Origin: Dissophora ornata
Taxonomy: Eukaryota; Mortierellomycota; Mortierellomycetes; Mortierellales; Mortierellaceae
Reading direction: 5' to 3'
Length of the DNA stretch: 47,954 bases
Assembly (NCBI GenBank): GCA_025201705.1
Contig: MU616735.1
Coordinates: 1-47,954 of the forward strand
Part shown: piece after piece, positions 1-47,954 of the stretch
Layout: each line of letters starts with the position of its first letter
Numbering within the stretch: the stretch's first letter is position 1
Notes under the pieces: generated by a model
What the model was told of the DNA's origin: nothing
What the model saw: the letters and a program-made list of their open reading frames with translations, nothing else
The model's database searches: none
Program-made: the position numbers and the translations under genes

Positions 1-208
1 TCTAGTCTCTTGTGATCATTTTTGCATTTGATAGCCGGCTGGAACCGAGCCAGTAGAAAATGTGCACCAATCCTGGGCAGAACACGTGAGATCTAAGCTA
101 AATCAATTAAGGGGTATATATTAAATCAGGTGTTAGTATGGCACGTGATTATTCACGATGGACATATATAATAATATTTTTTCTTGATTACATCTGAAAC
201 TCAATCCT

Positions 209-291
209 GGTAGGATGGCCGAGTTGGTCTAAGGCGCCGCACTCAAGTTGCGGTCTCGAGAGAGGCGTGGGTTCAAATCCCACTTCTACCA
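209..291 (+). tRNA. tRNA-Leu (anticodon CAA), no intron
   Basis: An 83-nt cloverleaf can be folded by eye. The 7-bp acceptor stem pairs GGTAGGA with TTCTACC, followed by discriminator A. The anticodon stem is CCGCA/TGCGG around the loop CTCAAGT, which puts CAA at positions 34-36 and so reads UUG leucine codons. There is a long variable arm, as expected for tRNA-Leu, and a standard T arm with GGTTCAAAT. The A box (TGGCCGAGTTGG) and B box (GGGTTCAAATCCC) are intact. A short T run lies about 20 nt downstream and could serve as a Pol III terminator. No intron interrupts the anticodon loop. Confidence 0.95.
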
Positions 292-433
292 ATATTTTGC
301 TGCATTGAAGTTTTTTTTGAAGTGACGGTTTCGCGATGTGGACGGGCGATGATTGGGAACGTTTACATGGACTAAGTGCAGGAGTTGATGACCCCCGTGA
401 GATTATATTATTCCATGTTATTGGGATTATCTA

Positions 434-556
434 TTCGACAACCCTTACCAAACTAGGGTAGTCCAAGGCTTATTTGACAACCCAGTTGCCATTTAGACCT
501 TTTATAGATATCCACGATAGTTCCTCCTAGGCCATAATGTTTTCTCGCATAGCTTA
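434..556 (+). repeat. Left terminal inverted repeat
   Basis: Pairs with 1742-1864 in inverted orientation: 117 of 123 positions identical and no indels, so the element is fairly young or conserved by gene conversion. Confidence 0.85.
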
Positions 557-1741
557 TTGCACACCCTACGCCATGTGGAGTGCGTACTGACCTCTATGCT
601 ACTCTTCTTCCGCGACACCTTTGGTGTACCTTCCGCTTTCACATGAACTAGGTCCTTCATGCCTTCATACCCTCTCCCTTTCACAAGGACATGATTGAGA
701 CTCTCCTTGACCATTTCGAACGTATCTGGATTCGAATCCATAAACTTGATAATATCCTTCATCTGGCCCGAAATCTGCCCATGGCGACGCTTTTTTATGA
801 GCTGGCTTTGATCGTCTCGAGAGAGAGAAAGCGTCAACGGGAACCTCGAGAAGATCATTCGTATGCATGGCGGCAGGGGTGTCAGCCCTCTCGTCCTCAC
901 CAACATTTGCCTTCTGTGTCTTGGTGCGCAATAATGGCCCCAAAGATTCTTCAGCTCAGGCAACAGTGCCACTGTACCCCCTTGGTTACTCGAGCTGCGG
1001 TCGATAGCGTTGGGCAGCGACTTGAGGAGAAGATGATCGAGCGCTATCAGATTTTTTTGGAAGCGTTCACCGAGCATAGGATAACCCAGAACACCAAGTT
1101 CATCTCCTCAATGACTGAACACCATACGACGTTCTTACAGGCTCTCACCACTGCTCGAGCCCGAGAAAACATCGAGCAACAGCGTTCCCACCTTGACAAT
1201 CAGTGACAGGCTCAGTATGAGGTGTTGTCGGAGCAAAGGCTTGCCAGGGCTGCAATTAAGAATCTTTCGTCGGTCAAGCGTGAGAACCCGACAGATTCCA
1301 AAAAGACCCTGGCTACACTCTTCTCCCTAGTTAGACTAAATGTTCTCCAACACACTCGTATAGTTCGTAGCGGAGCATAGGGCAATAAAACAGCATTACG
1401 CAGTCGCGCTATGCCCTCCAGACTGTTTGTGGTCTTGGTGCTGACATGAAATACACGATTCATGTGCCATGAATTGCCCCTTTGTTCAAACATGTCTCTT
1501 TGATTGCTGATTATCTCAACTGACGCAGGATGTGATTGTGCCTACACAGCACGTCTGAATCCATGTCGATCGACTACAAGCAAACCCTCTGACCTTGGCC
1601 GGGTTCCGTGGTGTTCGGGCTTCTGACAACCCTGGGTTGTCAACTTGGTTGCAAAGTTACTTGGCAGCCTAGGTTGCTAGATTGCTTGACTTTGGGTTGT
1701 AATGTAAATCGAGCAACCCAGGTTGTCGAATAGATAATCCC

Positions 1742-1864
1742 TAAGCTATGAGAGAAAACATCACGGCCTAGGAGGAACTATCGTGGATATCTATAAAAGT
1801 TCTAAATGGCAACTGGGTTGTCAGATAAGCCTGGGACTACCCTAGTTTGGTAAGGGTTGTCGAA
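1742..1864 (-). repeat. Right terminal inverted repeat
   Basis: Inverted partner of 434-556. It ends in GGGTTGTCGAA, the complement of the first bases of the left arm. Confidence 0.85.
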
Positions 1865-2770
1865 CGGCGGTGGTGGTCCGGATCCTGATTGGATGCAGTG
1901 TACTGTGTATCCTTACAGATCCCCGGCGTTTTTAAAAGCAACTGCAGCGCGAGGCGATCTAACAGCATGCTATAGCATTCCGCAGCTTGCTGCCATGTCA
2001 ATGGACCCCATTCACAGTGGCGGCGATGCCATACCTTGAGTCAGCGCAATAAATAATCGTGTATTGCTTTTTAAAAATCATCATGGTTTTCTGGAGGTGC
2101 TGCTCTCCTGGAAGACTGCCACGCAGAGAGAACAGTGCCCTCAACTCCTCGTAATCAGCAAAACACAAGAAGTGTGCCGAATGCAGCTTGCATTCAGCCT
2201 CCCTGGAGGCTGGTGACAATCTAGCGCACAAACCACTGCCATTGCTGATACACCATAGCCGATAGTATTGCAGGCGGTTAGCATACGCGATGCTAATACA
2301 CGCTCAATAAAGCACGCGGCGACCCTCAGAGGGTCACGGACTTTCGGATTGTGGACAGCTTGCTGGATCCAGGCATCCGCCAATAGATAATCCTTTATCT
2401 ACAATCTACAATATACCAAAGCAGTATCGAGATGCTCTAACCCACATCGGCTTAAAATGCTCATCCTAGAGACCCCATCCCTTTTAACACCAACAGATGA
2501 CGATACCGCGCTTTCATTCTCCCCTCCACGCGGCTATTACACAAGAAATATTTTACAGCAATGCCTTAGTAGATGTAGATTAATCGCCACGCCTTCCCTT
2601 ATTGTAATTAGCATTATTCTTTTTATATATGTTTATTAGGCTTCCTCAACGACTAATTATAATTGATGTCATGTCAGGCTAGTTATTACTAAGAGCACAC
2701 CTTATCACTACTGCAACCAGGAAACGCGAACAAGCCTATGAACTACTACTGTACTGAATGCAGATTCACA
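1865..2770. other. Gene-free stretch with a cluster of short perfect hairpins
   Basis: I see no gene here. Between 2179 and 2335 there are four perfect stem-loops. Two abut directly: a 7-bp stem with 3-nt loop (2179-2195) and an 8-bp stem with 2-nt loop (2195-2212). The third is a 7-bp stem with 5-nt loop (2278-2296) and the fourth a 7-bp dyad around one base (2321-2335). 2400-2770 is AT-rich and holds the 3' flank of the minus-strand coiled-coil gene. Confidence 0.6.
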
Positions 2771-5700
2771 TTACATGGCACGACCAGATCCACGGCGGGC
2801 CTGGCTATGCTGCTGGTCGGCTTGCTCAGCACGGAACCAGTATTCATCGTCATCCATGGCCGCACGGGCTTTCAAGTCTTCCCCCAAGTCACGATCCATA
2901 TCGCGCATATTGTCGCCAGCCTTATTCAATCCAGCTCGAAGCTCCGATTCCAATCGACTGGCCTTATTCTCAGCCTCGCGACTCTTACTGCTCCACCAGC
3001 TCTTGCTCTCGGTTGCAGCCTTGTCGATGTTGGTCTGTGCCTTGTTCATCTCGTTGTCGAGTTTCTCAGTCTTGTTGTTCCACCATTTCTTGCCCTCGTC
3101 CTTGGCCTTGCTCGTGGCGTCCTCTGCTCCAAAGACGGTATCCTTCAGATGCTCCATGCCGTACTGGATATCCTCTTTAGTCTGGCGGAGATCATCACGA
3201 ATGTGGTCGACGAGATGATGGCTACTAGAAACATCAGTGGTGGCTGCATTGATCACGTTGTCGTAGGCCTTCTTGGAAGTGTCGCCCATATTTTTGCTGG
3301 CAGCCTTCATCTTGATATCAACCTCGGCCTCGGCCTTCCTGGCAGCCGCCTCAACGTTCAATCCAATGTCAGAGATCTTGTTGGCTCCAGAAGAGAACAG
3401 ACCTCGACGCTCAGGAGCAGTGGTCTCGACCTTTGCGCGAACTGTCTCGCGGATGTTCTCCCGGACATTATTTCCTGCATCAGAAGCTTTTTTCCTAGCG
3501 CCAAGAACAGTTTCCTTCAGGTGCTCGATACCATCCTCGATATCCTCCTTGGTCTGCTTGATGTCCTCAGCGACATGTTCAAATAAATGTCCTGTGGTGT
3601 CATATCCTTCTTGAGTGTGCATAGTTGAAGTTCTCTCGGCGTGGATATTGGACTCGGTGGACTTGGAAGGAGACCATGGCCAGCTCCAGCCCGAAGACGA
3701 CTGGGAAGCGCGCTCAGCAGCACGTCTGGCCTCAGCCAACAAGGATTCAGCCAGTTTCTTGGCTTCCAGTGCTTCAGCTTCGGCCTTCTCGAGCGACAGC
3801 TTCTGCTGCATCTCTCTGGATGCAATCTCGGCAACGGCCATCTTCTCCTTGAGCAAAGCCTCAGCGTGAGTACGAGCATCACGAGCGGCTGCCTCGGCCT
3901 GTTTCAAGGAGCGTCCATATTCGAGCTCCTGAGCGGCGCGACTCTCTTTCATCTTCTTTTCTAGGGCCAATGCTTCCGCGTGGGCCTTGGCCTCCCTAGC
4001 AGCTGCCTCAGCTCTCTCTGCGGACAGGCGTTCCTCCATCTCCTTCATAGCGCGCTCGCTAGCCGCTTTCTTTTCCATGAACAAAGCCTCTGCGCGAGCC
4101 TTGATGTTACGAGCCTCGGCTTCGGCTCTCCCGATCTCCTTCATATGTTCCAATTCCTTGGCCGCAAGGTCAGTATGAAGCTTCCTTTCATACTCGGCAG
4201 CTTCAGCGCGGCGCTTGGCGGCGAGCGCTTCGGCCTGGGCTTTTTCAAACGCGAGTTTGTCAGCCTTCTCCTTGGCTTCACTCTCGGTCGCACGCTTCTT
4301 CTCAGCAGAAATGGTCTCTTCTCTCTCGCGCGCGAAGCGCATCTCAAATTCACGAGCAGCCTTTTCCTCAACCGCGCGTGCCCTGGCAACCATATCCTGG
4401 GCTGCCTTCTCAGCAGCAAGCTTCTTGGCCTGGATCTCGGCTTCCAGCTTGGCGTGAGCGTCTCTGGCCGCTTTCTCAGCCTGAGCCGTCTTAAGCTCCA
4501 TCTCCTGCTCGAGCTCATGGACAGTCTTCTCAGCCATAATTCTCTCGGTCTGGATCTTGGATTCGAGAATAGCCTTGACTTCGTTGGCCTTCTTTTCTGC
4601 ATCGTCAATCTCCTGAAGGACACGGTTTTGGATCGCCTTGGCAGCGAGAGCAGCCTTTTCCTTCTGTTCGTGAGCCCAGGCCGCAGCACGGTCTTTAGCC
4701 TCCTTGGCGTTCTTTTCTGCAGTGGCAACTTCCTGTAGAAGACGGTTCTTGGTGTCCTTGGCGACTTGGTCAACCTTGTCCTTTTGTTCATGCGCCCAGG
4801 CATCGGCGCGAGCCCTCGCGTCGGCGACAACTTTGTCAGCAGCCAACTTATCCTGCACAACGCGCTCCTCAATAGCCTTGGCGTCCTTCTGGGCCTGAAT
4901 GTGCTGCTCCTTCTCCCAAGCTTTGGCCTTGGCCTTGGCCTCATTAACTGAGCGCTCGGTAGAGTCCCTCTCGAACGCGTAGCGAGCTTCCATTTGTTTG
5001 ATAGTTTGCTCAACCGTGGCTCTCTTGTAAGCAAGCTTATCCTGGATGTCATGGGTTGTCTTTTCCATCTTGGCTTTCAACAGAGCAGCTGAAACTGCGA
5101 CAGCGGCTCGGAAGTCAGTCGACTGTTTGATGTCTTTTGAGAGCAGTTCCTTCTCTTCCTGGTCCTTGAGGGAAGGAAGAGGCTGGGCGTATCTGTCCCA
5201 CCAGGAGGTGCGGAGAAGCGAGGGGGCCATGTGACTACCGGGATAGCTGTAGTAGTCGATATCACGAATGTCAGCAGAGGATATTTCCTCGCCATTGCTC
5301 CAGTAGTCAGGGCTTTCGGACGTGCCTAGCCACGAATGCTTGTGGTCTGTCTGTGGGGTGTAGGTTACCTCAGGCTCAGATCGATGGCGGAACCAAGTGG
5401 AGGCGTTTTCTTCGGGTCTACTCAGGGGGTTAGGGATAGTGTTGCTCTGAGATTTCCACCACGAGTCAGCTTCATTGGGAATCCCTCCGGTCTTGCGATC
5501 GATGACTTTGGTCTTGTCCTTCACCCACTCCTTCATGTCCTTGGCTGCGTCCTTGACGGTGTTTGCAGTCTTGGCAGAGACGTTGTCTGTAGTCTTGTCA
5601 GCCTCGCTGAGCTTGCTCCCTACCCATGATTTGGTCTCCTTAACCTGATCCATGACCTTACTATCGACCTTGTCGTGGTGTTTATGCCACCAGTTCTTGG

Positions 5701-6205
5701 CATCTTGGGTCTTGTTGTCAATCTTATCCTCCAACCTATCGATACCATGCTCCATTTTATCGACCTTATCCTCGGCCGTGTGCCATACGTCGCGAGCCTT
5801 CGAGGCCAATTCGGATCTGAGTGTGTCAGCAGTTGTGTGAGACTGCTGCTGGGTCTCCGAAGAGTGAAGGTCGTGGGAGTGATGATGTTTTGAGTACCAC
5901 CTGTCATATAATGTCTGATCGATGCCCAGCAGGTTACGAGTTGTATGGGGCAGGAAGTAGCATCCTGCAACAGACGCGAACGCGAACGGCGACAAGGTCT
6001 TTATCAGGGGGCCCCCTATTCGTTGGAGAACAGCCGGAACAAAAGGTTTCCGTCAGCAAAAACAAAGTATGAGGGGGGTACACAGTGCCAGACACTTGTT
6101 ATGTTGTGAATGGGAAAATCGGGATGTAAAAGTCCTATTCTTACTCTGGCGAACTACGAAAGAGCCGGTCAAGGCTGCGACCGCGACAAAAGCCAAGCCA
6201 GGCAT
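2771..6205 (-). CDS. MIC26/MIC27-like (apolipoprotein O family) protein with giant coiled-coil extension
   Basis: Two exons: 6205-6145 and 6015-2771, giving 1101 aa. The long ORF alone has no ATG at its front. An upstream exon starting MPGLAFVAVAAL and ending at the donor GTAAGA supplies it in frame. Residues 1-50 resemble the paired hydrophobic segments of MIC26/MIC27 MICOS subunits: a glycine-rich helix, RQR, a second helix, then YFLPHTTRNL (compare WAPQTSQNL in yeast Mic27). That suggests an inner-membrane anchor. From about residue 320 to 820 the protein is an almost unbroken charged, Ala/Glu/Lys-rich coiled coil. The tail repeats a QTKEDI-type segment twice, and paired tryptophans (KNWW, DSWW, KKWW, KSWW) recur outside the coil. 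Known MIC26/27 proteins are about 200-270 aa, so this is roughly four times larger. The alternative is a LEA-like stress protein with a membrane anchor. The MICOS link is inference from the N-terminus. Confidence 0.75.
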
Positions 6206-7352
6206 GAGCTTCTCGTCTGGCGCGACCACGAGTGGTTCGTGTTTTTTATTGGCATCAGTGTCGCGAAAGTGCCGGGCCTTGTACTCGTGACTAAGATTGG
6301 AGTGGATTCTGTCGTGACGATGATCATCGCGCTGTGTTCAATATAATGTCATTTGAACAGCGGCAAAGAACGTTATGAGCATTTTACTGTTCTCTTTTCC
6401 TTTATTTTTTTGATGTATTCCAGTGGGCTTTCAACTTACGTCTTTCTCGTCAGCATAGACGGGGGTGCATGAGATACAGACGCTTCCGGCAACGAGACTG
6501 GTCGCTGCAGCAATCGTTATAGGCTATTATGCAGGTAATAGGTGATTGATTGAGATTGAAGACGAATGAGGGTTCTATGCAAGCAACAAGTTTCGCAGAC
6601 TAGGAAAAAAAAGGACTTGCTCGTACGATAGGAAGGACCATGGCGGATCGTTGGACTCTTTTTTTTTTTAGGAGAGTATGCACGAGGTAGATTAAGAGTG
6701 AATCGATGGTGTTATTTACAGATGAAGGTAATAAGTATAGGGCGGGTTATTGGTGGGGATTGTTTACAAGGGGATGGGAGTGAGAAGAACAAAGGAAAGG
6801 AAACTTGGGGAAAGAGGACAGCCAAGATCCTGGATCCGAAACATTTTTTTTTTTTCGACGTCAACGCGACGGGTCCTTTGGTGGGCAATGCTAGGGTCAC
6901 ATGACCCCGGGCACAACGCGGTGGTTCGGACTTTGGAGCACGAACGAAACCAAAGGAAGCAAAAGCCCACACTGGTGTGCGGTGTGCGGCTAGCGAGCTC
7001 ACAGCGCTCTTGAATGCCACGCCGCAGCATCGCCCTGACGAAGACCAGCGAGACAAAGAAAAAAAAAAGGCCCTGTCGGCATGGATTGGAATAGTGTGTT
7101 GATTCCAGGAAGCGATACACTGCTGCACGACGTGGATCACACCCGCGCCCATGTATTTTTAGACCTTGGTCTGTTCCCTCGCTATCCAGACAACAGGACA
7201 CAATCAGCTTGAAAGCCACTCCGCCTCATCATCCCTCATCTCAACGTTCATCCAATCCTCTCCTCTCTCCTCTCTCCCCCATCCATCATCTTCATTCCCC
7301 CCTCCCCTCCGCCCGCTAATCCTCATCAATCCCATCTAGCACAGCTGCCGCC
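6206..7352. other. Divergent intergenic region
   Basis: It holds the promoters of the MICOS-like gene (leftward) and the membrane-protein gene (rightward). There are short T tracts at about 6659-6670 and 6845-6856, and a strong CT-rich stretch at about 7250-7320 just before the rightward ATG, typical of fungal 5' UTRs. ORFs here overlap on both strands without recognisable domains; I see no gene. Confidence 0.6.
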
Positions 7353-8216
7353 ATGCACTTCTCAACATCTCTCTTGGGCGCCACTGCCGTCGCCGCTCTT
7401 ATGATCTCTTCTGCACAAGCCCAGGATTTGCCTCCTGCCGGCGTCGCCCCGCCTCAGACAGGCGACAAGGTCAACATCCTCTACTCCAATGACGGCAACG
7501 GCGAAATTGGCACTGAGGATGTTCCATTCAACAACTGCTATGCCTCAGAGCTGGCCTTTGGCAAATACTCCTACCTGACCTTTGCTCCCAGCAACGCCAC
7601 CATCAACTTTTACAAGGACTCCAACTGTCAAGATTTCACTTTTGGTCTGGACGGATACTATGGCGGTTACCCGGGTCCGGCCCGATCCTTCAAGTGGGTC
7701 GGCTGGAACGACGATTTCAAGGGAGAGTTCTTCAACAAGGATCCTATCCAGGGTCAGGGCGATGCTGCCACCGGTGGCGAGACACAGGGCCCACCAGGCG
7801 GTAAAAACCCCGGCGGAGGAACGACAGTGCCTGCACCCACCACTGACACAGAAAAGGAGCAAACAGGAGGCAGCACTACAGGGGATTCGACCTCGGGCTC
7901 CACCTCGGGCTCGACCACCTCGACGTCATCATCAACGTTCTTTGGAGGAGTTGTCGGCAGTTTGATTGTGCTCGGAGTTGGAGGAGTGATCTTTTGGAAG
8001 ACTGCGGGCAAGAAGTTGGTGGAGGACAAGGGCAAAGGTGTGTTGCCGTACAACAGAGTCGGTCGGGACGGCGACATTCTTCTCACGACTAACAACCGCG
8101 GCCGCAACTCGTTCGAGATTGGTGACGAGGATGATGATGAGGAAGATGAGGTTGAAAGCCGCCGCCAGCCTCGCTCGGGACGCCAGGAGCGTTACCACGA
8201 TGATGATCAGGTTTAG
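7353..8216 (+). CDS. Type I single-pass membrane protein, secreted N-terminus
   Basis: Single exon, 287 aa, with start context GCCGCCATGC. Residues 1-23 form a signal peptide ending AQA. The lumenal or extracellular part (about 24-130) has two cysteines and many aromatic residues (NNCYASELAF, SNCQDFTF, YYGGYPG) and an N-glycosylation sequon (NAT). It is followed by a Gly/Pro- then Ser/Thr-rich linker (about 130-195) likely to be O-glycosylated. One hydrophobic helix (about 196-216, starting FFGGVVGSLIVL) precedes KTAGKK, giving a positive-inside anchor. The cytoplasmic tail is strongly acidic near its end (EIGDEDDDEEDEVE) and then basic. The architecture looks like a fungal surface sensor or wall-anchored protein. 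I recognise no named family, so function is unknown. Confidence 0.85.
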   Translation: MHFSTSLLGATAVAALMISSAQAQDLPPAGVAPPQTGDKVNILYSNDGNGEIGTEDVPFNNCYASELAFGKYSYLTFAPSNATINFYKDSNCQDFTFGLDGYYGGYPGPARSFKWVGWNDDFKGEFFNKDPIQGQGDAATGGETQGPPGGKNPGGGTTVPAPTTDTEKEQTGGSTTGDSTSGSTSGSTTSTSSSTFFGGVVGSLIVLGVGGVIFWKTAGKKLVEDKGKGVLPYNRVGRDGDILLTTNNRGRNSFEIGDEDDDEEDEVESRRQPRSGRQERYHDDDQV

Positions 8217-8811
8217 ATGCACACACTCATAAATCTCAAAAACTAGATTCACTTGTTAGTCTGCAAGAACGGGAACACAAACGGGTTTCTGTTTCTATTT
8301 ATATTTCCTTCTTCCCACTCTCGCCAACACTCAGCTTTCACCTTTCACATCTCTCATCTTTAGTCTTCCACCATGAATAAAAAATCGCAAACACGGTGGG
8401 CCTTTTTTTATTTATTTCTTCTTCTTCGGTTCTGTATCCTTGTGCTTAGTAACGGGCAGTGCCACGGAGAAGGTTCTCTGATATTTCTGCAAGATGGGGT
8501 CCTTTCCGCTCGGGCCGATCTCCAGGGCTCTCCTCTCATTTAATTTTGAATTTTCGTGGGACGAAAAAAAAAAAAAAGAACAGTTGCTGGTGGACGACGA
8601 AAACTCCTCGGGCTCTCTGTTGAGCTGGAGGGTAGTCTGTGAGTTCCAGACCATTAAAGAAAAAAGATTGTGTGCAGCACAAAAAGTCTAGATGGAGGAC
8701 AACTTTTTTTTTTATTCACCAGGGAATCAAAAATCGACAGGACTAAAAGCAAAAAAATCAAAAGATCATAACAATAGACTAAAGGTCTTGGGATATAAGG
8801 GTCATATAGTT
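8217..8811. other. Intergenic region between convergent genes
   Basis: It contains the 3' ends of the membrane-protein gene and the bestrophin-like gene, with A/T homopolymer runs (about 8565-8577 and 8704-8713) and polyadenylation-type AT-rich stretches. No gene seen. Confidence 0.6.
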
Positions 8812-10804
8812 CTAGACAGAGGCACCAGGGACAGTGTTCTTGAGGTTGACGGTGTAGTCGAGCTCGCGCTTCAAGTCTCTGCAGAACTCGTCCATGTGCA
8901 GATCGTTGGCATCCTGTCCGAAGGGGTTCTCAATTTCCCTGCCAATGGCCTCCATACCGAAAAGCGTGAACGAGACCAAGAACATCAATGGAACAGTCAA
9001 CCAACCCAATGCACTGATGAAAGTAAAGGGCAGTGCTAAGCAGTACAGGTAAACGACTTGACGCCTAGTGTTCGAAAAGGGATATCAGAGCATATTAGAA
9101 TCTAATTCCATCCACAACAAAAAAAACCCACCTTGCTTGCATCACATTCTAATTCATATTGTGCACTTACAAGTGAATGCTGTAGGCCAGGGGGATGGGA
9201 GTGAATACGATCCTCTCCATGTTGGTAAAGATGTCTGTCATTGAGTTGATTGACGACAACAGGTTTCCGACCAACGAGGGTTCGATCTTTTGAGCTCGTG
9301 ATTGCGCAATCACCCAAATTGTCAAGCCATGCGCAATCTCAAGGGGCAGCGACATCTGTCCGTCATCGTTGCCCGCATGAATGTTCCAGGCCTCCTGTTT
9401 GTAGAGGCGGTCGCGGTCGCCCAGAGACTGGTCTGGCGCAACCTTGATGACATGGTCGGTGGCTGCGCAAGGCTCATAGCCCTGGGGCAGGAGGCTCTCG
9501 AGATCGTAGTAACGGATGCCGAACTCTTGGCGCAGATGGTGCTTGACGGAGACAGCATAGGCCAGCAAGAGGCGGATAACCGAGATCTTTTCATAATCAT
9601 CATCGACGTGACCTTCGGTTTCGATATCGATTACTGTCGAGTTGGAGACATTATCGTTCCGGGTGCTGGTAGGGCTGGTAGTGGTGGTAGTGGTGCCGTA
9701 GTTAGTACTGCCGTCAGAGTTGCTACGGCCTTTGTTGTCCTTGGACTTCAGAGAGCTGTTGCTGCGGCCGAAGAGTTGATGAGCATAGACGCGGACGCTT
9801 TTGGAGGCACTTCCATCAGGGTTGTCGTGGACGGTTTCCTTCATGCCGACCCAGATCATTCGCGAAAAGTTTCGGATCTGGACATCGAGACTTGCCCACA
9901 GCTTGCGGCCCTCCCAGAAGCGATCGTACGCAGTGTTGGTACGGAAGGCCAGGATCAAACCGACCACAACCGACAACGCTGGCACTGTTTTTTTTAAAAA
10001 AAAAAATGAAGTCGCATATCAGTGAGTTCAGATTGTCCTCTTTCCCACTCTGTCAAAAGGGTCCAGCCCTCAGAAATAAAGATGTACTCCTCAAGCATTT
10101 AGTTTTATTAATTTTGTAGTTCTTACCAATCATGTTCGGAACGTTGAGTGAGCGATCCAACCAGTTCGAGAATTCAATGGTCAGGACAATGGAGCTGAAG
10201 CCCGTGATGATGATCACATCCTTGATGACAGATGGGATAACGGATCCGCGGAGCCGGAGGGAATCTACCGCATTTTCAGGAATAAGGGGTACGTTTAGTA
10301 AAAAAAGACATTCATTGCCCAACGATTGGCGTGTACAACATCACACACACACGCACGCGAACGTATGCATGCATGCAATGCACAAGCGCACTTGGCCAAT
10401 GGCCAGATTCCCGATACGACAGCCGTCCATTACAAGTGAAATAAGCACATGTGGACAAAAAAGAACAAACACAGCAAGCAAAGGAGGACGAGAGAGATAA
10501 AATATATACTGGGCAGATGGTTCCCCCCTCTCGATACTATCGCAACCTCCCTCACTTCATTCATGCAAAGTCTGGGAAATCTGGAGAGTGGCTCCCGCAG
10601 TTGAGTGACTGGAATGGCAATCAAAAGATAACTGATGTCCGAGTAGGGTATTGAGTGGCAGCCAAAGGAGGGCAAAACGAATTCCTCCGCAAAGAAAAAA
10701 GTGACTGGTGAGACTGAAGAAGGTGGGCGATCGGTACCTGGATAGGTCCATCGAGTCCTTTGGTAGTACTCAGCGGGATGCTTGAAGTAAGATGTGCCGT
10801 GCAT
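8812..10804 (-). CDS. Bestrophin-like (UPF0187 / RFP-TM) anion channel
   Basis: Four exons: 10804-10738, 10264-10127, 9984-9171 and 9064-8812, 423 aa, in frame across all three introns. Family signatures are visible in order. RGSVIPSVIKDV leads into the first membrane helix. VPALSVVVGLILAFRTNTAYDRFWEGR is the bestrophin core, with the conserved RTN.AYDRFWEGR segment. The last part (SALGWLTVPLMFLVSF, then GREIENPFGQDANDL) contains the conserved ENPFG..NDLP-like stretch. Residues about 145-200 form a Ser/Thr/Asn-rich low-complexity loop. Fungal members are membrane proteins thought to conduct anions; the transported ion here cannot be read from sequence. Intron 1 is long (473 nt) and carries a CA-rich microsatellite near 10341-10356. 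Confidence 0.9.
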
Positions 10805-12245
10805 GATTGTTGTCCTGATGTCGATGTCGGACCTGAATATATCTTTCTACAAGGCTGGATGGTCAGAAAGTAGAAAGGAATACGAAGGTGGGTGAAGAAA
10901 GGAAAAGGAGGAGAGAGGAACTGAAAAAAGAGAGAGCATAAAACTCAAAGAGGTTTTAAAACATTTTGAGATTTTTCTTTCCAAGGGGGGATGCTTATTC
11001 AATGTACGGAAAAAAGAAACTAATCAATCCGCGAGACGAAGAAAGAGCATTGTTGCATTGTTGTGCATTACAGCGGGAGTGGCTATCACAGCTATCACAG
11101 AAGCTAACGCCAGAGCGCAATAACCACGGGAAGAAGGGAAAGGGGGCGTGAGGCGAGGGTGTCTCGATCTCTGACAAATTGCGGCTCGATGCACAGAGCA
11201 ATACTCTGTGCTCTGCACAAGTGTCCCTTTGCTCACCCGCAGATGAGCTCAAACAGCAATTTAAAAAAAGTGCTTCACCACCAACACACCACCACCATAC
11301 CGATCACCGTGATTAGTCCATATTTTCCCCCCCAGCCCAGATTTGTTTTCTCCATCTAATCATGCTTTCCATACGGTACGCCGTCATCTACTTTTGGCGA
11401 ATAAAGTCCTTCTGAGCAGCAGCAGCAATGCCGGTATCGGCATTATAGCAAACGAGCAAATGAAATGTGAGCCGTCTTTCTTTGATTTCGTTGCCACCCT
11501 GGTCACAGAGGCGGACAAGCAAAGGTGGCTCCGAGGAGAGACATTTGTGTGAACATGTACTGTTCATGATATACTTTGAAAGTTTGAAGGTAGACTAGCA
11601 AGGTTCAAGCACTGCCACAGGAAAATGCTTGTCCGTCATCTGTAGTCTACCATCGTGTTTAAGTGCATGTTGTCACGCCTCTGCGATCAAATATGACCCG
11701 ACGCTAGTCCCGCTTTGTCCATGTCAGGCGCTGAACTTTGCTACACACAGTGTGTGACCCTCCCGAGGCTTGTCTCAATACTTTAAATCGATACCTCGGG
11801 GATCGAGGAATCATTTTCCTCGCTTCCCGCGGGATCGTGTTTCCATCCCATCCAGTTTCTGACGATCACATATACTAGTCTAATTACCTAACATGTTGCC
11901 TTGCTCCCTCATCTTCAGGGGCAAGCGTGTATTGCAGGTGGACAGGTGCATATGTACATGTACAGCGACGCAGGTCGTTTCCCGTTCCTCCGATTATGTT
12001 GCGCATTTCGGGAGATTTCATGGCACACGAGCTGGTGGAATATTCATGGCACACGAGCAGGTGGCACACGAGCTGGCCTTTCACTGTGACAATTGAGCCA
12101 GGGGTAGGACGTGGTTTGGCATGGGCTTTGGTTAAACTTTTATGCGTTCACCATGGCTCATGCGTTGATTGTTAGAGAAGGTGAGAAGCGGATCATATAT
12201 ATGGCTAAGAGAGTCCATAGCCTCGAACATGCTTACCTTTTCCCC
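10805..12245. other. Gene-poor region
   Basis: No convincing gene. ORFs are short and overlap on both strands. At about 12020-12078 a 15-nt unit (GGCACACGAGCTGGT and variants) recurs three times in direct orientation. Confidence 0.5.
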
Positions 12246-12557
12246 TTAGACTTTACCTTCCATGGCAGCTTTGCGCGATAGAGGTATAGTCGTCCTATCA
12301 ACGAATCCAGCACAGCCTAGAAAACGTTCTTGACGCATTACTTGACCAGTTCCCCTGCCCACTTCCTCCATATCTTTGGCATTTGCAAAGAGGATCAGCA
12401 TATCCAGATCGGCGCTGAGCTGCTTGTGCTTGGGCAGACAGGTCATAGTTGTACACGGTAGGAAGTGAGAATATCCGAAGAGGACGTCTTTTATGGGTGC
12501 AAGATTACGTCCAAAAGAGTGAGAAGTGGTACCTGGATCACGTCGGTTCAAAGACAT
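12246..12557 (-). pseudogene. Decayed PIF/Harbinger-like transposase fragment
   Basis: The minus-strand reading frame contains CAGFVDRTTIPLSRK, which matches the C.GFVDGT.IPL..KP segment that opens the DDE domain of PIF/Harbinger (DDE_Tnp_4) transposases; the usual GT is changed to RT. The frame stops shortly after, where WDRK..YS would be expected, and no further catalytic acids or terminal repeats are seen. Only this scrap remains. The assignment rests on one motif and is tentative. Confidence 0.4.
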
Positions 12558-12887
12558 GGCGGCGAAACAGAGCGCCGCGCGTATTCCACTGGTTTGGGTT
12601 AGCCCGCGTATTTTATGTATTGAAGATTAGAGAGGTAGGCTAACGCACTATGTAAAAGTAAAATATTTTAACTAAGGTAGGGTAATATTGTGCGCTGCGG
12701 GTTGCCAGATGACGGTGCTTTGTGAGAATCCTCCAAGTTGCCGATCGCCAATTTGAAATGCTTAATTATTGTCCATCCCTGTTGCGTCAAACTGCAACGT
12801 CTTTTCCTATTGTGTTTTTGTCCATGCTTGCCCAACTGAGTATCGGATCGAGCAAACGGGCGCCTTCTGTAGGACGGATCGAGGTGT

Positions 12888-13301
12888 TTAGAAGAGTCCT
12901 CCTGTCAGCTTTGAAACGTAGTTGTAGGTTGCGTATGATGTCAACATAAGTCCGACCATCACGACAGAGTCTACAGAGTGGAGAGAGAGATAGAGAGGAG
13001 ATCAGGTTTTCGTGAATCTTTGCGATATGTCGATGATCCGACGTTGGGGGGGGGTCTTGTGCTACTGAGACTAGGTGCTCTGAGGACAAGGAGGGATCAC
13101 GAGAGAGCAATGGACAGTAGGTCTCATGGCATGGCTGCATCTGATCCTCTGATTACATGTCCCCATCATCTTTTACAGCGATCAGATTAGGGAAGGCAAA
13201 AACGTACTGAAGACGGCCTTCTCCCAGGGCTCGAGCATGTAGAGTCCTGTGGTGACCTCGTAGCTGTAGTTGAGTTGCTTGACGTAGCTTCGGAGTCCCA
13301 T
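12888..13301 (-). CDS. Serine palmitoyltransferase small subunit (SPTSSA/B-like)
   Basis: Two exons, 13301-13208 and 12970-12888, encode 58 aa. The first exon contains the hallmark LVTGLYMLEPWE-type motif (here VTTGLYMLEPWEKAVF) of the small activating subunits of serine palmitoyltransferase, preceded by a short amphipathic N-terminus. The second exon supplies NSVVMVGLMLTSY, a membrane helix, and ends GGLF. Splice signals are GTACGT and CTGTAG, and the junction codon AAC is split. The protein would sit in the ER membrane and stimulate the LCB1/LCB2 catalytic dimer, which makes the sphingoid base precursor. It corresponds functionally to yeast Tsc3 but resembles the animal-type small subunit. 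The gene is easy to miss because of its size and intron. Confidence 0.9.
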
Positions 13302-14010
13302 GGTGTATGCCTGTCTGCTTGTCTGAGCTGTGAATCTGGCTGTGTGGTGTTGTGCTGGATAATGGCAGGCGGCGATGAGAGCTGGTTGATGATGATGATC
13401 CCTGGCCTGATGATCCCATGTGCCGTCCTTTTTGTCTCTTTTCGTGCCCTCCGCACTTGTGCGCGAGTGACTGCGAAGCAAATTCCGTCGTCGGAGACGC
13501 GGCTGATCTGCCACCCGCGGTCCTTTCCCATTATTGACACCCGCAGTGCGTCAGGTTCCTGCAGGCACCCTCCGGACTATCGGCTATTAGTATTAATATG
13601 CATGTCATGTCGACCATGCATCCGCTGTCGGTGGCTGTGGCTGCGGCATTAGTGCCAGCTAGCTTGTCGCGTCAGATGGGTGCCCGAGTATCCAGGTTCT
13701 ACATCGTCGAACTCACGTGCCATGTTTGGTGGCAACCAGCGGGGTTATTCCACTCCTGCGCAAACGCCGCTCACTTGTCCTTCATTCGTTTGTTCCGAAT
13801 CGTTCGTGTGATCATTCGCTCATTCTTCATCCTCTCTTCGCCTGTGTACTTTCCCCACAGTATCCACCCCTCCTTCACCACTTTTGCCGTGCAGCGACAA
13901 CCATATAAAAAACCAAGAAAGCAAGCCCTTGTTACTCTGTCATATTCCTCCTTCTTTCTCTAATTCTGCCCTCAACTCACTCACACGAAGCAAAACCAGC
14001 TTTTCACAAC
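13302..14010. other. Divergent promoter region
   Basis: About 0.7 kb between the divergent serine palmitoyltransferase small-subunit gene and the oxygenase gene. The half next to the oxygenase is CT-rich (about 13800-14000). No gene seen. Confidence 0.6.
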
Positions 14011-15483
14011 ATGTCCTCGGTAAATACTGCAGCTAATTGTTCTGTGCACCATGCATGGCGTACATTACAGAGAGAACCGTTTAACTAACGCTGCAATAAT
14101 AACAATTGTCAATTCATATGTGCAGAACTCGAACGAAGTCGTCGTAGTCGACTACCAGGATCTTGTCAACGGTGTCGACGTCTCTGCCAAGATCGAAAAG
14201 GCATTTGGCGCACATAAACATTGCCTGGGTCTGTTGCTCGTTAGCAACTTGCCCTCCGAGTACTTAGCTCTTCGTGAGCGCCTCTTGAAGTTGGCATCGA
14301 CATTCGCGGCATTGCCGGAGGAGGCCAAGGACAAGACGGTCCATGCGGACAGTCGCTACAGCTTTGGATGGAGCTGTGGTAAAGAGATCATGAACGGCAA
14401 GCCAGGTGAGTTGTGATTTTCAAGACAACACTGAGATTGTTCAGGACTAGTGCGTTTCATGGACAGGGGGGGTGGCATACCTCTGAACATATGCTGTGCC
14501 CCGTGGGAACGGAAACACGACTGATGGGGTGCTTATTTGACATTGGACGTGCAAATCGGGATTTAAAAACATGAGCCGCAGGAACCTCCAGATGGGAAAA
14601 TGAAAGGGCAAAAGCGAAGTCGACACTTTTTGTGCAACATCGCGCCCCACATTCATGCGAGAAACTCTGTTGACCCACTTTTTTTTTTTTTTTTTTTTTT
14701 GCTTTATTAGACGTGTCGAAGGGAAGCTATTACGCCAACCCTCTTATGGATGAGCCCGAGTCCTCCAAGGTTCTTCAGGAAAAGTTTCCCGAGTACTGCC
14801 ACCCCAACGTTTGGCCCGAGGAGGACCTCCCAGAGCTGGAGCAGGCGTTCAAGGAATTGGGACAGTTCGTTGTCGCGGTCGGAAAGCAGGTCGCCAAGAC
14901 CTGTGATGCCTTTGTGCACTCTAAATTGCCCTCGTTCTCGCCCACACATCTCCAGGACGTGATCCGGGAGTCCAAGACAACCAAGGCCAGATTGCTGCAT
15001 TACTACCCGCAGACGGGCGCTGCGGAGGGGGAGAAGAGGGATGATATGGATTCGTGGTGCGGTTGGCATTTGGACCACGGTTCCCTTACGGGTCTCACCA
15101 GCGCCATGTTCATTGATGAGTCCAGCAAGGATGGACTGCAAGAAGTTTCTTGCCCAGACCCAGAGGCAGGATTGTATATTCGTAATCGCGGAAATGAGGT
15201 CGTGAAGGCCTCAATCCCCCGTGATCATTTGGCGTTCCAGACGGGCGAGGCTTTGCAGTTGGCGACGAGGGGTCTTTTGGCAGCTACGCCACACTGCGTC
15301 AGGGGTGCAACTCCTCCAGAGGAGGATCCTAAGCGCTATGCCACGTTGGCCAGAAACACGTTTGCGGTGTTTATGCAGCCCTCGTTGGAGACTGTTGTCA
15401 CAGAAGATGGACGCAACTTTGGGCAGTGGACTAAGGAGGTACTTGACCGTTACTACGACAAGGCAGAGGACACTGAAATTTGA
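14011..15483 (+). CDS. 2-oxoglutarate/Fe(II)-dependent oxygenase, isopenicillin-N-synthase-like
   Basis: Three exons: 14011-14019 (only ATG TCC TCG), 14126-14405 and 14711-15483, giving 353 aa. The fold signature is present. WHLDHGSLTGL gives His216 and Asp218 of the iron-binding facial triad, ATPHCVRG gives the distal His291, and an Arg about 19 residues later (LARNTFAVF) is placed to bind 2-oxoglutarate. The stretch KGSYYANPL is shared with plant and fungal members of unknown substrate. No membrane segment or targeting signal is seen, so it is probably cytosolic. It converges tail-to-tail with the LEU2-LEU1 fusion gene, 188 bp apart. Whether it acts on a branched-chain metabolite is speculation. 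The second intron contains a 22-nt T run (14679-14700). Confidence 0.88.
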
Positions 15484-15671
15484 CGCATGTTTTCTTGCAC
15501 CTCAAAAAAAAAAAAAAAAGCGTTTTGAACAGAGATATGATACACAAAAGTTGACTTTTTATTCTGCTCAATGAATTCCCTTTTTCTTTTTTTTTTTTGC
15601 TGTTTGCTGTTGTTGTTGTTCTAAGAGCGATTGGATATATACAATAATAACGATTTTTTTTGTTTCTTCGT

Positions 15672-18600
15672 TTACCAAGTGAGCTCGCTGTCGTCGCCAC
15701 AGTTGCTCTTGGAGGCAGCCTTGACTTCGCTTCCGCAGCTCGAGGCGCTCTCGGGGGCAGTGGCAACGCGGAACAGCTGCTTGCCGTAGGTCTTGTACAT
15801 CTCGGTAACACCACCACCGGCCAAAAGGCGCTCCTCCATCAAGGACAAGCCAAAGGCATACTCCTGGCCGCCACAGTGGACCTTGCGATCCTTGACATCA
15901 ATGGCGACCTCAGCACCCTCCTGAGCGTGCTTGTAGAAGGACTCGTCCTCGATCGTGATTCCGAGAAGGGACATGTTGGGCTGGTTACGGGCATAGATGA
16001 AGGCGTAAGACTTGGCGATCACAGCCTTGATACCAGCACCGAGGAGGGCACGAGGAGCCTCCTCGCGAGACGATCCAGAACCGAAACCACTGCCTCCAAC
16101 GACAATGTCGAATCCCTGCTTGGCAAGCTCTCTGAACTCGGGCTTGACGAACTGGAAGGCGTGGGTTCCGAGATCCACATCCGAAGTACCGGGCATGAAC
16201 TGGGCGGGGATGATGGCATCCGTATCAATGTTATCCTCGAAGCGCTGGACGCGACCCTTGATCGTGGCCGAGAACGAAGGTGGAGGGGCGGGGAGAGACT
16301 TGTCGGCAGTCTTCTCGTCGTAGTAAATAGGGAAAGGCTCAGAGTAGACAACGGGCTTGCCCTTCTCGATCCACATCTCCAACATCTCCTCGTAGCGGGC
16401 ACGGTCGATGATGTCCAAGAGATCACGGGGGTTGCGGATCTTCATGTCGAAGGACGAAGCAGCGACAGTGGCAGCAGAGGCTAAGTTACCGATGGCACCC
16501 TTACCCATGCGGTTGCGGAAGTTACGGTTCTGGGAAGACAACCAGACCTCACCCTCACCAGCCTGATCAGCAGCGACAGCAATACAGTAAGAGCATCCGG
16601 GAGCACCAATCTCGAATCCAGCCTGCTCGTAGATCTTGAGCAATCCCAAGCGACGGAGCTTGGCGACAATGGGGACCGATCCGGGGGTGACCTTACGCTT
16701 GCCACCAATGGCAGGGACAAGACCCTTCTTAAGACCAGCCTCCAAGACCAAGGCGGCCAAGATCAAGTCCTCCTCAGCAGTGGTGCAGGCACCAATGAAG
16801 CATCCATCCAACTTTGTACCAGAGCAGTCATCGACAGCAACACAGTTATCGGGATCGGGGAAGAGAGCGACCAACGACTCGACCTTGGACAAGTCGATCA
16901 CATGGGTCTCGGCATAGTGAGCATCCTCATCGGCCTTGAAGTACAGGGCAGCGTTCTTGTGCTGGGGGTTCTTGCGCTTAGCAATGTAGGCAGCAGTGAT
17001 TTCATCAGCCTCGCAGACACCAGCGATACCACCAAACTCGGTGGCCATGTTGGACAAAGCGAAACGAGCATCGCAGGACAAGTGCTTCAAACCGGGTCCA
17101 GTGTACTCGACCGAGCGCTCAAAGGCGACAGTGTTACGCTTGAGCTGCTGGAGGACGTAAAGAATGGCGTCCTTTCCACCAATACCGAAAGGAGGCTGGT
17201 TGACGAAGCGAATCTCAACAGTCTCAGGAACCTTGAACCAGGTCTCTCCAGTAACCAAGGGCATGACAACATCAGCAGCTCCGAGACCAACAGCAAAGGC
17301 ACCGACGGCACCAGCAGAGCAAGAGTGAGAGTCGGCACCAATGATCATCTGACCGGGCTGAGCACGCTCACGGTAGAACTCGGTGTGGAGAATCGAGTAG
17401 TTGGCGCCATAGAAATCAATGAGCTTGGCCTCCTTGGCGAAATCGGTCGAGGCCTTGATGAGCTCCTTGGGCTTGGCAAGGTGGTTGATGCTGGGGTCGA
17501 CAGTGTGGTCAATGGCGAGCCAGAAGCGATCGTTACGGTAGACGCTGGGGCGACCCATCTGATCGTAGGTCTTGTCCATACCCTTCCAGGTCAACTCGGA
17601 GGCCAAGGTCCAGTCAACAGACACGCAAACCATGTCGCCGGGCTTGACGTTTCCGGGAGCAGGGAGTCCGATGGCGTTGTGAGCAATGATCTTCTCGGAG
17701 ATGGTCATACCGCGACGACCGCTGGCACGGGTCAAAGCCAAGGGGCGGGTGATGGGTGCACCTTCGGCAGCATTGAGACCGAAGAGCTCCTTCTCGAGAA
17801 CCTCCAAAATCTTGTCACCCATCTCCTTGGTGGACTTATCGCCGCCCAAATCACGGGTGCGGAAAGCATATCCAGCACGATCGGCATCGTCCAAGACCTT
17901 GCGAACAGAGTCCTCAACAGCAACGGCTTCAGCCTCCAAGCCCAAGGAGTAGCGCAACAACATGGCAGCAGACAGAATAGTTCCAACGGGGTTGGCAACA
18001 CCCTGACCAGCAATATCGGGAGCCGATCCGTGGATGGGCTCATAGACACCCAAGCAGGTCTTACCCTTCTCGGGAAGTCCGCTCAAGGAGGCAGAGGGCA
18101 AGAGACCGAGGGATCCAGGAATGACAGAGGCCTCATCCGAGAGAATATCACCAAACATGTTCTCGGTCAAAATCACACCGTTCAAGCCGCGAGGGTTCTT
18201 GACGAGGAACATGGCGGCAGAGTCTACCAAGTGGTGACCAACCTTGAGCTGAGGGAACTCCTTCTCAATGACCTCAGTGACAGTCTTGCGCCAGAGGCGA
18301 GACGAGGCCAAGACGTTGGCCTTGTCGATCGAGTGGATGGGCCAGGCAGGCTCGTGCTGGAGGGCCAGGGTAGCAGCCAAGCGGGTGACGCGCTCGACCT
18401 CGGCCTTGGAGTAAGGGAGGGTATCGTAGGCATAACCATCCTCCTCGGTGGCCTCCTTGCGGTCTCCAAAGTAGATACCTCCGACCAACTCGCGAATCAT
18501 CATAAAGTCAACGCCCTTGACGATGGACTCCTTGAGAGGTGAGTGTGAGATCAGGGCATCGGAGGCGAAGGTGCAGGGGCGAAGGTTGGCGTACAAGTCA

Positions 18601-19092
18601 AGGCTCTTCCTGAGGGTGAGGAGACCCTGCTCGGGTCTGGGGTTTCCTGTTGCCCACTTGGGGCCTCCTACTGCTCCCAAGAGAATGGCGTCGGCAGCCT
18701 TGCACGAGGCGAGGGCAGCGTCTGTGAGGGCAGTGCCTATTTGTGTCGAAGAGTCATTGGAAAAAGAACGTCACTTTTAGTTATCTCTTTTTCGTTTTTG
18801 TTCTGTGTCATTGCGCGCATTATAATTTCATCTTTCTCGGCAAGATGGACAGAGAGCAGAAAACAAAGTAAAGAGAACGGAGAATAGAAAGAATAGAAAA
18901 AAATAAACGCAACTTACCAGAAGCATCAATTGAGGCTCCTCCGATCAACTCCTCCTTGAAGGTGATGTTGATCTTGTGTGATCTGACCTTGGCCACCAAC
19001 TCGAGGACGCGCTTGGCCTCGGCGGTAACCTCGGGACCAACACCGTCTCCGGGCAAGAGCACTACTGTGGATTGTCTAGGGGCTGCAGTCAT
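15672..19092 (-). CDS. Fused 3-isopropylmalate dehydrogenase / isopropylmalate isomerase-like protein (LEU2-LEU1)
   Basis: Two exons, 19092-18918 and 18736-15672, encode 1079 aa in one frame. Residues 1 to about 378 are a complete isopropylmalate dehydrogenase: [69 protein letters not shown] and [13 protein letters not shown]. After a linker of roughly 20 residues comes an aconitase-superfamily large domain (about 402-870). Its putative [4Fe-4S] cysteines are Cys709 (GACTTAEED) and Cys773/Cys776 (PGCSYC). A LeuD-like swivel domain follows (about 880-1050, [17 protein letters not shown]). Together these would catalyse two consecutive leucine steps, 2-isopropylmalate to 3-isopropylmalate and then oxidative decarboxylation. 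No mitochondrial presequence is visible, so it is expected in the cytosol. The isomerase half differs from canonical yeast Leu1 at key motifs (GSCTNSR, GCGSSREHAPWAL), so its substrate is less certain than that of the dehydrogenase half. Confidence 0.93.
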
Positions 19093-19734
19093 GACTGTGG
19101 ATGTGTGAGTGTGTGAAAAATGAGTCTTTCTTTCGTAAAATGGAGTTCAGGGACGAGATGTTGAAAGCGGGTAAATTATCGACACGAGATATCAAACAGG
19201 AGAGCGTGGGGAAAAGCGATGTAAATCAAATAGATGAAAGGGGGGGATGTCTCGGTTGATGGAGAGAAAAGAATGGAGAAGTAGTATGGAGGAGAAAAGA
19301 AAAGAGGAAAGAAAGAAAAGGGGGCATGGGTTTTATATCCCTCAGCAACATGCGTGGCCGAATTGCGGAGGATTGTCATCCGAGTAATAGTGGGTGATTG
19401 CCCAATGAGGAAGCCATATGCCGAGACGACGATTTCAAAAGATGACCCATATGACTTGCAGCGAGTTATCTTGCCTGATCCAAGCTGAACCTTAATGCTA
19501 CTCACCGTGCTGAACTGCAACTCATCCAAACTAATATGACTGTTCTCGTTGAGGCCTTTGTCATTGCTGCCTTTGTCATTGCTGCCTTCGATGTGAGAAC
19601 GTCCAGAGTTTTCAGGGGTGGGGGAGTTCACAGTTTTGCAGGATTTATCATGGATCAATCATGCATCTTTAGTGTTCGAGTGAAAATACTTTTTACTGTG
19701 TCTGCATCTAGGTGTAATGTCTGGTCTATACTAT
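19093..19734. other. Upstream region of the LEU2-LEU1 fusion gene
   Basis: It contains a TATA block (19321-19344), a CT-rich leader on the minus strand, and a TGAGTC element at 19121-19126 that matches six of seven bases of a Gcn4-type site. A perfect 12-bp palindrome CAGTCATGACTG overlaps the start codon. The far end is the ILV6 3' flank. No further gene seen. Confidence 0.6.
19321..19344 (-). promoter_or_regulatory. TATA block of the LEU2-LEU1 fusion gene
   Basis: On the minus strand it reads AGGGATATAAAACCCATGCC, about 240 nt upstream of the ATG. A near-copy lies upstream of ILV5 at 27311-27336. Confidence 0.6.
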
Positions 19735-20936
19735 CTATCCCGGAGGCAACATTGAAGCATCAACACCCGATCCCTCCTCCTGCGCCTCATCCTCGTCATT
19801 CTCATGTCGGTCATAGACCGGCGACCGAGGCATCGCCATCATACCGCTCCTCGCCGCCTCCAAGATGCCAAAGGGCTTCACCAGCTTAACGAACGCATCC
19901 ACGCGATCAGGCTTTGCAGAGAGCTCCACCACGACGCAATCGCCGCTCACATCAACAACCCTGCCCTGGAACAGCTTTGCGAGCTCCGTCAGCGACTTCA
20001 GGTGAGCGTGGGTCTGGCGCAAGGCACTGGAGGGCGACATGTCCTCCTCAGCCTCGTCTTCCACGGCCTGCCAGTGAGGTGACCGGGAGTTCATCTGGGC
20101 ACGGACGTGTTCGGGTCCAAGGATCGAGACCTTGATCAAAAGCAACTCGCGCTCAATCACCTTGGATCCTGTGTAGTCCAATACTGCCCAAACCGGTACC
20201 TTTAGTTTTGGATAGCACGGTAAAAATGACAAGATTCCCGAGAGACGAGGTTAGCGCCCAGGGTCAAGTTAAACAAAGTGGGCAAATCATAAACCAAGCG
20301 TGCCAATTAAAGCCGATACGTACAAGGTCCTCTAATTGTCTCCGGGCCTGCTCGATAGTTGTGGATTCGCCCTTCAGGACGATGGTCATACGACTCAGGT
20401 CCGCCACTTCTGTCTTCGCAACCACAAGAGAGTCAATGTTAAATCCTCTTCCTGCCAAGATTCCCGACACACGACTCAGGACACCGGGTTCGTTCTGGAC
20501 CAGACAGTTAAGAACATGACGCTGGCGGGCTTGGTGGAGTCCAGCGGGCGGGGTGTTGTAGAGAATGTTGGATACGGCTTCCTCTGCAGAGGGGGGTGCT
20601 GGGTGAAGATAGTCCGATGTCAAAGCAGGGTGGCGCTTATGAGGGTGCGACCGCTTGTAGGAGATGGCAGAGGTCGAGGAGGATGATTGGCGGAGGAAGA
20701 TGGGGTTGATAGCGCGGGGCTTCATCGCTGAAGCGGCAGCGGCGGAGGTCTATACATCGCCATTGATCCAGCAACAAGCAAAGAAGAGTGAATCCAGTGC
20801 CTCAAATGGTTAGCATGGAATCGAAGCATGAACAGCGCCCCTGACTTCGAGCCTTGTCCCTGAGAGTAGTAGTAGTAGAAGCACGTACCAGCGGAGCCGC
20901 CTTTGCAGCCGAACTGAGGATCCTGCTAGCCCACAT
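19735..20936 (-). CDS. ILV6: Acetolactate synthase regulatory (small) subunit
   Basis: Three exons: 20936-20889, 20749-20324 and 20199-19735, 312 aa. The first exon (MWASRILSSAAKAAPL) and the Ser/Arg-rich start of exon 2 look like a mitochondrial presequence. Next comes the ACT domain: RHVLNCLVQNEPGVLSRVSGI, GRGFNIDSLVV, RMTIVLKG, and the Ilv6 hallmark LEDLVPVWAVLDYT, whose codons are split exactly across intron 2. The C-terminal domain contains GRVVDVSGD and FGILEAARSGMMAMPRS. The subunit binds Ilv2 in mitochondria, stimulates it and confers valine feedback inhibition. The segment around 19735-19790, with several Asp and Glu residues (ENDEDEAQEE), is a variable acidic tail. It lies 642 bp upstream of and parallel to the LEU2-LEU1 fusion. 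Confidence 0.96.
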
Positions 20937-21639
20937 GGTGTATGGTCGGGGGGTAGGTGTTGTTGAGGGGGGAGGGGTTGAAAGGGAGATCAGAATGAAG
21001 AAGAAAAAGAATGGGAAAGTGATCGATGAGGGCGCTTGAAAAAGTGCGTGTCCTGAGTGGTGCGTGTTGTGTGTGTGGAGAGTGCGCGCCACGGAACACA
21101 AGTTAAGGTAAACTAATTTTTAGGTTCGATGTTGCACATCGACTTACGGATATGAGTAACTGATTTACGTTAACCTAGCCTACGTTAACTTGATGACACC
21201 GCTGACTGACTGACCGTCCGCAGGACCAATCACAGTCATCCGCACATGTGAGAGATTGTCCTCCTCTTTGGCCGTCTTCTCGAGGCTTATCGCGCGATCG
21301 TCGCCCCTCGGTTTCATTCATAGAGCCTCTCCTTCGTCACACGCAGCAGGATCGTGCTGTCCCTGACATTCATTCCCAAGTTGACTCCAGGGGTATGATC
21401 GAGTCGCTGCAGGTGAGATTTGCACAGCAATTGAGCTCGTGCTGTGTGCGTATAATGCATTTTCCACAAACACAGTTTCAACAAACACAGTTGCAATAAA
21501 CAAAGCACGATGGAGATTACAGAATTGCAGTATAAATGATTCTATTGTAAAAAACTAGGGGTACACATACGTCGTGGTCGTGGCCATCATCACGTCTTTC
21601 TCTCACACCAAAAAGGGTCCATCTAATCGAGTAAGGGTC
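20937..21639. other. ILV6 promoter and HIBCH 3' flank
   Basis: The minus strand just upstream of ILV6 is CT-rich and has no TATA box. A segment with repeated GTTAAC/TTAAC half-sites (about 21105-21195) stands out. No gene seen. Confidence 0.55.
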
Positions 21640-23602
21640 CTAGTTGATCCACTTGAGCTCGCCTTCAGGACCCTTCGTGACCTTGCGCGACAACACCTCC
21701 AGGACCTTCTCCCGGACGCCGATCTTTCCTCCGCTCTTCTTCACACAGACATCGGCAACTTCATCGGCCGTCAGCTGCAATGGTCCACTACCCTGTGCCT
21801 CGCCCGTCACAATCATGCGGATATCGTTCTCAGAGGGAAGACCATATCTCCTGTAAGGGTATTCTCTCCAAGAGACAGTGTTCGACAGAGACAGAGGCTT
21901 GGGTGCCTGGTTTCTAAAGTAGACACCCAACATCTGCTCGCGATCTACATCCTCGATCGTCGCAGGCTTCCACTGAGGGTTCAAGGATTTCTCGATCAAC
22001 AGGGCCTTAACACCCTCTGCGAAATCGTGTCCGTGCAAAAACTGACGAGCGAGCTGATGCTCCATCCTGAAGCAGTCTGCAATGCCCAAGTTGCCACCCT
22101 CGCGGATCTGCTGAAGTGTGACCTTGAGGGAGGTGGGGGACATGCTGCGAAGGGTCTTCAGCGTATCATTCGCAAAAGGTGTATCCTCCTTCTCCAAGGC
22201 CGCAACGATCTCCTCGATAGTGTCGTAACGGAAGCAGCGGTCGATGGCTTCGCGGTGATCGGAGAGGGCGTACTTGTGGTCGTGCAGAGGTTCACTGACA
22301 AAGTCCTCAATAGCCATGTTGATCACGTCGTGGTTGTCGGTCTCCAGCTCGCTCAGACGATCTTCCAACGAGGCCAAGCGCTCCGAGGGAACGTAGTGAG
22401 TGGCAATTCCAGCAAAGCTATATTCCAAGATAATGCAAACATAGATCCAGGTCAATAACGGTGCCCCTAGCCAAAACCCCATTGTGCCCTGACCTGGGTA
22501 AAATCCACAAGTCCGTGTCACACGCTTACACAGTGTCGATGCCTTTCAGGCGGGAGCCAACAAGACCGAGGTAAGTTCCAGTCTCGCCATCCAAGCGAGG
22601 CAAGAAGAATGACCCTCCAACGTCCGGGAACAGACCAATGTTGGTCTCGGGCATAGCGAACAAAGTCTTCTCCGTCGCAATCCTGAATGGCGCATGAACG
22701 GAAAGACCAACTCCACCACCCACTAAGAAGACAGTCAAGTGATAGTGTCATTAGATTATCACGCGCTATTTCCATGTCTTTCTTGCTGTGATGAGATTGA
22801 TAAAAGGTGATGGCTTACTGGTGATTCCGTTGAGAATGGCAACGAAGGGCGTCTTCAAGGTGGCGATCATGTGGTTCAACTTGTATTCCTCCGAGAAGAA
22901 TTCCAACGCATCGCTTTGCTTTCCGGCTTCGGCCAACTCCACAACCTGGCGAACGTCCCCTCCAGCGCAGAAAGCCTTCTCTCCTGACCCCTTAATGACA
23001 ATGACTTTGCACAGATCCGAAGCATCCCATGCCTAGATGAATGATGTCAGTAAAGTGTGGAGCGTTTAGCATGGCCTAGTCATGTCAAGATACGCGGATG
23101 TTTCTTCTAGTTGTACATATTAAATCGCGGTTCCTGACCTGGAGCTGAGGGGTCATGTTGCGAACCATGCTCAAGTTCAGAGCGTTGAGGGCCTTTGGGC
23201 GGTTGAGAACAAAGGTGCGGCTGGAAAGGTGCTTGCGATGCAAAACATCGGCCTAATGGTAGCAATGCAGTTATCGTAAGTGTTTCATCGAGATCCGCGT
23301 CATATCTCTGAACATATATCTGTGGATGACCCATACCTCGGCAGCATCGCTCTTCGCAGCGGTTGTGGACATCTAATATATCGGTGATGTAAAGGAGATA
23401 GGTGGAGACATGTGTGAATGCCTGTAGGAAGGAGTAGGATGTGCTTTGCGCGTTTGCTATGTCACCCGGTCAGGAACGGAGTTGTTTGCCATACGTTGAC
23501 CCTTGCTCCGAGCCAGTTGTTGACCATGCGAATGCGGTGTTGGGCGACGATCGATGGCGACCTCTTTGAGGCGTTAGTGATGCGGATTGACTGGCGCAGC
23601 AT
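21640..23602 (-). CDS. 3-hydroxyisobutyryl-CoA hydrolase, mitochondrial (valine catabolism)
   Basis: Six exons: 23602-23495, 23372-23337, 23252-23139, 23032-22819, 22722-22530 and 22417-21640, 480 aa. The first exon ([15 protein letters not shown]...) is a basic, Ser-rich mitochondrial presequence that joins in frame to the second. The second also begins with ATG, so a shorter form lacking the presequence is possible. The body is an enoyl-CoA hydratase/isomerase fold of the HIBCH class: [21 protein letters not shown], and [21 protein letters not shown] with the conserved Glu and Asp of HIBCH enzymes, then [13 protein letters not shown] and [12 protein letters not shown]. It hydrolyses 3-hydroxyisobutyryl-CoA, a valine breakdown step. 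Its location between ILV6 and ILV5 puts a catabolic gene inside a biosynthetic cluster. A CRE palindrome lies about 123 nt upstream. Confidence 0.93.
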
Positions 23603-23724
23603 TGTCGGGGTGGGGTATGGTGTTCGTTGGGTTGAAAGAAAAACAACTGACGGCTGGAATGTGCGAATGCCCGATTGTGGGAATAAAAAAAATAAAAGCG
23701 GAAACCGCCGCCCACCCGCCCTAA

Positions 23725-23732
23725 TGACGTCA
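23725..23732. promoter_or_regulatory. CRE palindrome TGACGTCA upstream of the HIBCH gene
   Basis: A perfect ATF/CREB-type 8-mer, 123 nt upstream of the HIBCH start codon on the minus strand. A match of this length can occur by chance, but its position fits a bZIP-regulated promoter. Confidence 0.4.
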
Positions 23733-24800
23733 CCGTCATTATTTCCAAGCAAGCACACCACGCGCTATTCGTGATAGTAATGAACTCGCAGTTCTTGGCC
23801 TGGAGTTCTATTGGAGCAAGGTCCAACGATCCGTAAGGATCAAAAGCGACATCGTTGTGGACGCTTGGGTGCCACAAGCCAATTAGAACGAGTAGAAAAA
23901 CAGCGTGGTAAGGGAGGGTCAAAAACCGTTACTGTTGCCAAAGAGATCACGGAAAGACCGAAGGAGGCGAGGATACGCTTGCAGCCAGGGTGCAAAATTC
24001 GTTTGTTTGCCAGCGCAGCACACTTTCCGCCTCGCCTGGACCTATGAAGTACACTTTTTGTTGTTGTTGTTGCGCTACAGCCTGTCACCCTTGCCTCCAG
24101 CCTCGATTTGAACGGCGCGATGGAGTTCCCAGCAGGGCATGAATTCCTCGGGAAGGAAGAAACCGTTTGTTTGTTTCTCGGCGAAAAAGGGCGCCTTCCT
24201 TCGCCCTCGCCCCTTCTCCTCTGTCTTCGCCTTGGCTTGCGTCCTTTTATCTGTCGATGTGGTTTCGTTTCACGACGCCGTCCACCTCATGATATCGGCT
24301 TTTGTTGTTGTTACAACTTACAAGTAATACTGGGAATGCAAACAGCCATGTATTGCACTATGCCGTCTTGTTTATCTTTTAAGATGAAAAGTGAAGTCAT
24401 AACAATGCACGAGCCTTTGGCAGAGTGTAGTTACAAATCTTAATAGGAAACAGGTATCCTTGCCTTCTCCATTGGGACAGTACACATGTACACAACAATG
24501 CAGATCAATAAGTAAAGGAAGAGGTTCATGTATTAGGGTTCCTGGCCCGGCCAGCTTTGAACAAAGAATGGATACATGGGCTTAACCAACATACTTTTAA
24601 AATGAAACATCTCCGAATGGCTTTGTTCGCAAAGAGTTAAACAGATAAAAAGGCTACGATGAAAGTCTTCTCAATCAACTTCACTTTTCTTTCCTTTCAT
24701 ATCTTGCTTGCGCCTATTCACTGTTCCTTCCTCCTTCCTGTTTCCTTCTCCCTCTTGTTTCTTCTTCATCCTGCTCTGTCCTCCTCCCTGTTTTGCGGTG
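23733..24800. other. Intergenic region
   Basis: It begins with HIBCH promoter sequence. About 24680-24790 is a CT-rich leader of the following plus-strand ORF. Short ORFs overlap on both strands, and I see no convincing gene. Confidence 0.55.
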
Positions 24801-24807
24801 TATATAA
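24801..24807 (+). promoter_or_regulatory. TATA box of the orphan ORF
   Basis: TATATAA lies 101 nt upstream of the ORF's first ATG, after a long CT-rich stretch. The arrangement suggests a genuine promoter for the otherwise unrecognised ORF. Confidence 0.5.
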
Positions 24808-24907
24808 CTGACTAGGTAGGTCTTCTTTCGACACAAATTACCAAGTCTGTGTCTGTTCTTGCATGTCACTGTAAGATATCCTGTCGAGCTGACCAGCGCC
24901 AGTGACT

Positions 24908-25414
24908 ATGGATTGTCATATATTAGTGACCTGCACAATGTCTATTGGCTATGCGATTACTGGTGCGAAGGTGCTGGACTATGGCTTCCAAAAACTGACG
25001 AACCACATGAATGGCACGCTCGGCAACATGCTTATGCAATATCAGACGTCATTGACCTCAGCCCAGTGTGAAAAGAGGGAGATCTCTTATAACAGCAGCA
25101 AATGGAGGATTATAGTAAGATGCGGAAGGCAAATCGCATATGAAGACGCGAGGACTCTTCTGGCGATGTTGGTATCTGAAGTAGAGCCATATCTCGATGT
25201 GAAAAGCATCCATTTTGAGAAAACGTCCATCACAACGATGTTTGAGAATGCCAGACAGAAGATCGCAGCCGTCCACCTTAATGAGCCGGAGTCCTCGATG
25301 GAGCTTTGGGAGTGTAGCCGATCATCGCCTAATTTTATGAAGGGATGTGTCGACCCTGATTACGGATTTAAAAAGACAGAGTGGTCCGAATGGAAGACGG
25401 TTGTTGGACTTTGA
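24908..25414 (+). CDS. Hypothetical protein, 168 aa, no recognised family
   Basis: Single open frame from ATG 24908 to TGA, 168 aa. The N-terminus (MDCHILVTCTMSIGYAI) is mildly hydrophobic but not a clear signal peptide. The middle (KWRIIVRCGRQIAYEDARTLLAMLV) alternates strand- and helix-like stretches. The C-terminus is Trp- and Cys-containing (ELWECSRSS, KTEWSEW). Six cysteines are spread through it. A TATA box and CT-rich leader upstream support transcription. Base use is more AT-rich than in its ILV and LEU neighbours, consistent with low expression or a young gene. It could be a lineage-specific gene inserted in the BCAA cluster. No function can be assigned. Confidence 0.5.
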   Translation: MDCHILVTCTMSIGYAITGAKVLDYGFQKLTNHMNGTLGNMLMQYQTSLTSAQCEKREISYNSSKWRIIVRCGRQIAYEDARTLLAMLVSEVEPYLDVKSIHFEKTSITTMFENARQKIAAVHLNEPESSMELWECSRSSPNFMKGCVDPDYGFKKTEWSEWKTVVGL

Positions 25415-25836
25415 GTGTGTGCGCGCAGGGAGTGTCACATTCCATAAATTGTCCGAGACAAGAATTTTATGTCTGATCTGCAACTTGATCTGCAACTGTC
25501 CTTTCTGAACCCACTGGCTTATCCATGCGCGCTACGTCAAAGTTTGTTTTTCGAAAATCAGAGATTTGACAATGTACCAAATGAAAACCGACTTTAAATT
25601 TCTATTCAGAGGCCTTGTCAGGTCTGGAGTCAGAAAATTCATTAGTCACAAAAATTCTCTGCAAGACACATTAGTTGAGGATCATGTCGATCTGTTTATT
25701 TTGACGATTGGTGTATATGAGAGTGAAGGTTTTGTATGGTACACGCGCCTTCTCAGCGCAACAATAAAATATGAAAAAAGAAGGGCAGTCTAAGGTGAAG
25801 GAATTGTAGATCGAAACCAGACACACAGCAGGGTGT
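25415..25836. other. Intergenic region with a 74-codon ORF
   Basis: An ORF from ATG 25572 to 25793 on the plus strand has no recognisable domain and AT-rich composition. It may be the decayed tail or a second small gene of the orphan locus, or chance. The ILV5 3' end follows. Confidence 0.35.
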
Positions 25837-27149
25837 TTACTGGTTCTCGGGTCTCAACTTGCGCACAGACTTGCCGGTGCGCCACATCTCGTGGTTGGCG
25901 ATCTCGGCCAACTCAGCCTCAAGCTCAGCACGGTAGTTGGGAGCAGAGTTCTTGGTCAACGACCTCCTGGTCTCAGTTCCGTTGGCAACAGACTCGTACA
26001 ACTCCTCAAAGACAGGCTTGGAGGCATCATGGAACTTCTTCCACCAGTCGAGAGCACCACGCTGAGCAGTCGTCGAGCAGTTGGCGTACATCCAGTCCAT
26101 ACCATTGGCACCGATCAAGGGGTAGAGCGACTGGGTGGCCTCCTCAACGGTCTCGTTGAAGGCCTCAGAGGGAGAGTGGCCGCGGGCACGGAGAACATCG
26201 TACTGAGCAACAAAGAGACCCTGGATGGCGCCCATCAACACTCCACGCTCACCATAGAGATCAGAGTAGACCTCCTTCTTGAAGGTGGTCTCGTAAAGGT
26301 AACCAGTGCCGACACCGACACCGAGAGCAACGGCGCGCTCCTGGGCCTTGCCAGAAACATCCTGGTAGACAGCAACGGATCCGTTGATACCGCGTCCCTC
26401 AAGGAAGAGGTTGCGGACGGTAGTGCCGGAACCCTTGGGGGCGACGAGAATGACATCAATGTCCTTGGGAGGGACGACGCCAGTATCCTCAGAGTAGATG
26501 ACGGAGAATCCGTGGGAGAAGTAGAGAGTCTTGCCCTTGGTGAGGTAGGGCTTGATCTCGTTCCAGAGCTTGGACTGGGCAGCGTCGGAAAGCAAGTTCA
26601 TGATGATGGTACCACGGTCGCAAGCCTCGTTGATCTCGAACAGGTCCTTTCCGGGAACCCAGCCCTCAGAGACGGCCTTGTCCCAGGAAGCGCCCTTGCG
26701 GGATCCAATAATGACATTGAGCTTGTTGTCACGGAGGTTGAGTGCCTGACCACGGCCCATGGGACCGTATCCGAGGACGGTAAGGGTGTCGTCCTTGAAG
26801 GTCTCCTGGAGCTTGGCGGGAGGGTAATCGCTGCGCTCATAGACAACCTCCTTCGTGCCAGCGAAGTCCATCGTCTTGACGCCACGGGTCTGAGTGAAGG
26901 CGACCTGTATTGATTTCATCCATGTGGAGATCAAGAAAGTCAGTTTTCTGGATGCTTTTTGGGATGTAGCTCCAAACAGCGAGAGTAGCAAGCAAGCGAG
27001 GCTATTGCAGAGTTATTCATTACCTTGCAGGCGGCAGCGCGGGGGACGTGGGTGACGGCAGCAGAGCGTGCCATGACGGAGAAGGCGCGGGCAGAGGGGG
27101 CAGCGACGCGAGTCAGCTGGCGGAAAGCGGAGCGGGCAACGAAGCTCAT
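25837..27149 (-). CDS. ILV5: Ketol-acid reductoisomerase, mitochondrial
   Basis: Two exons, 27149-27024 and 26904-25837, encode 397 aa (yeast Ilv5 has 395). Residues 1 to about 45 (MSFVARSAFRQLTRVAAPSA...) are a typical Arg/Ala/Ser presequence. The NADPH-binding Rossmann domain follows (VLGYGPMGRGQALNLRD, NVIIGSRKGASW, TLYFSHGFSVIYS, DVILVAPKGSG). Then comes the knotted all-helical domain with metal-binding residues (SDLYGERGVLMGAIQG, NETVEEATQSLYPLIG, GMDWMYANCSTTAQRGALDW), ending KLRPENQ exactly as in yeast. It converts acetohydroxy acids to dihydroxy acids in isoleucine and valine synthesis. The dinucleotide loop reads GYGPMGRG where GYGSQGYG is usual in yeast. It is divergent from ILV2 across a 1.3-kb promoter region. 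Confidence 0.97.
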
Positions 27150-27310
27150 GATGTGTATGTTTGTTTGTGTGAGTGTTGTTGACGTTGAAATAAGGATGGA
27201 GGCTTTTAGTGAAAGCAGAGAGTGGAGAGGAGATCAGGGGGGAAAGCCAACAGGCACTTTGTCTAGGTGGGTATGAGGATGAAGAGAAGAAGAAAAAGAT
27301 GAAGGGGAGA

Positions 27311-27336
27311 GGATCGGGATGGGTTTATATACCCTG
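27311..27336 (-). promoter_or_regulatory. TATA block of ILV5
   Basis: On the minus strand it reads AGGGTATATAAACCCATCCC, about 180 nt upstream of the ILV5 ATG, followed by a CT-rich leader. It closely resembles the block upstream of the LEU2-LEU1 fusion. Confidence 0.65.
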
Positions 27337-27963
27337 GAGATCGGATAGAGCAACAATATTTATCGCGGTAATCTCAGACACCATGTACACTTCGCGATCA
27401 GAGCGATAAAGACGGCCATCATGGCCACGATCCACTTTCTTGTTTGTTTGCATGTTCGCTGGTGCACACTGACGGAAAATTATTATTTTAGACCTGTGTG
27501 GCAAAGTAATGAGTAACATGAGGCAGGGGACAGGTCCAATGAGTGACGGACGGGAACCTTAAATTGATTGGAATCGTTGGCTGAGCGAGCTGCGATAGCG
27601 GTCTAGATAACTTAACTTTGCCTGACTTAAGAGAAAGACTGTTTGTTCAAAAGGCAACATGGATGTGGGGCGGCATGGCCTGATAGCCTGTGCGAGGGAA
27701 AGCATGCGCCTGACATCAACCACGACATGTTGGTGGCAAACAAAGAAAAGAGAGAGCAGATCAAGAGGGCGATAAACAACAGTAGTGCACCAGTCGCCAC
27801 CAACCCGGCTTCTGTCTCTCGGTTGGAGTAGGACTCGAGAGGATAGAAAAAGCAGTCTCGAAATGGCGTTGGCCAGTGAGATCTGCGCACGATGATTGGT
27901 CGGATGAAATGAGTAATGTGAGTGCGCGTGTGGGCGGATGTGCCGATAGCGGACTGCGGGGTA

Positions 27964-27969
27964 GAGTCA
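27964..27969 (-). promoter_or_regulatory. Gcn4/CPC1-like site core (TGACTC)
   Basis: GAGTCA on the plus strand sits within the small dyad AGAGTCAACTCT, 476 nt upstream of the ILV2 ATG. General amino-acid control acts through TGASTCA in fungi. A six-base core is weak evidence alone. Confidence 0.3.
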
Positions 27970-28444
27970 ACTCTGTCACCGTTATCCTCTCTCCACACAC
28001 ACACGCATCTTTTTCATATGCAAACCGCCCTTTTTTAGCGTGGAGCCGCAACAGGCCCACAGACCTGTTGCTCATATCCGTCGTGTTGTGTCTGCCCCGG
28101 GAGCGCGGTCTTCTATCAGCCAATCCAATCCTCATTTGTGATTTGTGCTGTTCTTTTGCTTTATTCCATCAATCAATGCGTCCCGTTGCGAGTCTCTTTT
28201 TTCATTTATATCTGAACGGTTTCTCTCTTTTCCCATTCCTTTTTCGTTCTCTTTTCCACCGCTCACACTCTTTCGCTGACAAAGACTGCTTTCCTTTTGC
28301 CTTCGACATCTTCGTTGCTGGACTCATCCTTCGTCGTTCTCCCCCCCTATACCAAGAGAGCTCGCAACCATCGCCCTCGTTGAGCCTCCACCTTTCTAGT
28401 CTCCCCTTTTTCACGACACCCTTTCTCTACTCACTCTCACAACC

Positions 28445-30807
28445 ATGCAAGCACAGTCCTTTGCCCGTCTGGCCAGATCCACATACTCTGCTGTGAGCAG
28501 ACAGAGCCTCAGCAAGCCCCTCTCTCTCACTTCCGCAACAAGGATCGCCGCCACCCAAATCCGCTTCAGATCCTCTGCTGCCACCGCTGAGTCCAACTCA
28601 CAACAAAAGTAAGCAGTCGCTCAGTTTCTATTTCTCTTCCGCGAGCCTTCTAATGGAGATGTTTTTTTTTTGCTAACGATAACACCACTTTTCCCTCGAA
28701 AACAACGATTAGTGTTGCTGCTGTCAACTCTGCCGCTGCCCCTCTCCAGCCCCTGGATCACGCACAGCAATCAAAGACATCGGCACATCCCGACCATGAT
28801 CATTCGTTTGTGGGCATGTCTGGAGGACAGATCTTTCACGAGATGATGCTGAGACATAACGTCAAGCACGTCTTTGGTTATCCTGGAGGAGCGATTTTGC
28901 CCGTCTTCGATGCTATCTACAACTCGAAGCACTTTCAGTTTATCCTGCCCAGAGCTGAGCAAGGAGCAGGCCATGCCGCCGAGGGATATGCTCGTGTCAC
29001 GTAAGTGTTGAGATTCCCCCTAATCAATCTTTTCCATCTCGGTTATGGTCAAAAAGAGCAATGATTTATGGTTTTCGTTATCTCTGGGCAACGACGGGCT
29101 TGTGCTTCTCCAGCGCAGAGAAGATTGAGATCAAAGCATATTTTCCGGAGCAAAGCTTGATCCGAATCTTACGCTAACCTTCTTTTCTATTGGCGGATCT
29201 CATTTGCACTCGCACATGACAGTGGAAAGCCCGGAGTCGTCCTTGTCACCTCTGGCCCTGGCGCCACTAATGTTATCACCGCAATGCAGGATGCTCTCTC
29301 GGATGGAACGCCAATGGTCGTCTTCACAGGACAGGTCCCTGTCAGCGCCATCGGCTCGGACGCTTTCCAGGAGGCTGATGTCGTCGGAATCTCGCGTGCG
29401 TGCACAAAGTGGAACGTCATGGTCAAGGATATTGCCGATCTCCCCAGACGCATCAACGAGGCGTTCGAAATCGCCACTTCGGGTCGTCCCGGACCCGTTT
29501 TGGTTGACTTGCCCAAAGACGTCACTGCTGCTATCGTCAATAAGCCTATCCCAGCCGCACCAAGTATTCCTGCCAGACCCCCTACCAGCCAGGCCCCTTT
29601 CTTCTCGGGATTGGCTAAGGACGCCTCCCAGGTCACTTCTCCTCAGATCCTTCGTGCTGCCCAGTTGATCAATGCCGCTAAGCGTCCGTTGATCTATGCC
29701 GGCCAGGGTATCTTGGCCCACCCCGATGGTCCCGCTCGCCTCAAGGAGCTCTCCCATAACGGAAACATCCCTGTCACGACCACTCTTCAGGGTCTTGGTT
29801 CCTTTGATGAATTGGATCACCGCTCGCTCCACATGGTCGGTATGCACGGTTCCGCTTATGCCAACCTTGCCATGCAGAAGGCTGATGTGATCATTGCCTT
29901 GGGTGCCCGTTTCGATGACCGTGTCACCGCCAATGTTCCCCGCTTTGCTCCCGAGGCCCGCAAGGCCGCTGCCGAGAAGCGTGGTGGTATCATTCACTTC
30001 GAGATCTCACCCAAGAATATCAACAAGGTCGTCCAGGCCACTGAGGCTATTGAAGGTGATGTGACCGAGAACTTGACCAAGCTGTTGCCCTTGATCGAGA
30101 CATCCGAGCGCAAGGAGTGGTTCTCAAAGCTTGACAACTGGAAGACCAACTTCCCTTTCCACCACAATCAGGACCCCAACGGCATCTTGTTGCCCCAGAC
30201 TGTCATTCAGGAGCTCGACAAGCAGACGGCACACATGAAGGAGAAGGTCATCATCTCGACCGGTGTTGGACAGCATCAAATGTGGGCCGCCCAGTACTTC
30301 CGCTGGCGCCATCCTCGCACCCTGGTCACTTCGGGTGGTTTGGGAACTATGGGATTCGGTCTTCCAGCAGCCATTGGAGCCAAGGTCGGCAAGCCTGATC
30401 ACATTGTTGTCGATATTGATGGTGATGCCAGTTTCTGCATGACCGGCATGGAGTTGGCGACCGCTGCTCAGTACAACATCGGTGTCAAGGTCTTGATTCT
30501 CAACAACGACTTCCAGGGTATGGTAAAGCAGTGGCAAGATCTCTTCTATGAGGAGCGCTACTCTGGAACGCAAATGTTCAACCCAGACTTCGTCAAGTTG
30601 GCGGAGGCGATGAACATCAAGGGACTCCGCGCAACATCGATGCAGGACCTTCCTGGCGCCATGGCTGAGTTCTTGGCTCATCCTGGCCCCGTTGTTTTGG
30701 AGGCCAAGGTCTGCAAGCGCGAGCACGTGTTCCCCATGGCACCAGCTGCTAACGCATTGCACGAGTTTATTGTCCATCCCGACCAAGCAAACCGAAGCCG
30801 CGATTAA
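28445..30807 (+). CDS. ILV2: Acetolactate (acetohydroxyacid) synthase catalytic subunit, mitochondrial
   Basis: Three exons: 28445-28608, 28713-29000 and 29223-30807, 678 aa (yeast Ilv2 has 687). The first about 50 residues form a mitochondrial presequence (MQAQSFARLARSTYSAVSRQ...). Thiamine-diphosphate enzyme landmarks follow: VFGYPGGAILP, then PRAEQGAGHAAEGYAR with catalytic Glu137, and GKPGVVLVTSGPGATN. The FAD-domain segment ALGARFDDRVTA is next. The ThDP/Mg motif starts GDA at residue 551 and ends Asn578-Asn579. The sites mutated in sulfonylurea-resistant enzymes keep the sensitive residues (Pro190 in GQVP, Trp588 in KQWQD). It makes acetolactate and acetohydroxybutyrate, the first common step to valine, leucine and isoleucine, with Ilv6 encoded about 7.5 kb away. 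Confidence 0.98.
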
Positions 30808-31705
30808 TTGCGTTGTGTAATGATGTACTCTTGCATGTTCCCATCTTGTGATCCTTTCCCTCTCTACTTGTATTATACCACCTCCACTCCTATTGCATAG
30901 TCTACCAAAATAAATTGAAAAAAATCAAAATACCGAGGACGGCACTTTCTCTTTGTACCTTAATGAAAACTCGTTAGAGTGTTGTTACTTTTGATAGCGT
31001 ATCGTTCACACCATCACTCCCAATCGCTGCTGGACAGAACGGAAGCGACGGTTTGTGACAGCAACATTAGCAGCAGCAACATTAACAGTTGTTGAAGGAA
31101 GGCAGTTTTGAGTGCCACCAAGATGAAGAGAAAGTCTGTGCTTTGTTTCGATGCCATTGTTGGTGTGTAATACGCGGCAAGTGAAACAAATAAATGTGGC
31201 AGTGCAGATGTAGGAAGGTGATGCGTAATCGGCAATGCATGTTCAAAGAGGACATGTGCGCTATGATCGCTATGATCATTTTTTTTTGTTTTGCTGTGTT
31301 GCTCAACTGGAACGCAGATCTAAAGAAAAACTGGGGCGGTTGGGATAGTTTTTTTTAGGCATGCATGGATGTAGAGCAGAGAACACTGTAGAGATTGAAG
31401 ATGGCTGGGGGTCCCTGGCACCAATCAGAACGCATGTTCTGGATACAACGATGGGCAAGGGGTTTTTTTTCTTGCAAGTGAATCTGAACACATGAAGATT
31501 GGAGCGGTCAATGCGTGTGCGACCAAGATGGGCATCGACACAAGTATTGTTTTAAGTGGAAAGAGGCGAAACCGAGATTGAACAATCTCTTTCATTCTCA
31601 ATCCTCCCCCTTATTTTTTTTTTTTTCATTCCAGTTCACATTCGTCGCCATCAATCTCGACTTTCTCAGGAACACGGAAGCTGCGAGCTTGGACGAAGAA
31701 AAAAA
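30808..31705. other. Intergenic region
   Basis: The ILV2 3' flank comes first, including AAATAAATTG near 30909. After that are small direct repeats (AGCAGCAACATTA at about 31068-31085) and a T-rich tract at about 31614-31626 just before the next start codon. No gene seen. Confidence 0.55.
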
Positions 31706-34700
31706 ATGTACGAAAAAGCAGAATATGTTCAAGCGTTCAGCTACGACGGAATAGTTCGGAAGCTTGAGGTCTTACGCCCTGGACCGGGAGCAACAGCCGC
31801 CGAGAAAGGCAAGGACTTTGTGTTGCTCGAAGACCTGCGGGACCATTTCGACCTGTCAGCTGTACACTTCCAGCGTGAGGATGGCGTTGCCCTGGCATTC
31901 ACACGGGATGCCAGTCTTCGCAGGTATTTTAACCTTTTTGTTTTTTGTCTAATCACTCCATCAGCGCCTAGTTGTCAAATTGACCACTAAAATTTGAGAA
32001 TTTTGAGTCTAGACATGTCCCAGAGCGTATCCCAGCATGTAGGGACTCGATAATCTATGTCGTACCCAACAGCAAAGCTCCAACGGAACGACTTTTTGCG
32101 CCATCGCCATCCATTTTGCAAGAATCGATGGGAGCAACTCCACAAATGGCATCAACCTCTGCAACCCTAATAGCCCCATCGCCCCCGCCAAGGCCACATC
32201 GACGGAGTTCAGCATCGTCCGCCCAGAGTAATCGATCTTTTGCGGGTGAGACCCCAGTGCCGACGGGAGTAGAGTCAGACATACAGCGCACCGAAGCAAG
32301 GACACTGACACCAGTAGTCGAGGACCTAGCCATCGCTAATATCCCCTCGCGACGGTCGAGACAGTTCCACTCTTTAGTCATCAATATTCCAGAGTTACAA
32401 GGTCCACACGGGGAATCACTGCGGTGTCAAATCCGAACAGTTCAAGACGCTAGCGCTGATGGGGGTAAATCCGAGTATGATAGCAGAATTGACTTTGAAG
32501 CAAAATTGGCTGAGCAAGCACGAGAAATCGCGGCAGGTATCCGACAAGACGCCGAGGTTGCCGTGATTAATGTGCTTGAGCGGTCCAAGGAAACTCTGGT
32601 CCGGTTTGCGCTTGTACTGGCCAAGGCAGGGGAAATTCTGTCAGAATCATATGACTTTGAGCAAGGAAATGGACCACGCCTCTTTTTAATCCTTCCGGAC
32701 TTACGCCACAAGTGGGATGCGAATAATATGCTGGCGAACCGTTTCCGGCTGTTTTTCTTGTGCGAGTGTGGGGCGCATACGGCAACACCCAACGAGAATA
32801 ATAATATCAGCATTACTCCTCAACTACACCTGGCTGACCATGAAGGCTACGTGGTCCGTCAGCCGGGCAAATTCGTGGAGCAGTACGGTCCATATTTGTT
32901 GGTCATGCTGGAAATGCTTAAGTTTGGAAGCCAGATTGCTGGGTATGCGTTACCGGGGCTGTCGGCAGCTAGAACTCCCTTCACTGAAAATTCAATGGCG
33001 CCGACGTCGCTGACTCTAGACAGGATCAACAAGTCGATCGCTTTCCTGGAAAGAGTGACAGGATTGGATACATCGCGACCATGGGAGCTGACAGAGTATT
33101 TGAGGAACGTGGCAGCTTCAGATGGAATCGACCTTGACAACCGAATGTCTTCGTATTTGGAGACGGCCAAGAACAAGAACCTTTACGCCAACATGTATCG
33201 CATGAAAACTCTCCTTGGGCGCGCTGACTGGGTATGCCGGCAACACCATTCTTCGAAATTCGAACATGCAGAATACCAAGAGCTCGAAAGTATACTATCG
33301 AGCGTGGGCGCACGGCTGAATCGTCAACTCGGAAAGATAACAGTGACGCTGACATCTAGTCTGCACGCCGATCGGCTTAGAAAGGCGATTTTTCAGACAC
33401 TGGGCTTGGGATTCTACCACTTGGAGCTGACGATGGACTGGAGTTACTCTCTTGTAGATCTGGCAAAACTGGAAAGACTCGCGGAACTGTCCGACATCGA
33501 GTCGGTAACGGTTGCTGTCCCACCCTCTGCGGCCTTGTCAACACATTCGCCAACGCCACCTCCAACATCATCGCATCCGCCACGTCGACCGGAATCACCC
33601 AGTGCGCGAGACAGCTATTCTGACTATTCGTCCAGCTATGGCAGATCCGACTGTGGGTCGAGCGACCGGTTCTCACCAGATTTTACAAATAGAAAACTGC
33701 CTGACTGGGCTTATACCCATGACCAACAGCAGCGGACCAAGCAACAGTACGATGACGGCCGCACTCGGCACTCTGTCGAATCGGCCCCTTACATGCTCCC
33801 CAATGACCTCACCGAATCCGAACGGTTGGACGCACAACACTACATTGTGCGGTACTGTTTCCAGGGCAACTACAACGTCAAACTAGATCGCGGCGCCAAA
33901 TTAAAGATTTTGGACGTGGCTACAGGGACAGGTGTATGGGCATTGGAGATGGCGCACGAGTTCCCGCTGGCCGAGGTTCACGGGATCGACATTTCGCCAA
34001 TTTATCCAACGCCAGGGCAGGGTAGTAATATGGTCCCACCAAACTGCCATTTCCAGCTGTGCAATTTGTTGGATGGGCTGCCATTCCCGGATGGCTACTT
34101 TGATTTCGTGTACCAGCGTCTACTCGTCTACGCTCTAACACCTGCCCAACGGAAGCAGGTCAACACGGAAGTAAATGACGAGAGATTTTTTTTTATTTTA
34201 TATTTTTATTTTCAAAATAAGGGTCTGTGATATCTAATAAGCTATTGTTCCTTTACGTGTAGCTGCTTCGCATTCTCAAACCATCTGGCCACCTCCAACT
34301 AGTCGAATCTGATGGTCTGATCTACAATGCGGGGCAAACGACCGAGATGGTAAATACTCTTTCACTCGAAACCCCCAAGTTAAAATCTGTTGACCCCAAA
34401 GAAATTCGGCATTTAAAGCCGGGACTCCGGCGCGCCGGCTTTATCCAAGTGAACTGTTTCAACATCGCGCTCCCTGTAGGCGATTGGGGTGGACCGTTGG
34501 GACAACTGAGTCTGCAGAATATGCACGGTCTGGCGACGATTTGGCTCAAGGGAGAACTTGGGAGGCAGACGCAAGAAGAGTGCGAAGCAACTCTGGTAGA
34601 AATTGACAGGGAATGTGAGCAACTCCAGTCGTTTTACAAAGTCTGGCTAGTCGTTGGCCAGAAGCCACTGCTAAATACCATATCTCATCCGCCACCGACT

Positions 34701-34730
34701 ACAGCTTTACCGTCTAATCCACCATTTTGA
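31706..34730 (+). CDS. Multidomain protein with C-terminal class I SAM-dependent methyltransferase
   Basis: Three exons: 31706-31923, 32013-34170 and 34263-34730, 947 aa. The C-terminal part (about 660 onward) is a Rossmann methyltransferase. Motif I is ILDVATGTGVWALEMA (about 705), followed by EVHGIDISPIYP, PFPDGYFDFVYQRLL, and, across the last intron, LLRILKPSGHLQLVES. The N-terminal two thirds contain a different unit: a helical stretch (AEQAREIAAGIRQDAEVAV), RLFFLCECG (about 318-326), then LADHEGYVVRQPGKFVEQYGPYLLVMLEMLK. I associate these with repeat-containing, NLR-like proteins expanded in Mortierella and related fungi. A Ser/Pro-rich linker (about 500-560) separates the halves. Substrate is unknown. 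The association with NLR-like proteins is from memory of family features, not a search. Confidence 0.8.
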
Positions 34731-35073
34731 TAAGAAAAACAGTAGGGAGGAGACAATATACCTCAAAGCAGATGAGACTTTCTGTAAATGTTTTCCATCC
34801 TCAAACGAAATATGCTAGTTTTTGAGCCCTCATGAATGCCCACTTTTCCAGGGTGTCCTCAAGCAACAGAACGCGCCCCACGCGTAGAGTTCATGGTGCA
34901 CAAAAATATTAACAGTCACCAGTGGCTCAGCAGTTAAAACGAGCGAAGCTTTGCAACTGCAACCGCATCGACCTCTTTGTCCATCACCATTCCAATCCTT
35001 TGAATCAATCCTCCAACGAACAGCATCCTTACCGCCCACTATCCAGACAACTGTACCAAAAAAATAAAACGAA
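34731..35073. other. Short intergenic region
   Basis: 343 bp holding the methyltransferase 3' end and the SF3A2 promoter. Nothing else recognisable. Confidence 0.6.
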
Positions 35074-35982
35074 ATGGCCGACAGACAGAACCGAGTGGGA
35101 TCAAAGATCGGAGGTGCTGGTGTTGCTGGCGCCTCTGAAAGCAACGTCGACAGGAGAGAACGTCTTCGCAAACTGGCCCTGGAAACCATTGGTCAGTACC
35201 TCCACCTCGAATCGTCATTCAGCATTACCGCTCCCCCATTCAGAACAACAGTTAACACGTTTGGTTTTATTTTGCTCTTCGCTTGCACAATTCATATAGA
35301 CTTGGCAAAGGACCCTTACTTCATGAGGAATCACTTGGGATCATACGAATGTAAACTCTGTCTGACGCTACACACCAACGAAGGATCTTATCTCGCCCAT
35401 ACACAAGGAAAGAAGCATCAGACTAACCTCGGCCGCAGAGCTGCCAAGGATGCAATGGAGAAGCCTGACAGCATGGCCCCTCTCACAGCACAACAACAAC
35501 AAGCCCTCAAAGCAGGAGCCAGCTCTGCACCAGCATTCAAGCGCAACATTATTAAGATTGGTCGCCCCGGTTACAAAGTCACCAAAGTCAGGGATCCTGC
35601 CTCTCGTCAGGTTGGCATGCTGTTTGAGATTGCGTACCCAGAGATCGCGCAGGGAGTTGAACCTCGGTACAGATTCATGTCGGCGTATGAGCAGCAGGTT
35701 CAGGCACCGAACAAGGCTTACCAGTACTTGGTCATTGCGGCAGAGCCCTACGAGACGATTGCATTCAAGATCCAGAGCAGGGACATTGACAGAGCCGAGG
35801 AAAAACTGTGGAGCCATTGGGACATGGACCAGAAGATGTATACACTGCAGTTCTTTTTCAAGAACGATCAGCGCATGCTGAGTTCGAGTCGGATGGAAAA
35901 CGCACCCGGGTATAGCGCACCAGGTACACAGATGGCCAACCCGCTGAACCCTTTCCATGCACCGATGCGAACGGCAGCATGA
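35074..35982 (+). CDS. Splicing factor 3A subunit 2 (PRP11 orthologue)
   Basis: Two exons, 35074-35191 and 35300-35982, 266 aa. The N-terminus MADRQNRVGSKIGGAGVA and the spliced LETIDLAKDPYFMRNHLGSYECKLC are nearly invariant in SF3A2. The U1-type zinc finger has cysteines in YECKLC and histidines in YLAHTQGKKH. The later stretch GRPGYKVTKVRDP and LLFEI-type (here MLFEIAYPEI) through WDMDQKMYTLQFFFK is the conserved core that contacts U2 snRNP. It acts in the nucleus as part of SF3a in pre-spliceosome assembly. The intron happens to be open in frame, so an unspliced reading would insert about 36 foreign residues. The protein lacks the long proline-rich tail of animal SF3A2, as usual in fungi. 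Confidence 0.96.
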   Translation: MADRQNRVGSKIGGAGVAGASESNVDRRERLRKLALETIGQYLHLESSFSITAPPFRTTVNTFGFILLFACTIHIDLAKDPYFMRNHLGSYECKLCLTLHTNEGSYLAHTQGKKHQTNLGRRAAKDAMEKPDSMAPLTAQQQQALKAGASSAPAFKRNIIKIGRPGYKVTKVRDPASRQVGMLFEIAYPEIAQGVEPRYRFMSAYEQQVQAPNKAYQYLVIAAEPYETIAFKIQSRDIDRAEEKLWSHWDMDQKMYTLQFFFKNDQRMLSSSRMENAPGYSAPGTQMANPLNPFHAPMRTAA

Positions 35983-36094
35983 GTAAATCGCGATTGAAAG
36001 CCATTTGGGTAGTAAATAAATATCAGGACAATGGCTCAGCAGGATACACATTTTGACATGGCTTATTTAATGAAGTATACGAAAAAAAAACTCC

Positions 36095-37147
36095 TTATGC
36101 CTCATCCTCATCTTCTTCGCCCTCTCTGAAGCGTGGGTTCGCCTTTGAACGCTGCTGTTCATCTTCATCTTCGTCATCGTCTCTCGCTCTCTTTGATGAT
36201 TCTGCGATCACGGACATAAAGAAAGAAATAAATAAATGTTAGATCACACCCAGAGACTAGGAGAACCGAAAACATATAAACCCCATTGTCCAAGGGAGGA
36301 GGAGAGGGAGCATATCTCCTGCTTCTCATTACCTTCTTGTTGGTCCTTGTAATCCTGGTTAGCACCCTCGGGAATAGTTGTGATAGCCTCGTAGTTGGCC
36401 TTCTGTTCTCTTTCACGTTCAGCCTCCTGTCTCGCCCGAACATGACCCCATCCTCCACGACCAGCGTCAAACTCCTGTCTGTACTCGTCACGAACCTGAC
36501 CGCCACTCCTGCCGCGACCAAACTGTCGTCCTTCTCTGTATCCGTGGTCGAGATCTGAGCGGACGATACGCTCGTCCAGTTTTGAGCTGTTGATATATTT
36601 CATGCAGTCCAGTGCATCCGCATGATGGTAGTATCTATAGAAGAAATAGCAGCACACACACAGAGCGAGAGGGGGGTGGCGATAAACAATCGTTACTTGA
36701 GAATGAAATCCACAGGTGTGGCAAACAGTTTACAGCTGTCTAAAAGCAATCGAGACTTACTCTACAAAGCAAAATCCACATGGAGTCTTTTGGTTACGGT
36801 CAAGACCCATGATGATACGCTTGATCTCGCCACATTTGGAAAAGAGTTCATAGATCTGTTCCTCAGTTGTATAGAACGACAAGTTGCCGACGTAGAGTGT
36901 CGTGGAATTGGCGAGATCCTGGGCCAGCTGACTGGAATTGCCCTGGTACTGTTGGTCCTTGTAGGCGGACGGAACTGAGAGTGATTGAACGATCGAGGCC
37001 TATATATAACGGAAACACACAGATACGTTTGTGAGATGAATGAGGGGGAATCACTCTGTAATAGCCACTGACAAGTTTGGGGAGAGAGAAGACTTGAGCT
37101 GAAGAAAAGCGTCTGTCGTGCATTCTCTCCAAAGTCGCAGTGTTCAT
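36095..37147 (-). CDS. Nuclear cap-binding protein subunit 2 (CBP20)
   Basis: Four exons: 37147-37073, 36999-36761, 36634-36333 and 36201-36095, 240 aa. The single RRM has RNP2 (LYVGNL, preceded by STT) and RNP1 ([12 protein letters not shown]). The surrounding residues are typical of CBP20 ([27 protein letters not shown]). After it come the cap-binding segments [24 protein letters not shown] and the Arg/Gly-rich tail, ending in a strongly acidic patch ([11 protein letters not shown]). It binds the m7G cap together with CBP80 in the nucleus. The first exon (25 aa) is not conserved in the family. It is inferred from an in-frame ATG and a GTCAGT donor, and is the least certain part. Confidence 0.94.
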
Positions 37148-37427
37148 GAGGTCGTGCGGGGTTATCCTGTTTGCTCTCTTGTATCGATGACGAACGATGG
37201 ATGTGTTCAAGTGTGTGTAGGAGACGCAGGCAAGTTGAAAGCTGTCATTTGTATCTATTGCATGCTAAGCATTACCATCGTCAGTGAATGCCAAAAGGTG
37301 TAGTTGAAAAGACGAAGGAGTGTGCGGTTCACTCTCTCTTCGCGTTTGCCAGCATGTAGAATCCCAAATGAGGATAGTGACTGTATTGTGGCTTGCATAT
37401 GATCAAACTATACAGGAAACGTAAACA

Positions 37428-37467
<40 letters not shown>

Positions 37468-37700
37468 CAGCTTCACTTGAACCTGGCTAGTCAGACCTCC
37501 TACGAACGCTCATCCCATTGCTTTGCTTTGTCCCCTCTTAGCATTTAGGAACAGCAAAATCGGCATTAGCATTCCTCAACAACCCCGAACAAGCAATTCC
37601 TCGATTTTTCAAACTCTTTTCGACATATCCTAATAGTATTTGTCAGGAGTCTGAAAACGAAAAAAAAAACGAAAAACTACATATCTTTTCTTGATACAGC
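37148..37700. other. Divergent NCBP2-UTP12 promoter region
   Basis: 553 bp between two start codons, both of RNA-processing genes. It contains a 38-nt T homopolymer (37430-37467) immediately followed by CAG. Confidence 0.65.
37430..37467 (+). repeat. T(38) homopolymer
   Basis: Unbroken run of 38 T. It could act as a poly(dA:dT) nucleosome-excluding element. Its exact length may be a sequencing or assembly artefact. Confidence 0.8.
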
Positions 37701-40700
37701 ATGGTCAAGGCTTATCAGCGTTACACTCCCCGCACCACCTTTGGTGTGATCACCAGCGGAAACTCCAACATCATTTACGATGCCGAGGGGAAGCTCGCGG
37801 TGAGCCCTGCTCTGGAGGACGTTACCGTTTGGGACCCTAAGAAAGGCGAATTGGTAAATACAACCGAGACGATTTGCCACGCCTGATCTCTATTCCCCCC
37901 TCTTCCTTATCAATTGACCAACATTCATGGCTTGGTTATATAGGTTGGAACATGGCACGACAGCGACAACAAAGCAGAAGTTACATGTATCGCTCGTAGT
38001 GTAGATCAGGATAGCTATGCTGTCGGCTACGCCAACGGATCGATCCGTATCTGGAGCATGAAGACATCAGATGTCCTCGTCACATTCAACGGCCATCGCT
38101 CGGCAGTGACAGCATTGGCGTTCGACAAGTCTGGAAGTCGCCTGGTCTCTGGATCAAAGGATACAGATCTTATTGTCTGGGATGTAGAAGGCGAAGTCGG
38201 ACTCTACCGTCTTCGTGGCCACAAAGATCAGATCACAGCTGTCCGATTTATTTCACGGCCTTCTATGGTGGATGGAGGCAAGCCCACGGATGGGTACGTT
38301 ATCTCCTCTTCCAAGGATACGCTCATCAAACTCTGGGACCTCTCGACTCAGCACTGCATGGAGACTCTGGTAGCTCACAGGAACGAGGTCTGGGACTTTG
38401 ATGTCAACACAGACGAGACGATGCTTGTCTCGGGAGGCGGCGATGCAGATATTAAGGTCTGGAAGGTCGATCCGGCGGTCTTAAGAATGGGATTGTCAGT
38501 CGGCGAAGAGGCTAAGGAGGTTGGTGAAGAAGACACTGCAGCAGGAGGAGAGACCGGCTCGGGATTGACAAAGGCTATCACATTCTATGGATCGATCCCC
38601 CGTCAATCCAAGGAACGTGTCACGACCCTGGAGTTTCATTCTTCACAGCAGTTCTTGGGTTGTCAGGCTTCAGACAAGTCGATCGAGTTGTTCAGGATAC
38701 GTACAACTGAGGAGATCAAAAAGAAGATGTCTCGCAGGAAGAGACGTCAACGTGAGAAGCAACAAGCATTGTTGAAGAAGGGCGACACAGAGGGCGCAGC
38801 TGCAGAAGAGTCTGTGGACGAGACGATCCAGGCTACGGACGAGATCACACCCTGGCATGTCATTCGCTCAGCGGCCAAGTTTAGGTCGTTTGACTTTGCA
38901 CCAGCAAAGGATGTGGAGAAGGTGGGGCATGTGCAGTTGGTGGCATCTTTGAACAACAATACGGTCGAGGTCTGGACAGTACCTCACCCTGAAGCCGCCA
39001 AGAATGAGGAGGTTGCGGATGAGCCCAACAAGGCATATACTTTGGAGCTTGCTGGACACAGATCTGATATTCGTACCGTTGCCCTGAGCTCGGATGATGA
39101 ACTTTTGTGCTCTGCATCCAACAGTAAGTGACGTTATGCCTCGCAACTCAAAGCCTAACTTTCTGATCGTGCGTTCGTGTTGCTAAACGAAGTCTCATTT
39201 TCAAAACCGCAGACTCACTCAAAATCTGGAATGTCAAGACTGCAACATGCATCAGGACAATGGAGTGCGGATACGCACTCTGCTGCGCCTTCTTGCCCGG
39301 AAACCGCCACGTAAGTCTCGTGGATTATCTGGCCAATGGATCTCGCCCAGGTCATGAGTGGAATAGCCTGTCTAACCCTCGTTCAACTTTTGTTTCTCGC
39401 CATCATATAGGTTATTGTTGGTACAAAGGCTGGTCACCTGGAGCTGTTTGATTTGGGCTCATCGTCCATGATCGAGTCAATCGAGGCACACGAAGGAGCG
39501 ATCTGGTCCCTCCAGATCCGTCCTGACCGACGTGGTCTCGTTACTGGAAGTGCAGACAAAGATGTCAAGTTCTGGGATTTCGATATGGTTGAGGAGCAAG
39601 TTGGTAATGCTGTTAAGAAGCGCCTCTCGTTGGTTCACATGCGTACACTCAAGATGTCGGACGACGTGCTCTGTGTCCGCTATTCACCCGATCAAAAGAT
39701 TGTGGCGGTTTCATTACTGGATGCGACCGTCAAGGTCTTCTACCACGATACACTCAAGTTCTTTCTGTCGCTCTACGGCCACAAGTTGCCTGTACTCTCG
39801 ATGGATATTTCGTCGGATTCCAACTTGCTGGTGACATGCTCTGCAGACAAGAATGTGAAGCTCTGGGGTCTGGATTTCGGAGACTGCCACAAGTCCATGT
39901 TTGCACATCAGGAGTCGGTCATGGCGGTGCAGTTTGTGTGGAACACACATTACTTTTTCACAGCTTCCAAGGACCGGACAGTCAAGTACTGGGATGGAGA
40001 CAAGTTCGAGAACATCCTGAAGCTTGAGGGTCATCACGGAGAGGTCTGGGCGCTGGCCGTGGGTACCTATGGTAACATTGTGGTGTCTGTCTCGCACGAT
40101 CGCTCATTACGTATCTGGCAAAAGACAGAGGACCAGGTGTTCCTCGAAGAAGAGCGCGAGCAGGAGTTGGATGATCTTTATGAGGCAACATTGACAGCAT
40201 CATTCGAGAAGACTGGAATGGTCGATAATGGCGAAGGCAACATCGGGGCTCCCTCGACGGCCAACGGTGACGAGTTGGCCTCGGCCGGAAAGCAGACCAT
40301 GGATACCCTCAAGGCCGGAGAGCGCATTATGGAGGCTCTCGAGATGGCAGACCATGAGATCAATGCCTGGAAAGAGTACAACGCTGGTATTGCTCGTGGC
40401 GAGCGTGGATTGTCAAAGCCTCAGAGGTCGCCGCTTCTAATCTCGATGCGTCAGACACCTGAGCAGCATGTCTGGCATGAGCTCGAGAGAGTTCGCCCTG
40501 CCGAGTTGGACGAGGCATTACTGGTGTTGCCGTTCGCGGCAGTCACGAGTCTGCTGAACTGGCTGGATGTCTTTGTGCAGAGAGAGTTCAACATCAACCT
40601 GGTCTGCAGAGTCTTGTTCTTCTTGATCAAGTCACACCATAACCAGATTGTTGCGAACAGGGTCATGCGGCCCATGTTGGACTCTGTCCGACGCAACCTC

Positions 40701-40979
40701 AGAGCCGGTCTGCAAAAGCAGAAGGTAAAAAAACTTTTTTTTCTCCGAGTCGTTGCTCCATGTTATTTCTATTGTCCTAAATAGCCCAAACTGATCTTGC
40801 TTTAATATTCACTTCTGCTCGCATAGGATCTCATCGGATTCAACGTCGCTGCGCTCAACTATATCCGACGCGACTACGAGGCCAACAACACATCCGAGTT
40901 CTTTGACGAGGAGGCGGTTCGCAAGGACGAGGAGAAGAAGCAAGAATCGGAAAAGAAGCGCAAGTTCTTGAAGATGTAA
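37701..40979 (+). CDS. U3 snoRNP-associated WD40 protein UTP12 (DIP2/WDR3)
   Basis: Five exons: 37701-37853, 37944-39123, 39213-39310, 39411-40724 and 40827-40979, 965 aa (yeast Dip2 has 943). The N-terminus MVKAYQRYTPRTTFGVI and two tandem WD40 propellers are evident, with many GH...WD repeats such as GHRSAVTALAFDKSG, GSKDTDLIVWD, GSADKDVKFWD, CSADKNVKLWG and ASKDRTVKYWD. A lysine-rich insert (KKKMSRRKRRQREK) lies between the propellers and may carry nuclear localisation. The C-terminal Utp12 domain (DEALLVLPFAAVTSLL, FFLIKSHHNQIV, LRAGLQKQKDLIGFNVAALNYI) is complete and ends KKRKFLKM. It is part of the UTP-B module of the small-subunit processome in the nucleolus. Confidence 0.97.
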
Positions 40980-41162
40980 ACAGGAAGCAACAAAAAAAAA
41001 CGTTCTACCATCCTCTCACCACACATACACATCAAAACCATTCCCTCGCCCATTTTGCATTTTCAATATTTAGATTTCATTCTCGTGCATAATAAAAACA
41101 CATTGAAAGAAAAGGCATTTATTGCAAAGGAGAATGCTGATTATTTGTATAGAAAATGGCCC

Positions 41163-43979
41163 CTATCCGCTGCAGCTGACACAAGCATCGCGGTTGTCAA
41201 TTGAGCACATCATGGCCGCCTCGTTCGCCTCCTTCTCTTCCTCCTTGTTCTTCGTGATAGACTGTTGGTCAACCGTAAACTTGATCGCATCAACAGCGGC
41301 GCGTGTTCGGAGGTAGTACATACCGGTCTTGAGACCCTTCTTCCATCCATAAAATGCCATGCTCGTCAGCTTGCCATAGTTCACATCCGACATGTGGATA
41401 TTCAGTGACTGGGACTGATCGATAAACGCGCCTCGATCTGCTGCCATGTCAATAATTGCCTTTTGCGAAATCTCCCACGTGGTCCGGTACAAGGCCTTGA
41501 GATCATCGGGAATACCGGGGATATGCTGAATAGAGCCGTTGTCACCAATGATGCGGTTCTTGAGAGAATCGTTCCAGAGACCTCGTTCGACCAGGTCCTT
41601 GAGCATCCAAGGGTTTACAATCTGGAACTCGCCAGCGAGGACACGACGCGTGTAAATGTTGGAAGTGTAAGGCTCGAAACATTCGTTGTTGCCTAGGATC
41701 TGGGAGGTCGAGGCTGTGGGCATGGGCGCGACTAGCAACGAGTTTCGGACGCCATGCTGGGCAATGCTCTCGCGCAGCGTCTTCCAGTCCCAGAGATCGC
41801 TAGGCGTGACACCCCACATGTCAGGTTGCAGGATGCCCTGAGAGACAGGGGATCCTTGATAGGTCTCGTAGGCACCTTCCTCCTGGGCGAGTTCGCATGA
41901 AGTCTCGAGGGCGGCGTGGTAGATGGTCTCAAAGATCTCAAGGTTCAACTTGCGCGCCTGGGGGGAATCGAACGGCATACGCATCTTAATGAATGCGTCG
42001 GCCAATCCCTGCACACCAAGACCGACCGGGCGATGACGCTTGTTAGACTTCTCGGCTTCTGGCACTGGGTAGTAGTTGCCATCAATGACTTTGTTCAAGT
42101 TGCGAGTGACAACCTTGGTTATCTTGTGCAGCAACTTGAAATCGTACGTTGTGGTATCGCTCACAAACGAAGGGAGCGAGATACTAGCCAAGTTGCACAC
42201 TGCCACCTCGTCGGGGCTGCTGTACTCCACAATCTCTGTGCACAGATTACTGCACTTGATCGTCCCCAAGTTCTGCTGGTTCGACTTGCGGTTGCAAGCA
42301 TCCTTGTAGAGCATGTAAGGCGTGCCCGTTTCCGTTTGGGCTTCGAGGATTGCGAACCACAACTTCTGGGCCTTGATCGTCTTGCGCGCGCGACCTTCGC
42401 GTTCATACGTCGTGTATAGCTCCTCGAACTTGTCGCCCCAAACGTCCTGAAGACCGGGAGCCTCTGCGGGGCAGAACAAACTCCAGTCACCATTCTCTTC
42501 GATACGTTTCATGAACAGATCTGGGACCCATAGGGCAAGGAAGAGATCGCGGGCTCTGGTCTCTTCTTTACCAGTGTTCTTGCGTAGGTCCAAGAAGTCA
42601 AACACGTCTGCGTGCCAGGGTTCGAGATACATGGCAAATGCGCCGGGTCGCTTGTTGCCGCCTTGGTCGACATAGCGAGCAGTGTTGTTGAAGACTCGAA
42701 GCATGGGGATCAACCCGTTTGAGTAGCCGTTGGTGCCTGCGATGTAGGACCCGGAAGCTCGGATATTATGGATGTTAAGACCGATTCCTCCAGCAGTCTT
42801 GGAGATCAAGGCACAGGTCTTAAGAGTATCATAGATACCCTCAATGGAGTCATCCTTCATGGTCAACAAAAAGCAGCTCGACATCTGTGGGTTTGGCGTG
42901 CCGGCATTGAACATGGTCGGGGACCCATGCGTGAAAAACTTTTCAGACATCAAGTTGTAAGTCTCAATCGCGCTCTCGATATTATCGCCATGAATCCCCA
43001 CTGCAACACGCATAAGCAGATGCTGCGGTCTCTCGGCGATCTTGTCATCGATCTTGAGGAGGTAGGACCGCTCGAGTGTCTTGAACCCAAAGTAGTTGTA
43101 GTTGAAATCACGATCGTAAATGATGGCAGAGTTCAAACGGTCCGCGTGTTTCATCACGGAAGCGTACGTCTGATCGTTGATCATAGAGGCTGGCTTGCCG
43201 GTCTTGGGGTTCACGTAACGGTAGAGATCCTCGATGACTTGAGAAAATATCTTCTTGGTCTCTTTGTGCAGATTCGACACGGCAATGCGCGCAGCCAAGA
43301 TCGCATAGTCCGGGTGCTTGGTCGTCATGTAGGCGGCCTGCAGCAGGTTCAAGTCGTGTGGGGGCATAATTCTCGTCAGTACATATTCTTGTTTGGTTGA
43401 TAAGGTATGTAATAGCACCAAATAGAGTCGGTAATCATAAGTAATAGGCACTTACTGTTTCTGCCGCGAGGTTGTCCAGCTCGACGGTGGTAACGCCTTG
43501 GTACACGCCAGAGATGACCTAAAATAATCAGGGTAATTAGTAATTCACCCTGAACAAAGTTTCAGCGGGAGTAATTGCGGTGAATAGGGCATACCTTCTG
43601 AGTGACCTGGGCAGGGTCTACAAAGGTCGCATCGAGGCCATAGGATAACTTGACAATGCGAGCCGTAATCTTGTCAAACTCAACGCGTTCTTTGCGGCCT
43701 GTTGGAGCAGGGAAGTCAAGGCAATATAATATGTAGAATACAATATGTCAAGGGATCGGCCAATGATCACACAGTTACATTCAATTGTTCATTCACATGC
43801 GTGATGCTAAATGAGAGCGAAGCAAAGACTTACCGTCTGATCGATATCATCGCAGCATCATGAAATGAAATAAGCGGGGTGTGAGGGAAGGTCTTGTTGG
43901 TGTTGAACATTTTTCAATGGCTCGTAGACTTCAATTGCTGCGATCAGGACGGTATCTTACCTCGCTTATAGACAAACAT
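41163..43979 (-). CDS. RNR1: Ribonucleoside-diphosphate reductase large subunit
   Basis: Five exons: 43979-43961, a 3-nt microexon 43836-43834, 43698-43595, 43518-43456 and 43337-41163, giving 787 aa. With the microexon the N-terminal ATP cone reads [19 protein letters not shown], matching the family; without it the near-invariant Asp is lost. Later landmarks are [27 protein letters not shown] across intron 4, the substrate-site cysteines ([22 protein letters not shown]), [22 protein letters not shown], and the C-terminal redox pair in CVSCSG. It reduces ribonucleoside diphosphates to deoxy forms in the cytosol together with Rnr2/Rnr4-type small subunits, which are not in the window. MluI-box-like sites upstream suggest cell-cycle control. 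Confidence 0.97.
43834..43836 (-). other. Probable 3-nt microexon of RNR1
   Basis: On the minus strand the context is GATCAG|ACG|GTAAGT: a good acceptor and an excellent donor around three bases. They complete GAC (Asp) with the G left by exon 1 and start GGC (Gly) with the next exon, restoring KRDGRK. Confidence 0.7.
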
Positions 43980-44530
43980 GAGTGATGGTATGGAGTGAGA
44001 GGGGCAATTGGATAGTAGGGAGGCCAACGGCAAAGAGTTGGGAGGGTGGAGGCGAATAGGCGCGAGTGCAAAGGCGAGGAAGAGTGAGGGAAAGAAGCGA
44101 GGAAAGAATGAGAAGGCGAGGTTCCTATTTGAGGACAAATTAAATTTAAGTGAACTTGACGCGATGTGGTTGTTTACCGCATTCATTTTAACGCAACGCG
44201 TCGACAATAACTTAACGGACTGCTTCCCCTCCCCGATCCATTCACCGCTCATTAAAAAGTTCTTTTTGCTTCGCTGTCCTCCAGTATCCCCCATTTGTCA
44301 TCCGTCGCTTACGTTAAGTCGCGTCAAGTTGGATGTCCGCGTCATTAATTTGCCAACAGTCCTACAAATTACTTGGCCCACTTTCTAACGCGTCTCGCTC
44401 ACTTAAGTAAAGTGCAATAGGCAGGGGACATCTCATTTGACACAGCAACACACACTGACTTTTTATTGTACAAGTGTCACCTGATGGACAGGGCACGGAG
44501 AGGAGTAAGTAAATACATAACAGAGAGCGA
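43980..44530. other. RNR1 promoter region with inverted-repeat arms
   Basis: No gene seen. Two arms (44146-44163 and 44389-44406) are inverted copies, TTAAGTGA then four differing bases then GACGCG, about 260 bp apart. MluI-box-like hexamers lie in and between them. Confidence 0.55.
44159..44393. promoter_or_regulatory. Cluster of MluI cell-cycle box-like sites upstream of RNR1
   Basis: Perfect ACGCGT hexamers occur at 44196-44201 and 44388-44393, with related ACGCGA at 44159-44164 and TCGCGT at 44319-44324. All lie 180-415 nt upstream of the RNR1 start. In yeasts, MBF drives RNR1 through ACGCGT boxes. Confidence 0.55.
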
Positions 44531-46123
44531 CTACCGAGAAGAAGCCGCTGCATTGTAAAAGCACTCTTGGATTATATCATGCATCTGCTCACCAGACTGC
44601 AGTCGTCTCGCCTCTGCCACAGATGAGATTCCAAACACAGACTGGTCCAGCCGTGGCTTTGTTCGCTTCATGGGCTTTACTGGTGCTGCTCTGCTCTCAG
44701 TTGCGCCATCGCTAACACCAAAGTCCATATCTTCCTGGTCCATACTAAGCATGTCCATGCTCATGCGACTTGAGGCCGAAGATGTAAAGGCTATGCTAGA
44801 GTTCGCTTCGGCGTTGCTCATTTCCTGATCATGCTCTATATGCGCTCGTAAATTCGTTGTAATAGAAAGTGGCACAAATTGCTGGATCGTGCTCTGCATC
44901 GCAACAGATTGAATTGGATTCTGTGAGGACGAGACCGTAGAGCCCGAGGAAGTCGTTGGCTGATAGCGATGCGTCGCGTGTGACCTTGTAGATTGGTTAT
45001 TGTCTTCGTCTAATTCTTCGTCGTCTTGCCAACCTGCCTTTCGTTTCGTGCCAGGCGCTGTCTGAGTGTCCTTCGTCGTCACTGTCGGTGCCAGAGAGAC
45101 ACCGTTGGTCAACGGCAAGTTTTCTCGGGCTTCTCTAGAGTCGCCGGGTTGGCTGTGTAATGAATGATGACGTGGGTCGTGTGGATATGAATGTGATTGA
45201 TAATACTGCTGGTGTACGGAACGAGGTTGCGGCTCCCTGTTATCGGATAACGTCTCCGTGTCTTGATAGTGATTGTGGAAAGAAGTTGCTCGAGCATGGT
45301 CAATTGAGGCTGCTGAGGAGTACGTTGAAGAAAGATATGCATGTAAGGCGGTCGTTGTTGAGGACATAGTTACGGGCGGACAAGATGATGTCGAGGACGG
45401 CACAATGGTGCGCGCCTGCATCTGCGGCGAGGATGACGGAGGCGAGGGTGTGGGAGAGTACGTAGTTGAAGTTTGGATAGATCGCCAGTGTGGTCCGACA
45501 GCGTGACGATTAAGTTTGGCGTTGTTGATCAGAGTGTATTGGTTAGGGTTATCCAACTGGATGGTGTTATCGCTGCACGACGTTGTGATGGCAGGTCCAA
45601 AGGTAGGATACCAAGGTCGAGTCGTGCTGCCGGGCATGGCTTGGAGACGTTGAACTAGCTGCAGCTGCTGCAAGTAGAGCTCCTGCTGTCGCTGGTTTTC
45701 TTGGTGCTGCAGTAATGCTCTCTGGTGTTCGGTGAAGGTATCGGTAGGAGGAGCAGTATCGAGCGAGTCGCCGGGTTGACTCATTTCGTTGTTCAATAGA
45801 GTATCATCGGAAGAGCGTAGTTGCTGTTGCTGTAGCTGTAGCTGCCGTTGCTGCTGCTGCTGATATTGCTGTTGCTGAAGCTGTTGCTGCTGTTGTTGCT
45901 GCTCCGACTGTAGTTGCTGCTGTAGTTGCAGTTGCTGATGTTGGTACTGCAACTGTCGTTGATATTCAATGGTGGTATCTGGATTGGATAGGGCAATGAG
46001 ATACGCAGCGTGGACACCCTGCTGCATGCCTGGCGGTGGTCCTGAGCCGTTTCCTTGACGCTTGACAGAGGACCACTGGGGTCCGACTGTGCGCCTCCAT
46101 CCCGATGAAGGATGGGTGGCCAT
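44531..46123 (-). CDS. Glutamine-rich low-complexity protein, unknown function
   Basis: Single ORF of 530 aa from ATG 46123. The N-terminus (MATHPSSGWRRTVGPQWSSVK) is not low complexity. Residues about 50-115 are almost wholly Gln with scattered Leu, encoded by mixed CAG/CAA. The centre is Ser/Thr/Pro/His-rich and probably disordered. The C-terminus (PVKPMKRTKPRLDQS, then VFGISSVAEARRLQSGEQ and HDIIQECFYNAA) looks like a conserved short helical module with a possible basic nuclear signal. The composition resembles transcription or RNA-binding regulators. I do not recognise a family. Part of the central region could hide an intron, but the frame is open throughout. Confidence 0.75.
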   Translation of the reverse strand: MATHPSSGWRRTVGPQWSSVKRQGNGSGPPPGMQQGVHAAYLIALSNPDTTIEYQRQLQYQHQQLQLQQQLQSEQQQQQQQLQQQQYQQQQQRQLQLQQQQLRSSDDTLLNNEMSQPGDSLDTAPPTDTFTEHQRALLQHQENQRQQELYLQQLQLVQRLQAMPGSTTRPWYPTFGPAITTSCSDNTIQLDNPNQYTLINNAKLNRHAVGPHWRSIQTSTTYSPTPSPPSSSPQMQARTIVPSSTSSCPPVTMSSTTTALHAYLSSTYSSAASIDHARATSFHNHYQDTETLSDNREPQPRSVHQQYYQSHSYPHDPRHHSLHSQPGDSREARENLPLTNGVSLAPTVTTKDTQTAPGTKRKAGWQDDEELDEDNNQSTRSHATHRYQPTTSSGSTVSSSQNPIQSVAMQSTIQQFVPLSITTNLRAHIEHDQEMSNAEANSSIAFTSSASSRMSMDMLSMDQEDMDFGVSDGATESRAAPVKPMKRTKPRLDQSVFGISSVAEARRLQSGEQMHDIIQECFYNAAASSR

Positions 46124-47062
46124 GATTCGAAGTGTTCAGCGGGGAAATGCGAACCCTCGTTTTATTGTTATTAATTTTTTTTTTGGTGTGCTACGAATCC
46201 AAGGAGGAGTGAGAATTCGACTGGACTTGAAATGAAAAGTGGGAGGAGGGGGTGCAATGAATGAGAGAAACCAGGGATAGGAGAACAGATGGCAGAGTGC
46301 GATAGGGGTGCGGGTGGATGGTGGTGGAGGATTGATGCACAAGCAGAAGAATGAATGAACTCTACACGGTTGAGGAGGGTTGTCTTTGGTTGTGCTCTGT
46401 GAAGAATTGTTCTGCACAAACCTGTGGTAGAAACTAAGAAAGTGTCCCGAGTGAGCGTGGACACGGCGTGTGAGCTGCGATTGGGTGGTTAGAGTGGAGG
46501 GCGCACCCCATTCTGGACGCATGCATGTATGCAATAACTCGCTCCGTTACCCCTTCCTTCCCTCAGAGTGTATCCATGGGCATCATTCGCGACTGACCGG
46601 CCAAAAAGAGCAAAGGCGAAAGAGAGAGAGAGGGGGAGAGAGTGAGTAATGCTCTGTGCTCTCGTTGTGGACACATGCACACAATTGACAATTGTAGTCC
46701 ATTCTGCATGATTCACAACGTGTTCGGCTGACACGCCCATGCAGTTGACCTTGCATCCAGTTTGTCTACAACCCACTCTCCACCAGCGCCTTCATACCTT
46801 TTGTGGGTGGTCATGATGCTCAACGTTTCATCTTCATCTTCTCGTAGATCCCAGGGACAGCCATTGAGGCTGCAGAACAGATCACCAGACTTGGAGAACC
46901 GGATCGCGGTTATATTGTCGAGCATTTGCATTTTTTCAAAAGCGCGTAAAAAAGGTGGATAATTTATTTACAAGCTTAATCATTTTTTTTTTTTTTTTTT
47001 TTTTTTTACTTTCAACCTCTCTATTTAGAAACGAAAGGCGATCCATTTTTCTTTGGGCAGAT
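46124..47062. other. Intergenic region
   Basis: It contains the promoter of the Gln-rich gene and, at 46983-47007, a 25-nt T run just beyond the PET100 stop. A minus-strand ORF at 46931-46713 starts ITAIRFSKSGDLF after a few residues, which resembles the beginning of a WD40 blade but does not continue. I regard it as unproven. Confidence 0.5.
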
Positions 47063-47842
47063 CTACACGTTCTTGTCGTCTGCGACGCCATCGCGAGCAG
47101 CTCTTCGTGCAAGACGCTCCTGCTTCAAGCGTTCAACCTCATACAACAATTCCTTCTTGTCAATTCCAGTGCGCGTCTGAGTTCAACAATATGGCGAGAA
47201 GAGTGAGAGGGAGAGAGAGAGGGAGAGAGGAGTGAATAAAGAGTTGATAACTCTTCGCAACGTTTGATGGCCCAATATACTTGTAAGGAGTCAATATAAG
47301 CGGACTGGATGAAATGACTTACATTGACGACCTCAGGTGCAGGCCAGAACTTGGACTAAAAGAGTAGAGAGAATAGGGAGGCATGCGCAGTTTGCAGCTG
47401 TCAGTATCCCACGGAGTGAGGACGGCGCTGTGGGTTTAGTTCGGGAAATTAATAACAACACTTACGCCCCGAACATGCTTGTCGTAGAATTCGGGTGCGC
47501 CTAAAACAGATCCCAAGGAAGAGGTGGACTGGGTTAACAAAATCCGACGCTGGCAACCCGGATAACCATCCTGGTTTCAACACACACACACACACACAGG
47601 TCCCGGGGCTACCACAGGAAGAGGCAGTGGTTGTCGTTACCAAAGTACACCATGAACATGACTGGCGTAAAGATGTAGACACCAAACTATGAATCGCAAC
47701 GATTGTGTGGTGACAGGCGAAGAAAGCAATGTTAAAAATAAGGAAACGGAATGGCAAGCGAGGAATGGCAGTGTGAATGCGCTTCACTACTGGTGCTGAG
47801 CTGTAGCCATGCCTTAAAAACTTCGAGCTTTGGGCCAGCCAT
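47063..47842 (-). CDS. PET100: Cytochrome c oxidase assembly protein PET100
   Basis: Five small exons: 47842-47813, 47686-47641, 47500-47466, 47355-47323 and 47176-47063, giving 85 aa, all in frame. The start MAGPKLEVFK joined to FGVYIFTPVMFMVYFG is the Pet100 signature: a short matrix or intermembrane-side start, then one membrane helix. It is followed by APEFYDKHVRG and FWPAPEVVNTRTG, then a Glu/Arg-rich helix (LLYEVERLKQERLARRAAR). The first intron begins with GC rather than GT (AAG|GCATGG), and no GT donor gives the conserved junction. It acts in the mitochondrial inner membrane in complex IV assembly. Intron 2 carries a CA microsatellite (47579-47597). Confidence 0.9.
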
Positions 47843-47954
47843 TGTGAGTGTCGGAATGGGTTTTTGTCGAGAGATGTCGTCTGTGGGAGCGTAGTTTCCG
47901 TGCGTGGTTCAGCCCTGGTTCCTACGAGGACAATGGGCGCGAAAATTACGTCAC
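47843..47954. other. PET100 upstream region to the window end
   Basis: 112 bp. The last bases read TTACGTCAC, a CRE-like half-palindrome. Nothing else recognisable. Confidence 0.4.

Follow-up and report, generated by a model that had tools for sequence, protein, structure and literature searches.

A branched-chain amino acid gene array with a LEU2-LEU1-like fusion gene in Dissophora ornata

Primary-metabolism gene clusters are unusual in well-studied fungi, and the locus described here raises the question of why genes for branched-chain amino acid (BCAA) synthesis lie side by side in a fungal genome, and what a gene that joins LEU2 to a LEU1-like half may do. The DNA analysed, referred to as the window (47,954 nucleotides), is the whole of contig C174, contains no N and belongs to an assembly of 31.37 Mb in 968 contigs. 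The initial annotation treated the clustering as new; however, a study of Mortierella alpina ATCC32222 already describes the clusters ilvB-ilvF1-ilvE1 and ilvF2-ilvE2-leuB1 (PMC8880518).

Gene content of the array and its duplicate

ILV2, ILV6, ILV5 and a LEU2-LEU1-like fusion gene lie within 15.1 kb of the window as intact frames, which bears out the initial annotation of these genes as an intron-bearing group within about 15 kb. Gene models are our own, made with splice-consistent introns from sequence alone, and families were assigned using Pfam and NCBIfam. The features are as follows.

15672..19092, minus strand: LEU2-LEU1-like fusion gene, 1,079 aa, one intron (18738-18917)
17709..19092, minus strand: LEU2 half, 3-isopropylmalate dehydrogenase plus linker, 401 aa, intron 18738-18917, TIGR00169
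15672..17708, minus strand: LEU1-like half, joined LeuC+LeuD-type putative isomerase closest to the LeuC2/homoaconitase group, 678 aa, tail ending in LTW
19735..20725, minus strand: ILV6, acetohydroxyacid synthase regulatory subunit, intron 20200-20323, ALS_ss_C and ACT domains
21640..23372, minus strand: 3-hydroxyisobutyryl-CoA hydrolase (valine catabolism), five exons in the model, ECH_2, PRK05617
24893..25414, plus strand: open frame of 173 aa that may not be a gene, no family above cut-off
25837..27149, minus strand: ILV5, ketol-acid reductoisomerase with presequence, intron 26905-27023, TIGR00465 (ilvC)
27150..28444, no strand: 1,295 bp between the divergent genes ILV5 and ILV2, presumably a promoter region used by both
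28445..30807, plus strand: ILV2, acetohydroxyacid synthase catalytic subunit with presequence, introns 28609-28712 and 29001-29222, TIGR00118

All five modelled genes (fusion, ILV6, hydrolase, ILV5 and ILV2) contain introns. ILV5 scores 340 bits with TIGR00465 (cut-off 226) and ILV2 scores 647 bits with TIGR00118 (cut-off 538), while the gene between ILV6 and ILV5 reaches 393 bits with PRK05617 (cut-off 274), as a 3-hydroxyisobutyryl-CoA hydrolase should. Every member of the gene set named initially is present, although this hydrolase and second copies of ILV6 and ILV5 had been missed. The N-terminal stretches of ILV2, ILV5 and ILV6, judged by eye, are basic and acid-poor, and the M. alpina presequence strings IRFRS (ILV2), TRGVK (ILV5) and HRYST (ILV3) recur at homologous places in this genome; for BatA, the string RFYYR did not turn up in the aminotransferase loci examined, so three of the four proteins tried gave their string. 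These strings, and the type of isopropylmalate synthase described below, suggest indirectly that the fungus is probably Mortierella-like. Under a simple model of random gene order, for which the gene number was assumed, the chance of these four genes falling within six places among 10,000 is about 2e-10, and that of any four of twelve pathway genes clustering in this way is about 1e-7. Chance linkage of the array genes is negligible.

ILV3, LEU4 and BAT, which the initial annotation suggested seeking just outside the window, do not accompany the cluster: an ILV3 family gene (C683), an isopropylmalate synthase (C608) and aminotransferase class IV genes (C403, C816 and C369) sit on other contigs. 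The isopropylmalate synthase scores 543 bits with leuA_bact versus 91 with leuA_yeast, and the leuA_bact-like enzyme is the type reported for early-diverging fungi in the M. alpina study (PMC8880518).

A second ILV6-ILV5 pair is located on contig C9, where the stretch examined has ILV6-ILV5 only. The two ILV5 copies are 67% identical at fourfold sites, and the duplication is therefore old. A second ILV2 was not found in the assembly, and a second LEU2 (leuB-type dehydrogenase) was not detected elsewhere in its 31.4 Mb, the fusion carrying the sole one found. Clear paralogues elsewhere, which had been named as evidence against a meaningful cluster, are thus present for ILV5 and ILV6 but were not found for ILV2 or LEU2. 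Two gene pairs of similar age occur in the genome, and a whole-genome duplication was considered.

The fusion protein and its LEU1-like half

The fusion reads as one frame, unbroken across the junction, with Iso_dh, Aconitase and Aconitase_C domains, and begins straight at the enzyme domain without a presequence. Its LEU2 half scores 414 bits with the leuB model TIGR00169 (cut-off 353), as expected of a 3-isopropylmalate dehydrogenase. The other half, initially annotated as LEU1, is not of the ordinary fungal type. It scores 314, 280 and 279.5 bits with the LeuC2/homoaconitase models PRK00402, TIGR02086 and TIGR01343 (cut-offs 385, 410 and 386), versus 147 bits, in two stretches, with the canonical leuC model TIGR00170 (cut-off 560). 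Among the best 25 of 26 matches no large-subunit model exceeded its cut-off, and the small-subunit part reaches 110.7 bits with LEUD_arch, barely above the cut-off of 108.95. By these profile scores the LEU1-like half lies nearest to the LeuC2/homoaconitase group, probably as a highly diverged relative. In a tree of 67 rows (the fusion, the genome's own LYS4 and aconitase pieces, 60 of 75 LeuC frames and 4 fused frames), the fusion stands alone on a very long branch (length 7.07) without safe placement. An origin of the LEU1-like half as a copy of the genome's own homoaconitase was considered and rejected, the LYS4-type gene being a distinct locus on contig C492, where a 339-residue piece scores 462 bits with h_aconitase (cut-off 530).

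In the LEU1-like half the three cysteines that hold the cluster in Fe-S hydro-lyases of the aconitase superfamily, C308, C372 and C375, are invariant in 33 of 33 aligned rows, as are the NRNF and DSH motifs, and the SSRE motif is kept. Beside the Fe-S cysteines, TNGR is replaced by TTAE and CGPCLG by CSYCIA, both in contexts that are nearly invariant in the same 33 rows; similar ACTT/CSYC signatures may occur in free-standing fungal proteins, which we take only as a lead. The small-subunit recognition loop reads FMPGT, unlike YLVYT of the isomerase and YLRTT of homoaconitase. At the C terminus, the tryptophan-ended tail resembles the cytosolic Fe-S assembly signal [LIM]-[DES]-[WF] published for yeast Leu1 and other proteins: LTW ends in the aromatic residue that is reported to matter most for that signal, and its T lies outside the published middle set.

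Does this half then act as the isopropylmalate isomerase? It is the only candidate for that enzyme found in the assembly. Searches of the 31.4 Mb with two aconitase models and the leuC model gave no canonical LEU1 exon, although they detected three other aconitase-type genes; the best genome-wide score with TIGR00170 is 104 bits, for an aconitase-like gene of contig C759. Alternatively, the fused domain may not be a working isomerase and may act on a different substrate or serve a structural or regulatory purpose, with the canonical LEU1 missing from the assembly. The M. alpina report lists a canonical LEU1 as a gene of its own (E = 0 to yeast), and because of this, loss of the gene here is not the default expectation (PMC8880518). 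The replaced TNGR and CGPCLG motifs, the very long branch and the division of the assembly into 968 contigs also favour this alternative, and the assembly may lack a canonical LEU1 that the organism has. Against it stand the failure of all three models to find a canonical exon where other aconitase-type genes were found, the retained cysteines, NRNF and SSRE motifs and tail, and the fusion itself, which joins the domain to the pathway's next enzyme and so points to the same pathway. Furthermore, measured against the expected proteasome and CCT subunit numbers, the two sampled housekeeping families look well represented, with 14 proteasome-type and 12 Cpn60/TCP1-type loci by our own grouping. 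We regard a non-isomerase role as possible but doubtful. A bifunctional isomerase-dehydrogenase is the most likely product of the fused gene. We are evenly divided on the proposal that an isomerase from another branch of the aconitase superfamily has taken the place of the usual LEU1, now lost, and is covalently joined to LEU2 so that one polypeptide, matured by the cytosolic Fe-S machinery, would catalyse two successive leucine steps within an ancestral ILV2-ILV6-ILV5-LEU cluster.

Origin and maintenance of the cluster

The gene set resembles a bacterial ilv-leu operon, and the profile groups nearest the LEU1-like half are prokaryotic, as might be expected of a recently acquired operon. The equation of the set with bacterial ilvBNC plus leuBCD is nevertheless loose: the LEU1 half is non-canonical, a catabolic gene lies inside, and the ILV3, isopropylmalate synthase and aminotransferase genes are on other contigs. 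Compared with 80 prokaryotic loci, the LEU1-like half has best-segment identities of only 29-36% (LeuD part up to 46.5%), and its mean identity to LeuC proteins is 33%, against a median of 61% between those proteins. Plasmid records include 557 matches to it, all below 60% identity (eight listed at 33-36%), and a scan of viral_contigs for the LEU1-like half and ILV5 gave no match. A LEU2-like gene occurs in the stretch examined in 46 of the 80 prokaryotic relatives, and all 39 loci in which leuC, leuD and leuB are complete have the order C-D-B, whereas the fusion has LEU2 first; these neighbours place the relatives of the LEU1-like half in a leucine-synthesis context. Introns, identity and gene order led us to reject a recent bacterial transfer, in agreement with the initial annotation, and the basic N-terminal extensions of the ILV proteins also speak against it; we consider such a transfer extremely improbable. 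Equally remote is a secondary-metabolite cluster with a resistant ILV2 copy, of the kind known for acetolactate synthase inhibitors in fungi. Resistance genes have led to fungal inhibitor clusters in published work, but no ILV2 other than that in the window was found, and the 19 window frames run on Pfam (of 92 listed) showed neither polyketide nor peptide synthetase domains.

Whether selection maintains the linkage is a separate matter. The cluster could be an inherited ancestral linkage kept without selection for co-regulation or co-inheritance, in line with the loss of members from the duplicate array and with the published account of M. alpina, whose BCAA genes are reported to be hardly regulated by branched-chain amino acids and which is described there as lacking a Leu3 homologue (PMC8880518). 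Leu3- or Gcn4-like sites are also few at the gene starts here, by plain count: within the 1,000 bp before six gene starts, the ILV5/ILV2 intergenic region holds a single CCG-N4-CGG and a single TGACTC, ILV6 is preceded by one GAGTCA, and CCG-N4-CGG occurs twice before the 14 kb gene, with whole-window totals of 13 and 14 for these site types, in which we claim no pattern. However, the four-gene linkage is very unlikely under random order and is seen in M. alpina also, and the ilv genes of that species respond to valine and isoleucine: of the genes reported to be induced by valine (ilvA, ilvE1 and ilvF1) two belong to the clusters, and all leucine-pathway genes are reported to rise 3-4 fold with isoleucine (PMC8880518). 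We find linkage without selection rather unlikely.

Together, these observations lead us to favour, with some reserve, an old, native Mortierella-like BCAA cluster, fuller than that of M. alpina and containing the putative bifunctional gene. ILV2 with ILV6, and ILV5, would catalyse two of the mitochondrial reactions on the way from pyruvate to ketoisovalerate. The fused protein, lacking a presequence, would most likely reside in the cytosol as a single bifunctional polypeptide, in which the aconitase-type half would convert 2-isopropylmalate to 3-isopropylmalate and the LEU2 half would then oxidise the latter to ketoisocaproate, with the Fe-S cluster presumably delivered by the cytosolic assembly machinery via the tryptophan-ended tail. 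Historically, an ancestral LEU2-ILV6-ILV5-ILV2 array would have been duplicated, after which the window copy would have kept all members and the C9 copy only ILV6-ILV5, whereas in M. alpina the members would have been shared out over two retained copies. The single array would account for the two partial M. alpina clusters as derivatives of one ancestral cluster that was duplicated and then lost members. If the fusion does perform both leucine steps with a non-canonical isomerase, it would be a case in a eukaryote of a core Fe-S enzyme being replaced. Because M. alpina is used industrially to make lipids and leucine-containing peptides, the supply of these amino acids matters (PMC8880518).

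Comparison with known systems

The closest solved structures to the two LEU1 sub-parts are isopropylmalate/citramalate isomerases (4kp1, 4nqy, 3vba) and homoaconitases (4kp2, 2pkp), which are separate subunits and differ from the fusion in recognition-loop residues. LeuC2-type leuC-leuD-leuB loci, for example that of Desulforadius tongensis (L040), place homologous enzymes for the same two consecutive leucine steps next to each other, but as separate genes in the order C-D-B, with LeuC proteins 30-35% identical to the LEU1-like half. Canonical fungal LEU1 (yeast Leu1, TIGR00170 type) is, like the fusion half, a joined LeuC+LeuD protein with a tryptophan-ended tail, cytosolic as the fusion is predicted to be, although profile scores assign the two to different branches of the aconitase superfamily. 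Yeast Leu1 is not known to be joined to LEU2.

M. alpina shares with the window the gene families and the linkages ILV2-ILV6-ILV5 and ILV6-ILV5-LEU2, and ILV6 and ILV5 are duplicated there too. In its published description, as far as available, the set is split over two contigs with part on each, and leuB1 (contig ADAG01001016) appears with no mention of a LEU1 domain and with LEU1 listed separately (PMC8880518). In the window, LEU2, fused to the LEU1-like half, stands in one array with ILV6, ILV5 and ILV2, and both Mortierella linkages are present; a single array that holds both published linkages, together with a LEU2-LEU1 fusion, looks new.

The gene array and its surroundings

The window is the contig C174, which spans 47,954 bp without a single N, in an assembly of 31.37 Mb divided among 968 contigs. 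Gene models predicted from open frames and splice-consistent borders, using the sequence alone, give the following array.

Genes of the array in C174
19092 to 15672, minus strand: LEU2-LEU1-like fusion (frame and splice-consistent model)
20725 to 19735, minus strand: ILV6 (ACT and C-terminal domains)
23372 to 21640, minus strand: 3-hydroxyisobutyryl-CoA hydrolase (profile 393 bits, above curated cut-off)
24893-25414, plus strand: open frame of doubtful status, between hydrolase and ILV5
27149 to 25837, minus strand: ILV5 (profile 340 bits, above curated cut-off)
28445 to 30807, plus strand: ILV2 (profile 647 bits, above curated cut-off)

The initial annotation had named ILV2, ILV6, ILV5 and a LEU2-LEU1 fusion here, and all are indeed present: the frames are intact, the LEU2 half (414 bits), ILV5 and ILV2 exceed curated cut-offs in profile searches, and ILV6 carries its domains. 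The hydrolase had been overlooked, and the label LEU1 needs qualifying. In a simple model that places an assumed 10,000 genes in random order, the chance of four given genes falling within six places is ~2e-10, and that of any four of twelve pathway genes being so linked is ~1e-7.

Elsewhere in the window, two gene-like frames adjoin the fusion (14024-15483, plus strand); neither matches Pfam at E 0.001, and the second has no match even at E 1. They carry an H-x-D...H pattern, which we take to resemble that of a 2-oxoglutarate/Fe(II) oxygenase. A tRNA-Leu with anticodon CAA (208-292, plus strand) shares the contig with the leucine genes, probably by coincidence. A repeat-like, A/K/E-rich frame of 1,093 aa (2771-6052, minus strand) matches no Pfam family at E 0.001, and 35068-43451 holds the housekeeping neighbours SF3A2, a WDR3/Utp12-type gene and the ribonucleotide reductase large subunit.

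The LEU2-LEU1-like fusion

One unbroken frame crosses the junction of the two halves. Profile scores mark the LEU2 half as an ordinary isopropylmalate dehydrogenase, the only dehydrogenase found in the assembly to pass the leuB cut-off. Among other loci of the family, scored as partial frames, those on C143, C51, C199 and C298 match isocitrate dehydrogenase best and that on C223 the homoisocitrate/archaeal group; the C167 locus, judged by its frame, resembles C298.

The LEU1-like half joins a LeuC part to a LeuD part. Its best profiles belong to the LeuC2/homoaconitase group, yet it stays below those cut-offs, and it scores poorly against the canonical leuC model, which has no match above cut-off anywhere in the assembly. 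Four genes in the assembly match the aconitase model, namely the fusion and three others.

Further matches to the aconitase model
C759: aconitase-like gene (read from frame)
C151: second aconitase-type gene (aconitase model match)
C492: homoaconitase-type gene (aconitase model match)

M. alpina is described as having a separate canonical LEU1 (PMC8880518), and therefore D. ornata either lost this gene or has an assembly without it. A rough completeness check recovered 14 proteasome-type and 12 Cpn60/TCP1-type loci (our own grouping of matches); large gaps in the assembly are unlikely, and one missing gene is possible.

Prokaryotic relatives were sought in 84,980 species, one genome each, with six exact eight-residue patterns, a scan that detects only pattern-bearing relatives. 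It found 123, of which 80 were kept (best-segment identity 29-36%). A LEU2-like match lies in the fetched stretch at 46 of the 80 loci and is missing at 34, some of the 80 stretches being short. Wherever the frames of leuC, leuD and leuB are all complete (39 loci), their order is C-D-B. Mean identity of the fusion to these 39 is 33% for LeuC, 38% for LeuD and 46% for LeuB, while median identities among the prokaryotes themselves are 61%, 60% and 57% (741 pairs each). In a 67-row tree, the branch leading to the LEU1-like half has a length of 7.07 changes per column, and its placement is not safe. The low identity and very long branch thus indicate that this half is old or fast-evolving, with no prokaryotic donor visible among the pattern-scan relatives or in the tree. 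Single-frame LeuC+LeuD proteins of ~600 aa occur in WOR-3 and Bacteroidota records (L077:3992-5812, L081:3247-5028, L094:2388-4199).

Whether the LEU1-like half is active can be argued both ways. In a 33-row alignment including the fusion, every row has the three cysteines as well as the motifs DSH and NRNF, and the fusion ends in LTW after a tail missing from the three fused prokaryotic rows. Yeast Leu1 is reported to receive its Fe-S cluster in the cytosol by means of a terminal [LIM]-[DES]-[WF] signal, above all its aromatic end, which is missing from bacterial, archaeal and organellar relatives as a whole signal (PMC10623007). The invariant residues and the LTW tail, with its aromatic end but a T outside the [DES] set, count for a working enzyme. 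Against it count TTAE in place of TNGR and CSYCIA in place of CGPCLG, at positions nearly invariant in the other rows, and a recognition loop reading FMPGT, compared with YLVYT in a solved isomerase and YLRTT in a solved homoaconitase. That one protein unites two successive enzymes of the pathway speaks for a putative bifunctional enzyme, and this fused, non-canonical LEU1 is more surprising than the clustering.

Duplication and comparison with Mortierella alpina

A second ILV6-ILV5 pair, in the same order and orientation, lies on contig C9, with LEU2 and ILV2 absent among the frames listed beside it; when the window is compared at DNA level with C9:100001-121344, only ILV5 and ILV6 match. The two copies of ILV5 share 96% of their protein sequence and 90% of their DNA sequence, and since their fourfold sites are only 67% identical (n=123), the duplication is old. 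An isocitrate dehydrogenase-like pair (C51/C199) is similar in this respect (70%, n=88), and two Cpn60/TCP1-type pairs (C77/C84 and C240/C432), called from exon-pattern likeness alone, also look duplicated. Together, these pairs, the first of about the age of the ILV5 pair, may reflect a large-scale duplication.

In M. alpina, most early branched-chain genes are reported to form two clusters that partly duplicate each other, ilvB-ilvF1-ilvE1 and ilvF2-ilvE2-leuB1, or in yeast names ILV2-ILV6-ILV5 and ILV6-ILV5-LEU2 (PMC8880518). Linkages split between two clusters there are thus united in a single array here. Of the presequence cleavage strings predicted for M. alpina (PMC8880518), IRF-RS (ILV2), TRG-VK (ILV5, in both D. 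ornata copies) and HRY-ST (ILV3) recur at homologous places in D. ornata, and the BatA string RFY-YR has no match in the aminotransferase loci examined. Furthermore, C608 encodes an isopropylmalate synthase of leuA_bact type (543 bits versus 91 for leuA_yeast), the kind described for early-diverging fungi (PMC2904702, PMC8880518). Indirectly, these features suggest a fungus within or near Mortierella. The simplest account would be one ancestral array that was duplicated, its copies then being thinned differently: in D. ornata one copy would have retained all members and the other ILV6-ILV5, and in M. alpina, known here from published gene order rather than DNA, the members would have been divided between the two copies.

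Branched-chain genes of M. alpina are described as hardly regulated by added branched-chain amino acids, with Leu3 and its sites reported absent; all leucine-pathway genes rise 3-4 fold with isoleucine, ilvA, ilvE1 and ilvF1 are induced by valine, and leuA1 and leuA2 are lowered by all three amino acids together (PMC8880518), findings that point both ways on co-regulation of the cluster. In searches of open-licence papers, with passages of PMC8262921 and PMC3901274, we recognised no report of a LEU2-LEU1 fusion or of a fuller fungal cluster. To call the clustering hitherto unknown was too strong, as its kind has been published for M. alpina (PMC8880518); the cluster is real and old, and D. ornata has the fuller arrangement.
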